Assembly (NCBI GenBank): GCA_035652535.1
Contig: DASRDP010000002.1
Coordinates: forward strand, 1-47,319
Origin: Chloroflexota bacterium
GTDB taxonomy: Bacteria > Chloroflexota > UBA6077 > SHYK01
Length of the DNA stretch: 47,319 bases
Direction of reading: 5' to 3'
In this document: piece after piece, positions 1 to 47,319 of the stretch
How positions within the stretch are numbered: position 1 is the stretch's first letter
Layout of the letters: every line of letters begins with the position of its first letter
Translations under genes and position numbers: made by a program
The notes under the pieces: generated by a model
Seen by the model: the letters and a program-made list of their open reading frames with translations, nothing else
Told to the model about the DNA's origin: nothing
Databases searched by the model: none

Positions 1-697
1 TGGTGGCCACGGGCATCTGGGTCAGGTGGGCGAGGGCGCGCAGCTCGTCCCACGCGCGCGACGTGTTTACTCCTCCGCCCGCCACGATGCACGGCCGCTC
101 CGCCTCCGCGATGAGGCGGACCGCCTCCCGGATCAGCGCCGGATCGGGCGGGATCCGGGTCGCGGGGTACTCGGCGAACTGCGGCTCGGCGAAGATCCGC
201 GCGCCGGGGACCTCGCGATCGGCAATCCCGCGCGGGATCAGCACGACTGGCCCAGGGCGGCCAGAAGTGGCGATTCGGAACGCCTTGCGGAGCATCTCGG
301 GCATCTGCGCCGGGTTTGGGACCTCGGCGACCCACTTCGCCAGGGGGCGCATCAGCGCCACCTGATCGTAGGAATAGAGGGCGTTCTTGCCGTCGAGACC
401 GACGGGGAGGCCGTCCAGCAGGACGATGATGGGCACCGACGAGTTGTAGGCTTCGGCAAGGCCCATGAGCGCATTGGGGGTCCCTGGGCGGTTGACGGCG
501 CACACGCCCGGTCTGCCGCTGACGCGGGCATACCCGTAGGCCATGAGCTCGGCGGAGGACTCGTGGTGGATGTTGATGGGCCGAGTGCGGGACGTGTCGA
601 GATCGGTGTAGATGCGCATGCCGAAAACGTACTGGACGCCGTACTGGGAGAGCGTCTCGCACACGGCCTGGTCGACGGTCATGCTCGCGCGCGCCAT
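1..697 (-). CDS. Thiamine-diphosphate-binding enzyme, N-terminal part (acetolactate synthase-like), cut by window edge
   Basis: This is the N-terminal 232 residues of a ThDP-dependent enzyme; the reading frame is still open at position 1. The ATG at 697 sits 5-6 nt after GGAGGAGG. The ThDP Pyr domain is clear: a conserved His-Glu pair (Glu46, which would activate the cofactor) is followed by AYGYARVSGRPGVC and then PGTPNALMGLAEAY, the usual arrangement in acetolactate synthase, sulfoacetaldehyde acetyltransferase and benzoylformate decarboxylase relatives. From about residue 180 the central domain begins (AERPCIVAGGGV). Substrate cannot be read from this part: the typical GSG of acetolactate synthase is replaced by NRPG, so a decarboxylase or lyase paralogue is more likely than the biosynthetic enzyme. 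It follows the citrate-synthase-family gene in the same direction with a gap of 94 nt, so co-transcription is possible. Confidence 0.85.
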   Translation of the reverse strand, partial: MARASMTVDQAVCETLSQYGVQYVFGMRIYTDLDTSRTRPINIHHESSAELMAYGYARVSGRPGVCAVNRPGTPNALMGLAEAYNSSVPIIVLLDGLPVGLDGKNALYSYDQVALMRPLAKWVAEVPNPAQMPEMLRKAFRIATSGRPGPVVLIPRGIADREVPGARIFAEPQFAEYPATRIPPDPALIREAVRLIAEAERPCIVAGGGVNTSRAWDELRALAHLTQMPVAT

Positions 698-791
698 CCA
701 TACCTCCTCCGAGCGCCGAGGCCCGCGCCCGACGGCGACTCGTCGGTTTGCATCGTACACCGGAGCCGCCCCGAAGGTTGGTCGATGACCC

Positions 792-1973
792 TCAGCAGCT
801 CCGGAGTCGGCCGGGGTGGGCTGGGGGTCGCGCTGCGAGCGGCAGCACCGCGCGGTCTCGTGGTCCGACGTAGACGGACTGAGGTCGGATCAGGCGGTTG
901 TCCGCGTATTGCTCCAGGATGTGCGCGGTCCAGCCGGCCGTGCGGGCGGCCGCGAAGGTCGGGGTGAAGAGCTCCGGCGGGATGCCTGCCTCGTGGAGCA
1001 CGAGCGCGGCGTACAGCTCCACGTTGGCGTAGAGGGCGCGCCCCGGCTTGGTCTCCGCCAGCACCCGCACCGCGGACTCTTCGACGGCGCGGATGAGGTC
1101 CAGCAGGCCGCGGTCTCCCGTCACCCCCGCGAGGTGCTCGGCCACGCGGCCGAGCACCTCCGCGCGCGGGTCCCGAACCCTGTATACCCGGTGACCGAAG
1201 CCCATGATGCGTTCTCCGCGCGCGAGGGCGGCGCGCACCCAGCGCTCCGCGTTTTGCGGCTGCCGGACCTCCTGCACCATGGCGAGGACCGGACCGGGCA
1301 CGCCACCGTGGAGCGGGCCCTTCAGGGCGCCGACGGCTCCCGTGAGCGCCGAGACCATGTCCGACTGGGTCGATGCGATGACGCGCGCAGCGAAGGTCGA
1401 CGCGTTCATTCCATGCTCGATCACGGTGACCAGATACGCATCGAGCGCCTCGACGCGCACCGGATCGGGCTGTCGCCCTTCCAGGGCATAGAGGTAGCCG
1501 GCGGCGAAGCCCAGGTCGTCGGGAGTCTCGACCGGCGCATGTCCCGAGCGCGCGCGAGCGTGCTGCGCGATCAGCTCCGGGACCCGGGCCGTCAGCCTGA
1601 TCGCGCGGGGCAGATTCGCCTGGGGGCTGACGTCGTCGGGTCGCGGCTCGTCGAGGGTCAGCATCGCCATGCCTATCCGGAGGGCGTGCATTCCCTCGGT
1701 CTGACGGCCGGGCCCTTGAAGCCATGTCAGCACGGGCTGGGGGAGCCGGCGCGCCCGGACCATCTCCGCGCGAAGCCCGTCGAGCTGCGCCCGGTCCGGT
1801 AGGTCCCCGTGCCAGAGCAGATACACGGCCTCTTCGAAGCACACCTGGCCGACGAGGTCGCCGATGTCGTAGCCGCGGATGATGAGCCGGCCCGCGGCGC
1901 CGTCAACTTCGCTGAGACGCGTCGCGTGGGAGACGACCCCCTCGAGCCCGTGGGCGATCTGGATCTGTGCCAC
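792..1973 (-). CDS. Citrate synthase / 2-methylcitrate synthase family protein
   Basis: The 393-residue protein matches the usual length of bacterial type I citrate synthases (about 370-390). The family condenses an acyl-CoA (acetyl- or propionyl-CoA) with oxaloacetate. Visible landmarks are the N-terminal RGYDIGDL segment, the GPLHGG motif with catalytic His222, the MGFGHRVY motif with His261, and the C-terminal AGWTAHILEQ and NRLIRP segments. The third catalytic residue, an Asp in NVDFY of typical enzymes, is Glu319 here (NVELY). The GTG start at 1973 follows AGGAGGGACCAGC. It is divergent from the Lrp/AsnC gene at 2120, which may regulate it, and lies upstream of the ThDP enzyme. Whether it makes citrate or methylcitrate, or uses another substrate, cannot be decided from the sequence. 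Confidence 0.9.
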   Translation of the reverse strand: MAQIQIAHGLEGVVSHATRLSEVDGAAGRLIIRGYDIGDLVGQVCFEEAVYLLWHGDLPDRAQLDGLRAEMVRARRLPQPVLTWLQGPGRQTEGMHALRIGMAMLTLDEPRPDDVSPQANLPRAIRLTARVPELIAQHARARSGHAPVETPDDLGFAAGYLYALEGRQPDPVRVEALDAYLVTVIEHGMNASTFAARVIASTQSDMVSALTGAVGALKGPLHGGVPGPVLAMVQEVRQPQNAERWVRAALARGERIMGFGHRVYRVRDPRAEVLGRVAEHLAGVTGDRGLLDLIRAVEESAVRVLAETKPGRALYANVELYAALVLHEAGIPPELFTPTFAAARTAGWTAHILEQYADNRLIRPQSVYVGPRDRAVLPLAARPPAHPGRLRSC

Positions 1974-2119
1974 GCTGGTCCCTCCTGATAAACGATGCGT
2001 TCCCTGTCGAGTCTGTAAGGGATGATAGAGCGGCGTGGCAACGGGGTTACATTCGTTCTGAAAGCGATTACGGGATTCTGCTGATACAACTATCGTGTAT
2101 GCGAACGATGGAGAACATT

Positions 2120-2614
2120 ATGGATGCGGCGATGTTCGACCCGGTTGACCTGCAGATCCTCGATCTGCTCCAGCAGGATGCCCGGATCACCATGCGCGCG
2201 TTGGGGCTGGCGGTCGGCCTGAGCGGGCCTGCCGTCACGGATCGAGTCCGCCGGCTCGAGGACCGCGGCGTCCTGCGCGGCTACCATGCGGAAGTGAATC
2301 CCGAGGGGATGGGTCTCGCGGTGCGCGCCTTCATCACCCTCGGCATGCCATTCGACGACCACGGGGGCGCACGCTTCGAGGGCCAGGTCCAGGAGGTTGA
2401 GGGCGTCGAAGCGTGTTATCGGATCAGCGGGGAGGACCAGTACCTGGTCAAGGCCACCGTGGCGGACATCCCGGCCCTTCAAGACGTACTGGATCGAATG
2501 CGCGGGTTCAGTCGGGTCCGCAGCTCAGTGGTCCTTCGGGAGGTGAAGCGCGTCCATCGCCTCCTGCCGCGCCCGTCGGGACCTCGCGCCGTCTTCTATC
2601 ACGGCGCAGACTAG
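2120..2614 (+). CDS. Lrp/AsnC family transcriptional regulator
   Basis: A 164-residue protein of standard Lrp/AsnC size. Residues about 8-50 form the winged helix-turn-helix (VDLQILDLLQQDAR, then SGPAVTDRVRRLEDRGVL). The remainder is the RAM/AsnC ligand-binding domain, with a recognisable VEACYRISGEDQYLVKA segment. Such proteins are usually octameric regulators sensing amino acids or related metabolites. The ATG at 2120 was chosen because GGAG at 2110-2113 lies 6 nt upstream; the in-frame ATG at 2108 has no good site. The gene is divergent from the citrate-synthase-family gene with 146 nt between them, the classical arrangement for regulating a neighbour and itself. Confidence 0.9.
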   Translation: MDAAMFDPVDLQILDLLQQDARITMRALGLAVGLSGPAVTDRVRRLEDRGVLRGYHAEVNPEGMGLAVRAFITLGMPFDDHGGARFEGQVQEVEGVEACYRISGEDQYLVKATVADIPALQDVLDRMRGFSRVRSSVVLREVKRVHRLLPRPSGPRAVFYHGAD

Positions 2615-2665
2615 CGTTTCTGTACTTCCGCGCAACGTCGGCGCGGCGCGCTGGTGCCTCCGATC

Positions 2666-3868
2666 TCAGGCAGGAGCTGGAGCGGTGAGGACCGGCGATG
2701 GCACCTGGTACCGCAGCTCGATCTCCCGATTCTCGCGCGACGACTGGATCACCGCCATGCACGCCTCGAGACTCGCCCGTCCCCAGAGGTGGTTTGGGAA
2801 CACGGGTCGGCCTTCGTCCATCGCCGCGCGCAGCTCGCGCAGCTCGGAGAAGCCGCGCGTGTTGACGTCGGGCTCGACGGCGACCTCCTCGCGCCCGTCC
2901 TCCGTGTACACGTACAGGCCGTCGGGCGACTGCCGAATGTCGCCGCGCTCGCAGCTCACGATGGTGATGCCGAAAAAGTCCTGGTGGCGCTCGGGCCGCG
3001 GCCCGTGCCCGGCCGCCGCGCCGAACTGATATTGCGGCATCGCGTAGCGGTCCTCCACCGAGACCGGGCCCGTGGGCTTGAGCCGCTCGCCGTACATCGC
3101 CCGCTCCGTATGGACGCCGCCGCCCTCCCCGATGGCCCAGGTCATCTCCGCGATGTCCAGATGGCCCAGGCCGTTGAAGCCGATGAGGGCCGTGGCGCCT
3201 CCCTCGAAGAAGGCAAACGCCGAGTAGTTGCTCTCGATGTCGAACACGGGAAACGCTCGATTCACGGTCCCCCGGATACTGCGGATCATTCCGCCGCCCA
3301 GGAAGCGGCTGATGTCGAACTGGTGCGGCCCCTGCCGAAACACGACGCCCCCGCCCTTCTTTTCGTCGACCTCCGAGGCCAGCATGGGCCGCCGCATCCA
3401 GTCGTTGTAGTTCCACGTGTTGATCTGGAGCACGCGCCCCAACCGGCCGCTGTTGATGATCTCCGCCATCTTCCGAAAGATCGGGCGGAAGATCTTGCTG
3501 TGCCCCTGCACGTACTGCACGCCGTTGCGCTCGACCGCGTCGATCATGCGGTTCGCCTCGTCCATCGTGATGGCCATCGGCTTCTCGCAGATGACGTGCT
3601 TGCCGTATTCGGCGGCCATGATGGTGTGCTCGGCGTGCAGCTCGTTGGGCGTCGCCACGTAGACCACGTTGACGTCGCCCTTGGCGCACATCTCCTCGAC
3701 GCTGTTGAACCCCTCCGCCTCGAATCGCTGGGCAAAGCGCTCGACCTCGTCTCGGCGGATGTCCGCCACAGCGGTCAGACGCGATTGCGACAGGACTTCC
3801 AGGCCCGGCAGAACGATGCGGGCCGCCGCCCCCAGACCTGCGAGGCCGACCTTCAGCTCGTACGCCAC
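2666..3868 (-). CDS. Gfo/Idh/MocA family oxidoreductase, dihydrodiol-dehydrogenase-like
   Basis: A 400-residue NAD(P)-dependent dehydrogenase. The Rossmann fold begins at residue 6 with GLAGLGAAAR, and the EKP motif typical of the family is at residues 95-97 (ICEKPMAI). The C-terminal half is the usual alpha/beta substrate domain. In phthalate-degrading bacteria a Gfo/Idh/MocA enzyme oxidises the cis-dihydrodiol made by a Rieske dioxygenase. Here the gene lies 47 nt downstream of a phthalate-dioxygenase-like Rieske gene, and downstream of a LigB-like gene, in the same direction. I therefore infer a cis-dihydrodiol dehydrogenase acting after the Rieske enzyme. The GTG start at 3868 follows a G-rich stretch (GGGGGG). 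A sugar- or inositol-type dehydrogenase remains possible because this family is very broad. Confidence 0.85.
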   Translation of the reverse strand: MAYELKVGLAGLGAAARIVLPGLEVLSQSRLTAVADIRRDEVERFAQRFEAEGFNSVEEMCAKGDVNVVYVATPNELHAEHTIMAAEYGKHVICEKPMAITMDEANRMIDAVERNGVQYVQGHSKIFRPIFRKMAEIINSGRLGRVLQINTWNYNDWMRRPMLASEVDEKKGGGVVFRQGPHQFDISRFLGGGMIRSIRGTVNRAFPVFDIESNYSAFAFFEGGATALIGFNGLGHLDIAEMTWAIGEGGGVHTERAMYGERLKPTGPVSVEDRYAMPQYQFGAAAGHGPRPERHQDFFGITIVSCERGDIRQSPDGLYVYTEDGREEVAVEPDVNTRGFSELRELRAAMDEGRPVFPNHLWGRASLEACMAVIQSSRENREIELRYQVPSPVLTAPAPA

Positions 3869-3915
3869 AGACTCAACCCCCCACGATTTTTGACTTGCTT
3901 CTGCTTGCGCCTGTC

Positions 3916-5205
3916 TCAGCGACGGCGCCGCTCGCTGGCTGCGCCAGCCATGGATCCTGGCGCTGGTCGCGCCGAGCCGAACGGCACTTCGACCAGCTCA
4001 TACCGGTCGTCGAAGATGCGCTCCCGCGGTATGCGTTCGATGCCAAGGGGGCTCACGCCGGCACCAGCCCGCACGTCCCGCTCGGAGGCCCATCCTTCGA
4101 GGTTGATCAGCTCGTTTTCGGCGGCGTCCCACACGAGGCCCATGGGATCGCCGCCGCGCTCCACGACGGCGATCTGCTCGAGGAGCATCTGGCGCAGCAT
4201 GGCGATCCCGCGGTCGGATTGGCCCAGGTGCTCGGTGCGCCGATCGTACAGTGGACCCTGCGTCTCCCACGCCATGCCGTCCTGGCTCGGGAAGGTGCGC
4301 AGGTGGTAGTCGCCGTCCTCGCCCATCCACGAATCGTCGTACACGACCGGCGGATTCTGGTCCTCGTCCACCACGTTGCCGCCGGGCGTGGGGCGGAAGA
4401 GCACCTGGAAGATCGTCGTGTGCGTGTCGTCGATGGGGACGCGCCAGTGCAGCGTGCTCATCGTGTCCGTCTGGCGCAACATGTTGGGGAACAGCACCAT
4501 GTTTCCCCAGCCCGACCCTGCCTTCTCCCCCTCGTACTCCCAGGACTTGATGATGCCCCACGGACACGGCTGGAAGCCGTACCGGGCAAAGGGACGCGTA
4601 AAGAAGCCGACCTCGTCCCCGCGGCCCTGGAGACGCGCCATCCATCCGTGCAGGAAAAAAGTATGGACGAAGTCGGCGGTGTTCTCCTCGGCCTGGAGCC
4701 AGTTGCAGCTCAGGACCGGACGGATCTGCAGCCTCCGCGTTCCGTGCTTCCAGACCAGGATGTCCCAGCGCGGAAGGAGCGGCCGCTTCTCTGGCGGGCC
4801 CATGTAGGCAAAGAGCAGGCCGGCGAGCCGCTCCACCGGGTAGGCCGGGTGCCGAAGGGTGTGGCGCATCAACGATTGGGCGGGCTCGAAGGGCTGCTCC
4901 ACGCAGCGGCCCTCGGTGTCGTAGAGCCAGCCGTGGTACGGGCAGCGGAGGTTCTCGCCCTCGTGAAACCCGTAGAAGAGCGACGTGCCCCGGTGGGAGC
5001 AGTGCTCGGCGAGCAACCCGTACGCGCCGGAGGCGGTCCGAAACAGGACCAGCTCCTCTCCGAGGATCTTCACGCGCTTCATCGGCCGCTCGGGCGTCAG
5101 CTCCGATGCCGCCGCGACCGGGTGCCAGTAGCGTCGGAGCAGCTCACCGCACGGGGTCCCTGGGCCAACGCGCGTAATGCGTTCGTTTTCTTCACTTGTC
5201 AGCAT
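3916..5205 (-). CDS. Rieske non-heme iron oxygenase, phthalate 4,5-dioxygenase alpha-subunit-like
   Basis: A 429-residue ring-hydroxylating oxygenase large subunit. The Rieske [2Fe-2S] ligands are Cys69-x-His71 and Cys88-x2-His91 (HCSHRG and CPYHGW). The mononuclear iron motif D-x2-H-x4-H is Asp178, His181 and His186. The N-terminus (GPGTPCGELLRRYWHPV) and the motif positions follow the phthalate 4,5-dioxygenase/vanillate demethylase group, which acts as a homo-oligomer with a separate reductase. The ATG at 5205 is preceded by GAGGAG at 7 nt; the longer open frame upstream lacks such a site. It is the middle gene of the LigB-Rieske-dehydrogenase run, 38 nt after LigB. No reductase gene is near, so electrons must come from a protein encoded elsewhere. 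The C-terminal tail is Arg-rich. Confidence 0.92.
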   Translation of the reverse strand: MLTSEENERITRVGPGTPCGELLRRYWHPVAAASELTPERPMKRVKILGEELVLFRTASGAYGLLAEHCSHRGTSLFYGFHEGENLRCPYHGWLYDTEGRCVEQPFEPAQSLMRHTLRHPAYPVERLAGLLFAYMGPPEKRPLLPRWDILVWKHGTRRLQIRPVLSCNWLQAEENTADFVHTFFLHGWMARLQGRGDEVGFFTRPFARYGFQPCPWGIIKSWEYEGEKAGSGWGNMVLFPNMLRQTDTMSTLHWRVPIDDTHTTIFQVLFRPTPGGNVVDEDQNPPVVYDDSWMGEDGDYHLRTFPSQDGMAWETQGPLYDRRTEHLGQSDRGIAMLRQMLLEQIAVVERGGDPMGLVWDAAENELINLEGWASERDVRAGAGVSPLGIERIPRERIFDDRYELVEVPFGSARPAPGSMAGAASERRRR

Positions 5206-5243
5206 GGCAATGCTCCTCGACGGGTCAGCGACGGAGTCGGCGT

Positions 5244-6359
5244 TCACCCGCCCTGCGCGCGAGCCGAGACGGGCCGCGGGGGGAACAGCGCGACGCACTT
5301 GGACGAGTTGAAGATATACGTCTCGGCGTACGTCAGGATCTCCGGGGTGCGCCCAGCCATAGCGCCAGCGAGGCAGATCCAGTTCCGCATCTCGTGCTGG
5401 CCGGAGGCCCGAAGCTGGCGCGCATCGATCTCGCGCCAGCGGTGCTGGTGGCCCTCTTTCAGCTCGTCGAACCGGCGGCGGTCCTCCTCCACGTCACCCC
5501 AGACGAAGCCGTGGATGTTCGTGAGCGACGCGTGGGACCAGCTGGCGGTCCCGATGATGGCGACACGGTACGGTGAGGACTCGCAGACCTCGCCCACGGC
5601 GCGCCCGAGGTCGTAGCACCGCCACGGGGGCGGCGAGGGCGGCGGCAGCACCGTGTCGGGTGGAATGCTTTCGGGCAGCCGACCCGTCGCGGCCTCCACG
5701 CCGGGCAAGGGCATGCGCATGTCCTCCCCATACGCGCTCACGTGGAACGGGATAAGCGGGTACGGAAACCCGCGTCGGTCCCAGTCGAGATAGTCGATGG
5801 TGAAGGCGAAAGCATGCCCCAGCGATTCCAGGTGGTGGAGCCGCCAGGAGCACGCGACGTCGAACCCTCGCCGGATCAGCTCGCCCGCCAGGTGCGTGCC
5901 GAAGCGCTTGCTTCCTGCCACGGTCGTCGGGCCCGGCTCCCGCTCCATCGGGACTCCGTAGTCGAGCCCGTTGGGCGCCCGCCGCACCCGGGACCCGTGG
6001 CCGCCGAGGCTGAATTCATCCGCCGCGTACACGCAGAACGGCGGGAGGACGTCGTCCTTGAAGTTCTCGTACTGGTCGTCGCCGAACATCACGACAAAAT
6101 CCGGATGGAACGCGTCGAGCGCTGCGCGCGCGCGGCGGTACGCGCCGATCACCTGATCGCGGTGGCGCCGGGCGGCCGCCACCCCCTCGTCGTCACCCCA
6201 CTCCTGCCGCATGGCCTCCGGCCAGGCGGATGGGTCTTTCCAGAGCGGCGGCGTCTTCTCGCTCTGGAGATTGTGGCGGAAGTAGTTGTTCGCCATCGTC
6301 TCGTCGGTGAAGCGCGGCTGTGGACCGTGCGGACAGCCGATGCCGAGTAGCTCGCCCAT
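5244..6359 (-). CDS. LigB-type (class III) extradiol ring-cleavage dioxygenase-like protein
   Basis: A 371-residue protein of the LigB superfamily, which cleaves catechol-type rings using Fe(II). Visible features are the N-terminal GIGCPHGPQ with His11 (expected first iron ligand), a GDDQYENF segment followed by LPPFCVY around residues 93-110, and GTASWSHAS with His276 in the position of the catalytic His of LigB. In LigB the second ligand is a His in NDHASAF; at the matching position here I read Gln96. The iron site may therefore be altered or completed differently. The ATG at 6359 follows GGAGG at 7 nt. It is first in an apparent operon with the Rieske oxygenase and Gfo/Idh/MocA dehydrogenase, which supports a role in aromatic breakdown. 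The exact substrate is unknown. Confidence 0.85.
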   Translation of the reverse strand: MGELLGIGCPHGPQPRFTDETMANNYFRHNLQSEKTPPLWKDPSAWPEAMRQEWGDDEGVAAARRHRDQVIGAYRRARAALDAFHPDFVVMFGDDQYENFKDDVLPPFCVYAADEFSLGGHGSRVRRAPNGLDYGVPMEREPGPTTVAGSKRFGTHLAGELIRRGFDVACSWRLHHLESLGHAFAFTIDYLDWDRRGFPYPLIPFHVSAYGEDMRMPLPGVEAATGRLPESIPPDTVLPPPSPPPWRCYDLGRAVGEVCESSPYRVAIIGTASWSHASLTNIHGFVWGDVEEDRRRFDELKEGHQHRWREIDARQLRASGQHEMRNWICLAGAMAGRTPEILTYAETYIFNSSKCVALFPPRPVSARAQGG

Positions 6360-6419
6360 GGGCCAACCTCCGACCATCGAAGAAGAACCGGACGTCGACG
6401 ATGAGCCTAGTGTACTCCG

Positions 6420-7577
6420 CTAGCGGAAGGCGGGAAGCCCGGTCACGTCGGAGCCCACGACGAGCGTGTGGATCTCGTGGGTTCCTTCATAGGTGTAGAC
6501 GGATTCGAGGTTCGCCATGTGGCGGATGATGGGATACTCGAGGCTGATGCCGTTTCCGCCGAGGACGCTGCGCATCGAGCGCGCGACCTCGAGCGCCATG
6601 GCGCAGTTGGCGCGCTTCGCGAGGCTGATCTGCGCAGGGCGGAGGCGGCCGCAGTCCTGCAGGCGCCCGAGCTGATACGCGAGCAGCTGGCCCTGCGTGA
6701 TGGCCTGCAGGGCGTCGACCAGACGCTCCTGGACGAGCTGGAAGCCGGCGATGGGGCGTCCCCACTGTACGCGCGTTTTCGCGTACTCCAGCGCTGTCTC
6801 GTAGCACGCCATCGCTGCTCCGACCACGCCGAAGGCGATGGCGAATCGAGAGTGGTCGAGACAGGAAAGCGGGCCCCGCATCCCGCGGACGCCCGGTAGG
6901 ATCGCATCGCCCGGCACGCGACAGTCCTGGAGCACCAGCTCCGAGGTGGCGGATGCCCGCATGGAGAGTCGGTGGCGCACCGGATTCGCGGTGAATCCCG
7001 GTCGATCCGTCTCCACGAGGAAGCCCCGGATGGTCTCACCCTGATCGTCCGTCGCCTTCGCCCAGATGAGGGCGAGGTGGGCCATCGTTCCGTTGGTGAT
7101 CCACATCTTCGTGCCGTTGAGCACCCACGAGCCGTCGCTATCGCGCACAGCGCGCGTCTCCATGCTCGCCGGGTCGCTCCCGTGGTCGGGCTCGGTGAGC
7201 CCGAAGCAGCCGATGATCTCGCCGCGGTGCATCTTGGGGAGGTATCGCTCCTTCTGCTTCTCCGATCCGTACTTCGAGACGGGATACATGCAGAGTCCGC
7301 CCTGGACGGAGACGAACGAGCGGAGCGCGGTGTCTCCACGCTCCAGCTCCTGACAAATGAGGCCGTAGCTGGTGTAGTCGATGTCGGAGCCGTACTCCGG
7401 AATGGTGGCGCCGAGGAGGCCCAGCTTCGCGAGCCCCGGGATCAGCTCCGTTGGGAATCGGCCCTCCTCGAAGCAGGCGGGCATGAGGGGCATGGCCTCG
7501 CGCTCCACGAATTCGCGGACCACGCCCTGTATCATCTGCTGCTCGGGAGACAGCTCCCAGTCGGCGAAATTCAGCAT
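6420..7577 (-). CDS. Acyl-CoA dehydrogenase, glutaryl-CoA dehydrogenase-like
   Basis: A 385-residue flavin-dependent acyl-CoA dehydrogenase. The N-terminal helical domain, the middle beta domain (CFGLTEPDHGSDP, then WITNG) and the C-terminal domain are all present. The C-terminal YEGTHEIH places the catalytic Glu at about residue 364, as in glutaryl-CoA dehydrogenases, and the RSFVSVQGGLCMYPV stretch is also characteristic of that group. Glutaryl-CoA dehydrogenase makes crotonyl-CoA and CO2 during lysine, tryptophan and aromatic degradation. The start at 7577 (MLNFADW) fits family length but has a weak ribosome binding site; an in-frame ATG at 7619 would add 14 residues. It is divergent from a class III CoA-transferase, which could supply glutaryl-CoA. 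Confidence 0.9.
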   Translation of the reverse strand: MLNFADWELSPEQQMIQGVVREFVEREAMPLMPACFEEGRFPTELIPGLAKLGLLGATIPEYGSDIDYTSYGLICQELERGDTALRSFVSVQGGLCMYPVSKYGSEKQKERYLPKMHRGEIIGCFGLTEPDHGSDPASMETRAVRDSDGSWVLNGTKMWITNGTMAHLALIWAKATDDQGETIRGFLVETDRPGFTANPVRHRLSMRASATSELVLQDCRVPGDAILPGVRGMRGPLSCLDHSRFAIAFGVVGAAMACYETALEYAKTRVQWGRPIAGFQLVQERLVDALQAITQGQLLAYQLGRLQDCGRLRPAQISLAKRANCAMALEVARSMRSVLGGNGISLEYPIIRHMANLESVYTYEGTHEIHTLVVGSDVTGLPAFR

Positions 7578-7705
7578 GGCTGCCGGAGATGCTACTACTC
7601 CCGGAAAAGCGGCGTCCAAAGGGCGTGTAAGCGACGTAGCGGATTTCCGCCTGAGGCGGGTCGGAAGAGGCCGCCGGAGGTTCCGCGGGCAAGTCGGAGG
7701 GCGAC

Positions 7706-8914
7706 GTGCGAGACGACGGTGCAGGGCCCGGCCCGCTCGCCGGCGTCCGGATCGTGGACCTGTCGCGCGTGCTGGCTGGCCCGTACTGCGCCATGCTCCT
7801 GGCCGATCTCGGCGCCGACGTCATCAAGATCGAGGAGCCGACCAGGGGCGATGAGACCCGCACCTGGGGCCCGCCCTTCGTGGCCGGCGAGAGTGCGTAC
7901 TTCCTCGCCATCAATCGCAACAAGCGCAGCGTCGCCCTGGACCTGCGCGACGAGAGCGCCCGCCAGCTGCTGTTCCGTATGCTCCGCGGCGCCGACGTGG
8001 CGATCGAGAATTTCAAGCTGGGCACGATGGAGCGGTGGGGCCTGGGCTACGAGCGACTTCACGTTGCGAACCCGAGGCTGGTTTACGGCCGGATCAGCGG
8101 CTACGGGCCGGACGGGCCGTACGCCGACCGGCCCGGGTACGACCTCATCGCGGAAGGCATGGGCGGGATCATGAGCGTGACCGGCGAGCCGGACGGCGAG
8201 CCGATGAAGGTCGGCGTCGCCATCGCGGACGTCACGACGGGTCTGTATCTCTGCTCGGCGATCCTCGCGGCACTACATGCCCGCGAGACGAGCGGCGTCG
8301 GCCAGCGCGTCGACGTCTCCCTGCTGGAGTCGGTCGTCGGATGGCTCGTGAACCTGGGGTCGAACTACCTGGCGGCGGGAAGCCGTCCCCGCCGACTCGG
8401 TAACGCCCACCCCAGCATCGTCCCCTACCAGGTGTTCCGGGCGCGCGATCGGCACTTCACGCTGGCCGTCGGGAACGATGGGCAGTTCGCGGCTCTCTGC
8501 GAGATCGTGGGGGAGCCCTCGCTCGCGGCCGATGCGCGGTTCGCGACGAACGAGGCGCGCGTCGCCAACCGCGACGAGCTCATCGGGCTGCTCAGCGAGC
8601 GGTTCGCCCAGCGCGACGCCGCCTACTGGGTGGGAGCGCTCCTCGCCCGCGGCGTGCCGAGCGGACCCATCAACGAGATTCCGGACGTGTTTGCCGACCC
8701 CCAGGTGCTGCACCGCCGGATGGTGGAGGAGGTGGAGCACCCAACCATTGGCAAGCTGAAGCTGGCCGGGATACCGTTCAAGCTGTCGGAGACGCCGGCG
8801 ACGGTGCGCCGAGCGCCGCCCCTCCTCGGACAGCACACGGACGAGGTGCTCGCGGAGCTGGGGCTCGGGCGAGACGAGATCGACAGGCTTCGCACGCGCG
8901 GGGCGATCCGGTGA
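7706..8914 (+). CDS. CaiB/BaiF class III CoA-transferase
   Basis: A 402-residue family III CoA-transferase. The N-terminal half reads LAGVRIVDLSRVLAGPYC then ADLGADVIKIEEP, a standard start for the family. Asp175 in VAIADVTTGL matches the catalytic aspartate that carries the acyl group as an anhydride. These enzymes move CoA between carboxylic acids. Because it lies back to back (128 nt) with a glutaryl-CoA dehydrogenase-like gene, glutarate or another dicarboxylate is the likeliest acceptor, with succinyl-CoA as donor; this is inference, and aromatic acids are alternatives. The GTG start at 7706 has GGAGG 5 nt upstream. The intergenic region probably holds promoters for both directions. Confidence 0.92.
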   Translation: MRDDGAGPGPLAGVRIVDLSRVLAGPYCAMLLADLGADVIKIEEPTRGDETRTWGPPFVAGESAYFLAINRNKRSVALDLRDESARQLLFRMLRGADVAIENFKLGTMERWGLGYERLHVANPRLVYGRISGYGPDGPYADRPGYDLIAEGMGGIMSVTGEPDGEPMKVGVAIADVTTGLYLCSAILAALHARETSGVGQRVDVSLLESVVGWLVNLGSNYLAAGSRPRRLGNAHPSIVPYQVFRARDRHFTLAVGNDGQFAALCEIVGEPSLAADARFATNEARVANRDELIGLLSERFAQRDAAYWVGALLARGVPSGPINEIPDVFADPQVLHRRMVEEVEHPTIGKLKLAGIPFKLSETPATVRRAPPLLGQHTDEVLAELGLGRDEIDRLRTRGAIR

Positions 8915-9060
8915 CGCGAAGTAGCCGAAATGGCCAACTGGGTCGACGGCCGTGGAAAAGATCTTGTCCGACAACCCTCGGCGGCTGTGGAGCGCGGCGT
9001 GACGTCGCCGCGCTGCATATAATCCGACCTGGCGTACGAGATCGCAGGGGGAGGACGCGG

Positions 9061-9483
9061 ATGCCCATCAAGGTCATCGATCTCAAGGAGATGGCGCGAA
9101 AGCCCGACGCGCGGCGGACGACGCTCATGAACGGCCCGAGCTTCAATGCCTTCTTTCACATCTACCTGGAGCCTGGACAGAAGGACGAGATGCACTGCCA
9201 CAACGCGGATGGCACCTTCTACGTCATCGAGGGCGAGTGCACCATGCACTTCCCGGATGGCGGCCAGTCCGTGCTGAAGCCCGGCATGGCAGGCCTGATC
9301 ACCGGTGGGTCCTTCTATCAGCTCCACAACTCGGGCGATGGGCCGATGGTGCTTCTTGGCCACCATGGGCGACCAAGCCAGGAGATGAAGACGATCCTCT
9401 ACGAAACGCGGAAGGAGCTAATTCGTCCCGGCCAGGAGAACGGAAGGGGCGAGGCTCCGAAATCGACCACGATCCTCGTCTAG
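9061..9483 (+). CDS. Small cupin-domain protein
   Basis: A 140-residue single-domain cupin. Motif 1 gives His45 and His47 in EMHCHNADGTFYVIEGE, and motif 2 contributes His89 in FYQLHNSG; together these are typical metal ligands. The ATG at 9061 follows GGGGAGGA. Such small cupins include dioxygenases, isomerases and sugar-binding proteins, so function is open. It ends convergently against the first family-5 lipoprotein gene 46 nt away. A second, longer cupin at 44435, which also neighbours a family-5 lipoprotein, has the same DEMHCH start of motif 1 and the same LHNPG/LHNSG second motif. Confidence 0.85.
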   Translation: MPIKVIDLKEMARKPDARRTTLMNGPSFNAFFHIYLEPGQKDEMHCHNADGTFYVIEGECTMHFPDGGQSVLKPGMAGLITGGSFYQLHNSGDGPMVLLGHHGRPSQEMKTILYETRKELIRPGQENGRGEAPKSTTILV

Positions 9484-9529
9484 GCGTAGAGGGCGGGCCA
9501 CCGGTTGGCAAGCCTCGCCCGATGGCTCG

Positions 9530-11248
9530 CTACGGTCGCCACTCCCATTTGTACGCGTAGAGGAAGGGGCCGCCGGACTCCGGCGTCTGGCGCGCCACCG
9601 GCCCCTGAAGCGCCGCGACCGCGGGGTCGACCTGCACGTCGAAGAAGTGCGGGATGATCGGCACCTGCTCGCTGATCACACGTTCCATGTCCGCGACGCG
9701 CTTCACTCGCTCGGGCTGGGCCAGGGTTGTGAGCCACCCGTCGTACGCCCGGTCGTACTCGGGGCTGCTCCAGCCTCCATAGTTCGACCCGTGCCAGCGG
9801 TTGTCCGGCCGCGGAATCGCATCCGTCGTGTAGTTGGCGTAGTAGTTGTTTCCGCCGCGGACCTGGAGGCCCGGCACGATAGCTGACGTTTCCGGCAGCC
9901 GCATCTGCGCCAGGGGAACGACAGCCTGACTGACGTCAAAGCCCGACCGTCGAAGGTTGTCGACGTACGTCGCGGCAACGGACTCGTTTCGGATGCCCGC
10001 CGTCGACGACACGCTGAACTGCAGCCGCTGCCCGTCCCGCCCCACGAAGAATCCGTCGGCGCCCTTGGCGAATCCCGCCTCTTCCATGAGCTGCTGCGTC
10101 CGCTTCGGGTCGTAGGGGTGCTTCTGGATCGCGCTTTCGATCTGCGCGTAGTAGTCGACCCGGGGTGAGGTCAACGTGTCGGTTGAGACGCCCTTCCCTT
10201 CGGTCAGCACATTGACGGCCGTGGCGGCGTCGATGGCAAAGGCCACGGCCCTCCGTATCCGCACGTCGAGCAGCGCCGGCGTCTCGACGTAGTCGGGCCG
10301 CAGCTGAAACGACGTGTAGCGGAGCGTCACCGGCGTGTAGAGCACCCTGCCGCCTTTGTCCTGCGCCCACTGCTGCTCGAGGACGAGCCCATCTGGGACA
10401 GAGAGCACGTAGTCGCTGACGTAGTGAACCTCGCCCGCCTGGACGTTCGCGAGAGCCGTCTGGGCGTCCGGGATAAAGGCGACTTTGATCCGCTCGATCT
10501 TCGGCTTGCCAAATACGAAGCCATCGAACGCTTGCCCCTCGATGAAGGCGCCGGGCTCCCACGCCGTCACCCGATAGGGCCCGAGGCCGACGTAGTCCGT
10601 GCTCCAATACGGGAGGGCCGTGAATGCCTCTGGCTCGAGTGTGCGGAACGGGTCGGCGAGCAAGTGGCTTGGCAGGGCCGGGAAGCCGTCTTCCAGTACC
10701 GCGGCGTCAGCATAGAGCTGGTTCCAGCGTATCACCACCGTCTGAGCGTCCGGGGCGTCAACGGCCTGGATCTGACCGATGGGGGCCGAAGAGGACTGGC
10801 CCAGGTCGGGGGTGGCATAGACGCGGTAGGCGAAGGCGAAGTCCTCGGCCAGGAGAGGCTGTCCATCGTGCCAGGTCAGGTTGGGCTTGAGCTTGTAGGC
10901 CGTCTCCATGGTGCCGTCGGGGAACACCTTCCAGGAGTCCGTATTCAGCTCGGGCAGCGCCTCCGCGAGGTATGGATGCGGCGCCTCGCGCTCGTCCCGG
11001 TAGTCCAGCTCCGCGTTGAACAGGTCGTTGGGCGGGGTGAGCAGGCCCGAGAACGACGCGACGGGCCTCGCCGCGACGCTCGGCGGCTCGCCCCGAACGG
11101 CGAATACGACGGTCGGCTGGGGGCCGCTGGATCCCTCCGGCCGGTCGCCGGACATGCGCTGACCCGCCGGCGCGGACGGGCTCCCGCAGGCGACGCCAAT
11201 GGCGGCGAGGAGCATACCTATCGCAAACATCGAGCGTTGCGCCGTCAT
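9530..11248 (-). CDS. Family-5 solute-binding lipoprotein (DppA/OppA type), copy 1
   Basis: A 572-residue extracellular solute-binding protein. A short signal peptide ends in a lipobox (IGVAC, Cys about residue 21) followed by a Ser/Pro/Gly linker, so it should be lipid-anchored on the outer face of the membrane. The SBP_bac_5 landmarks are TYKLKPNLTWHDGQPL-type wording near residue 118, TDYVGLGPYRVTAWEPG near 225, and a terminal tryptophan-rich YKWEW. The family binds peptides, nickel, opines, sugars and other solutes for ABC importers. GAGGAG precedes the ATG. It is divergent from copy 2 (185 nt) and shares with copies 2, 3 and 8 the TDY(V/I)GxGPY(R/K) segment, marking them as one subgroup. 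No permease or ATPase gene is nearby. Confidence 0.93.
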   Translation of the reverse strand: MTAQRSMFAIGMLLAAIGVACGSPSAPAGQRMSGDRPEGSSGPQPTVVFAVRGEPPSVAARPVASFSGLLTPPNDLFNAELDYRDEREAPHPYLAEALPELNTDSWKVFPDGTMETAYKLKPNLTWHDGQPLLAEDFAFAYRVYATPDLGQSSSAPIGQIQAVDAPDAQTVVIRWNQLYADAAVLEDGFPALPSHLLADPFRTLEPEAFTALPYWSTDYVGLGPYRVTAWEPGAFIEGQAFDGFVFGKPKIERIKVAFIPDAQTALANVQAGEVHYVSDYVLSVPDGLVLEQQWAQDKGGRVLYTPVTLRYTSFQLRPDYVETPALLDVRIRRAVAFAIDAATAVNVLTEGKGVSTDTLTSPRVDYYAQIESAIQKHPYDPKRTQQLMEEAGFAKGADGFFVGRDGQRLQFSVSSTAGIRNESVAATYVDNLRRSGFDVSQAVVPLAQMRLPETSAIVPGLQVRGGNNYYANYTTDAIPRPDNRWHGSNYGGWSSPEYDRAYDGWLTTLAQPERVKRVADMERVISEQVPIIPHFFDVQVDPAVAALQGPVARQTPESGGPFLYAYKWEWRP

Positions 11249-11433
11249 GGCTATCTCCTCGTCCCGCTAACCCTTAGGTTGACGTCCCTCGCGTTCGCCG
11301 CGGAACACGCGACGTTGCGCGGCATCGATCTCTTGTGCGATTCTTAGCTAACTCTTATCAGGAGACCCCGGTCAAGGGTACATCGGATCCCCGTTTCCGG
11401 GTAGGTTTTCGGTCCCATCGAGAAGGGAAGACC

Positions 11434-13185
11434 ATGCGTCACTGGCAATTCGTCCTCCCGGTGACCATGGTCGCTGTCGTGCTCGCGTCGTGCGCCGGCC
11501 CCACGGCGAGCGGCTCACGCCCCGGTGAAGGGTCCGCATCTCGACCGCAGCAGGAGGCGGGAAGCCCGGGCAAAACACTGGTGGTGGCGACCCGGGCGGA
11601 GCCACCCAGCCTCAGTCCGAAGCCGTTCCGCTCTCTGGGCCTGACGTCCGATCTCTCTGGGCGCATGTTCAATGCCGGCCTCGTGATCCGCAACGACGAC
11701 GGCGATCCTCAGCCTTACCTCGCCCAATCAGTTCCCCAGGTGAACTCGGATGCTTGGCGGGTCAACCCCGACGGGACGATGCAGACGACGTACAAGCTCA
11801 AGCCCAACCTGACCTGGCATGACGGCCAGCCGCTGACAGCCGACGATTTCGTCTTTGCCTTTGAGGTCTTCAGCAATCCCACGTTCGGAGTGGCTGGCTC
11901 GCCGCCGGTCAATTTCATGGCCGGGGTGACCGCGCCGTCCCCGGACACCATCGTGGTCGACTGGAACCGAACGTTTCCGTACGCAAACGAGCTGGAGGCA
12001 GGAAGCGGCGGCACGGGAAATAACGCGTTTCCGCCGCTGCCGCGCCATATCCTCGGGCAACCGTTCCAGTCGACCGATCCCGACGCCTTCATGGCTTCCA
12101 CCTTCTGGACAACCGACTACGTTGGGGCCGGGCCGTACAAGCTCGACCGCTGGGAGACCGGCGCATTCCTCGAAGGGGCTGCCTTCGATGGGCACGTGCT
12201 GGGCAAGGCGAAGATTCCCAGGATCCGGGAGCTGTTCATCGGAGACCCCAACACCGTCATCGCCAATATGCTCTCCGGAGAGGCGCAGCTCACGGCGGGT
12301 GACTCTATCCGCTTCAACGACGGCGAGGTGCTCGAAACGCAATGGGGCGATCGCGGAACCGTGATCGATGCGCCCAACCTGTACCGGATGGTGCAGTTCC
12401 AGCGCCGCCCGGAGTTCGCCAGCACGATGGCATTCACCGATCTTCGGGTTCGACAGGCGCTGCACTACGGCGTCGACTTCGACTCCTTGAACGAAGCCGT
12501 TCAGGGCGGCAAGACGACCGCGGCCATCGGTCCCATACCGCCGACCGCCACGTACTACCGGCAGCTCGACCAGGCCGTCATGCACTATCCGTACGACCCG
12601 TCCAAAGTCGCGCAGCTCATGTCCGCAGCGGGCTTCATCAAGGGATCGGACGGCGTGTGGAATAGCCCCGATCCCGCGTTCGGACGGATGTCCTTTGAGA
12701 CGAACGTCCTGGCGTCTCCAGACAGCGACAACGAGATGCACATCATGGCCGACACGTGGCGCAAGCTGGGCTTCGACGTGAAGGAGGTAGACTGGCCGCC
12801 GTCGCAGGGCCGCGACCGGGAGTTTCGAAACGCATTCCCCGGTCTGTCGACAACCAGCACGCCGCCCGGCGAGAACGCGTTGACGGAGTATCGAAGCGAT
12901 CGCATTCCGACGGCCGCGAATCGCTGGAACGGGACCAACCGGGGCGCGTGGGCCGGTACGCCCGCGTACGACCGTCTCGTGGACACGTGGGAGACGAGCC
13001 TGGTGAAGGACGAGCGCACGCAGGCCGTGATTCAGATGAACCGGATTCTCAATGACGACTGCGTGGTCATCAATCTCTACTGGAAGCTGGCCGCGCAGGC
13101 CTTCGCTCGCGGAGTGACTGGCCCCCGCATCACGAGCCTGGACGGCAGCGCCGACTGGAACATCCACGAGTGGGAGTATCGGTAG
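11434..13185 (+). CDS. Family-5 solute-binding lipoprotein, copy 2
   Basis: A 583-residue lipoprotein starting at the ATG at 11434 (AAGGGAAGACC upstream). An earlier in-frame ATG at 11335 would put 33 non-signal residues before the signal peptide, so it is rejected. The lipobox is VLASC, followed by a low-complexity Gly/Ser/Pro linker. SBP_bac_5 signatures are clear: KLKPNLTWHDGQPLTADDF, TTDYVGAGPYKLDRWETG, AFDGHVLGKAKIPRI and a final HEWEYR. It is in tandem with copy 3 (68 nt between them) and divergent from copy 1, consistent with local duplication followed by divergence. The ligand is unknown. Confidence 0.93.
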   Translation: MRHWQFVLPVTMVAVVLASCAGPTASGSRPGEGSASRPQQEAGSPGKTLVVATRAEPPSLSPKPFRSLGLTSDLSGRMFNAGLVIRNDDGDPQPYLAQSVPQVNSDAWRVNPDGTMQTTYKLKPNLTWHDGQPLTADDFVFAFEVFSNPTFGVAGSPPVNFMAGVTAPSPDTIVVDWNRTFPYANELEAGSGGTGNNAFPPLPRHILGQPFQSTDPDAFMASTFWTTDYVGAGPYKLDRWETGAFLEGAAFDGHVLGKAKIPRIRELFIGDPNTVIANMLSGEAQLTAGDSIRFNDGEVLETQWGDRGTVIDAPNLYRMVQFQRRPEFASTMAFTDLRVRQALHYGVDFDSLNEAVQGGKTTAAIGPIPPTATYYRQLDQAVMHYPYDPSKVAQLMSAAGFIKGSDGVWNSPDPAFGRMSFETNVLASPDSDNEMHIMADTWRKLGFDVKEVDWPPSQGRDREFRNAFPGLSTTSTPPGENALTEYRSDRIPTAANRWNGTNRGAWAGTPAYDRLVDTWETSLVKDERTQAVIQMNRILNDDCVVINLYWKLAAQAFARGVTGPRITSLDGSADWNIHEWEYR

Positions 13186-13253
13186 TGCTCCGGTGATCAC
13201 GATCGGATAGTCGCCCTCCGCGACGGGGGGCGGGCCAGTGCGGGAGGTGAAGG

Positions 13254-14963
13254 ATGCGGAAAATTGCGGCGCTCGTACCTGCCATCTCGATCGCCGTGCT
13301 GCTGGCAAATTGCGCTGCTCCTCCATCCGGGCGGACGTCCGGTCAGACCACCGATCAAACTCCGGTTTCACCTCAGCGAACGCTGGTCATCATCGCGCGG
13401 GGCGAACCACCCAGTCTCGCCGCAAAGCCGCTCGTGGGCTATTCCGGGTCTCTCAACCCCCCGTTGCGCTTGTTCAACGCTACTCTCGACGAGCTCGATG
13501 AAAACGACGTTTCCCACCCGTATCTCGAACAGGAGCTGCCAAGGCTCAACACAGACAGCTGGCGAGTCGCGCCCGATGGAACCATGGAGACAACCCATAT
13601 CCTTCGCCCGAACCTGACTTGGCACGATGGACAAGTGCTTACCGCGGACGATTTCGTCTTTGGGTGGCAGGTGTTCGCGACTCCCGAGCTCGGCGCGGGC
13701 GGCACGAAGCCGATCAAGCAAATGGCGGAGGTGGTCGCAAAGGATCCCCGGACCGTGGTCATCCGGTGGCGTCAGCCATTCCCTGAGGCTGACCAGCTGG
13801 ACACATCGTTCCAACCGCTTCCTCGACACCTCCTTCAGCGCTCGTACGACCAAGGGGACTGGTCGGCTTTCGTCAACGATTCGTTCTGGACCACCGACTA
13901 CATCGGGCTCGGGCCCTACAAGGTGGGAACCTGGGAGGCCGGGGACTACCTCGAGGCCGATGCCTTTGCCGGACATGCCCTGGGCCGACCAAAGATTGAC
14001 CGCGTGAAGCTGGAGTTCGTGTCCGATTCCAACACTGCGCTCGCCAAGATGCTGAGCGGCGAAGCCCAATACGTCGCCGACTACGTCCTCGGACACCAGG
14101 ACGGTGCAACGCTCGACGAACAGTGGGCGGGGGACAACGCGGGGACCGTTGTGTTCGCCCCGGTCCTCTTTCGCTTCACGCAGATCCAGCTGCGGCCGGA
14201 GTACGCTGATCCAAAGGCTGTGCTCGACGTACGCTTCCGCAGAGCGCTCGCTCATGCCTTCGACACCCCGGGAGCGGTCGAAGCGTTCACAGGCAGCAAG
14301 GGACTCATTACATACTCACTGAGCTGGCCGAAAGCGGACTACTATCCCGAGATTCAGAAGGCCATCACCGAGCGAAAATATGATCCCCGGCGGGCACAGC
14401 AGCTACTCGAAGAATTCGGGTTGGAGCGGGGCGCCGACGGCTTCTATGCTGGGTCCAACGGTGAGCCGCTGCAGATCGATCTGTGGAATACGGGTGGTAC
14501 CTTTGAGCGGGAGAACCGGGTCTTCGCCGACAGTCTGCGCAAGGCGGGAATCGACGCCAATCCGCGAACCCTTGGGCCCGCGCGCCTGCGCGACGAGAAG
14601 GCGCGAGCCCTCATCGGCGGTCTCTTCACCGGCGGGCTCGGGAGCGATCGGCTGACCCCGTTTACCAGCAACAGCATTCCGCGGCCGGAGAACCACTGGA
14701 CCGGCACAAACCGCGGCGGCTGGAGCAATCCCGACTATGATCGATTCTGGCAAGCGTGGAACACGACCCTCGCCCCGTCGGAACGAATTCAGGATATTGC
14801 ACAGATGGAGCACATCCTCAACGCGGACGTGGGCATCATTCCCCACTATTTCACCGACGTGGTCACAGCCTGGTCATCGCAGCTCAAGGGTCCAGTGGCC
14901 CGAACGTCGCCGGACGCGCCCGCGGAGATCTACCGCATCGAGACGTGGGAATGGGGCTCGTGA
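13254..14963 (+). CDS. Family-5 solute-binding lipoprotein, copy 3
   Basis: A 569-residue lipoprotein whose ATG at 13254 follows GGGAGGTGAAGG. Signal peptide and lipobox (LLANC) are followed by a Ser/Thr/Pro linker. SBP_bac_5 landmarks include LRPNLTWHDGQVLTADDF, FWTTDYIGLGPYKVGTW, GRPKIDRVKLEF and a C-terminal ETWEWGS. It lies 68 nt behind copy 2 and is probably co-transcribed with it. It ends convergently against the M24-family gene, 43 nt away. This copy appears closer to copies 1, 2 and 8 than to copies 4-7, judged by the TDYxGxGPY segment. Confidence 0.93.
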   Translation: MRKIAALVPAISIAVLLANCAAPPSGRTSGQTTDQTPVSPQRTLVIIARGEPPSLAAKPLVGYSGSLNPPLRLFNATLDELDENDVSHPYLEQELPRLNTDSWRVAPDGTMETTHILRPNLTWHDGQVLTADDFVFGWQVFATPELGAGGTKPIKQMAEVVAKDPRTVVIRWRQPFPEADQLDTSFQPLPRHLLQRSYDQGDWSAFVNDSFWTTDYIGLGPYKVGTWEAGDYLEADAFAGHALGRPKIDRVKLEFVSDSNTALAKMLSGEAQYVADYVLGHQDGATLDEQWAGDNAGTVVFAPVLFRFTQIQLRPEYADPKAVLDVRFRRALAHAFDTPGAVEAFTGSKGLITYSLSWPKADYYPEIQKAITERKYDPRRAQQLLEEFGLERGADGFYAGSNGEPLQIDLWNTGGTFERENRVFADSLRKAGIDANPRTLGPARLRDEKARALIGGLFTGGLGSDRLTPFTSNSIPRPENHWTGTNRGGWSNPDYDRFWQAWNTTLAPSERIQDIAQMEHILNADVGIIPHYFTDVVTAWSSQLKGPVARTSPDAPAEIYRIETWEWGS

Positions 14964-15006
14964 ACCTGACCGCTGGAATCTCCCCAGCCCGGGGCTCCCC
15001 CCACGA

Positions 15007-16194
15007 TCAACACGGAATGACGATCAGGTCGTGAGGCTGCGTGCCCAGACGCCTTCCCCCTGAGGCAGTCACGGCGACGGTGTCCCCCCAGGTGATGCCG
15101 GGTCCGCCCTCGCGCCGGACGTTTGGCTTCACGATGAAGGCGTTCCCTTCTTGCAGGACAAAATTCGCGATCTCCGGCGTCATCTCCCCGCCCACGAGGA
15201 GTGGCCGGTCCTCGCCGAGCCCGCGGCCGTGCATGGTGAGGGTGGCTTTACAGCCGATCTCCTGCGCCACGTCGTCGATGGCGCTCGCGATCTCCCCAAA
15301 TCGCGTGCCCGGCGTCATGCGCTCCAACGCGGCGTTGAACACGGTGCGCTGCATCTCCATCGCATCGCGCAACGGCGCCGGCGCGTCGCCCAGCACGGCG
15401 GGCTGGACGCGCTGAGCCACGTATCCCATGTACTTGCCGTCGATCTCGTTGTCGAGCCGGTCGCCGGGCTGGAGCGGCCGGCGCGTCGGAAGAAAGGCGT
15501 CGCGCACCTGCCCGGATCCGGTCCCCCAGAGAACCATAGTCGGGACCTCTCCGCCCGCCATGAGCATCCTGTGGTACAGAGCGGCGTACACCTGGTAGTC
15601 GGGGACGCCCGGTCGCGCTGCGTCGACGAAGCCGCGGATCGCCTCTTCGGCAATGGCCGCCGCGCGCTCCATGACGGATAGCTCTTCGGGGCTCTTGACC
15701 GCGCGCAGCTCCGCCATCATCACGGTGACGTCCACAAACGTCGCGTTGGGGAAGGCCGCGCGAAACGCCTCGAAAAATCGGTGAGGGATCGTGCCCTCCG
15801 GGGTCCGCACCCCGCCCTCCAGGCCGACAACCCCAATTTGCGCACGGTCCAGCTTCAACTCGCGCATGCGGTCGATCATGGGGGCGGACCAGGTGTGGCG
15901 CTTTGGCGTGCGGAGATCGCCGACCCATTCCTGAGCGCGCGACCAGAACTCAGGGCGATTGAGGACGATGGCGGTGACATCACCTTGGCGCGGAAAGACG
16001 CACGCGGTCTCCGAGCAATTGCCGCCGATATGCGTGAGGTAGCGCGTGTCCGCGGCGTACAGCTCCCAGTGACCGGTATGGGGCGGTGTGATGATGCACG
16101 CCAGATCGCGCTCGTCCATAGCGCGTCGAACCCGTGCCCAGCGCCGATCGCGCTCCGCGATTGTCAACCGTGGCAGATCGATCAATTCGGCCAT
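15007..16194 (-). CDS. M24-fold (creatinase/Xaa-Pro dipeptidase-like) hydrolase with altered metal site
   Basis: A 395-residue two-domain 'pita-bread' protein: an N-terminal creatinase-like domain (residues about 10-150) and a C-terminal M24 domain. In metal-dependent M24 peptidases the ligands are Asp, Asp, His, Glu, Glu. My alignment by eye gives Glu250 (DNEIDGKYMGY), Gln261 (YVAQRVQ), His322 (MHGRGLGED), Lys356 (IVKPNV) and Gly370 (TWGDTVAVT). Only the His and one acidic residue remain, so a dinuclear metal centre is unlikely. Creatinase itself works without metal, relying on a His, so a metal-free amidinohydrolase- or C-N-hydrolase-type reaction is possible. GGGAGG precedes the ATG. It is convergent with family-5 lipoprotein copy 3. 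Confidence 0.88.
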   Translation of the reverse strand: MAELIDLPRLTIAERDRRWARVRRAMDERDLACIITPPHTGHWELYAADTRYLTHIGGNCSETACVFPRQGDVTAIVLNRPEFWSRAQEWVGDLRTPKRHTWSAPMIDRMRELKLDRAQIGVVGLEGGVRTPEGTIPHRFFEAFRAAFPNATFVDVTVMMAELRAVKSPEELSVMERAAAIAEEAIRGFVDAARPGVPDYQVYAALYHRMLMAGGEVPTMVLWGTGSGQVRDAFLPTRRPLQPGDRLDNEIDGKYMGYVAQRVQPAVLGDAPAPLRDAMEMQRTVFNAALERMTPGTRFGEIASAIDDVAQEIGCKATLTMHGRGLGEDRPLLVGGEMTPEIANFVLQEGNAFIVKPNVRREGGPGITWGDTVAVTASGGRRLGTQPHDLIVIPC

Positions 16195-16304
16195 GGCGGT
16201 TCGCCTCCCAGTTTGCCGCCCGAGTCTAGCATGCCTAGAATGGAGTCTGACTCCGTGCTCGCGCGATTAGTCAGAAGAACGAGGTTCATGCTGGAGGATG
16301 GGAC

Positions 16305-16715
16305 GTGCTGGGTGAGAAAATCGGCGAAATGACCGGCCGCGTGACGGGAATGCGAGTCCTACCCGGCGATGACTACCGCTTCATCAAGATGGAGATCACG
16401 GTTGACGAATCCGGCAAGGTCTTCGGTGTCGACGCGCGAAACATCGGCACATACACCGTGTTCGAGCGGGTCCCGGGCCAGCTCTATGGCTCAGGGCAGG
16501 GCATTTTGGAGACATCCGACGGCCAGGGCGCAATCTGGACTGGTCACGGCGTCAGCAAGATGATGGCTGGCATGCGCGCGGCTTTCCGATTCTCCATCGC
16601 CTTCCAGGCCGGCCCGGGCGGCTCGCTCTCGCGGCTCAACGAAGTCCTTGTCGTCGGCGAGCACGACGTGGACGAACAGGGGAGGACGAAGACAACGATC
16701 TGGGAGTGGAAGTAA
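16305..16715 (+). CDS. Conserved protein of unknown function, 136 residues
   Basis: I do not recognise a named domain. The GTG start at 16305 has GGAGG 7 nt upstream. The protein has no signal peptide or membrane segment and looks like an all-beta barrel: alternating hydrophobic strands with Gly-rich turns (YGSGQG, DGQGAIWTGHGVSK) and a strongly conserved-looking tail (RLNEVLVVGEHDVDE...WEWK). From memory, similar short proteins ending in WEWK occur in archaea and Chloroflexota, and a calycin or allene-oxide-cyclase-like barrel is a guess. The stop codon abuts the stop codon of the convergent VOC gene with no base between them. Confidence 0.75.
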   Translation: MLGEKIGEMTGRVTGMRVLPGDDYRFIKMEITVDESGKVFGVDARNIGTYTVFERVPGQLYGSGQGILETSDGQGAIWTGHGVSKMMAGMRAAFRFSIAFQAGPGGSLSRLNEVLVVGEHDVDEQGRTKTTIWEWK

Positions 16716-17486
16716 CTACCGCGCTCCGATAAGCGCGAACAGGGCGTGCTGGGGATCCGTTCCCTGCACGATCCACATCCCCCCGGGGACCTCCATGGGA
16801 CCATTGACGATCTGTCCGCCGGCCGTTCGGACCCGCTCGACCGCGCCGTCGATGCTGGCCACGTTGATGTAGTACGTCCAGTAGCCGGTGGGTGCCTGGG
16901 GCGGCTTGGTCATCATCCCGCCGAGAGTCACGTCGTCGGTGCCGAAGATCTGATAAACGCCCATTGGCCCCATGTCCATCGCTTCCTTCTTTACCCATCC
17001 GAACAGGCGCGAGTAGAACGCGAAGCCTGCTTCCACGTCGCTGGCGTAGAGCTCGTTCCACCCGATGTGTCCTCGCTCCATTTGCTGCACGGTCGATTCG
17101 GAGTCCGGATTTGCCGGGGTGTAGATTCCGATAACGGAACCGCCGGGGTCCGCGATGGGCGTAAAGCGCCCGACGTTCGGAATGTCCATCGGCGGGTTGA
17201 GCACGCGTCCTCCACTGGCGGTGGCCTGATTGGCGGTCGCGTCGACGTCCGCCACGGCTACGTAGCCCAGCCAGTTTGGGGGAGCACCCATTCGCCGCGC
17301 TGGCTCGGGGAGTGTCATGAGCCCCGCCACGTGCTCGCCGCCGGCCTTGAACACCCAATACTCCATTCCGGGTGTTTGCGCGTCCATCGGCTCCCAACCT
17401 ACCACGCGGCTGTAGAAATCGCGCGCCGCGGGCAGATCCGTCGTCAGCAGCTCATACCAAACAAAGGTCCCGTTCGTGATCGGCAT
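16716..17486 (-). CDS. Two-domain VOC (glyoxalase/bleomycin-resistance) family protein
   Basis: A 256-residue protein with two vicinal-oxygen-chelate units, roughly residues 5-122 and 135-254. Each starts with a characteristic strand (VWYELLTTDLPAARDFY and GWNELYASDVEAGFAFYSRLFGW). The layout matches the CFP32/hydroxylase-like double-VOC proteins common in Actinobacteria and Chloroflexota. Members bind metal or small molecules and may act as dioxygenases, lyases or resistance proteins; no assignment is possible here. The ATG at 17486 follows GGGAGGAAACA; an earlier in-frame ATG at 17540 lacks a ribosome site. It lies downstream of another VOC gene in the same direction. Confidence 0.88.
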   Translation of the reverse strand: MPITNGTFVWYELLTTDLPAARDFYSRVVGWEPMDAQTPGMEYWVFKAGGEHVAGLMTLPEPARRMGAPPNWLGYVAVADVDATANQATASGGRVLNPPMDIPNVGRFTPIADPGGSVIGIYTPANPDSESTVQQMERGHIGWNELYASDVEAGFAFYSRLFGWVKKEAMDMGPMGVYQIFGTDDVTLGGMMTKPPQAPTGYWTYYINVASIDGAVERVRTAGGQIVNGPMEVPGGMWIVQGTDPQHALFALIGAR

Positions 17487-17575
17487 TGTTTCCTCCCGGC
17501 GAGCGGTCTGCGAGTTCGATGTCGAAGGGATGAGGGGCACACAATCATCTTAGCCCGTCGCGCCGGTTATTCGCG

Positions 17576-17589
17576 CCCCCGGCCGGGGG
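17576..17589. repeat. Perfect GC palindrome between two VOC genes
   Basis: CCCCCGGCCGGGGG is a perfect 14-bp palindrome directly after the stop of the VOC gene at 17590 (minus strand) and before the next VOC gene. There is no T-run, so it is not a textbook terminator. It could act as an attenuating hairpin or stabilise the 3' end of the upstream transcript. Confidence 0.35.
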
Positions 17590-18033
17590 TCAGTCCTCGA
17601 AGGGGAATCCGCGCCGGGTCAGCTCCTGGCGCGCGCGCTCGCGGCTCTCCATGGGGACCGTGAATTCGAAGTGGTACCCGTCGGGATCGTCAAACATGAT
17701 TGACATGCGTGTGCCGAAATTCCCAAAGCGCAACGGGATGCCAAAGGATCGAAAGCGCTCAACCCACGTGTCGAAGTCCTCGTACCGGATAACGTAGGCA
17801 TGGTGCTGGCCCTCACCGCCGGGAGATGGGCGCTGATGGTCGTCGGGCTCGAAGAAATCGATGGTCGTGTTGGCGAGCCGAACGGCGACCGGTCCGCCGC
17901 CGGCCCGCGAGCGCTCCCGCGATTGCGCGCCGAGAACCTCCGTGTAGAAGCGCTTGGTGCGCTCGATGTCGCTCGAGACCAGGGTCCAGTGGTCGATGCG
18001 CTCAACGGGCGGAGCCTGGATGTTGACTGCCAT
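17590..18033 (-). CDS. Single-domain VOC family protein
   Basis: A 147-residue single VOC unit. The start (IDHWTLVSSDIERTKRFYTEVLG) and the end (MSIMFDDPDGYHFEFTV) are typical, with the first-strand His14 of DHW and the Glu of the final strand as expected metal ligands. The ATG at 18033 follows GGAGAG at 7 nt; a much longer open frame upstream is not supported by any site. It reads in the same direction as the two-domain VOC gene downstream, with about 100 nt and a GC palindrome between them. Substrate unknown. Confidence 0.87.
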   Translation of the reverse strand: MAVNIQAPPVERIDHWTLVSSDIERTKRFYTEVLGAQSRERSRAGGGPVAVRLANTTIDFFEPDDHQRPSPGGEGQHHAYVIRYEDFDTWVERFRSFGIPLRFGNFGTRMSIMFDDPDGYHFEFTVPMESRERARQELTRRGFPFED

Positions 18034-18160
18034 GGCGCTTCTCTCCGGGGTCTTGATGACAGATGGTAGCATGCGTGCCGACCCAGCGGGTCCGCGGAAC
18101 CGTTCTCCATGGGCGGTGCCCGGCCGATCACCACGATCGGTCGGACCGGACAGATCGGCG

Positions 18161-18628
18161 CTAGGGCGCGAGCTGGCCTCGGATGGCGCCGCCGGGGAAG
18201 TCCCCATCATGGATATTAAAGTAGTAACCGCTCGGGTTCTCAGCGATGGACTGAAGCAGGCCCGCTTCCACCTGGGTGCACCCGGCGAATGAATTCGTCG
18301 TCGGCCTCGGCAGGTCACCACCGCCGCCCACGAAACCCACGACGATGGGGCCATCTTCACCGGCGACGCCCCGGTGGATGTGCGCGCCCGTGACGGGCAG
18401 CGAGCCAATCGCATAGCTCGCCTCCACGCAGATCGCACCCGCGGCAGAATCGAGGGTGATCAGCGCGGTCCCGCTGCCGGTGGGGTCACCCCCGCTGGGC
18501 TCTGCCGCGCCGCTCAGCGTGACGCCGAACGATGGGCCGCCGGAGACGGGGCCGCCCTTTGCCGCCACGGAACCAACGAGAACTAGGGTCAGGACGACGA
18601 AGAGCACCGGTGCCACGAACCGCTTCAC
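18161..18628 (-). CDS. Secreted CHRD-domain protein
   Basis: A 155-residue secreted protein. The GTG start at 18628 is 6 nt after AGGAGG. Residues 1-23 form a Sec signal peptide ending in VAAKG without a lipobox. The rest is one CHRD domain: FGVTLSGAAE, then GSGTALITLDSAAGAICVE, TGAHIHRGVAGEDGPIVV and NIHDGDFPGGAIRGQL, which are the classic landmarks. The GAHIH and NIHDGDFPGG histidines are the conserved pair. CHRD domains occur in chordin and in many bacterial surface proteins; a biochemical role in bacteria is not established. It stands alone, with more than 120 nt on each side. Confidence 0.9.
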   Translation of the reverse strand: MKRFVAPVLFVVLTLVLVGSVAAKGGPVSGGPSFGVTLSGAAEPSGGDPTGSGTALITLDSAAGAICVEASYAIGSLPVTGAHIHRGVAGEDGPIVVGFVGGGGDLPRPTTNSFAGCTQVEAGLLQSIAENPSGYYFNIHDGDFPGGAIRGQLAP

Positions 18629-18966
18629 GGAACATCCTCCTCGAATCTCGATCGTGAGCTGCGAGCCGATCTTGGCACATCCTGCTCGAGCCCGATTAGT
18701 TCTACGTGAGACGTCCAACCGCGGATTGTCGTCTACGCGTTTCAAATTGGCAAGGTCATCCATCCTTCTTCGCCCGCTGGCCGTGAATGACCGTTTCCGA
18801 CGGGCTCTCGCGCCAGCATCCGCTGCTCCCCGGCACCACCCCGGCAGATGGCAAACGCGCTACCCCCATGGGTCTGGAGCACGCGCGCTTGGCCCACTTA
18901 TGGTCATGGGAGAGGCAAGGAGCGCGACCCGGCAGCCGGGCAGGATCGGCGGGGTTAGGATGAGCC
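18629..18966. other. Intergenic region, no gene seen
   Basis: These 338 bases separate the CHRD gene and the small membrane protein, which are transcribed apart. Apart from the ribosome site of the CHRD gene at 18633-18641 I see no coding potential, RNA gene or clear repeat. Promoters for both flanking genes are presumably here, but I cannot place them with confidence. Confidence 0.4.
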
Positions 18967-19230
18967 ATGCGGCAGCGATCGAGACCCCAGACCTTTGCCG
19001 AGCGCGTAGGCGCAACACACGACGAAGAGCAGCGCGAGGAAGACTCATACCAGCCGCCCGTGGAGCTGCTGATCGAAGCCCGTGAGATCAAAGAGGAAAA
19101 AGCATACCCGAGTTGGTGGCTGCTCTTGATCGGGTTCGAGCTGCTGGCCGCCTGCCTGATCATCGCCGTCGCGATCGTGCTGGGTTACCTCTACGTGACG
19201 TCTCGTGTCCCGGAAGGTTGGCTCTTCTGA
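18967..19230 (+). CDS. Small single-pass membrane protein, unknown
   Basis: An 87-residue protein not assigned to a family. The first 45 residues are charged and acidic (THDEEQREEDSYQPP), followed by one strong transmembrane helix (WWLLLIGFELLAACLIIAVA through LGYLYV) and a short tail (VPEGWLF). This suggests a cytoplasmic N-terminus with the C-terminus outside, or a helper subunit of a membrane complex. A weak AGGA lies 6 nt before the ATG. The nitroreductase gene is convergent about 60 nt downstream. Composition and the clean helix support a real gene, but there is no independent evidence. Confidence 0.55.
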   Translation: MRQRSRPQTFAERVGATHDEEQREEDSYQPPVELLIEAREIKEEKAYPSWWLLLIGFELLAACLIIAVAIVLGYLYVTSRVPEGWLF

Positions 19231-19291
19231 GCGCGACAGTCCGTTTGAGCGCCGCTGAGACATGGCGCGCCGAGCGCACCCGGTCGCGGAC

Positions 19292-19714
19292 TTAGGCCTC
19301 CTCCGTTCGCTGCAAGATGACGACCGGGATGATTCTGGACGTCTTTCGCTGATAGTCGGCAAATTGTGGGAAGAGTTGTGCCTGGCGAGCGTAGAGAGCG
19401 TCGCGGTCTGTCCCACTGGCGACGGTCGCTCGCGCCGAGTACCGTTCCGCGCCGATTTCGACCGTCACCATCGGGTTGGCCACCAAGTTGTGGTACCAGT
19501 CGGGGTGAGTCGGCGAACCGCCGTGGGTTGCGAATATCGCGAGCCGGTCGCCGTCGCGCAGGTACATGACCGGCGTCGTGTAGGGCTTGTGGCTCTTCGC
19601 GCCAATCGTGGTGAGAAGCAGCAGCGGCCGCCCCGCTTGCTGGCCGCCGACGATTCCTCGGTTGGCCCGGAACTCCTCGATAACGCGCCGATTGCGCTCG
19701 CGCGGGTCCTGCAC
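19292..19714 (-). CDS. DDN-type (F420-dependent nitroreductase family) protein
   Basis: A 140-residue split-beta-barrel flavin/deazaflavin reductase. The pattern RPLLLLTTIGAKSHKPYTTPVMY, then DWYHNLVANPMVTVEIG, is the hallmark of the nitroreductase/deazaflavin-dependent family exemplified by Mycobacterium Ddn. These use F420H2 (some use FMN or heme) to reduce quinones, nitro compounds and enones. The GTG start at 19714 follows AAAGGAGGAGAAG. The neighbours give no pathway. F420 use would imply the organism makes F420, which is known in Chloroflexota but cannot be seen here. Confidence 0.9.
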   Translation of the reverse strand: MQDPRERNRRVIEEFRANRGIVGGQQAGRPLLLLTTIGAKSHKPYTTPVMYLRDGDRLAIFATHGGSPTHPDWYHNLVANPMVTVEIGAERYSARATVASGTDRDALYARQAQLFPQFADYQRKTSRIIPVVILQRTEEA

Positions 19715-19797
19715 CTTCTCCTCCTTTCCTGCCCTTGTCGATTGGACCTGGGCGCCGATACCGAGTGGACCTGCACCGCTCGTCGAGGCTCGCTTGG

Positions 19798-20022
19798 TCA
19801 GGGGTCTTCAGGGCTCGGCGGAATGATGAGCGCAAGGGCAACGTACAGGAGGACATCGAGCGCCAGCATCGGCGGTAGGAATATGCTGACAATGACCCAG
19901 ACGACCCGCGCGATCGTGGGATCGACCCCGATGTACTCCGCGATTCCGCCTACGACCCCGGCGAGCATGCGGTTCTTTCGGGAGCGGTACAGGCGTCGCG
20001 CGGGTCCACCCTCCGGTTGCAC
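19798..20022 (-). CDS. PspC-domain small membrane protein
   Basis: A 74-residue protein consisting almost wholly of a PspC domain: RRLYRSRKNRMLAGVVGGIAEYIGVDPTIARVVW followed by a hydrophobic segment and LIIPPSPE. PspC domains take part in envelope-stress responses or anchor other proteins to the membrane. The GTG start at 20022 has AGGAGG 7 nt upstream. It is upstream of and in the same direction as the nitroreductase gene (83 nt), so the two could be co-transcribed. Confidence 0.9.
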   Translation of the reverse strand: MQPEGGPARRLYRSRKNRMLAGVVGGIAEYIGVDPTIARVVWVIVSIFLPPMLALDVLLYVALALIIPPSPEDP

Positions 20023-20463
20023 GAGACGACCTCCTGCGTACTGCGACCCCAGTCACCGCGTCCTTCGACGTCGCTCTTTCTCTACTCTGCCTCTCAGGCA
20101 GCCAGCGGTCAAGCGGCCGATGTGCGGGGACCGACAGATCCTATACACCCCGAGGTGCGGGGCAATGACGTCGAAACCAAGGGTGATTCTGACGGTGAGC
20201 CCAGAAGCGTTGGCCCGCGCGGACGGGTAGTCGTCTCCTCCCTCGGCGGGGCTTCGCGAACCACCCGTGCGGCCGTGTGCACCCCCGGCGAAGGGCGCGT
20301 ACCGTTTCTCTGTCGGCGGCGTAAGTCGCGGCAGGAGACGGACGCGTCCACCGGTCCGGGTGGGCCGGCGCCAGCGAGGCGCTGTTTGCGGAAGGGGGTA
20401 GGCTCTCTCGTGCGCAGGCTCACGCTTGTCGCCCCGCCAGACTCGTTCAGTGGCATCGAGGCC
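20023..20463. other. Intergenic region without a convincing gene
   Basis: About 440 bases between the divergent PspC and membrane-protein genes. The frame of the membrane protein is open back to 20017, but the upstream part is rich in Arg, Gly and Pro and lacks a hydrophobic or domain-like pattern, so I treat it as non-coding. The leader of the membrane protein may start at a GTG at 20410. No repeat, RNA gene or clear promoter was recognised. Confidence 0.35.
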
Positions 20464-21315
20464 ATGCGTACGGCCCGGGGCTGGCCGTCGCGCGCCCCGG
20501 TGCTGCTCTCAATCGCCGCCATGGCCCTCTCGCTGATAGGTTCCGCGGCCGGCTTTTTCATCCCGGGGGTCTATCGCGACGCCCCGGTCTGGGCGGCCGC
20601 CGCACGAGGGTCGGACCTCGTCAACCTCGTGATGGCGCTGCCCACCCTCGCGGCGTCGATGATCCTCGCCAGACGTGGCTCGATCCGGGGGCAGCTCGTC
20701 TGGCTAGGCGCGCTCGGCTATCTCCTCTATGCGTATGCGATCTATGCGTTCGATGTGGCGTTCAACGAGCTATTTCTCGTCTACGTGGCGGCGCTCGGAC
20801 TCGTATTCTGGGCGCTCGTGACACTCCTCCCGCAGGTCCATCCGAGCGTCGTGTACGGACGGCGGCGGGAGGGGATGCCGAGGCGGCTCGTCGCCGGGTA
20901 CCTGGTCGTCGTCGCGAGCGCGACGTTCGCTCTCTGGGTCCGCCAGGATATCCAAGCGCTCGTCAGTGGCGTCACCCCGGCGGGCGTCCGCGCCGCGGGG
21001 ATTCCCACCGATCCCGTCCACGTCCTCGACCTGGCGTTCTTCCTCCCGATCCTCTGGATCGCGGGAGTCCGGTTGTGGCAGGGCAAGCCGACCGGTTACC
21101 TTCTCGCGGGGGCGCTCCTCCCGATGGTGGTCTTCGTCGGGACCTCCGCCGCAGCGGCGGTGGTCATCGAAGGCGCCTCTTCGTCCGGTGCCGCGGGGCC
21201 GGCAGTGGGGCTGGCACTCGTGGCCGGCGCAGGCCTTGTCCTTGGCGTCGCGTTTCTGGGCCACCTCCACGAAGGCCGTCTGGTCGCCGTTCGCCCGGGG
21301 CCACCCGGCTCATAA
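20464..21315 (+). CDS. Polytopic membrane protein of unknown function
   Basis: A 283-residue integral membrane protein with about eight hydrophobic helices, for example LLSIAAMALSLIGSAAGFFI, LVYVAALGLVFWALVTLL, LVAGYLVVVASATFALWV and AGALLPMVVFVGTSAAAAVV. I recognise no named family and see no catalytic motif. The ATG at 20464 is close behind GAGG (2 nt, too near for a good site); an in-frame GTG at 20410 would add 18 residues and is possible. It stands alone: PspC is divergent upstream and the DUF3500 remnant converges downstream, 28 nt away. Confidence 0.7.
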   Translation: MRTARGWPSRAPVLLSIAAMALSLIGSAAGFFIPGVYRDAPVWAAAARGSDLVNLVMALPTLAASMILARRGSIRGQLVWLGALGYLLYAYAIYAFDVAFNELFLVYVAALGLVFWALVTLLPQVHPSVVYGRRREGMPRRLVAGYLVVVASATFALWVRQDIQALVSGVTPAGVRAAGIPTDPVHVLDLAFFLPILWIAGVRLWQGKPTGYLLAGALLPMVVFVGTSAAAAVVIEGASSSGAAGPAVGLALVAGAGLVLGVAFLGHLHEGRLVAVRPGPPGS

Positions 21316-21343
21316 TCGCCACGCGGCGCGAAGGGAGCTTCGG

Positions 21344-21853
21344 TCAAGTCTCGCGCGCGGCGACGTGCTGGCGAAGAATGTCGCGGCCAGAGTCGTTTCC
21401 GTTCGGGGTGCGGACCACGGTGTGGATGTGCGTTCGCGTGGGCACGTCATTGTCGAGAGCGATGCCGGCCTGGTGATCGAATTCGATCAGCAAGACTGGG
21501 CTCTGAACCCGATAGGAGGAGACGCTCTCGTCCCCGCATTCGCCAGCCCATGCGAAGAAGCTTTGGACAGGTGTTCCCGTACCTCGTCCAGCTTTACGCG
21601 CGCCCCGCTGCTCGGCGCTGAGGCTGCCGAGGTACGCCTCGGCAGCGCGCCACATCGGCTCCGTCGAGGCTCCGGTCGCGCGGATCGGGAAGAGGCCAGG
21701 CTCGTCGCGGCCGTCCGCGGTGACGCCGACGAAGGGCTCTGCCACCGCCGCTTGTGCTCGTTCTCGCAAGCGTGGCGCGGGAGAGGCGATGTGGCGGGCG
21801 GCGGTCCCCGGCGGGCGGGGGCGCGGTCGATAGGCGGCGGATTCGCCTGCCAT
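21344..21853 (-). pseudogene. DUF3500 family protein, internally deleted remnant
   Basis: The open frame encodes 169 residues that join the two ends of a DUF3500 protein. Residues about 60-85 are the N-terminal part ([14 protein letters not shown]). From about residue 95 the frame jumps directly to the C-terminal part ([20 protein letters not shown], then [16 protein letters not shown] and [15 protein letters not shown]...LLRQH-like end). Intact DUF3500 proteins are, from memory, roughly 300-400 residues, so the middle half is missing. The start is well preserved (GGAGGATCGCG before the ATG) and the frame stays open, so a shortened product could still be made. DUF3500 has no established function. 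Confidence 0.75.
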
Positions 21854-22019
21854 CGCGATCCTCCTCTGCGCCGATCAAGCCCGTCCGGATGCACCGCCGT
21901 CCTGATGGGAAACCCCGGATGCCCTCGCCTGCTGGAGATGCTTCACGGCGCTGAGCGCGATTATTGCACGGCAATCCCCCTCGCTCGGTCCGACGAGTCG
22001 CCGGAGACGCGATACTCGC

Positions 22020-22646
22020 TCATTGCGCTGGGAACGGAGCGATGATGCGCTGGATTCGCTGCTGCAGGGGCGTGCGGGTGAGCGAGGCAATCTTTTTGAC
22101 GTATGTCGGGAAGGACGTATCGGCCTCGTTGGCCGCGAAGAACGTATCCATGTCCGCCATGCTGCCGAATAGCAGCGTGACGGTGAAGGCTGGACCCGCA
22201 ATCGAACCAATCTGACGCTCCAGCCGGGCGCCGGCCACTCCCGGCCTCTTCGTGTGTATCCGCTCATCGAGCATCGCGCGCAGCTCTGGGCCCTTGCCCG
22301 CGGCCGGTGCCTGGCGATTGCGGATTGCGAACTTGGGCCGGACCGACAGCGGGCCCGTCGTCGCGAGCTGCTCGTACAGGAAGGTGATGCGCTCTTGCGC
22401 AAGGCACTGGTTGATCTTCTGACCTTGCGCCTGGAACGTCGCGTCGAGCGGTCTGTTTTGATAAGCCTCTATGGCCGCCAGATCCTCGAACCGCAGCGCG
22501 TGGACGTAGGCGACCTGGGGCGAGAACATATTCGCGGCGAGGGCGTGGGGAACCGTGCTGGGTGAGTTGTTGCGCTCCTCCAGCGCGGCACGAAGCTCGG
22601 CGCTCTTTCCGAGGGCTGGGACGTGGACGATTCGCTGGGTGTACAC
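22020..22646 (-). CDS. NIPSNAP-like protein with duplicated dimeric alpha-beta-barrel domain
   Basis: A 208-residue protein with two similar halves. Residues 1-95 begin YTQRIVHVPALGKSAELRAAL and contain RFEDLAAIEAY. Residues 105-208 begin FAIRNRQAPAAGKGPELRAML and contain FGSMADMDTFF. Both halves show the beta-alpha-beta pattern of NIPSNAP/ABM-type ferredoxin-like domains, so this is a fused tandem duplication. The GTG start at 22646 follows AAAGGAGGCGCGCC; the longer open frame upstream is not supported. Function is unknown; related domains bind small hydrophobic molecules or act as oxygenases. It is divergent from the YceI gene across 208 nt. Confidence 0.75.
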   Translation of the reverse strand: MYTQRIVHVPALGKSAELRAALEERNNSPSTVPHALAANMFSPQVAYVHALRFEDLAAIEAYQNRPLDATFQAQGQKINQCLAQERITFLYEQLATTGPLSVRPKFAIRNRQAPAAGKGPELRAMLDERIHTKRPGVAGARLERQIGSIAGPAFTVTLLFGSMADMDTFFAANEADTSFPTYVKKIASLTRTPLQQRIQRIIAPFPAQ

Positions 22647-22854
22647 GGCGCGCCTCCTTTCCGGCTTACCGGTTCGCGGCGGCTCGCGTCCGCCGCGGCC
22701 GCAGGAACCGTATGTCCTGAGTGCGATTGCCGCCACGAATTCTCGGTCCGAGCGGACGAACGGAACCCGAACTCTTGGAAGAATTCGTGTTCCACGCGGA
22801 GACACACCCGACCTGCTGCCTTATCATTGCGACCACATTTCGTGGGAGTGCAAG

Positions 22855-23370
22855 ATGGCGTGGGAGTATGACCCGAACCTTTCGAAAGTGGAATGGGCGG
22901 TTGGCTATCTCGGGATCGCCACCATCAAGGGCCGATTCACCAAGGTGCAGGCAAGGCTGAATGTGGATGATCCCGATCCGTGCAACTGGTCGGTCGATGC
23001 GACCATCGACGCCGCGAGCCTCTTTTCCGGGCACCAAGCGATGGATGACCACGTGCGCAGCAGCGACTTCCTCGACGTCGACACCTTCCCGACCATCGCG
23101 TTCAAGACCGCGCGGGTCGAGCGCACGGCCGACGCGTATCGCATGATCGGCTCGCTGACGCTGCACGGGGTGACGCGCGAAGTGGCGCTCGAGGGTTCCT
23201 ATGGGGGCGAGGCGACTGACGCGCGCGGGCGGACGAAGCGGGGCTTCAGCGCACGGGCGACGCTCCGGCGGAGCGATTTCGGGATTCGAAGCGGCATGGT
23301 TGGCGATCGCTCCGTGGCCGGGGAAGAGATCCGCGTCAGCATCGACGTCGTCGCCAATAAGGCAGACTAG
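22855..23370 (+). CDS. YceI family protein
   Basis: A 171-residue YceI-fold protein: a closed beta-barrel that binds long polyisoprenoid-type lipids in characterised members. Landmarks are the opening YDPNLSKVEWAVGYLGIATIKGRF, HVRSSDFLDVDTFPTIAF in the middle, LTLHGVTREVALEG, and SDFGI near the end. No signal peptide is present, so it is likely cytoplasmic, unlike E. coli YceI. The ATG at 22855 is 6 nt after GGGAG; the longer open frame from 22555 runs back over the divergent gene and is rejected. It is convergent with family-5 lipoprotein copy 4, 166 nt away. Confidence 0.93.
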   Translation: MAWEYDPNLSKVEWAVGYLGIATIKGRFTKVQARLNVDDPDPCNWSVDATIDAASLFSGHQAMDDHVRSSDFLDVDTFPTIAFKTARVERTADAYRMIGSLTLHGVTREVALEGSYGGEATDARGRTKRGFSARATLRRSDFGIRSGMVGDRSVAGEEIRVSIDVVANKAD

Positions 23371-23536
23371 CGGCAACGGACAGAGCAATCCGCCCATGGC
23401 CAGATCAACTCCGACGACAACCGCCGTGGCTTCTCCTTCAGGAGTGGCCGCGGCTGCGAGGTGATCACGCAGCCGTCCATTCGCACCTTCAATGGGAAGC
23501 ACCACACCGAGCCCGCCGCCGTCTGAGCTCGGCCGC

Positions 23537-25282
23537 CTATCGGACGTCCCAAGTGTGGGGGAAGTAGGACGGTGGATTGATGGGGTTGCCCGGCGTAGCG
23601 CCCACAACGCGCCCGGCCACCACGTACGGATAGGGGTAGTTGTACAGGGGCATGAAGGCCACGTCGTCTACGAGGACGCGATTGGCCTCAGCCCAGACTT
23701 CGATGCGCTCGTCGCGGCGGAGCGTGCGGTCCACGCGACGGAGCAGCTCGTCCGCCGCAGGATTGGCATAGCCATTGCGGTCGGTCCCCGCCCAGCGATT
23801 CTGGGGGCCCGCGATGAGGGCGCTGTTGAACCGACTGAGGAATCCAGTCTGATTGTCGGGAAGCGCCGTGAACCAAACACCCGAGAAGGTCGCCTCCGCC
23901 TGCACGTCGGCGGGCACGGAGGTGTCCAGCGCCAGGTCGATACCGATGGCGCGGTATTGTTGCTGGAGCACGGGGAAAATCATGCCGGCGTCGCTGGACG
24001 CGTTTCCCGTGCGAAGACTGAGCTGGAAGCGCTCGCCGAGCTTCGTCAGCATCCCGTCAGGGCCTTTCTGCCAGCCTGTTTCGGCGAACAGCGCCTGCGC
24101 CCGGGCCGGATCCGGGTCATAGTGGATCGCCCGCTCCTCGACGACCTTCCCCAAGGCGCTGTCCGGATACGTGGTGCTGTTCACAACCTCAGCTGCACCG
24201 GGCGCGGCGGTTTCGGCAAGCTCCGCCCGGTCCATCGCGTACATGAGCGCCTTGCGCACGCGAACGTCGGTAAGGTCGCGAGGCGTCGCGTAGTCGGGCC
24301 GCAGCTGCGGCAGCAGGTGCCTCGCGTTGTTTGGCTGCATCTCCACGGTGCCGCCGCCCGCCTTGGACCATTCTTGCGCGATGATCCGTGCACCCTCGTT
24401 GGAGATGGTCCAGTACGCGATGTCAATCCGCCCGGCGAGCATATTCGCGAGAGCAGCCTGCGTGTCGCGAATAATCGTGAACGTCACGCGATCGATCTTT
24501 GGTCGGCCGAGGAAGTATGCGTCGTTCGCTTGGAGGGTGATGGAGCTGCCGCGGTCCCACGCCACGGCACGAAACGGGCCGCTGCCGACGAACACCCCGG
24601 GATCGGTGAAGTACGCGTTGTCTGAGAATCCGGCCCGTTCCACATCCCCGAGGACGTGGCGCGGCAGCACGTCGAACTCGCGCACGCCGGCCTGAATGCC
24701 CAGTTGGCTCACCTGACCCCAGATGAAGGTCGCCGTGTACGGATCGGGAGTCTCTACCGACTCCACATATCGTGCGATCCCTTGGGGGGCCAGCGTGGTC
24801 GTCGGATCTTTGCTGACCTCCCAGCTGAATTTCAGATCGTCGGAGGTCAGCTCGGCGCCGTCCTGCCACGTGATGCCGTGCCGGAGCTTCCAGGTAACCT
24901 CCATGCGATCATCGTCCAGGACCTTCCACGTCCCATCATCGAGCGACGGAAGGTCCGTGACGAGCCAGGGCACCAGCTCATCCCGAGCGTCGTGGGTCGT
25001 GAGATACGCGTTCGTGAACTCGCGGAAGTAGCGGCTGGGAACCGCGGCGGCGCCGAGCCCGGACATGCTGCCTGCCAGAGCCGTAGGGTCGATGGGGAAT
25101 GCGATGGTAATCGACTTCGGAGAGGTCTCGGTGGCCGGCGCCTGGGCTCCAGGCGCCGCGCGCCCCGAGGGACCGCCCACGCACCCCGTCGCGATGACCA
25201 CGAGCGCGGCCACATTCGCGCTCGCGCCGCGCTTGAGCCACCCCGCCCATCGCGCGGTGACGGACGACCGTGTGCAGGCCAT
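23537..25282 (-). CDS. Family-5 solute-binding lipoprotein, copy 4
   Basis: A 581-residue lipoprotein with a longer, Arg-rich N-region before the signal peptide; the lipobox reads VIATGC (Cys about residue 34). Landmarks of SBP_bac_5 are WKLRHGITWQDGAELTSDD, FVGSGPFRAVAWDRG, LGRPKIDRVTFTII and a terminal FPHTWDVR. GGGAGG lies just before the ATG. It differs from copies 1-3 and 8 (FVGSGPFRAVAW instead of TDYVGxGPY) and also from copies 5-6, so it is its own subgroup and presumably binds another ligand. The CoA-binding protein lies 306 nt upstream in the same direction. Confidence 0.92.
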   Translation of the reverse strand: MACTRSSVTARWAGWLKRGASANVAALVVIATGCVGGPSGRAAPGAQAPATETSPKSITIAFPIDPTALAGSMSGLGAAAVPSRYFREFTNAYLTTHDARDELVPWLVTDLPSLDDGTWKVLDDDRMEVTWKLRHGITWQDGAELTSDDLKFSWEVSKDPTTTLAPQGIARYVESVETPDPYTATFIWGQVSQLGIQAGVREFDVLPRHVLGDVERAGFSDNAYFTDPGVFVGSGPFRAVAWDRGSSITLQANDAYFLGRPKIDRVTFTIIRDTQAALANMLAGRIDIAYWTISNEGARIIAQEWSKAGGGTVEMQPNNARHLLPQLRPDYATPRDLTDVRVRKALMYAMDRAELAETAAPGAAEVVNSTTYPDSALGKVVEERAIHYDPDPARAQALFAETGWQKGPDGMLTKLGERFQLSLRTGNASSDAGMIFPVLQQQYRAIGIDLALDTSVPADVQAEATFSGVWFTALPDNQTGFLSRFNSALIAGPQNRWAGTDRNGYANPAADELLRRVDRTLRRDERIEVWAEANRVLVDDVAFMPLYNYPYPYVVAGRVVGATPGNPINPPSYFPHTWDVR

Positions 25283-25588
25283 GTGCCCTCCCGTCCTGGT
25301 GCTCCACGGAGCGCCCGATTATACTGGCCGTCGCGGCGCGTCACGGCCCGTCTCCAATCCCGCGAGGATCCCGCGCGCGGGCTGAGCGAAGGTTGCGCGA
25401 TCGTCGCGCCGGTGTATGGTCCGCGTCACACCCGCGCTATGAGAGGACGAATCGGGTCCAGACGCTGGAAGGGACGAACGCGTCCGGCATCTGCCGAGCG
25501 ATCTCCACCGTTGCGCGCTGAGACCGGCCCTCAACGATCCATCGCCGTCCGTGGGTCGGCAAGACGAAGCGCCGGCGAGAGTTCGACG
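25283..25588. other. Intergenic region, no gene seen
   Basis: These 306 bases separate the CoA-binding protein gene from family-5 lipoprotein copy 4 (both minus strand). Short open frames here are Arg/Ser-rich and have no ribosome sites. A promoter for copy 4 is likely but I cannot place it. Confidence 0.35.
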
Positions 25589-26110
25589 CTATGCCGGCAA
25601 GCCGCCGGTGACGCGCAGCATCCAACGCATGCACCGGTGTCCGAAATCGGCGCCACGGACGTACATCATCGGACACGCTCCCGGAATCACGGTAATGCCG
25701 TGCTCTCGGCAGAATCCGACGGCCTCCTCCGAGACGCTCGTCCCGGCCCGAATGAGCGACTGGTGCATCCAGATCCGCGGGACCCCGGCCTCCACGCATT
25801 GGCGCGCGATGACCTCGGTTACGGCAGGACGGTTGACGACGACGACGCCGTCCACCCCGCCGGGAATGGAGCGCAGGTCCGGGTAGCAGACCTCTCCTTC
25901 GAACGTGCTGATCGTCGGATTGACCGCGAACACCTGGTAGCCCGCGCTCTTCAGCTTCCGGTAGATGACGTTGCCGGTCGTCGACCGCTTCGCGGATACG
26001 CCAGTTACCGCGATCCTCCGCTGGGCGAGGAAATCCGCGATCCTGGCATCAAGCGGGGGGGATGGACGGACCGCGTGGATCTCGGGCGTGCGAGATGCGG
26101 GTTGAGCCAT
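25589..26110 (-). CDS. CoA-binding-domain protein (YccU-like)
   Basis: A 173-residue protein with a single Rossmann-type CoA-binding domain, as in succinyl-CoA ligase alpha subunits and YccU. Landmarks are RRIAVTGVSAKRSTTGNVIYRKLKSAGY, then VFAVNPTISTFEGEVCYPDL, VDGVVVVNRPAVTEVI and WMHQS. In stand-alone members the role is unclear; nucleotide or CoA binding is expected. The ATG at 26110 has GGAGG 6 nt upstream; the in-frame ATG at 26134 does not. The C-terminal stretch (CPMMYVRGADFGHRCMRWMLRVTG) is richer in Cys, Met and His than usual. It sits between family-5 lipoprotein copies 4 and 5, all on the minus strand. Confidence 0.9.
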   Translation of the reverse strand: MAQPASRTPEIHAVRPSPPLDARIADFLAQRRIAVTGVSAKRSTTGNVIYRKLKSAGYQVFAVNPTISTFEGEVCYPDLRSIPGGVDGVVVVNRPAVTEVIARQCVEAGVPRIWMHQSLIRAGTSVSEEAVGFCREHGITVIPGACPMMYVRGADFGHRCMRWMLRVTGGLPA

Positions 26111-26310
26111 GACGTTCCTCCGAACGGAGCCCACGCTCCTCCGGAGAGCGTACGTCCATCACGCGCGACCCGCCCCATACCCGAGGGTGGGTCGCGCCGC
26201 AGCGCCCGGGTGGGGAGATTCAGCGGGTCGGGCCCTTCCCGGGTCGCTTCCCACGGCCATGCGCATCGGGGGCGGCGCAATTCGGCAGAGGACGGGGTCC
26301 GTCCGGCCCC

Positions 26311-28017
26311 TTAGCTCGCCAGCTCCCATTGGTACGCGTTCCAGGGGCCGTCCGACTGGAAGTTCTTGATGCGGTGATTCACCAGGTACGTTCCGCCACC
26401 GTACATGATCATGAAGAACGGCAAGTCGGTCGTCAGGATGTGATCGATCTGGCCCATCATCTCCCGCCGCTGGTCCAGCGGGATCGTGACGAATACCTTG
26501 TCAATCAGGTCGTCGAGCTGCGGATTGAAGTAGCGAGAGCGATTGCCCGTGCCAGCGTAGTCGTTCTCCGGGAGAGAGGTGGTCCGGCTATGGAGGTTCT
26601 TGAGTCCGCGCACGTCGGCCGGCTGGCGCACGATCTCCATCGCTGAGAAGTTCGCGCGGTACTCCCGATCGCTGGCCTGCTGCCGCGGAATGACGTAGGT
26701 GTTTACGGTCATGCCGACCTGCTTCCAGTTGTCGGCCGAAGTGAGCATGATCTTCTCGCGCAGATCGTCGCCTCCCGTCGTCCGGACCTGCCAACCCAGC
26801 GGCTGGCCGGCGCCATCGCGCATGGTGTTGTCCGCTGCCATCGTGTATCCGATGCCCCGCATCATCTCGACGGCCTTTTTCGGGTCGTAGGGGTACTTCA
26901 CCGTGTATCGGTCCTGGATGGCGCGATATTGGGGTTGGTTTGGAGCGATGAAGCTGTTGGCTACGTCGCTCTGACCCGGGGCGAGCGCCTCAACCATCGA
27001 TTGTCGGTCTAGCGCCGTGAGGGCGGCGCGACGGAACGTTACGTCGGTCATGATGGCTGGGTCGGGGTCGCGAAGCTGAACGAAGGTATCGATGATGCTA
27101 GCGCTGCTGTAGTCAAGGTACGTATCGCCGTCGGTCCATCGCTGCTTGACCTCCAGAGTTTGGGGCCCGGACAGGTTTCGGCCGAGGGTCATATCGACCG
27201 CGCCTGCCAGGAGGTTCGCCTGGAGGGTGCTCGCGTCTTCGATGAATCGAACCTCGATCTCGTCGATCTTCGGGCGGCCGAGCACGTAGTGATCGTATGC
27301 CGTCATGGTCAGGTGGCTGCCCTGTTCCCAATTCTTCAGCTTGAATGGTCCGGCGCCAATGTGCGCCTGGTTGAAGTAGGGATCGTCCGGGAGGGCTTGT
27401 TTGTCGCTGTTGTAGGTCGTCTCGAGGAGGTGTTTGGGAAGCGGGAGACCGCCGTCCTGGTCGCCAGCGCCGAAGAGGGTGTCCGCTTCAATATACGGAT
27501 CTTTCCAGCGCACGACCATCGTTCGGGCGTCGGGCGCCTCGTAGCTGGCCACGTGGTCAAAGAGCGGATCGGTACTAAAAAGCGGGACATCCTGGTCCAT
27601 TCCGACCTGCATTGTGAAGATGAGGTCGGCAGTGGTAAAGGGCGAGCCGTCCTGCCACTGGACCCCATCCTTGAGCGTCCAGCGCATCTCCATCGTGCCG
27701 TCCGGGTTCACCTTCCACAGGCCGTTCTCGACCGTGGGGACAGCTTCCGCCAGCTCTGCATGGCGGTCGCCGCCGCCTCCGCGAGTGAGACCCGCGTCAA
27801 GCAAGGCCTCGAGGTGCTCGACGCCGCGCCAGTGGGAGCCCGGATTCAGGATCTTCGCGACGATAGGCGGGTCCGCCATGATGGCGACGACGATGCGTTT
27901 GGGCGCGGTGGAGGCTGCGCCCCGATCGGCGCCGGTCGTCTGCCGCGTCGGAGGGGTGGCGCAGGCCGTCGCTATTACCGTGAGGGCCAAAACGATGGGC
28001 ACGATGGATTTCGACAC
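26311..28017 (-). CDS. Family-5 solute-binding lipoprotein, copy 5
   Basis: A 568-residue lipoprotein with a GTG start at 28017 after GGGAGGCTGATCC. The lipobox is VIATAC, with a Thr/Pro linker. SBP_bac_5 landmarks are RWTLKDGVQWQDGSPFTTADL, AHIGAGPFKLKNWEQGSHL, LGRPKIDEIEVRFIED and a terminal AYQWELAS. Its closest relative in the window is copy 6: both share GPF(K/R)LK(N/D)WE, GSHL, RPKIDEIE and L(A/S)GxVD(M/V)(T/S)LGRN. This pair flanks an SDR gene, consistent with duplication around it. Its adaptation to a different solute from copies 1-3 is inferred from sequence grouping only. Confidence 0.93.
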   Translation of the reverse strand: MSKSIVPIVLALTVIATACATPPTRQTTGADRGAASTAPKRIVVAIMADPPIVAKILNPGSHWRGVEHLEALLDAGLTRGGGGDRHAELAEAVPTVENGLWKVNPDGTMEMRWTLKDGVQWQDGSPFTTADLIFTMQVGMDQDVPLFSTDPLFDHVASYEAPDARTMVVRWKDPYIEADTLFGAGDQDGGLPLPKHLLETTYNSDKQALPDDPYFNQAHIGAGPFKLKNWEQGSHLTMTAYDHYVLGRPKIDEIEVRFIEDASTLQANLLAGAVDMTLGRNLSGPQTLEVKQRWTDGDTYLDYSSASIIDTFVQLRDPDPAIMTDVTFRRAALTALDRQSMVEALAPGQSDVANSFIAPNQPQYRAIQDRYTVKYPYDPKKAVEMMRGIGYTMAADNTMRDGAGQPLGWQVRTTGGDDLREKIMLTSADNWKQVGMTVNTYVIPRQQASDREYRANFSAMEIVRQPADVRGLKNLHSRTTSLPENDYAGTGNRSRYFNPQLDDLIDKVFVTIPLDQRREMMGQIDHILTTDLPFFMIMYGGGTYLVNHRIKNFQSDGPWNAYQWELAS

Positions 28018-28147
28018 GGATCAGCCTCCCGCTGGTCGTCGGTGTTGTTCAAGCCGGCCGCGTTTGCCGCGCGACGCGATACCCGGTTTGCCGAAACGCA
28101 CCATCGGTCCATGCTACCACGCGGCCGGTGCTTCCGGAGGCCGCGCG

Positions 28148-28903
28148 TCAGTCGCGCGGGGGGAGGACGCGGAGCGCGCCCCCGTCCACGAGCAGCTCGA
28201 CGCCGGTGATCGCGTCGGCATGGTCTGATGCAAGAAACGCGACGGCCTGCGCGACGTCTCCTGGCGTGATCTGGCGGCCGATGAGGTTCCGGACGGTCCA
28301 GTTGCGCGGCACCTCGCCTGCCTCGACGGTCGTGGCAACACGGTTCGGCGTCACCGCGTTGACGCGGATGCCGTAGGGTGCGAGCTGCGCCGCCAGGCAC
28401 TCGGTCAAGTGAAGGACGGCCGCCTTCGCGGCCGGATATGCCGTCGCGTCGGTCCGGGCCTGGTGCGCCGAGGTCGATGCGATGTTGACGATGCGCCCTC
28501 CCCGGCCTGCGTCCACCATGGTTTGGGCGACGCACCGGGTACAGAGGTAAACGCTCTTCAGCGAAATGTCGATGATCCGGTCCCACTCGGATTCCGGCAG
28601 CTCCAGGATGTTGGTGCGGTCCACCACGCCGACGTTGTTGACCAGCACGTCCACCGCGCCGAATCGGCCGACCGTTTGGGCGACCATCCGCTCGACGTCC
28701 GCGCTGACGGTCACGTCGGCCTGGATGGCCATCGCTCGGTCCCCATGGGCCACGCAGATGTCAGCGCTCACCCGCTGAGCGCGATCTCCATCTCGGTCGA
28801 CGACGGCGACGGCCAATCCGTCGTCCGCGAGCTGCCGCGCGATCGCCTCGCCGATATTTCGTCCCGCGCCAGTCACGATGGCCACGTGCGCCTTCCGTTG
28901 CAC
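28148..28903 (-). CDS. Short-chain dehydrogenase/reductase (SDR)
   Basis: A 251-residue classical SDR. The cofactor motif is TGAGRNIG (residues 11-18), the NNVG motif is at 89-92, and the catalytic set is Ser near 143 with Tyr156 and Lys160 (YPAAK). DRD at 36-38 after the second strand suggests NAD preference, because an acidic residue there usually repels NADP. The GTG start at 28903 follows GGAG at 7 nt; the upstream open frame is Arg-rich and rejected. Many such enzymes are annotated as 3-oxoacyl-ACP or sugar/alcohol dehydrogenases; the substrate is unknown. It is divergent from lipoprotein copy 6 and precedes copy 5 in the same direction (130 nt). Confidence 0.93.
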   Translation of the reverse strand: MQRKAHVAIVTGAGRNIGEAIARQLADDGLAVAVVDRDGDRAQRVSADICVAHGDRAMAIQADVTVSADVERMVAQTVGRFGAVDVLVNNVGVVDRTNILELPESEWDRIIDISLKSVYLCTRCVAQTMVDAGRGGRIVNIASTSAHQARTDATAYPAAKAAVLHLTECLAAQLAPYGIRVNAVTPNRVATTVEAGEVPRNWTVRNLIGRQITPGDVAQAVAFLASDHADAITGVELLVDGGALRVLPPRD

Positions 28904-29049
28904 AGAGATCTCCGTTCGTCGGTGCGCGTTTCTCCCGCGACGTCGCCTTTCTACCATGACACGCCCTAACCCGGGGAACGCGAGGCAGGCGCTCTTTGAT
29001 CGGTGACCGGTGGTAAGCTAGCGCAGCGTTCTGTGTGACGGAGTAGCTC

Positions 29050-30786
29050 ATGGTCCGCCTCTCGATCAGCCTCAGCCGCGCCCGAACGGGAGCATCGGTT
29101 CTCTTCGTGGTCTCGATGCTGCTGCTCGTCAGCTGCGCACCAAGCAGCCCGTCGCGGCCTTCGTCGCCGGCCTCGCAGCCTTCAGCGCCGTCGCGCATTA
29201 TGGCCGTGGTGAGCGGGGACCCGCCCGTGCTGTACAGCAAGCTGGCGGACCCGGCCATCGCGGGAGTGAGCGCGATCGAGGCGCTGGTGAACGTGGGACT
29301 GTCGATCCAGGACCAGGCGGGCGTGGCGCGGCCCCGTCTGGCCGAGTCGCTACCTTCCGTGGAGAACGGCCTCTGGATCGTCTCCCCTGATGGCACGATG
29401 GAGACCACCTGGAAGATCCGCTCGGGCGCGCAGTGGCACGATGGCATTCCCCTCGACGCGGATGACCTGGTCTTCACGTCCCAGGTTGTCCGCGACCCCG
29501 ATCTGCCGGCATTTGGCGACCCCGCGCTCCGGGCCATCGCTGACGTACGCCCTGTGGACGAACGGACCGTCGTTGTTTCGTGGAGCCGGCCATACATCTA
29601 CGCCGACCAGATGTTTGGCACCCTCGCAATGCCAATCCCGCGCCATCTTCTCGAGAGCGCGTATTCAGATAGCAAGGCCACGTTCACCGACCAGCCGTAC
29701 TGGAGCCACGGGTTCGTCGGCAACGGGCCATTTCGGCTCAAGGATTGGGAGGCGGGCAGCCACCTCGTCGTCGAGGCATTCGACGGCTACCTCCTCGGCC
29801 GGCCGAAGATCGACGAGATCGAGATCCGCGTCATTATCGATACCAACGTTCTGGTCTCGAACGTGCTCTCGGGCGAGGTCGACGTCTCGCTGGGGCGCAA
29901 CGTCTCGCCCGAGCAAGCCGCCCTCCTCCGGCAGCAATGGCAGGGCGGAAGGGTCGACGTGGGGCGTTTGACCCTCGCGCTGAACGTCTGGCCGCAGTTC
30001 GTCAATCCCAGGCCCCAGGTCGTGAGCGACGTGCGGTTCAGGCGTGCGCTCTATGCCGCGCTCGATCGCCAGACCATGGCGGAAACGATCGAAGGGGGCC
30101 TGTCCTACGTCGCGGACGGCTGGATCACGCCAAGCCTGCCGGAGTATGCCGACGTTGCGCAGTCGCTCGTACGGTATGAGTACGACCCGGCCCGGTCCAG
30201 GCAAGAGATTCAAGCGTTGGGCTTCAGTATGGGGCCCGACGGAACCTGGCGTGATAGCGCCGGCCTCCCGCTCTCGGTGGAGATCATGACGATCGCGCTC
30301 CCCGAGATCAACCAGCGCACGCTGCTGACGGTGGCGGATAGCTGGCAGCGGGTCGGCGTGGGAGTCGAGCCGAACGTGGTGCCCACGCAGCGAGCAGCCG
30401 ATCCGGCCTCCCGGTCCAGCTTCCCCGGATTTCAGATCCTTCGGTATCCCTCGGACGTATTCACGAACGCGGCGGGCGGGTTCCACAGCCTCGCCGCCCG
30501 GCTCCCCGAGAACAACTTCATCGCTCGGGGACCCGGAGGGGGCCTCAACTGGTCGCGATACGCGGATCCGGAGATGGACGGCCTGGTCGAGCGATTCTAT
30601 GCCACGGTTCCGCGGCGGGAGCGGTTGCAGGTCGCGGGCCAGATTCTGCACCAGGTCACCGACCAGCTCGTCGTCATGCCGCTGTTCTGGGACCCATCCT
30701 TGAACCTGGTGAGCAGCCGCGTGCTGAACGTGCCGCCCATCGGCGACGCCGTGCCGTGGAACGCCGAGGAATGGCAGACGACGTAG
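29050..30786 (+). CDS. Family-5 solute-binding lipoprotein, copy 6
   Basis: A 578-residue lipoprotein. The ATG at 29050 follows GGAGTAGCTC. The signal peptide has a basic N-region and a lipobox LLLVSC, then a linker of repeated Ser/Pro (SSPSRPSSPASQPSAP). Landmarks are WKIRSGAQWHDGIPLDADD, GFVGNGPFRLKDWEAGSHL, LGRPKIDEIEIRVIID and a final AEEWQTT. Most similar to copy 5 in the window. It ends 63 nt before the convergent SnoaL-like gene, with a strong hairpin between. The SDR gene is divergent upstream. Confidence 0.93.
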   Translation: MVRLSISLSRARTGASVLFVVSMLLLVSCAPSSPSRPSSPASQPSAPSRIMAVVSGDPPVLYSKLADPAIAGVSAIEALVNVGLSIQDQAGVARPRLAESLPSVENGLWIVSPDGTMETTWKIRSGAQWHDGIPLDADDLVFTSQVVRDPDLPAFGDPALRAIADVRPVDERTVVVSWSRPYIYADQMFGTLAMPIPRHLLESAYSDSKATFTDQPYWSHGFVGNGPFRLKDWEAGSHLVVEAFDGYLLGRPKIDEIEIRVIIDTNVLVSNVLSGEVDVSLGRNVSPEQAALLRQQWQGGRVDVGRLTLALNVWPQFVNPRPQVVSDVRFRRALYAALDRQTMAETIEGGLSYVADGWITPSLPEYADVAQSLVRYEYDPARSRQEIQALGFSMGPDGTWRDSAGLPLSVEIMTIALPEINQRTLLTVADSWQRVGVGVEPNVVPTQRAADPASRSSFPGFQILRYPSDVFTNAAGGFHSLAARLPENNFIARGPGGGLNWSRYADPEMDGLVERFYATVPRRERLQVAGQILHQVTDQLVVMPLFWDPSLNLVSSRVLNVPPIGDAVPWNAEEWQTT

Positions 30787-30793
30787 GCCAAAT

Positions 30794-30849
30794 GCCCGGG
30801 GCTGCGAGCGGAGGCGCCGCGTAGGCGGTCGGCTCGCGGCCCCGGGGGC
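30794..30849. terminator. Long hairpin between convergent genes, possible bidirectional terminator
   Basis: GCCCGGGGCTGCGAGC (30794-30809) pairs with GCTCGCGGCCCCGGG (30832-30846), giving a stem of about 15 bp with one mismatch and a 22-nt loop. It fills the gap between the stop of lipoprotein copy 6 and the stop of the SnoaL-like gene. There is no T-run, so termination strength is uncertain, but position and stem fit a shared 3'-end structure. Confidence 0.5.
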
Positions 30850-31278
30850 TCACGCCAGCGTGCAGCCGAGCTGCTGCTGGATGGCGGCCAGGTCGCACCA
30901 GGCCTGCTCGCGCGTGATCTTGCCGTCCTCAACCTCGAAGACGTGGAGGAGGCGAAAGCTCACCGGTCCGCTCTTCCCTTCGCAGAGGAAGGGGCGCCCG
31001 TCCTTGACGCGCCCGTGCCACATCGTCTCGTCGATCACGAAGTTGTCGCCGTAGTAACGGCGAATCGGCGTGACGCGCTCGCCCTCGACGTTGGCGAAGA
31101 GCATCTCGTAATACGAGCGGATGCGCGCCTTGTCGGTCGAGGCGCCCATGGGCGACGGGACGACCTCGTGCTCGATCCTCTGGGCGAGGCTGTCCACGAC
31201 GGCATCGACGTCATCGGTCGCTTCGAAGCGGAAATGGTCGTTGATGATCTGGTCGAGCTGGGCTGGGGTCGCGCTCAC
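30850..31278 (-). CDS. SnoaL-like / nuclear transport factor 2-fold protein
   Basis: A 142-residue NTF2-fold protein. Landmarks are the opening helix region (INDHFRFEATDDVDAVVDSL), IRSYYEMLFANVEGE, RRYYGDNFVIDETMWHG and the closing FRLLHVFEVEDGKITREQAW, the standard SnoaL_2 ending. Members are polyketide cyclases, isomerases, dehydratases or ligand-binding proteins; none can be chosen here. The GTG start at 31278 follows GAGGAGGGTGCC. It is divergent from the TetR gene, with the TetR-type inverted repeat 30 nt upstream of its start, so it is a likely target of that regulator. Confidence 0.87.
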   Translation of the reverse strand: MSATPAQLDQIINDHFRFEATDDVDAVVDSLAQRIEHEVVPSPMGASTDKARIRSYYEMLFANVEGERVTPIRRYYGDNFVIDETMWHGRVKDGRPFLCEGKSGPVSFRLLHVFEVEDGKITREQAWCDLAAIQQQLGCTLA

Positions 31279-31307
31279 GGCACCCTCCTCAGACTTTGTG
31301 TCTCTCG

Positions 31308-31343
31308 ATGATACTTGTAGTATCATGAGATGCAGCGTATCAT
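31308..31343. promoter_or_regulatory. Probable TetR operator: inverted repeat plus a third half-site
   Basis: ATGATAC (31308-31314) and GTATCAT (31320-31326) form a perfect 7-bp inverted repeat with a 5-nt spacer, and a third copy of GTATCAT lies at 31337-31343. The AT-rich repeat stands out from its GC-rich surroundings. It lies between the divergent SnoaL-like and TetR genes, the expected place for an autoregulatory operator. Binding by the neighbouring TetR protein is inferred. Confidence 0.7.
31315..31343 (+). promoter_or_regulatory. Candidate sigma-70-type promoter of the TetR gene
   Basis: TTGTAG (31315-31320) and TATCAT (31338-31343) are separated by exactly 17 nt and match the -35 and -10 consensus in 4 and 5 of 6 positions. 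Transcription would begin near 31350, at or next to the ATG at 31351, suggesting a leaderless or nearly leaderless mRNA. The elements overlap the inverted repeat, so a bound repressor would block the polymerase. Confidence 0.5.
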
Positions 31344-31350
31344 AAAGGGC

Positions 31351-32007
31351 ATGGACATCTCGCGTCAAGACCCCCGCAGGAATCAGAAGGAGCGGACGCG
31401 CGCGGCGATCGTCGACGCGGCGCGCTCCCTCCTGCGGGAAGGAGTCACCCCAACCGTATCGACGGCAGCCGAGGCCGCGAAGGTGTCCCGGCCGACAGCC
31501 TACCGTTACTTCCCCACCCAGGACGCCCTCCTGAGCGAGATCATGGACATCACCCCGAGCACCGAGCCGGTGGATGAGGCCGTGCGGCGTCTGGACACTG
31601 CCGATCCCCGCCGGCGCCTCGGCCGGCTCCTCGACGTCTTCAATCGCATCGTCGTCGACGAGGAGAGCCGTTACCGGGCGGCCCTTCGCGTCTATCTCGA
31701 CACGTGGTTTGCCGCGCGCAAGGCGGGCGAGGCGGCACCCGCGGTGCGCGCTGGGCGGCGCCGACGCTGGCTGGACGAAACTCTCGCTCCGCTGCGGACG
31801 ACCCTTCCGCCCAAACGACTAACCCGGCTGAAGAACGCCCTCGCCCTGACCATGGGCATCGACAGCCTCGTCATCCTGAAGGACGTCTGCGGCCTGGACA
31901 ACGCCGAGGCGCTGGCCGTGCTCCGCTGGGCGGCGCTCGCCATCCTCGACGCAGCGGTGGCGGAGGCCGACGGGCAATCAAGCGCCGACGGCCAGGTACA
32001 ATCGTGA
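31351..32007 (+). CDS. TetR family transcriptional regulator
   Basis: A 218-residue TetR-type repressor. Residues about 15-62 are the DNA-binding domain: RAAIVDAARSLLREG, then VSTAAEAAKVSRPTAYRYFPTQDALL, with the HTH at about 36-55. The C-terminal domain is all-helical and would bind an effector. The ATG at 31351 is preferred because the operator and promoter lie immediately upstream; the ATG at 31330 would place translation inside the operator. The gene is divergent from the SnoaL-like protein and likely controls both itself and that gene. The effector is unknown. Confidence 0.9.
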   Translation: MDISRQDPRRNQKERTRAAIVDAARSLLREGVTPTVSTAAEAAKVSRPTAYRYFPTQDALLSEIMDITPSTEPVDEAVRRLDTADPRRRLGRLLDVFNRIVVDEESRYRAALRVYLDTWFAARKAGEAAPAVRAGRRRRWLDETLAPLRTTLPPKRLTRLKNALALTMGIDSLVILKDVCGLDNAEALAVLRWAALAILDAAVAEADGQSSADGQVQS

Positions 32008-32029
32008 CCGGCGCCGTTGACGCGGACTC

Positions 32030-32299
32030 ATGGCCCACGAGATCGGGACGCCGAACCATGCGCACGAGGTCTGGTTCGCTCAGCACACAGGGAAGCCGCC
32101 AATCCCAGCGCGCCGGATGACGAGGATTGCCGTGGACCCAAAACTCGAGCGCTCGCAATGCGAACCGGAGAACGTGCGGGGTTCGGCGACTTTGACGCCT
32201 TTTGAGCAAGAGTGTCCGCGGTGCGGATATCCGATCTCCAATCTCGCCGGCGGCAAGTCGCCCTGCAGGAATTGCGGATACCGGGAGGGATGCTGCTAG
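32030..32299 (+). CDS. Small zinc-ribbon protein
   Basis: The C-terminal 30 residues read CPRCGYPISNLAGGKSPC followed by RNCGYREGCC, that is two CxxC-type knuckles (CPRC and CRNC) plus a terminal Cys pair, a probable zinc ribbon. The N-terminal 55 residues have no domain-like pattern, and the ATG at 32030 lacks a good ribosome site, so the real start may be internal (a TTG at 32195 would give about 34 residues). It stands 22 nt after the TetR gene and directly before the tandem repeat array. Function unknown; a tiny metal-binding protein is the safe reading. Confidence 0.45.
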   Translation: MAHEIGTPNHAHEVWFAQHTGKPPIPARRMTRIAVDPKLERSQCEPENVRGSATLTPFEQECPRCGYPISNLAGGKSPCRNCGYREGCC

Positions 32300-32312
32300 C
32301 GTCCGGTTAACC

Positions 32313-32828
32313 GTCATCCCGAGGGCACAGCCCGAGGGATCTCCCGGGCGCGAGATGCCTCGCTGCGCTCGGCATGACGACCGAACCGTCATCCCGAGGG
32401 CACAGCCCGAGGGATCTCCCGGGCGCGAGATGCCTCGCTGCGCTCGGCATGACGACCGAACGGTCATCCCGAGGGCACAGCCCGAGGGATCTCCCGAGCG
32501 CGAGATGCCTCGCCGCGCTCGGCATGACGACCGAACGGTCATCCCGAGGGCCCAGCCCGAGGGATCTCCCGAGCGCGAGATGCCTCGCTGCGCTCGGCAT
32601 GACGACCGAACGGTCATCCCGAGGGCCCAGCCCGAGGGATCTCCCGGGCGCGAGATGCCTCGCTGCGCTCGGCATGACGACCGAACGGTCATCCCGAGGG
32701 CCCAGCCCGAGGGATCTCCCGGGCGCGAGATGCCTCGCCGCGCTCGGCATGACGACCGAACGGTCATCCCGAGGGCACAGCCCGAGGGATCTCCCGGGCG
32801 CGAGATGCCTCGCCGCGCTCGGCATGAC
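32313..32828. repeat. Seven-unit tandem array of a 75-bp hairpin element
   Basis: Units start at 32313, 32388, 32463, 32538, 32613, 32688 and 32763 with an exact 75-bp period; the last lacks the 9-nt linker. Each begins GTCATCCCGAGGG and ends CTCGGCATGAC. The ends pair (GTCATnCCGAG with CTCGGnATGAC), and an inner pair GAGGGATCTC/GAGATGCCTC extends the stem. The linker makes GACCGAACGGTC, a small palindrome, at most junctions. Units differ at only a few places (GCACAG or GCCCAG; CCGGG or CCGAG; CGCTGCG or CGCCGCG). There are no unique spacers, so it is not a CRISPR. It resembles dispersed GTCAT...ATGAC intergenic elements, here amplified. Confidence 0.95.
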
Positions 32829-32833
32829 AGACC

Positions 32834-33190
32834 TCAGTGATCCGGCCGGTGGCGGCGCTTCTTCTCCCCGGGCCTGGCGCCCGGCTCGTGGCCCGGTGGG
32901 CCCGCGCGCGGAGGCGGGGGCGCGAGCTGCGCTGGCTTCGCGGCCGAGGTCGGCCGCGGTAGCTCGGCACTCGCCGCGGGGGACGGAGTAGGCGTCGCGA
33001 CGGGTACCGCGGGCTCCGGCGGCGCGGCCGCATCGCCAGCGACGTCGGTCTGCGCCGGGGTTGGTGTGGTCAGGGTCGCAAGCCGCGAGAACCCGACGAG
33101 GTAGAGCGGAAGCGACGCGAGACAAACCAAGGCGAGGGCCAGCGTGAGGCGTTGCGCGCCCGGGCCCAGCCCGGAGTACCAGTCGCGCAC
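32834..33190 (-). CDS. Small membrane-anchored Pro/Ala-rich protein
   Basis: A 118-residue protein with an N-terminal signal-anchor helix (LTLALALVCLASLPLYLVGF), then about 70 residues of Pro/Ala/Thr-rich low-complexity sequence (TPTPAQT, PTPSPAAS, APPPPRAGPPG) and a very basic tail (KKRRHRPDH). The GTG start at 33190 follows GGAGAGCTACTC. It looks like a single-pass protein with an extended, wall-spanning or disordered outer part. No family recognised. Its 3' end lies just 5 nt from the repeat array. Composition could mislead, so I rate it as probable rather than sure. Confidence 0.5.
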   Translation of the reverse strand: MRDWYSGLGPGAQRLTLALALVCLASLPLYLVGFSRLATLTTPTPAQTDVAGDAAAPPEPAVPVATPTPSPAASAELPRPTSAAKPAQLAPPPPRAGPPGHEPGARPGEKKRRHRPDH

Positions 33191-33350
33191 GAGTAGCTCT
33201 CCAACGGCTGTGCTGTCTTGCCTTGCTCTTCGAGTTTAGCAGCGCGGCTGCGACCGTTACCGGCTCCCACCATTGATGTGCCGCGCCACGAGTGATAGCA
33301 TCGGCGCCGAGTCATCCAACCGCGGCAGCGACACGTAGGGGAGAAGGACG

Positions 33351-34046
33351 ATGCCAGAGGCGACGGTACAGCTCAATCAGAACACGGTGGGGTTTGAGGC
33401 GCGACCCGATACGGTCGATCCGCAGCCGGGCGTAATCATCGTTCACGAGGTGACTGGCCTCAACGACTACATCAAAGAGGTGGCCAATACCTTCGCCAAG
33501 CAGAACTTCGTCGCACTGGCCGTGGACCTTTACGAGGGGAAGACCGCCCAGGGGATGGAGGATGGCGCGCCGCTGAGGGAGAAGGTTACCGGCGCGGTGT
33601 TCCGCGAGAAGATCGGGGCTGGGATCGAGTACCTGAAGACTCGCCCCTACTGCACGGGCGACCTGGGCGTGACCGGGTTCTGCATGGGCGGCGGATTTGC
33701 GCTGTGGGCCGCCTGTCTGTTCCCTGACGACCTCCGTGCGTGCTCGATGTTCTATGGCCGCATCGGCGACCTCGGTCTGCTCCAGAACCTGCAGCATCCC
33801 GTCATCGGGAACTTCGGCGCAGAGGATACGGGGATCAGCACGTGGGCGGGGCAGCAATTCTGGCCCGAGATGATGAAGCTGGGCAAGAGCCTGGACATGA
33901 AGCTCTACCCGGGCGCACCGCACGGCTTCGCGCGACACACGGACCCGCGCGCCTATCGTGCGGAGGCGGCGAACGACGCCTTTGCACGCACGTTCGATCT
34001 CTTCAACAGGACCCTTCGCGTGGCTCACGCAACGGCCCGCCGCTAG
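33351..34046 (+). CDS. Dienelactone hydrolase family protein
   Basis: A 231-residue alpha/beta hydrolase of the dienelactone hydrolase family. The nucleophile is Cys111 in GFCMGGG, with Asp159 (GAEDTGI) and His191 (GAPHGF) completing the Cys-Asp-His triad that separates this family from Ser hydrolases. IIVHEVTGLNDYIKEVAN near the start is also characteristic. Dienelactone hydrolase opens the lactone formed after ring cleavage of chlorinated catechols; other members act on varied esters. The ATG at 33351 follows GGAGAAGGACG. No ring-cleavage gene adjoins it directly, but LigB and Rieske genes elsewhere in the window make an aromatic role plausible. Confidence 0.93.
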   Translation: MPEATVQLNQNTVGFEARPDTVDPQPGVIIVHEVTGLNDYIKEVANTFAKQNFVALAVDLYEGKTAQGMEDGAPLREKVTGAVFREKIGAGIEYLKTRPYCTGDLGVTGFCMGGGFALWAACLFPDDLRACSMFYGRIGDLGLLQNLQHPVIGNFGAEDTGISTWAGQQFWPEMMKLGKSLDMKLYPGAPHGFARHTDPRAYRAEAANDAFARTFDLFNRTLRVAHATARR

Positions 34047-34062
34047 AGGGCCGCACCGAACT

Positions 34063-34141
34063 GTCATTCTGAGCCGGCAGTCGAAGAATCTCGCGAGAAG
34101 TGATCGTTACTGCGTAGATCCTTCGCTTCGCTCACCATGAC
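34063..34141. repeat. Single diverged GTCAT...ATGAC hairpin element
   Basis: Starts GTCATTCTGAGC and ends CTCACCATGAC, with inner complementary parts GAAGAATCT and AGATCCTTC. The plan is the same as each unit of the 75-bp array (outer GTCATnnnGAG/CTCnnnATGAC stem, inner GA-rich ATCT stem) but the sequence differs. It is therefore a second, single-copy member of the same element type, placed after the dienelactone hydrolase gene. Confidence 0.75.
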
Positions 34142-34332
34142 CGGTCATTTTTCGCCCACGTCTCCAGGGCTGTTTCGCGAAGCCTCTTACGGCTGCCTGG
34201 TGAAGGTTGGCGGTGAGATGTGGCTGCTCGCAGCGACGCTCTGTGACGTGCCTCTGTTTACACGATAGACCGGCTTGATGAGGAGCCGAGACCGTGCAAT
34301 GCTCGCGCTACGACGCGCGGTCGGCTTGCCGG

Positions 34333-34899
34333 TCAGTCCCTGGCGCGCGCGCGTTGGGATTCGAGCAGATGCGACGCCGATGCCGGCGGCCAGGTCCGTG
34401 GGCTGTAGACGAGTGTCCAGGGATCATACTGCCCCATCCACGCACGGTCGTTCATCGGGTAGTCCCATGCAACCAGCTCGAGCTGGTTGCCGTCCGGGTC
34501 GAGGAAGTGCAGCTCCACTCGTGTGGGCACGCCCATCGCCTCTTGGTCAGCTTCTCTGAAGAGCAGAGCGTGGGGAACCTCCCACTCCTTGAGATGCTCG
34601 ACCCAGGCATCGACCTCTGCGCCGGGGATGGCGAAACCCCAGTGGGGATTCGTGCTGTCGACGGGATTCCATCCGTAATACTGTCGCACGAGCACCACGT
34701 CGACGCCTTCGCAGATGCGAACTCGCACCGCTGGATGGTCCACCTGACTCATCTCGGTTATGCCGCGTGCTACGACATCCCCGCCCAGCACGTGCGTGTA
34801 GAAGAGCTCGGCTCGTGCGAGGTCGCGAACGGGGAGGGTGAAGCGGTCGACGCCATCCAGATCGAGGGCCTTTGTGGCGCGGGGATTCGCTCGCGGCAT
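34333..34899 (-). CDS. VOC family protein (dioxygenase-like), second of a coupled pair
   Basis: A 188-residue VOC protein with a single domain: VDRFTLPVRDLARAELFYTHVLGG at residues 17-40 and VELHFLDPDGNQLELVAWDYP in the second half; the Glu of NQLELVAW is an expected metal ligand. A 35-residue tail (YDPWTLVYSPRTWPP) follows. The ATG at 34899 lies 2 nt beyond the stop of the upstream VOC gene, with GAGGG upstream inside that gene, so the two are translationally coupled. Both share the DPDGNQLEL signature and a Y/F-DP-x-T tail, suggesting a duplicated pair. Confidence 0.88.
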   Translation of the reverse strand: MPRANPRATKALDLDGVDRFTLPVRDLARAELFYTHVLGGDVVARGITEMSQVDHPAVRVRICEGVDVVLVRQYYGWNPVDSTNPHWGFAIPGAEVDAWVEHLKEWEVPHALLFREADQEAMGVPTRVELHFLDPDGNQLELVAWDYPMNDRAWMGQYDPWTLVYSPRTWPPASASHLLESQRARARD

Positions 34900-34901
34900 G
34901 G

Positions 34902-35474
34902 TTATCGGCCCTCGCTGGGTGGGGACCCGCCGTCGGGCACGGCCGCACGCCACGCTCGCCACGGGTAGTACTGCGTGCTCGGATCGAACGAGCCTACCTG
35001 AATGTCCTTGCGGAACGGATACGCCTCGCACCGCAGCTCCAGCTGGTTTCCATCCGGGTCTCGGAAGTAGACCGAAACGGGCACCAGCGTTCCCTCGCCA
35101 GCGCCGGCCGGCGTCGCCGCGATGATGGGGACCCGGGCCTTTTCCAGTCGCGCGATGATCTCATCGAGCCTGGCCGCGGTTGCCACGCGGAAAGCGCGGT
35201 GGGGAAACACCTGGTCGGTGGCAGGGAAACCCCATGGCTGCCAGTAGGCGTTCAGGTTCGCCTCGCCCTCGAAGAGCTGGATGTCCAGGTGCGCGCCACG
35301 CACGCGGCCCGCGTTGTGCCCTGCCCAGGTGGCCTCGACGACGACTTCCCCGCCGAGCACCTCGCAATAGAACTTGCGCGCGACTTCGAGGTCACGAACC
35401 GGGACATTGAAATGGTCCAGACGCAAAAGACGGAGATCACGCTCCGCGGCGGTCCGAGGCTGGGTATCAGGCAT
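34902..35474 (-). CDS. VOC family protein (dioxygenase-like), first of a coupled pair
   Basis: A 190-residue VOC protein. The start is LRLLRLDHFNVPVRDLEVARKFY, with His21 of LDHFN as the first probable metal ligand, and VYFRDPDGNQLELRCEAYP supplies the last (Glu of QLEL). It ends SFDPSTQYYPWRAW, matching the tail of its downstream partner. GGAGGTCGCC precedes the ATG. Such two-gene VOC sets may form heterodimeric enzymes; the substrate is unknown. Upstream, 316 nt separate it from the divergent GlcG-like gene. Confidence 0.9.
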   Translation of the reverse strand: MPDTQPRTAAERDLRLLRLDHFNVPVRDLEVARKFYCEVLGGEVVVEATWAGHNAGRVRGAHLDIQLFEGEANLNAYWQPWGFPATDQVFPHRAFRVATAARLDEIIARLEKARVPIIAATPAGAGEGTLVPVSVYFRDPDGNQLELRCEAYPFRKDIQVGSFDPSTQYYPWRAWRAAVPDGGSPPSEGR

Positions 35475-35790
35475 GGCGACCTCCAGCGCTCCTGTTTGGC
35501 GCAGTATACGCCCGCCAAACAGGCGAGGCGGAACCGCGATGGCTGATACCGCCGTCGCGCAACGCCTGCGCGCGGCGTCATCCCTCGTCGACGACGAAGT
35601 CCGAAAATGCGCGGATGAGCGGACCTTGGCTCTCCCCGATCCACGGTTTCACCGTGTGCGAGGAGATCCGCGCCAGGCTTGGCCACGGCCCGTGGAACCG
35701 CCGGCTACCATGCGTGATACCATGCCTTCCGCGCTGGCAATGGCTGTTCAGCGCAACCGCGTTCGCCAGCTCCGCGTAGTGGAGGGACGT
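35475..35790. other. Intergenic region between divergent genes
   Basis: The plus frame is open through this stretch and joined to the double GlcG gene, but a strong ribosome site (GGAGGG) stands just before the ATG at 35791, so I take the region as non-coding leader. On the minus strand about 40 codons (ending near 35577) read with a protein-like composition, but without a start or recognisable family. No hairpin or RNA gene was seen. Confidence 0.35.
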
Positions 35791-36750
35791 ATGAAGGCGC
35801 TGCAGCCGGGTCCCGATCTGACCCTTACCGAGGCCCGCGCCATCATGGACCGGGCGATCGAGCGGACTCGACGATTCAAGCTAGCCGGAACGATCGTCAT
35901 TATGGACCTGGGAGCCAATCTCGTTTGTCTATCCCGGATGAGCACTTCCCCGGCCAGCGCCTGGATCGCGCGCGGAAAGGCATACCTCACGGCCGCCCGT
36001 CGGGTGAATCTCACCGAAACCAGCATTCGATGGCACGAGCGGCCGTTCAATAATCCAAACTGGGCGCGCATGGTGCAGGAGCCTGTCTTCCCGGGCGAAG
36101 GGGGGATGCTCATCCGCCGGGATGGCCGTGCGATTGGTGCCATTGCCACGGGTGAGGGCATTGGCCCGTACGATGAGATCCCCGGCGTCGATCCGGGCGA
36201 GTTCGAGCATGATGGCGTGCGGGGGAACGCCGAAGACGTAGTCATCGCTTATGCGCTCGGTATTCCCTACACGGACCAGCACACCAGAACCACCGATCGT
36301 CCCGCGAGGGAAGGACCGCTTCGGGGACGGCCCGGAAATGAGTGCCGCGACGACCTCCCCCACTCGCTTGACGTCGCCCGACGCTACGCGGATCGCGCGC
36401 TGGGGCTCGCCCAGCAACAGGGATTTGCGCTCGGTGTCGCCGTGGTGGACGAGACGGGCCTCGTGATGCAGATGGACCGGATGGACGGCGCGCCGCCCGG
36501 CTCCCCGGACCTCGCGGAAGCGCGAGCGGCCACGGCGCTCGTCTTTCAGCGCCCTTCCCTGGAGGTCACCAGGACCACCCCGCCCCATCGCCTCGCGCGC
36601 GTGAACGAGATCGTCCATTTCCAGATTTTGGACGGCGGCGGCGGAGCGCCCATCGTCCGCGAAGGGCGGATTGTGGGCGCAGTGGGGGTGTTTGGCGCGA
36701 TCAGCGATGTAGACGCCGATGCGCTCGCGCGGGCGGCGGCGGCAGGCTAA
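35791..36750 (+). CDS. Double GlcG/HbpS-domain protein
   Basis: A 319-residue protein made of two GlcG/HbpS-type (DUF336) domains. Domain 1 is about residues 8-165 (LTLTEARAIMDRAIERT, then GAIATGEGIGPYDE). Domain 2 is about 188-318 (LDVARRYADRALGLAQQQGFALGVAVVDETG, then GRIVGAVGVFGAISDVDADAL). Single-domain members bind heme or act with glycolate oxidase or as extracellular redox sensors; a natural fusion of two is less common. The ATG at 35791 has GGAGGG 4 nt upstream. No signal peptide. It is convergent with the second Rieske oxygenase gene. Role unknown. Confidence 0.82.
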   Translation: MKALQPGPDLTLTEARAIMDRAIERTRRFKLAGTIVIMDLGANLVCLSRMSTSPASAWIARGKAYLTAARRVNLTETSIRWHERPFNNPNWARMVQEPVFPGEGGMLIRRDGRAIGAIATGEGIGPYDEIPGVDPGEFEHDGVRGNAEDVVIAYALGIPYTDQHTRTTDRPAREGPLRGRPGNECRDDLPHSLDVARRYADRALGLAQQQGFALGVAVVDETGLVMQMDRMDGAPPGSPDLAEARAATALVFQRPSLEVTRTTPPHRLARVNEIVHFQILDGGGGAPIVREGRIVGAVGVFGAISDVDADALARAAAAG

Positions 36751-36827
36751 CTCGATCCGTGGCCCGGGGCGTCGTCCTGGGCGGCTGGCCAGCGCTCTCC
36801 TGGTCGTCCTCGCTCAGCAGGTCCGAT

Positions 36828-38021
36828 CTAGCGTGCCCCCAGAACCCCCAGGCCGGTCGTTGTAGGAACATCGCCTCTCGATGCGTCCGTGAAGTGCCGC
36901 TCGCTGGTCAGATGGATCGACTGCGTCCACTGCTTCAGCGGGCGTCCCTCGGCCAGAGCCCGGAGCTCCCGCGCCCACAGTCGTCGCCAGAAGATCATCG
37001 AGTTGTCGGACTGTCCCAGGTGCTCGTGCGCGAAATCGGGAATTGAGCCCTGGCCGACCATCGACGCGTAGTCCTGCACGTTCACGATGTTCGTGATCTC
37101 GCTGAGGCTCGGGTCGTGCACGTCCTTCTCCCCGCGGAGGACCGCCTCGCCGACCTCCGTCGGTGACACCATGCCCTGACCGGACCGCTGATTGCCCCGA
37201 CGGGTCTGGTACGCCTCGAGCTTGTCCAGCGGGATGGCTCGCACCACCGGATGGATGCAGTGCGTGTCGTCGATGGGGACTTTCCAGCCAACGTTCTGCG
37301 AGCCGTCGGGCGCAATGAACTGCGTCATAGCGGGCATGAGGCGATGGCCCGTGCTTTCAATGCCGCCCGGCGTGATCTCGTGGACCGCCATGCCGTACGG
37401 TGTCTCTTCTGCCCAGACCCGAGGCGGCTCGACCAGCCCGATCTGGCCGTGGGGACCTTCCCGATGGACGAAGGCCACGTGCACGGGGTCGTTCTCTTGC
37501 CGGTTCCAGAAGCTACACGGCCAGATGGGGAAACGGTTCACTTCGAGGTATTTCCCATCGTCGAGCTGCGGGAAGCGGTACATGGGCGGCGGGTCGCCGT
37601 CGCCCATGTAGAGGAAGATCAGCCCGATGTACTCCTCGGCGGGATAGCTCCGGATCTTGATTCGCTGGCAGAACGGCTCTGGCTCTGCGGGCTGCTCGAC
37701 GCACTGGCCATCCGGACCGTACATCCAGCCGTGATAGAAGCAGCGGATGTTGTTCCCCTCGACCCAGCCAGTCGAGAGCTGGGTGCCTCGATGCGCGCAC
37801 CGGAAGGCGACGCAGTGCGGCGTGCCGTCCTCCCCGCGGTACAGGGTGAGGTCCTCACTCATGATGCGAATGGGCTTGGCGCGACCAGTCGGCAGGTCGT
37901 CGGAGCGCATGATCGGGTGCCAGAACAAGCGCAGATACTGCCCGGCGAGCGTGTCCGGCCCCGTATGCACGAAGTCCGTCCAGTCAGCTTCTGTCCACGC
38001 GCGGCGTTGCTGTGTGGTCAT
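36828..38021 (-). CDS. Rieske non-heme iron oxygenase, alpha-subunit-like, second copy
   Basis: A 397-residue oxygenase. Rieske ligands are Cys75-x-His77 (RCAHRG) and Cys94-x2-His97 (CFYHGW). The mononuclear iron site is Asp178, His181 and His186 (ENDPVHVAFVH), the same residue numbers as in the Rieske protein at 3916. Overall wording (GQYLRLFWHPI, VPIDDTHC) places it in the same phthalate dioxygenase-like group, although it is a clearly different paralogue. The ATG at 38021 follows GGAGAGAGAC. It starts only 9 nt after the stop of family-5 lipoprotein copy 7, so both form an operon; the lipoprotein may capture the substrate or a relative of it. No reductase is encoded nearby. Confidence 0.93.
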   Translation of the reverse strand: MTTQQRRAWTEADWTDFVHTGPDTLAGQYLRLFWHPIMRSDDLPTGRAKPIRIMSEDLTLYRGEDGTPHCVAFRCAHRGTQLSTGWVEGNNIRCFYHGWMYGPDGQCVEQPAEPEPFCQRIKIRSYPAEEYIGLIFLYMGDGDPPPMYRFPQLDDGKYLEVNRFPIWPCSFWNRQENDPVHVAFVHREGPHGQIGLVEPPRVWAEETPYGMAVHEITPGGIESTGHRLMPAMTQFIAPDGSQNVGWKVPIDDTHCIHPVVRAIPLDKLEAYQTRRGNQRSGQGMVSPTEVGEAVLRGEKDVHDPSLSEITNIVNVQDYASMVGQGSIPDFAHEHLGQSDNSMIFWRRLWARELRALAEGRPLKQWTQSIHLTSERHFTDASRGDVPTTTGLGVLGAR

Positions 38022-38030
38022 GTCTCTCTC

Positions 38031-39797
38031 CTAACGCTCGTCGACATCCCATAGATACGCGTTCCGATAGTAGCTTCCCCAGTACCCATTTGCGCCCACG
38101 TGCGCGCCGAATCCGCCGTTGATGTCGTCGTACGCCTTCACTCCTTTGCGGGCCGCCATGTATGCCGCTTGGTAGAACGTCGGCAGAATGAGCATATTGC
38201 CGACGACGTAGTTGTTGATCGCCCCCATCGCCTTTTTACGGTCGGAGAGGGTGAGACTGGACTGGAACGCGGCGGCGAGGCGCTGCCCCTCCGCGTCCTC
38301 GAAACCATTGCGGTTGCCTGTCCAGCGATTCTGGGCAGTGCCCGCCGGTTGTCCGATCTCTGTCGTGATCTCGCCGCTATACAATTCGAATCCGGGAAAT
38401 TGAGCCCGGGCAGCACGGTCGCGGGACTCCGCTGCGCTCCCGACGTGCTCATCGACGTCGAGGCCGACCGCGCGCCAATAAGCGGCGCAGGCGGCGATCT
38501 CCTGGTCAGTCCCAAGGCTGCCCCAAATGGCCGTGCGGAAGGGGCGGCCATCGGTGTCATTGCGCAGCTTGCCGTCAGAACCGAGCGTCCACCCGGCGTC
38601 GCGAAGAGCCGCCTGCGCTTTCTCGGGGTTGTAGGCGAATTCGCGGAGCGAATCTCTCGTGACCTCATACAGAGGGTCGGTGGCCGGCAAGATCGACCAC
38701 GCGGCAAGCTGGGGATTGCCTCCGTTCACTGCGTCGGATAACGCCTCGATGTCCAAGGCGTAGCGCAGCGCCTTGCGCACGCTGGCGCTCCCCGTAACTG
38801 TTGGCTCCATCTGCAACGTGGGCCGCCACTGTGGCTCCAGGAAGCGGATCGCATTGGGAATCACGTGGACAGTCCCTTCGCCGCTCGCCTGCCACCGCTC
38901 CTTCAGCGGTACCCCCGTCGCCTGGCGCAACGCCAGCTCTGGCGTGAGGTCCACCGCGCCCGCGAGCAGGCTCGATTCGAGGGCGCTGTCGTCATTGAAG
39001 ATGCGGACATAGACGACATCGATCTTTGGCCGCCCGAGGTAGTAGCCGTCATACGCTTGGAAGTCCATCCCCGACCCCGGGTCGAACGACGTGAGGCGAA
39101 ACGCGCCCGTGTTCACGTAGCCGGAGGTCCAGTAGGGATCGCTGAGGATGTCGTCCAAATTCCCGCTTTCTCTATAGCGGGCGTACGCGTCTCCCAGGAG
39201 GTGCTGCGGAAGCGGCCAGAACATGAGCGGGCCGAGCGCTGTGCCCAAGAAGTAAGGCTGCTTGTAGTAGATCACGAACGTGAGATCGTCTGGAGCTTCC
39301 ACGCCCGACACGTACTCCATAGCGTCGTTGAGGCTCGTTGGGAGTCCCGAAGGACCGCCAATGTCGTAAGAAAACACGAGGTCCTGCGCCGTGAAAGGGG
39401 CCCCATCCTGCCAGGTGACGCCTTTCCGTAGACCGAATTCGACTCGCATCCTGCCGTCGGGCAGAACGGCGATGGTCCCGTCGTCCAGAGACGGGACCTT
39501 CTCGGCGAGCCGGCCGACCTGCTTGTGCGCGTCTCTATCGGCGGTGATCAGACCATCCGTGTGGATCTCGGTTAAGGCCACCCAGCCGCCAACCGGTGAT
39601 GACCCGCCCGCGATGCTCAACGCGGAGACCGTTCCAGTGACTCCGATCGTCAAGGTCTTCGTCTGACGCGGTGTCTGGGCTTCCGGTTGCGTAGCGCGAT
39701 TGGATTGCTGGCTAGCAGGGGGAGAGCAAGCGCTGATCAGCGCTGCCGAAATGACGACAGCCGAGCCCAGCCAGTGGGTACGACTCGCGCGCATCAT
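38031..39797 (-). CDS. Family-5 solute-binding lipoprotein, copy 7, in operon with a Rieske oxygenase
   Basis: A 588-residue lipoprotein. The ATG at 39797 has GAGG 7 nt upstream; the open frame extends farther but with no signal-like sequence. The lipobox is ALISAC followed by SPPASQQ. SBP_bac_5 landmarks are FGLRKGVTWQDGAPFTAQDL, YVNTGAFRLTSFDPG, LGRPKIDVVYVRIFND and a terminal AYLWDVDER. It forms a subgroup of its own, with NTGAFRLTSF replacing the GPY/GPF segment of the other copies. Its stop is 9 nt from the start of the Rieske oxygenase, the tightest lipoprotein-enzyme link in the window. Ligand: perhaps an aromatic or heterocyclic acid, by association. Confidence 0.93.
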   Translation of the reverse strand: MMRASRTHWLGSAVVISAALISACSPPASQQSNRATQPEAQTPRQTKTLTIGVTGTVSALSIAGGSSPVGGWVALTEIHTDGLITADRDAHKQVGRLAEKVPSLDDGTIAVLPDGRMRVEFGLRKGVTWQDGAPFTAQDLVFSYDIGGPSGLPTSLNDAMEYVSGVEAPDDLTFVIYYKQPYFLGTALGPLMFWPLPQHLLGDAYARYRESGNLDDILSDPYWTSGYVNTGAFRLTSFDPGSGMDFQAYDGYYLGRPKIDVVYVRIFNDDSALESSLLAGAVDLTPELALRQATGVPLKERWQASGEGTVHVIPNAIRFLEPQWRPTLQMEPTVTGSASVRKALRYALDIEALSDAVNGGNPQLAAWSILPATDPLYEVTRDSLREFAYNPEKAQAALRDAGWTLGSDGKLRNDTDGRPFRTAIWGSLGTDQEIAACAAYWRAVGLDVDEHVGSAAESRDRAARAQFPGFELYSGEITTEIGQPAGTAQNRWTGNRNGFEDAEGQRLAAAFQSSLTLSDRKKAMGAINNYVVGNMLILPTFYQAAYMAARKGVKAYDDINGGFGAHVGANGYWGSYYRNAYLWDVDER

Positions 39798-40115
39798 GTG
39801 CGGACCTCTTTGGTGTTGCCATTCAGACTGTATCGCGGTGCGGCGATAGGGCAACCCATTGTATGCGGGAAGCATTCCCTGCGCGGAGCCTTATCCTCAC
39901 AGCCGGATCAGCCGCGATTCCCGGATCGCGCTCCAGGATCCGTCGGTCAGCCCGCCGGCTGGGCGTCAGACGGCCTGCCCTCGCGGCGCCCCGCGGTCGC
40001 CTTGACGGTCGGTGTCGTGAGCTGATGAGTGGATCACGAGCGGGAGTGTACGGCTATCTCAACCCGTAGATCGGCGTCCTTGCAGGATGCTGAAAAACCG
40101 CTCGCCCGGACTGTG
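39798..40115. other. Intergenic region, no gene seen
   Basis: This 318-base stretch holds the upstream region of lipoprotein copy 7 (minus) and the end of the His-rich protein gene. Short open frames lack ribosome sites. Around 40080-40098 the sequence TTGCAGGATGCTGAAAAA resembles a sequence I recall near dispersed repeats and IS ends in other bacteria. No transposase fragment is visible, so this is only a remark. Confidence 0.35.
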
Positions 40116-40472
40116 CTACCGGTCGTGCCCGTGATGGTGGTGGTGAGGATGGGCGTTCGGGAAGATGCTGCTGATCGCCGGTGGAGCGACAGGCGGGAAT
40201 GCCGCGGCGTACCCTGTGTCCGGTCCGCACGGCGCGATGGTCTCGGTCGCGACGCTGCCGTCTGGCGCCTGGACGTTCACGACCGGCCTGCCACGCTCGT
40301 CGGCGCCGAGGGTGAAGGTGACCGTGCCGACGGCGGTGTCAGTGGTCCACGTCTGCGGGATGCCAGGATACAGACACAGTGATGCCGCAGTGGCGACACC
40401 GGCAGAGACGGCTACGTTCCACATCAGGACAAAGGCAGCGAGCGCGATCACGGTCAAACGCAGGCCTCGCAT
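40116..40472 (-). CDS. Secreted protein with His-rich C-terminus
   Basis: A 118-residue exported protein. Residues 1-30 are a signal peptide (LTVIALAAFVLMWNVAVSAG then TAASLC). The mature part is a short beta-rich domain (GTVTFTLGADERGRPVVNVQAPDG) and a tail HPHHHHHGHDR with seven His within ten residues, a likely site for Zn, Cu or Ni. A Cys pair (residues about 33 and 82) could form a disulfide. The ATG at 40472 follows a G-rich site (GAGGGGG). No family recognised. Such proteins can store or scavenge metals at the cell surface; that is inference. Confidence 0.7.
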   Translation of the reverse strand: MRGLRLTVIALAAFVLMWNVAVSAGVATAASLCLYPGIPQTWTTDTAVGTVTFTLGADERGRPVVNVQAPDGSVATETIAPCGPDTGYAAAFPPVAPPAISSIFPNAHPHHHHHGHDR

Positions 40473-40546
40473 GGTGAGAACCCCCTCACTGCAATTATCC
40501 CCCGTTCCGGCCGATCTTGAATCCTGTTGAACGGTCCTCGCCGCGG

Positions 40547-40933
40547 CTAATCCCGCCTGAACAATTCTGGCCCTCGGGATCGCAGCCACCCACCCCGTGC
40601 GAGACCAATGAGACCGATAACGAGTGGAGGGGTGAAGATGAACGGAATGCGATCGGCGAACCAGCGAGGCAAAAAGATGTCGGTCACCCGAACATCCGCG
40701 CCGGTCAGATCTCGCACAACCTCGGTCAACGGACACCGGAACCGGTTGAGGGCGAACACGGCGGACTCACCGAGAGCTACGGTGAGAGCAAGGCCGGTCC
40801 AATGAGAGGGTCGACCACGCAGGCCCGCGAAGAAGACATGGAGAATGGAGACGGCGATACTCAAGAAGATGGCCGAATGCACCGCCTTGACGGCGGTGAT
40901 CAGCCATTCAGCACGAGTGTTCGGGCGATCCAT
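40547..40933 (-). CDS. Small polytopic membrane protein
   Basis: A 128-residue membrane protein with three or four hydrophobic helices (AIFLSIAVSILHVFFAG, WTGLALTVALGESAVFAL, PFIFTPPLVIGLIGL). Between them is a conserved-looking loop NRFRCPLTEVVRDL...VTDIFLPRWFADRIP. The CPLT and DIFLPRWFAD pieces recall small uncharacterised membrane proteins of several phyla; I cannot name a family. The ATG at 40933 is chosen because upstream codons are Arg-rich; its ribosome site (GAGAGG) is a little far. It precedes the His-rich protein in the same direction (74 nt). Confidence 0.65.
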   Translation of the reverse strand: MDRPNTRAEWLITAVKAVHSAIFLSIAVSILHVFFAGLRGRPSHWTGLALTVALGESAVFALNRFRCPLTEVVRDLTGADVRVTDIFLPRWFADRIPFIFTPPLVIGLIGLARGGWLRSRGPELFRRD

Positions 40934-41044
40934 CCGCTTCGGTCCTCTCCCCCCACATCTTGCCAATCGCAATGCCCGTCTGATGACAGGCCCCGCCAAA
41001 TGAGATGCGGGAAGCGACCGGTCACCACCGCACGTCGTGGGCGC

Positions 41045-42052
41045 TCAGCTCAAGCAGGCGTACTGCCAGACCGGGGCGAACAGCGGCGCGCCCGACGCGG
41101 TCTTCGGCGTGAGCCGATCTTCCACAACGCTCCGATGCGTGAGGTTCGGGGTATCGTCGCTGACGGCCGGCGCGGCGTCGGTGGTGAGATGATGCGAGCC
41201 GTTGTACGGGGGCGCAACGGTATCCACGTCCACTAACGGCCCAAATGTGTCAAGCCCGAGCAGGCCCCACGCGCCCTCGAACGCCGGCCAAGAGGTGGAG
41301 GACGTGTGGACGTGTCGGAATCCGTAGATTCGATCCGCGGGGGTCGCGCCGCGGGCCGAGATCCAAGGGGCGAGATGCCGCAGGCCATTCGGTGGTCCGA
41401 CCAAGTCCACGGGCGATTCGAACACGCAGAGTCTCGCGAGGTCGTGGTCTCGGGCGATCAGCGTCGCATGGGTGCCGCCCTCGGAATGCCCACCCAGCCG
41501 GATGGCCGACCACTCGGGCGCTCCGTCGTCGAGATACGCTCCCCAACCCTCATCGGGGTGCTGAGCAGCGAGCGACGCGAGGAGCTTGCCGAGCTGGTTC
41601 ACCATCGAGTCGGCCGGGGCGACCTCCGCGAACGGGCTCGCATCCCCGTAGATCACTGCCCGCCGCACCGACTCGAAGCAGGATTCGTCCGGGTTCACCT
41701 GACAAAGCGGCGGGACATTGGCGGGTTTGGCGTAGGCAAGCCCGATGGCGTGAAAGCCCTGAGTCGCGGCCTCGTCGACGATCAGCGTTGCATCAGCGGG
41801 AGTGGCGAGGAAACCCTGGAGGAACACGAAGAGCTCGCCACGTGGGGCTGCGGCTGGGTCGAACGCGACGTAGTGCGGCGCGAGGGCCGCGCTGGAGGCG
41901 GGATCGATTTGCGTGGGTGCAACGAACTCAGTCCGAAGCGAGCCGGTTTGGGCGGCCACCGGGGCGCTCACCGTCAGTGGTCCTGTCCCCAGGATCGCGA
42001 TGAGCGCGGCGCCCACGGATGCGGAAACGGCAAAGCCTTGGGATCCGATCAT
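41045..42052 (-). CDS. Secreted alpha/beta hydrolase
   Basis: A 335-residue exported hydrolase. A signal peptide covers about residues 1-34 (ALIAILGTGPLTVSAPVAAQ). The nucleophile elbow is GGHSEGG with Ser190, and LFVFLQGFLATPAD near residue 76 fits the oxyanion-hole strand. His276 or one of the late His residues would complete the triad. It resembles the BPSS1187-type hydrolases rather than lipases with lids. Substrates are likely esters outside the cell. The ATG at 42052 follows GGAGGGGCTCC. It is divergent from family-5 lipoprotein copy 8 (554 nt between). Confidence 0.85.
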   Translation of the reverse strand: MIGSQGFAVSASVGAALIAILGTGPLTVSAPVAAQTGSLRTEFVAPTQIDPASSAALAPHYVAFDPAAAPRGELFVFLQGFLATPADATLIVDEAATQGFHAIGLAYAKPANVPPLCQVNPDESCFESVRRAVIYGDASPFAEVAPADSMVNQLGKLLASLAAQHPDEGWGAYLDDGAPEWSAIRLGGHSEGGTHATLIARDHDLARLCVFESPVDLVGPPNGLRHLAPWISARGATPADRIYGFRHVHTSSTSWPAFEGAWGLLGLDTFGPLVDVDTVAPPYNGSHHLTTDAAPAVSDDTPNLTHRSVVEDRLTPKTASGAPLFAPVWQYACLS

Positions 42053-42606
42053 GGAGCCCCTCCGGTTCGAGAGTAGCGTGCCGGGCGCAAGGATACTCCA
42101 GGGTTTGCCCGACTGCCATTTCCTCTACCCCGGCGTTTGCGATGGAAATGAGCCGCGACGCGACACGGCGTCGTGGCATCGTCGACCTGGCTCGGGCTCG
42201 CTCCCGGTCCTTCAGCGTATTCGCCATTGCACCCCTCCCCTCACCAACAGTCCCTCCTTCCCCGTCACGCCCTTCCCGCCGAAGACGGACTGGGCAGGGA
42301 CGTCCGGGACCGTGTTCCGGCTGAGAGAGCCCTTCGCCTTGCGTCGAGGATCGCGTACAGCACCCAGCGCGCGAACAGCGGGACCGAAGCGATCAACAGC
42401 GAAGGCGCTGTACAGCCGCCCCCAAACGCCAACGCCATCTGCCGGAGGGGGAACACGAGGAACAATCCCGCGTGCGCCGTGCTGGCGACGGTCATCGCCT
42501 GGCGCGCTGTGCTGTAGCTGGGGGTGAAACGCAATCGCGTATTTGATTCGGGGTCTTTCGGCTCATATAACAGCACCGCCACCGAACGCCGGGGCAGATT
42601 CGCTGA
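42053..42606. other. Long intergenic region
   Basis: About 550 bases between the divergent secreted hydrolase and lipoprotein copy 8. Several overlapping frames are open but none has a ribosome site together with a domain-like sequence. The last 80 bases before 42607 are somewhat richer in A and T than their surroundings and may hold the promoter of copy 8. No repeat or RNA gene recognised. Confidence 0.35.
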
Positions 42607-44334
42607 ATGGCCGGACAAAAGCTCATGAGTCGACACGTATTGGCCGTCCTCGTCACTTTCTGTCTCGGCCTGGTCGCCTGTGGACCGACTGAAACGCCCC
42701 AGCCGGCGAGCAGAGACACGGCAGCAACCCTCCAGGGCCGAGCCCTGCGCATCATGTTGCGGAATGAGGTCGACAACCTGGCCGTGAAGGTCATCGGACC
42801 GAACGCTCCCGAGCGGACGCGGCGAATGTTCAACGCCGAGCTTGTCCAGTACGACGGGCAAGGAATCGTGCGGCCGTATCTCGCGGAATCGATTCCCGTG
42901 CTCAATACGCCGAGCTGGCAGGTCTTTCCCGACGGTCGCATGGAGACGACCTATCGGTTGCGGCCCGGCCTCACCTGGCACGACGGCGCACCGCTCACCG
43001 CCGAGGACTTCGTGTTCGCATGGCAACTCTACGCCTCGCCCGCGCTTGGGATGTTCACCCCAACGCCACAGACCCTGATCGACCAGGTGAGCGCGCCCGA
43101 CGCGCTCACCGTTGCCATCGACTGGAACGCGACGTATCCCCAGGCTGGCTCCCTCGACAACGACCTTTTGCCTCCGCTTCCACACCACCTTCTCGACGGT
43201 CTGGCTGCTCGAATCGACGATCCGTCCGGTCGCGATGCGTTTGTCACCAGCACGTTCTGGACCACCGACTATGTAGGGGCGGGACCATATCGCCTCACCC
43301 GCTGGGAAGCGGGCTATGAAATGGAGGGCGCCGCCTTCGACGGCCATGCGCTCGGCAAGCCGAGGATCGAGCGAATCGTCGCTCGCATCATGAACGACGA
43401 AAACGCGGCGCTCACCGCGCTCTTGGCGGGGGACGAGGACTACGCGGAGGGCTTCGTCCTCCAGTTCGAGCACGCGCAGGTCCTGGAGCAGGATTGGGTC
43501 CCGAGTGGCCGGGGCGTCGCGCTGGTCTTTCCCGACGCCACAAGCAACCAGGCCGTGCAGTTCCGCCCCGAGTTCCAGAAGAGCGCGCCTCTGCTCGACC
43601 TTCGCGTCCGGCAAGCGATGGCCTATGCGATCGATCGCGAGGCGATCAACCAAGGCGTCTTCAGCGGGAAGGGCTCCATCTCGGAAACGTACGTTATGCC
43701 GCAACACCCGACCTTCTCGTTGGTTGATCGAGCGATCACGAAGTATCCCTTCGACCCGCGCCGCGCGGAGCAGCTCATGAACGAGGCCGGGCTCGTCAAG
43801 GACGCTGACGGCCTGTTCGCCAAGAACGGCGAGCGTTTCCGACCCGACTACTGGATCACGGCGGGCACGCAGTCTGAGCGCGCGGGGGCCATCATCTCGG
43901 ACACGTGGCAGCGTGCAGGCATCGATAACGCGCTCTCCGTGTTGCCCCTCACGGCAGGGCGGGACAACGAGGTGCGCGCGACATTTCCCGGGCTGACGCA
44001 GATCGGCCTCAGCTCCCGCGACGACGCGGTGAGCGCGTTCATCAGCTCGCAGATCGGGACCGCGGCAAATCGTTGGCGCGGGAGCAACCGCGGCGGCTGG
44101 TCAAGTCCGGAGGCCGACCGACTCTATGAAGCGTTCAATTCGACTCTCGATCCGGACGAGCGGACACGATCCTGGGTCGAGCTGGCCAAGCTTGTGAGCG
44201 ACCAGCTGCCGATTTTCGTGTTCTACCCGAACATCCGGGTCCGCGCGTTTACCTCGGCGCTCCGAGGCCCTGACATAGGTTCGCCGAACACGCTTCCCAA
44301 GTGGAACATGCAGGATTGGACCTGGGTCTCGTAG
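42607..44334 (+). CDS. Family-5 solute-binding lipoprotein, copy 8
   Basis: A 575-residue lipoprotein. The first ATG is at 42607; a second at 42625 gives a more typical signal peptide (MSRHVLAVLVTFCLGLVAC), and neither has a strong ribosome site. The lipobox is GLVAC. Landmarks are YRLRPGLTWHDGAPLTAEDFVFA, FWTTDYVGAGPYRLTRWEAG, AFDGHALGKPRIERI and a terminal QDWTWVS. It clusters with copies 1-3, about 28 kb away, so the subgroup is spread and not just a local tandem. A cupin gene follows 100 nt downstream in the same direction. Confidence 0.93.
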   Translation: MAGQKLMSRHVLAVLVTFCLGLVACGPTETPQPASRDTAATLQGRALRIMLRNEVDNLAVKVIGPNAPERTRRMFNAELVQYDGQGIVRPYLAESIPVLNTPSWQVFPDGRMETTYRLRPGLTWHDGAPLTAEDFVFAWQLYASPALGMFTPTPQTLIDQVSAPDALTVAIDWNATYPQAGSLDNDLLPPLPHHLLDGLAARIDDPSGRDAFVTSTFWTTDYVGAGPYRLTRWEAGYEMEGAAFDGHALGKPRIERIVARIMNDENAALTALLAGDEDYAEGFVLQFEHAQVLEQDWVPSGRGVALVFPDATSNQAVQFRPEFQKSAPLLDLRVRQAMAYAIDREAINQGVFSGKGSISETYVMPQHPTFSLVDRAITKYPFDPRRAEQLMNEAGLVKDADGLFAKNGERFRPDYWITAGTQSERAGAIISDTWQRAGIDNALSVLPLTAGRDNEVRATFPGLTQIGLSSRDDAVSAFISSQIGTAANRWRGSNRGGWSSPEADRLYEAFNSTLDPDERTRSWVELAKLVSDQLPIFVFYPNIRVRAFTSALRGPDIGSPNTLPKWNMQDWTWVS

Positions 44335-44434
44335 GGCGAATGCACGCCCGGCGCGGAAATGCGGTCGCTGTGCGCTCCAATGTCGGCACGGGCCGGGTCT
44401 ATACTGGTAGGCGCACCATTCCGAGGAGGCTGAC

Positions 44435-44959
44435 ATGGCGGCGACGCAGGAGAGCCACACGATTCGGACCGGCGACAAGGAGTACGTGCAGGTATCCAAC
44501 AGCGACTACAAGAGCAAGCTGCTCTTCGAAAACGAGGGCTGGCAGATCGGCGACGTCGAGAAGGCCGCCGACTTCACGAGCCCGACAGGCGTCAAACGCA
44601 TTACCGTCACCAAATTCGAGGACTGCGAAGTCGCGATGAACTGCTACGCTCCGGGCGCCCACGACGAGATGCACTGCCACCCGGGTGGCGACCACGCCTT
44701 CCTGATCTGGCGCGGCAAGCTCCACATCACGGGCGTCGAGAACGGTGAGGATTTCATCGCCGAGCCGGGCCAGGTGGTCCACATCGCCGGCGGCTACTAC
44801 TACAAGCTGCACAACCCCGGGCCGGAGCCGGCGATCTACGTCAACTTCCAGCCGACCAAGCCGAACCGGCCCAAGCGCCACACGGTTCTCTGGACCGAGT
44901 CCGCGCGAGGCAAGCGCGACGTAGCGGAGCGGGAGGCGCGGGGCGAAGCGCCGCGCTAG
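44435..44959 (+). CDS. Cupin-domain protein
   Basis: A 174-residue single-domain cupin. Motif 1 reads DEMHCHPGGDHAFLIWRGKL (His80, His82, with His87 also available) and motif 2 has His126 in YYKLHNPG. The ATG at 44435 has GAGGAG 6 nt upstream. Mono-cupins with this pattern include 3-hydroxyanthranilate dioxygenase-like and dimethylsulfoniopropionate-lyase-like proteins, but nothing decides the function here. It trails lipoprotein copy 8 in the same direction, and shares motif wording with the cupin at 9061, which also lies beside a family-5 lipoprotein. Confidence 0.87.
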   Translation: MAATQESHTIRTGDKEYVQVSNSDYKSKLLFENEGWQIGDVEKAADFTSPTGVKRITVTKFEDCEVAMNCYAPGAHDEMHCHPGGDHAFLIWRGKLHITGVENGEDFIAEPGQVVHIAGGYYYKLHNPGPEPAIYVNFQPTKPNRPKRHTVLWTESARGKRDVAEREARGEAPR

Positions 44960-44998
44960 CACGGCGATCGACGCAACGCTCGCGCCGCGGCCAGGGGG

Positions 44999-45226
44999 AT
45001 GGTTCACCGTCGTACGCCCGCGGCGAAGATGATGCGCTGGCTCGAGGATGGGGTGAACGCGGTCTTCAGGCTAACCCTGGGGTACGCGGTGGTCCTGGTC
45101 GGCGCTGCGATGGCGCGTGGGTCGGCCTATCTGCGTGCGCTGGGCTGGGCCGCTGGCGCCATCGGGATCTCCATTTTGATTGATGCCGTCCTCGTTGCCG
45201 AGACCGGCTTCTCTCCCGCCGCTTAG
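44999..45226 (+). CDS. Short membrane protein, possibly a fragment of a larger one
   Basis: A 75-residue open frame with two hydrophobic helices (FRLTLGYAVVLVGAAMARG and LGWAAGAIGISILIDAVLV). The spacing and the ALGWAAG...GFSP ending look like the last part of a DUF4386-like membrane protein, which would normally be about 220 residues, so this may be a truncated remnant. The first ATG (44999) sits directly on a G-run, too close for normal initiation; the ATG-ATG at 45029 is an alternative. It lies in a stretch that also holds a broken chimera. Confidence 0.4.
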   Translation: MVHRRTPAAKMMRWLEDGVNAVFRLTLGYAVVLVGAAMARGSAYLRALGWAAGAIGISILIDAVLVAETGFSPAA

Positions 45227-45383
45227 GCCCGGATCTTGGCGCGCAACCCGGCGCTGTGGATCTGGAGCGTGGTCGCTGCGTGAACGCACCGCGACCAGGT
45301 ATGCGTCGTTGTGCCGAGGCAATAACGGCGTCCACTTCGGATTCCAGGAAACGTAGGGAATCGCTTGCACCATGGAGGTGGCG

Positions 45384-46223
45384 GTGTTCTGGGTACGACT
45401 CCTCGTGGCGACTGCCCTCTTGTGCGTTGCGATGCCTACGGTGAGCGGCGCACAGTCGTCGGCTCCAAATCAACCCTGGGACCGTTCAGCGCACGTCGAT
45501 CAGCTTCCAGACGGTCCCCTGTACTGGGCCGCGCAGACCTTCGACTCGCGCGACGCAGCCGAGGAAGCAGCCGGGGAGACGGGCCTCGTCGGCGAGGCCG
45601 AGGGGCTGGTCTGGCTCTTTACCCTCGGGCGCGCTGGCGAAGCACCCTCGGGCGGCACACTTCTCGCCGAAATCGGCCCGCTCGAAGTGCCGTCGGCAGA
45701 GGCGTATCAGTTGCTCGTCAATTACCGAACGACGGCGCCAGGCGTCACGGTCGGCGCAACTCAGGGTGTTGGCGTGCACGCTCACCCGGGCTGGGAGTCC
45801 TGTTCCGTCATGGCCGGGGAGCAGACCGTATGGACGCCCGGGCGGCAGCAGCGGACCGAAGCGGGCGATAGTTGGATTGGCCAGCCGCCGGGAACACTCA
45901 CTCGGTTGGGGTGTTCGCTGGCCCCCACGAAAGATAACTCGTTCAGTGGCAACAACCGTGGTCACTGGTGCGATCCCGAATTCGACCGCCTCGCGGGCCA
46001 GGTCCGCGCCACGCTCCGCGAGCAGGATCGAGGCCCGATCGTCGCCAGGCTTCAGGATCTCATGCTGGACGATCTGCGGATCGAGCTGCTGTAGTATCGG
46101 GTGTCGGCGGTGGTGGCCCGGCGGGACGTGGTGGACTTCGACGACCTCGCTGGCGGCGGCGATGCTGGCTGGGCGTATGGTACCTACAGTCGTAACGCCC
46201 ACGAGTGGGACTTGGTCGAGTAA
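45384..46223 (+). pseudogene. Exported cupin fused to the C-terminal end of a family-5 solute-binding protein, with internal stop
   Basis: The likely start is the GTG at 45384, after GGAGGTGGCG. Next come a signal peptide (LLVATALLCVAMPTVSGAQ) and a cupin-like domain of about 150 residues, ending with HAHPGWES, MAGEQTVWTPG and GQPPGT. From about 45915 the frame reads NNRGHWCDPEFDRLAGQV and RLQDLMLDDL, the C-terminal part of SBP_bac_5 proteins (compare NRGGWSSPEYDRAY in copy 1). A TAG at 46092 interrupts it, but the same frame continues for 42 codons to the TAA at 46221, ending NAHEWDLVE, the typical tryptophan-containing tail of these lipoproteins. I read this as a recombined and decayed gene; the cupin part may still be expressed. 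Confidence 0.75.
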
Positions 46224-46346
46224 ATCCACGCCTGGCCCGGCAGCGCAGACGGGGGGTGGGAGTGAACCACCTCCTGTCCTTTTGCATCGCAGCGACCTCC
46301 CGGTAGGCCACGACTGGTACGAAGCGACTGTCTATGTGAGGCGACT

Positions 46347-47171
46347 ATGGCGGCCGAATCCGTCTCCTTCCCTCGCCCTCCATCCGTTTTCCGAAGCGCA
46401 CTCGTGACCATGGGTCCCGCTCTGGTGGCAGACGCCGTGGCCGTGGCGTCAACTGTTGCTATGGCGCGGCGGCTCCTCACGTGTGACAGAGGCGGCCGTC
46501 GGCGACCGGGGCCCGAGGTGCTCGCCGCGCTGGCGCCGTGGCTCTATCTGATCCTGGCGCGGTCCTGGGTGTTGCACTGGGGAGCCTCGGGGGATGAGGT
46601 CGCCCGTGCGCTGCCGGGGGACGAATTGGTGCCCGAGCCGGCCTGGGTATCGACGCGCGCGATCAGAATCGGTGCACCGGTGGAGGCCGTGTGGCCGTGG
46701 CTGGCGCAAATGGGCCAGGATCGGGGCGGACTCTATAGCTACACTTGGCTGGAGAACCTGGCCGGGTTGGAGTTCCACAACGCTGATCGCATCCATCCCG
46801 AATGGCAGGCTGTGGCGATAGGAGACATCGTACGATTCGCCCCGGGGCAGGATACGCTTGTCGTGGCGGGAGTTGAGCCAGGACGCCTGCTCCTCTGGCA
46901 GATTCTGGACCCGCGCACCCGGCAACCAGCGTCTGCCACGTGGGCGTTCGTGCTGGAGCCGGAGGGTGCGACACGTACCCGACTAATCCAGCGGTTCCGG
47001 ATCGGGGGCCGGCCGCGCTGGCTGGTGGGGCTGGCCTATATGCTGGTGATGGAGGTGCCGCACTTCGTGATGGAGCGGGCCATGCTGCGTGGCATCCGCG
47101 CCCGTGCTGAGCAGGGCTGGCGCGCCGGCGGACTGCGGGACATGGAGGCACACTCGCTGACCAGGCCTTGA
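46347..47171 (+). CDS. SRPBCC (START/Bet v1-like) family protein with N-terminal membrane segment
   Basis: A 274-residue protein. Residues about 18-45 ([21 protein letters not shown]) and 58-78 ([19 protein letters not shown]) are hydrophobic and likely anchor it in the membrane. From about residue 98 an SRPBCC domain follows: [39 protein letters not shown], then [19 protein letters not shown] and [20 protein letters not shown]. Members have a cavity for hydrophobic ligands such as polyketides or lipids. The ATG at 46347 follows GAGGCGACT. No function can be assigned from the neighbours. Confidence 0.87.
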
Positions 47172-47200
47172 TGATTCTCGCAGCAGCCACCTGAACGAAG

Positions 47201-47225
47201 GCGCTGTCCCTATGGGGACATGCGC
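47201..47225. terminator. Hairpin after the SRPBCC gene
   Basis: TGTCCC and GGGACA pair around the loop TATG, and flanking GCGC ends extend the stem with one bulged base. It lies 30 nt after the stop at 47171. There is no clear T-run, so it may stabilise the mRNA end rather than terminate. An ATG at 47262 opens a frame to the window edge (ADVQIGQLPIDDLP) that could be the start of the next gene, but too little is visible to call it. Confidence 0.35.
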
Positions 47226-47319
47226 CTTGGTGTCGTCCGCCAGAGGACCGCAGGGATGGCGAATGCGACGAACCGCGGATGTCCAGATCGGCCAGCTCCC
47301 CATCGACGACCTGCCCACC

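Follow-up and report, generated by a model that had tools for sequence, protein, structure and literature searches.

An M24-fold gene and its neighbours

The window, by which we mean the whole stretch of 47,319 nucleotides from a Chloroflexota contig that was analysed, carries on its minus strand a gene annotated here as an M24-fold protein. The gene and the features that surround it are listed below.

13254..14963, plus strand: SBP_bac_5 lipoprotein gene (Pfam), convergent with the M24 gene; judged functionally unlinked from its genome-wide frequency
15007..16194, minus strand: M24-fold (pita-bread) protein of 395 aa, E-Q-H-K-G subfamily (open reading frame, Pfam, AlphaFold, relatives)
16204..16209, minus strand: Shine-Dalgarno-like GGGAGG, lying 9 nt upstream of the M24 start codon
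16305-16715, plus strand: divergent 136-codon open reading frame between the M24 and VOC genes
16716..17540, minus strand: two-domain VOC/glyoxalase protein (Pfam), with one opposite-strand open reading frame between it and the M24 gene
17590..18438, minus strand: second VOC/glyoxalase protein (Pfam)

The preliminary description of this DNA had regarded the gene as healthy and the encoded fold as otherwise complete, and we agree on both counts. The open reading frame is intact from its ATG and is preceded by GGGAGG, and the protein matched Peptidase_M24 (PF00557; E of 9e-20, 71.8 bits) and Creatinase_N (PF01321; E of 1.4e-7, 32.5 bits) above their curated cut-offs of 23 and 22 bits, respectively. 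AlphaFold, supplied with an alignment of 76 relatives, predicted a full-length pita-bread model with pLDDT 94.5 and pTM 0.92. Judged by these two profiles and the predicted model, the protein belongs to the M24 fold superfamily. The divergent open reading frame at 16305-16715 had no match in Pfam.

The same description had noted that the gene converges on a family-5 lipoprotein gene. This arrangement is real, with 43 bases between the two genes, but is no more than the genome leads one to expect. Family-5 binding proteins are extremely expanded in the window's 4.45 Mb genome: of 199 candidate SBP_bac_5 genes 133 were scored, and the true number is at least that. An SBP_bac_5 gene lay within 2 kb of 5 of the 18 ligand-poor M24 genes, one of them a fragment, against about 3.4 of 18 expected from a crude 0.19 per gene, where the SBP_bac_5 counts are lower bounds. 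On this comparison we claim no link between the M24 gene and the lipoprotein, and the neighbour gives no clue to the substrate, since such genes are so numerous in the genome. Seven SBP_bac_5 genes were confirmed in the window (9530-11248, 11335-13185, 13254-14963, 26311-28017, 29050-30786, 38031-39875 and 42607-44334).

The metal-ligand positions

The canonical dinuclear site of M24 proteins is comprised of five ligands: Asp, Asp, His, Glu and Glu. Two alignments set the ligand columns, one with canonical M24 proteins of this genome and its relatives, the other with canonical rows alongside EutD and creatinase; the placement of residues in the pocket is based on these alignments and on fold matches. 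MAFFT places Glu250, Gln261, His322, Lys356 and Gly370 of the window protein in the five columns, the very residues named in the preliminary description. Their codons are given below, with conservation in the 77-row alignment described in a later section.

15445..15447, minus strand: E250, at canonical Asp-1, aligned with EutD Glu255; Glu in 77/77
15412..15414, minus strand: Q261, at canonical Asp-2 (alignments); Gln in 75/77
15229..15231, minus strand: H322, canonical His ligand retained (alignments); His in 76/77
15127..15129, minus strand: K356, Lys for the canonical Glu-1 ligand (alignments); Lys in 76/77
15085..15087, minus strand: G370, Gly for the canonical Glu-2 ligand (alignments); Gly in 76/77

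One of the five ligands expected of an M24 metallopeptidase is therefore kept. The ligand His corresponds to H322 in both ligand-column alignments and in the HMM alignments to 2zsg and 5giu, while the register is about four residues off in the HMM alignment to 1pv9 and against the canonical rows in one MAFFT run. H322 and P331 are nine residues apart, and because the ungapped H-G-x-G-L-x4-P spacing is common to the window protein and canonical proteins, we take H322 as the equivalent of the ligand His. Where creatinase has its general acid H232, and EutD and the prolidases likewise have His, the window protein has A233; His occupies this column in 2 of the 77 rows.

We looked for shifted Asp or Glu residues that might restore the site. 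E250, E/D252, D329 and D/E371 are conserved acids, yet K356 and G370 remove two ligands, and the canonical dinuclear site therefore cannot be rebuilt from these acids.

Comparison with known M24-fold enzymes

EutD and creatinase are the two well-known metal-free enzymes on the M24 fold, and both are active. The preliminary description had set the window protein beside creatinase and prolidase. When the fold model was compared using VIA-align, creatinase (Z of 35.3, 34.7 and 34.5) scored above the prolidases (34.2 and below), and EutD/DoeA scored higher still (36.9, 36.6 and 35.9); rows within 1 Z unit count as tied, and the lead of EutD and creatinase over the prolidases is only about one to three Z units. 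By Foldseek alone and by sequence search, metal-dependent prolidases rank first, ahead of EutD.

EutD/DoeA (6twj, 6twk, 6yo9; TIGR02993) is a catabolic enzyme that shares the fold (rmsd of 3.2 over 366 residues against the window model), is about 23–24% identical to the window protein and, like it, has lost the canonical ligands. Counted on the 6twk row, EutD Glu255 aligns with E250. In the EutD structure study, Glu255 is reported to be the catalytic and covalent residue. However, EutD has Pro, Tyr, Met and Thr where the window protein has Q261, H322, K356 and G370, and keeps the His at the 233 position that the window protein lacks. The accessible portions of PMC8739950 and PMC13188858 contain nothing on the EutD active-site residues. 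The window protein reaches 49 bits against TIGR02993 (cut-off 613) and 73 bits against NF038259 (cut-off 575), and no doeB/eutE-type gene adjoins the window gene, where Pfam shows SBP_bac_5 and VOC genes beside the small divergent open reading frame.

Creatinase (1chm) likewise shares the fold and the loss of the canonical ligands, with about 22% identity to the window protein, and keeps a His at the 322 position. Its catalytic residues H232, E262 and E358, located on the 1chm row, are matched by A233, V263 and K356, such that all three are replaced in the window protein. The suggested resemblance to creatinase, but with different residues, is thus borne out in the lost ligands and the differing residues, but EutD, which has the Glu of position 250, is a closer parallel than creatinase. 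By score and by residues the window protein is a member of neither, and it resembles EutD at one key residue.

The M24 metallopeptidases (Xaa-Pro dipeptidase, aminopeptidase P and methionine aminopeptidase) have PF00557 and PF01321 in common with the window protein and supply its best PDB sequence matches. In contrast to them, the window protein has four of the five ligands replaced and no His in the proton-shuttle column.

A subfamily found in several phyla

A scan of genome contigs using the window protein as a single sequence found no relative, whereas a scan using an alignment of the window protein with 11 similar proteins yielded 167 confirmed relatives, from which 76 loci were kept. These came from Deltaproteobacteria, Binatia, Alphaproteobacteria, Herbaspirillum, Pigmentiphaga, Chloroflexota, Eremiobacterota and Dormiibacterota, with one Acidobacteria record; several relatives titled Deltaproteobacteria grouped with Myxococcota. 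Across the 77-row alignment, which has a median pairwise identity of 37%, the E-Q-H-K-G set is complete in 73 proteins (that of the window and 72 others) from several phyla, and every row keeps at most one of the five canonical ligands. The loss of the metal site, as originally claimed, is thus real but is not peculiar to the window gene, being a fixed trait of the subfamily.

D329 and W90 (each 77/77), E/D252 (76/77), R324 and D371 are also conserved, as is a group of residues in the N-domain. One of the two scan motifs was HGRGLG; it biases the selection towards H322, R324 and D329 and leaves E250, Q261, K356 and G370 unaffected. In a set of 58 rows chosen by similarity, with no motif, from five genomes of the window's class, E-Q-H-K-G was found in 35; this set overlaps the 77. 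For one close pair of orthologues (L002 and L021) dN was 0.079 and dS 1.35, and the subfamily is therefore under purifying selection; the window gene lacks a close relative for such a comparison.

In a FastTree phylogeny the window protein sits on an end branch of 0.84 with local support of 87, and its placement is unsure. This tree, of the kind envisaged in the preliminary description, does not distinguish between one and several losses of the metals among EutD, creatinase and the present subfamily. Among open-licence PMC papers we found none on the E-Q-H-K-G proteins, nor any describing an expansion of metal-ligand-free M24 genes in Chloroflexota.

Expansion of M24 genes

The metal-ligand-free M24 subfamily, besides spanning several phyla, is strongly expanded in the window's lineage. 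In the window's genome, 20 genes match PF00557 at E ≤1. The 21 aligned M24 rows of this genome comprise 9 with E-Q-H-K-G, 8 others and 4 with canonical acids (C86, C82, C54 and C150, of which one is truncated at its end). The canonical set is thus absent from 17 of 21 rows, among which there are nine constellations; the eight besides E-Q-H-K-G are QQHKG, EQHRA, RRRTG, VRRTA, THQSG, DRETT, QQKKG and EQHQG, the letters of the rarer ones being alignment-dependent.

Across the class, 24 of 29 genomes have 2–9 M24 genes at E ≤1e-8. At the same threshold there are 18 in G000, 28 in G025, 16 in G027, 14 in G016 and 18 in G028. G025 and G027 share their family with the genome of the window, and two inspected M24 genes of G028 carry canonical acids. 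Strong matches to the subfamily (E ≤1e-70) occur in 9 of 301 genomes of the phylum, often several in each, with six candidates per genome scored. The distribution is patchy with local expansions.

The window's genome and others also contain another ligand-poor type of M24 protein, which has T at 250, H at 261 and, mostly, the motif HSQ[IM]HQYGIDVPE (L014, L184, L185, L053:10175-11338 and L055:1308-2486).

Operonic neighbours of the relatives

We compared the genes that accompany the subfamily in its 76 loci. Operonic neighbours, 113 in number, were called for 52 loci, and 24 loci had none. Six neighbours were excluded (four that start with the first base of the stored locus sequence and two of great length), leaving 107 close neighbours on the same strand; the control was 107 open reading frames drawn randomly, in any strand arrangement, from the 325 distal ones of the same loci. 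VOC/glyoxalase proteins account for 24 of the 107 neighbours, at 16 of the 76 loci, against at most 1 of the 107 controls (Fisher p of 4e-7 with the control taken as 1, which is overstated owing to the non-independence of related loci). SBP_bac_6 (13 against 2), BPD transport (7 against 3) and Rieske (6 against 3) proteins are also found, together with ornithine-cyclodeaminase-like proteins, NMT1-type binding proteins and a weak homogentisate-dioxygenase-type match. The VOC proteins and transporter binding proteins in these operons therefore indicate small-molecule catabolism, and the neighbours as a whole point to the breakdown of small, partly aromatic compounds rather than protein turnover. 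Neighbour types vary between loci, and no one pathway stands out. At one locus (L077:6331-7176) a VOC-Rieske fusion lies beside the M24 gene.

The Methylorubrum copy is adjoined by an aromatic-ring FAD hydroxylase and MarR, and that of Sphingobium AntQ-1 is preceded by a flavin reductase, a cupin, an FAH hydrolase, a class II aldolase and an LLM monooxygenase. The latter was dropped as a functional lead, since the M24 gene on pl4 goes unmentioned in the AntQ-1 paper, as far as it was accessible, and its main text contains the terms 'peptidase', 'm24' and 'cupin' zero times (PMC9836352). On pl4 the subfamily match (L125:20001-21189) falls into two pieces that together cover almost all of the query, and the annotated gene starts only at 20659, either from a frameshift or from a wrong start.

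M24 genes themselves make up 8 of the 107 neighbours. Operons that hold M24 genes in tandem, in some cases with differing active-site sets, were seen at L053:7986-12538, L050:3972-6800, L049, L054, L055, L062 and L114, with three M24 genes in one run at L053, one of the T-H type. The M24 fold is a dimer in its known relatives, and mixed dimers from such tandem genes are possible.

Proposed function and alternatives

We propose that the window gene encodes a catabolic enzyme of a metal-free M24-fold subfamily, one that may cleave a C–N bond in a small molecule, and we consider this assignment, on balance, somewhat probable. Its parts differ in strength. That the protein is an active enzyme is predicted with good confidence, and it is likely, if a little less so, that no canonical metal centre is at work. 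That the reaction is a C–N hydrolysis is less certain: by analogy it is the first choice, because both known metal-free relatives carry out such a reaction, but we would put it just short of an even chance. The VOC-fold and Rieske proteins and transporter parts in the operons are in keeping with the catabolic assignment. To our knowledge there is no known substrate or activity for any E-Q-H-K-G member.

In the proposed mechanism, the enzyme would hydrolyse or otherwise cleave a C–N bond in a small compound that is either imported or derived from a ring. E250 would act as nucleophile or general base, as is believed for Glu255 of EutD. The ammonium group of K356 would stand in place of the metals and supply positive charge, and together with R324 may hold a carboxylate or oxyanion of the substrate, while H322 would donate or take protons. 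A bolder version, which we put forward tentatively and think less likely true than not, is a new metal-free chemistry in which K356, with E250 and H322, assumes the role of the two metals or serves as a Schiff-base nucleophile, in a lineage that uses the fold as a catalytic testbed, with nine constellations in one genome and some of them in tandem in relatives, possibly forming mixed dimers.

The main rival to C–N hydrolysis is a metal-free lyase reaction in the manner of DddP, in which E250 would be the base, K356 and R324 would hold the carboxylate, and a leaving group would be eliminated from a small carboxylate. DddP (4b28, 4rzy) is an M24-fold lyase that acts on a small molecule and is not a peptidase; it is structurally near to the window model (VIA-align Z of 29.9) and gives a weak match through its NCBIfam model. 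In the accessible part of the DddP study, Asp295 is the first metal ligand and Asp297 an extra Asp two residues later (PMC4108388), a spacing reproduced by E250 and E/D252 (76/77). The oxidative enzymes among the operonic neighbours would fit a lyase or another reaction equally well. However, the same text describes DddP as a metalloenzyme whose metal ligands are invariant and needed for activity (PMC4108388). These ligands are absent from the window protein, and its score against NF043017, 36.4 bits, is far below the cut-off of 600. We regard a lyase as rather unlikely.

A rebuilt mononuclear metal site made of E250, E/D252 and H322, perhaps with D329, and with K356 in the second shell, would draw on residues that are near-invariant (77/77, 76/77, 76/77 and 77/77, respectively). 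Against this, a Lys at the position of a ligand Glu disfavours a bound cation, Gln and Gly replace two further ligands, and the acids and His are not kept in sister versions such as T-H-Q-S-G and R-R-R-T-G. We consider such a site improbable.

Less probable again is a pseudoenzyme, that is, a non-catalytic binding or regulatory protein comparable to the Spt16 N-domain or EBP1 on the M24 fold. The metal ligands are indeed lost, Spt16 is among the fold matches, and several paralogues in the window's genome lack even the E, Q, H and K. Nevertheless, the five pocket letters and the N-domain residues are kept at a median identity of 37%, the genes sit in catabolic and transport operons, and the metal-free relatives EutD and creatinase are, as stated above, active enzymes. 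Finally, an error of sequencing or assembly, or decay of the gene with its ligands lost through drift, would be conceivable in a draft assembly of 168 contigs with contamination of 4.56. The open reading frame is intact, however, and has its ribosome-binding site, and the identical E-Q-H-K-G letters in relatives from unrelated assemblies refute this reading, which has practically no likelihood.

The E-Q-H-K-G proteins would add another group to the known metal-free pita-bread enzymes; if the metal-free reading is true, theirs is the third such group on the M24 fold, and larger and more diverse than creatinase or EutD. The sets of paralogues, with few swaps between constellations, allow tests of how a metal enzyme can be stripped of its metals and still retain a function. 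Plasmid records label members of the subfamily 'M24 family metallopeptidase' or 'Xaa-Pro peptidase family protein', labels that would then name the wrong chemistry for a family that probably acts on small molecules without the usual metals.

Follow-up and report, generated by a model that had tools for sequence, protein, structure and literature searches.

The closest described counterparts of the repeat analysed here are the CGTC-tagged REPs of Di Nocera, De Gregorio and Rocco (2013, PMC3733652). According to the sections of that paper considered here, REPs with outward-facing tags form head-to-head (HH) dimers, and clusters of such dimers, repeated in tandem along with DNA from their flanks, lie mostly between genes that are convergent or co-directional. 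The stem measures 8–9 bp, with complementary AT at its first two positions, and encloses a loop of 4–5 nt, other loops being found in a few species. The same sections state that no dedicated transposase was found, and describe dimers within larger palindromes in one species; target duplications are not described in them. A second relevant group comprises the REPINs and GTAG-tagged REPs that are moved by RAYTs (PMC3116915, PMC2817692).

The window, a 47,319-nucleotide stretch of DNA analysed at its full length, contains a single tandem array according to TRF, at positions 32309–32833, with a period of 75, 7.0 copies, 98% matches and 0% indels. The seven near-identical units of period 75 that were noted in a preliminary description are thus confirmed both by TRF and by the sequence itself (Table 1), and each begins with GTCAT and ends with ATGAC. 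The linkers between them read GACCGAACG at five junctions and GACCGAACC at one; five of the six junctions contain the palindrome GACCGAACGGTC, so that the self-pairing linker proposed earlier stands for these five and fails for the remaining one. The array folds far better than shuffled sequence (z −8.1), with none of 100 shuffles equally good. Open reading frames of 205–298 aa enter or span the array in four of the six frames and look spurious, as had been anticipated from the open frames, and the description of the units as palindromic, non-coding tandem elements likewise stands. For annotation, the array illustrates that a repeat period divisible by three gives rise to long spurious ORFs. 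A CRISPR array, with identical repeats and unique spacers, was considered and rejected, as the linkers here are themselves repeats.

Table 1 Coordinates of the array, its constituent parts and neighbouring features within the window.
Feature	Positions	Strand	Remarks
Short ORF, 89 aa	32030..32299	+	CxxC pairs; ends 13 bp before the array; unproven gene
Whole tandem array	32313..32828	.	7 units (66 bp) and 6 linkers (9 bp); period 75
Unit 1, long REP half	32313..32343	+	GTC tag, ATCCC stem, GA/GA mismatch, GGGC-ACA-GCCC, CTC tail
Unit 1, spacer	32344..32351	.	8 bp
Unit 1, short REP half	32352..32378	-	inverted
Linker 1-2	32379..32387	.	GACCGAACC
Unit 2	32388..32453	+	
Unit 3	32463..32528	+	
Unit 4	32538..32603	+	
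Unit 5	32613..32678	+	
Unit 6	32688..32753	+	
Unit 7	32763..32828	+	
Short ORF, 118 aa	32834..33190	-	ends 5 bp after the array; unproven gene
Single diverged dimer	34063..34141	+	ATTCT stem in first half; R1 23 bits, E 2e-4

Each unit consists of two inverted REP-like hairpins with outward-facing tags, placed around an 8-bp spacer and built on different stems. Both halves follow the same plan: the GTC tag comes first, the stem of 5 bp is followed by a GA/GA mismatch that is conserved, and a CTC tail closes the half. Read on the plus strand, the long half is GTC-ATCCC-GA-GGGC-ACA-GCCC-GA-GGGAT-CTC, and the short half, read on the minus strand, is GTC-ATGCC-GA-GC...GC-GA-GGCAT-CTC. Dimers throughout the same genome are 66 bp long and combine one ATCCY half with one ATGCY half, and their spacer varies in sequence and is 8 bp in nearly all copies. 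The GTC tag is nearly invariant and is preceded by C, T or G in the genome's own copies and mostly by T in relatives of the class.

The preliminary description had each unit fold into one long hairpin. Such a pairing is possible as an alternative, but given the unlike stems of the two halves it retains mismatches, and the element is better described as two separate hairpins, a REP heterodimer. The distinction was examined on 73 dimers from 27 genomes, 66 of them heterodimers (132 halves), collected with a search pattern that fixed parts of the outer arms and left the scored inner arms free. The complement of a half's own stem was found within that same half in 111 of the 132 heterodimer halves, compared with an average of 20 for shuffled stems, whereas the complement of the partner's stem occurred in only one. 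The folding unit is therefore the single REP, and the long single hairpin was rejected as the conserved form because heterodimer halves hardly ever match the stem of their partner. Directly before the 3′ arm, GA is present in 116 of 120 halves, which makes the tandem G·A mismatch in the stem a hallmark of the element. The 3-nt tail across 120 halves is CTC in 76, CCC in 18, CTT in 13 and CCA once. Taken together, the GA/GA mismatch and the almost exclusive complementarity of stems within their own half specify which hairpin would have to be recognised by a binding protein or nuclease.

Variation among the seven units is confined to positions 15 (AAACCCA), 35 (GGAAGGG) and 52 (TTCTTCC), two of them in loops and the third in the spacer, and the stems are invariant. 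The GCCCAG shared by units 4–6 was correctly recognised earlier and had been taken to indicate stepwise duplication. While duplication is the likely source of the units, all four combinations are present for each pair of the variable sites, so simple stepwise duplication is insufficient to explain the mosaic, and recurrent mutation or exchange among the units has to be invoked as well. The same variants bear on whether the array could be an assembly artefact, in which one or a few units were multiplied or mixed by the assembler. The unit count of seven is assembly-based, and with a longest exact internal repeat of 91 bp a short-read assembly could still miscount the units; moreover, contigs C5, C84 and C131 start or stop within similar arrays, a sign of assembler difficulty with them. 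Still, the unit-plus-linker strings are distinct in seven of seven cases, which argues against a pure copying artefact, and comparable tandem arrays exist at other places of the genome and, with a period of 77, in a genome of another family (G045). An artefact is very improbable.

The genome-wide and comparative survey proposed in the preliminary description revealed that the dimer is dispersed in its own genome and across the phylum. A covariance model built on 22 own-genome copies (R1) finds about 50 full-length dimers with scores above 55 bits, spread over more than 20 places of the genome, besides many weaker matches, and at most of these places the flanks are unrelated. One diverged dimer lies in the window itself, 17 bp past the end of a dienelactone-hydrolase gene (Table 1). 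The dimer model also matches weakly, at 29 bits, to 21896–21961 of the window, a stretch with no recognisable GTCAT ends that may be a chance match or a decayed copy. Matches to R1 occur in 20 of the 29 genomes of the class, and a strict dimer pattern is found in 58 of 301 genomes of the phylum, in up to 220 copies each, with none for the reversed control.

We consider it likely that clustered copies of a REP-dimer element, which is dispersed, non-coding and non-autonomous, make up the array, and that it arose by past transposition followed by local tandem amplification. Dispersal is shown by the unrelated flanks of the copies. The dimer would have been scattered into intergenic DNA by a putative transposition enzyme, after which one dimer with a few flanking bases would have been amplified in tandem at this site by replication slippage or unequal recombination, and later exchange between the units would account for the mosaic of variants. 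As such, the array is nothing out of the ordinary for repeats of this kind.

A natural candidate for the enzyme is a RAYT, and the search for one suggested earlier had a divided outcome. The genome encodes a single Y1 transposase, which is a RAYT by the curated model NF047646 (83.3 bits, cut-off 80). At C36:28873-29917 (L055:6874-7918) of the window's genome (G000), this gene has tandem arrays to either side, with a period of 28 on one side and 62 on the other, which consist of the unrelated palindrome GCCGCCCTGAAGGGCGGGCC and not of the GTCAT element. A genuine RAYT and the REPIN-like architecture of the unit both speak for a REPIN in which this RAYT cuts the GTC-tagged hairpins, spreads them and makes them tandem, as does the palindrome CCCGCCGTTCACGGCGGC, whose sequence closely resembles that of the RAYT's own repeat; of its roughly ten sites in the genome, four (C9:3565, C48:8526, C104:55509 and C152:8021) have GTCAT dimers no more than about 200 bp away. 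This proximity possibly reflects nesting or a shared target preference. Against RAYT-driven spread, the arrays beside the RAYT are of a different palindrome, R1 has no matches around 14 Y1 genes of the class, and of the Y1 loci scanned no more than three have the tag pattern nearby, one of them as a full pair at a distance of about 1.1 kb from a partial Y1 match. Furthermore, no Y1 gene was detected at E≤1e-3 in the element-rich genomes G012, G007, G014, G294 (59 dimers), G223 and G245. With the RAYT flanked by another palindrome and element-rich relatives lacking one, mobilisation by a RAYT is unsupported, and we regard it as improbable.

A different setting of the dimer is found in a relative, G083, which holds 220 strict dimers and of which about 0.4 Mb of sequence was read. 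Here the dimer is the core of miniature transposons of 114–123 bp (one odd pairing measures 152 bp) with ends GCA[A/G]TA...TA[T/C]TGC, and the ends of the dimer-cored elements read GCAATAGAGCATAAGTAACGC...GCGGTATTGC. Matching 8-bp direct repeats (7/8 or better) border 18 of 19 such elements, compared with a mean of 1.2 in shuffled controls. Direct repeats of 8 bp on both sides are expected from DDE-type transposition. In the syntenic region of G245 one dimer site is empty, with borders blurred by a few bases, and a tandem pair in G083 has a period of 131, equal to 123 + 8. Other dimers of G083 and its family lie within different outer palindromes. At L288:9563-9808 (G083:C35), one dimer-cored miniature transposon is apparently inserted in another, with near-matching 8-bp repeats.

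With these elements in view, an ordinary DDE transposase may move the dimer as the core of a miniature transposon, and naked copies would be remnants. The direct repeats, the empty site, the tandem pair of period 131 and the occurrence of dimers inside different outer palindromes are all consistent with such a cargo role. However, the dimers of the window's genome, its class and family f20 are naked, with neither outer terminal repeats nor target duplication, and miniature elements with the same ends also carry a different long hairpin core (L280:14810-14986 and L264:8832-9015), which makes the link between transposon and dimer modular. Around the own-genome copies, of which eight single ones were usable, no target duplications and no shared outer ends were seen; direct repeats did not exceed chance, and inverted matches in the flanks slightly exceed those in shuffles, owing to two sites. 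As a general account of the element, the cargo explanation is possible but on the less likely side. An equally tentative proposal is that CGTC-like REP dimers can do without a dedicated transposase and may serve as exchangeable hairpin cores in several unrelated miniature transposons, being spread by any DDE transposase that acts on the ends of these, with naked copies such as the window array persisting and multiplying by slippage in the loops.

How the arrays grow is suggested by the further ones on C48, C9, C5, C104, C126, C22, C84 and C147, the linkers of which differ in sequence. Partial copies within the arrays extend from the tag inward and mostly end in a hairpin loop, with breaks in the long half after GAGGGC or so (C5, C147 and C36) and in the short half after GAGCG or so (C48, C9, C101 and C22); breaks at the stem base are seen in C84/C5. 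Each partial copy carries roughly 8–11 bp of flank. Loop-ended partial copies would fit strand slippage or template switching at hairpins, and since the breaks fall mostly in loops, the arrays probably grow by local duplication. Judged from its sequence, the window linker could be read as 4–5 bp from either side of one dimer, with GACC derived from the right and AACC from the left. At C82:37747-37894 (L068:2748-2895) of the same genome, single REP halves are repeated head-to-tail with a period of 40, unlike the dimer arrays.

The gene context of the copies agrees with the REP-dimer reading: for 15 copy sites with both neighbours called by a rough ORF heuristic, the neighbours are convergent at five, in the same direction at nine and divergent at one, the last being doubtful. 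Conserved hairpins near gene ends may act at the RNA level on transcripts, including at mRNA 3′ ends, and the array might be kept as a set of 3′-end protectors or terminators for the flanking genes, its copy number tuning expression. The array is flanked by the ends of two converging short ORFs, a second dimer follows the hydrolase gene and the stems show compensation, all of which agree with such a function. On the other hand, the flanking ORFs are unproven genes with no family match, recent copying or DNA-level recognition would equally conserve the stems, and no known RNA family is matched at its threshold (the best Rfam match has 24 bits against a threshold of 268). In addition, an orthologous array was not found in relatives: a search with the DNA and the hydrolase protein gave no syntenic neighbour, and the nearest relative matches in the hydrolase gene only, at 70% identity, so that no empty site is definable in the window's lineage. 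Strict dimers were likewise absent from 0.88 Mb around relatives of the hydrolase, a sample mostly from other phyla and too small to establish absence. We consider a functional RNA array rather unlikely and favour the transposed and locally amplified REP dimer.

Searching the literature with the repeat sequence gave coincidental matches only, none of them concerning repeats. Three features had no counterpart in the literature searched, which was covered in part: the hairpin with its GA mismatch, the statistic on own-stem complementarity, and the placement of the dimer in miniature transposons of relatives. The new point here is the G083 elements, miniature transposons that are bordered by target duplications of 8 bp and have the dimer as their core. 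For the transposase-less CGTC-type REPs, in so far as they are treated in the sections of PMC3733652 considered (Di Nocera et al. 2013), this offers a lead: in relatives of the element, REP dimers occupy the centre of miniature transposons, whose 8-bp target duplications are clean and for which one empty site or more is on record.

Among the known systems, MITEs of the DDE type resemble the dimers of G083, which form the core of short elements bounded by terminal repeats and by target duplications of 8 bp, but differ from the own-genome copies, which have neither, as far as the few usable single copies tell. The REPINs and GTAG REPs moved by RAYTs, as presented in the parts of PMC3116915 and PMC2817692 considered, likewise have two inverted REPs per dispersed unit; the tag here is GTC and not GTAG, and there is no linkage to a RAYT in the own genome or in several element-rich relatives. 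On present evidence, identity with RAYT REPINs was rejected, given the absent GTAG tag and a RAYT that is not flanked by a cognate REP. The closest likeness is to the CGTC REPs as portrayed in the sections of PMC3733652 considered, with which the window element shares the outer GTC tag, the 3-nt unpaired tail, the predominance of HH dimers, which are often heterodimeric, tandem clusters that include flanking DNA, intergenic siting and no associated transposase. The first stem pairs are AT in the own copies, as in the CGTC REPs, and AC is common elsewhere in the phylum. In contrast to the published 8–9-bp stem and 4–5-nt loop, the own copies have a stem of 5 bp, the GA/GA mismatch and a further 2–4 bp, and a loop of 3 nt; the tail is mostly CTC and not CCA, and the outer palindromes of G083 with 8-bp target duplications set these relatives apart from what the same sections describe. 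Because stem and loop depart from the definition given there, membership among the CGTC REPs is not claimed; the window element works like a CGTC REP dimer.
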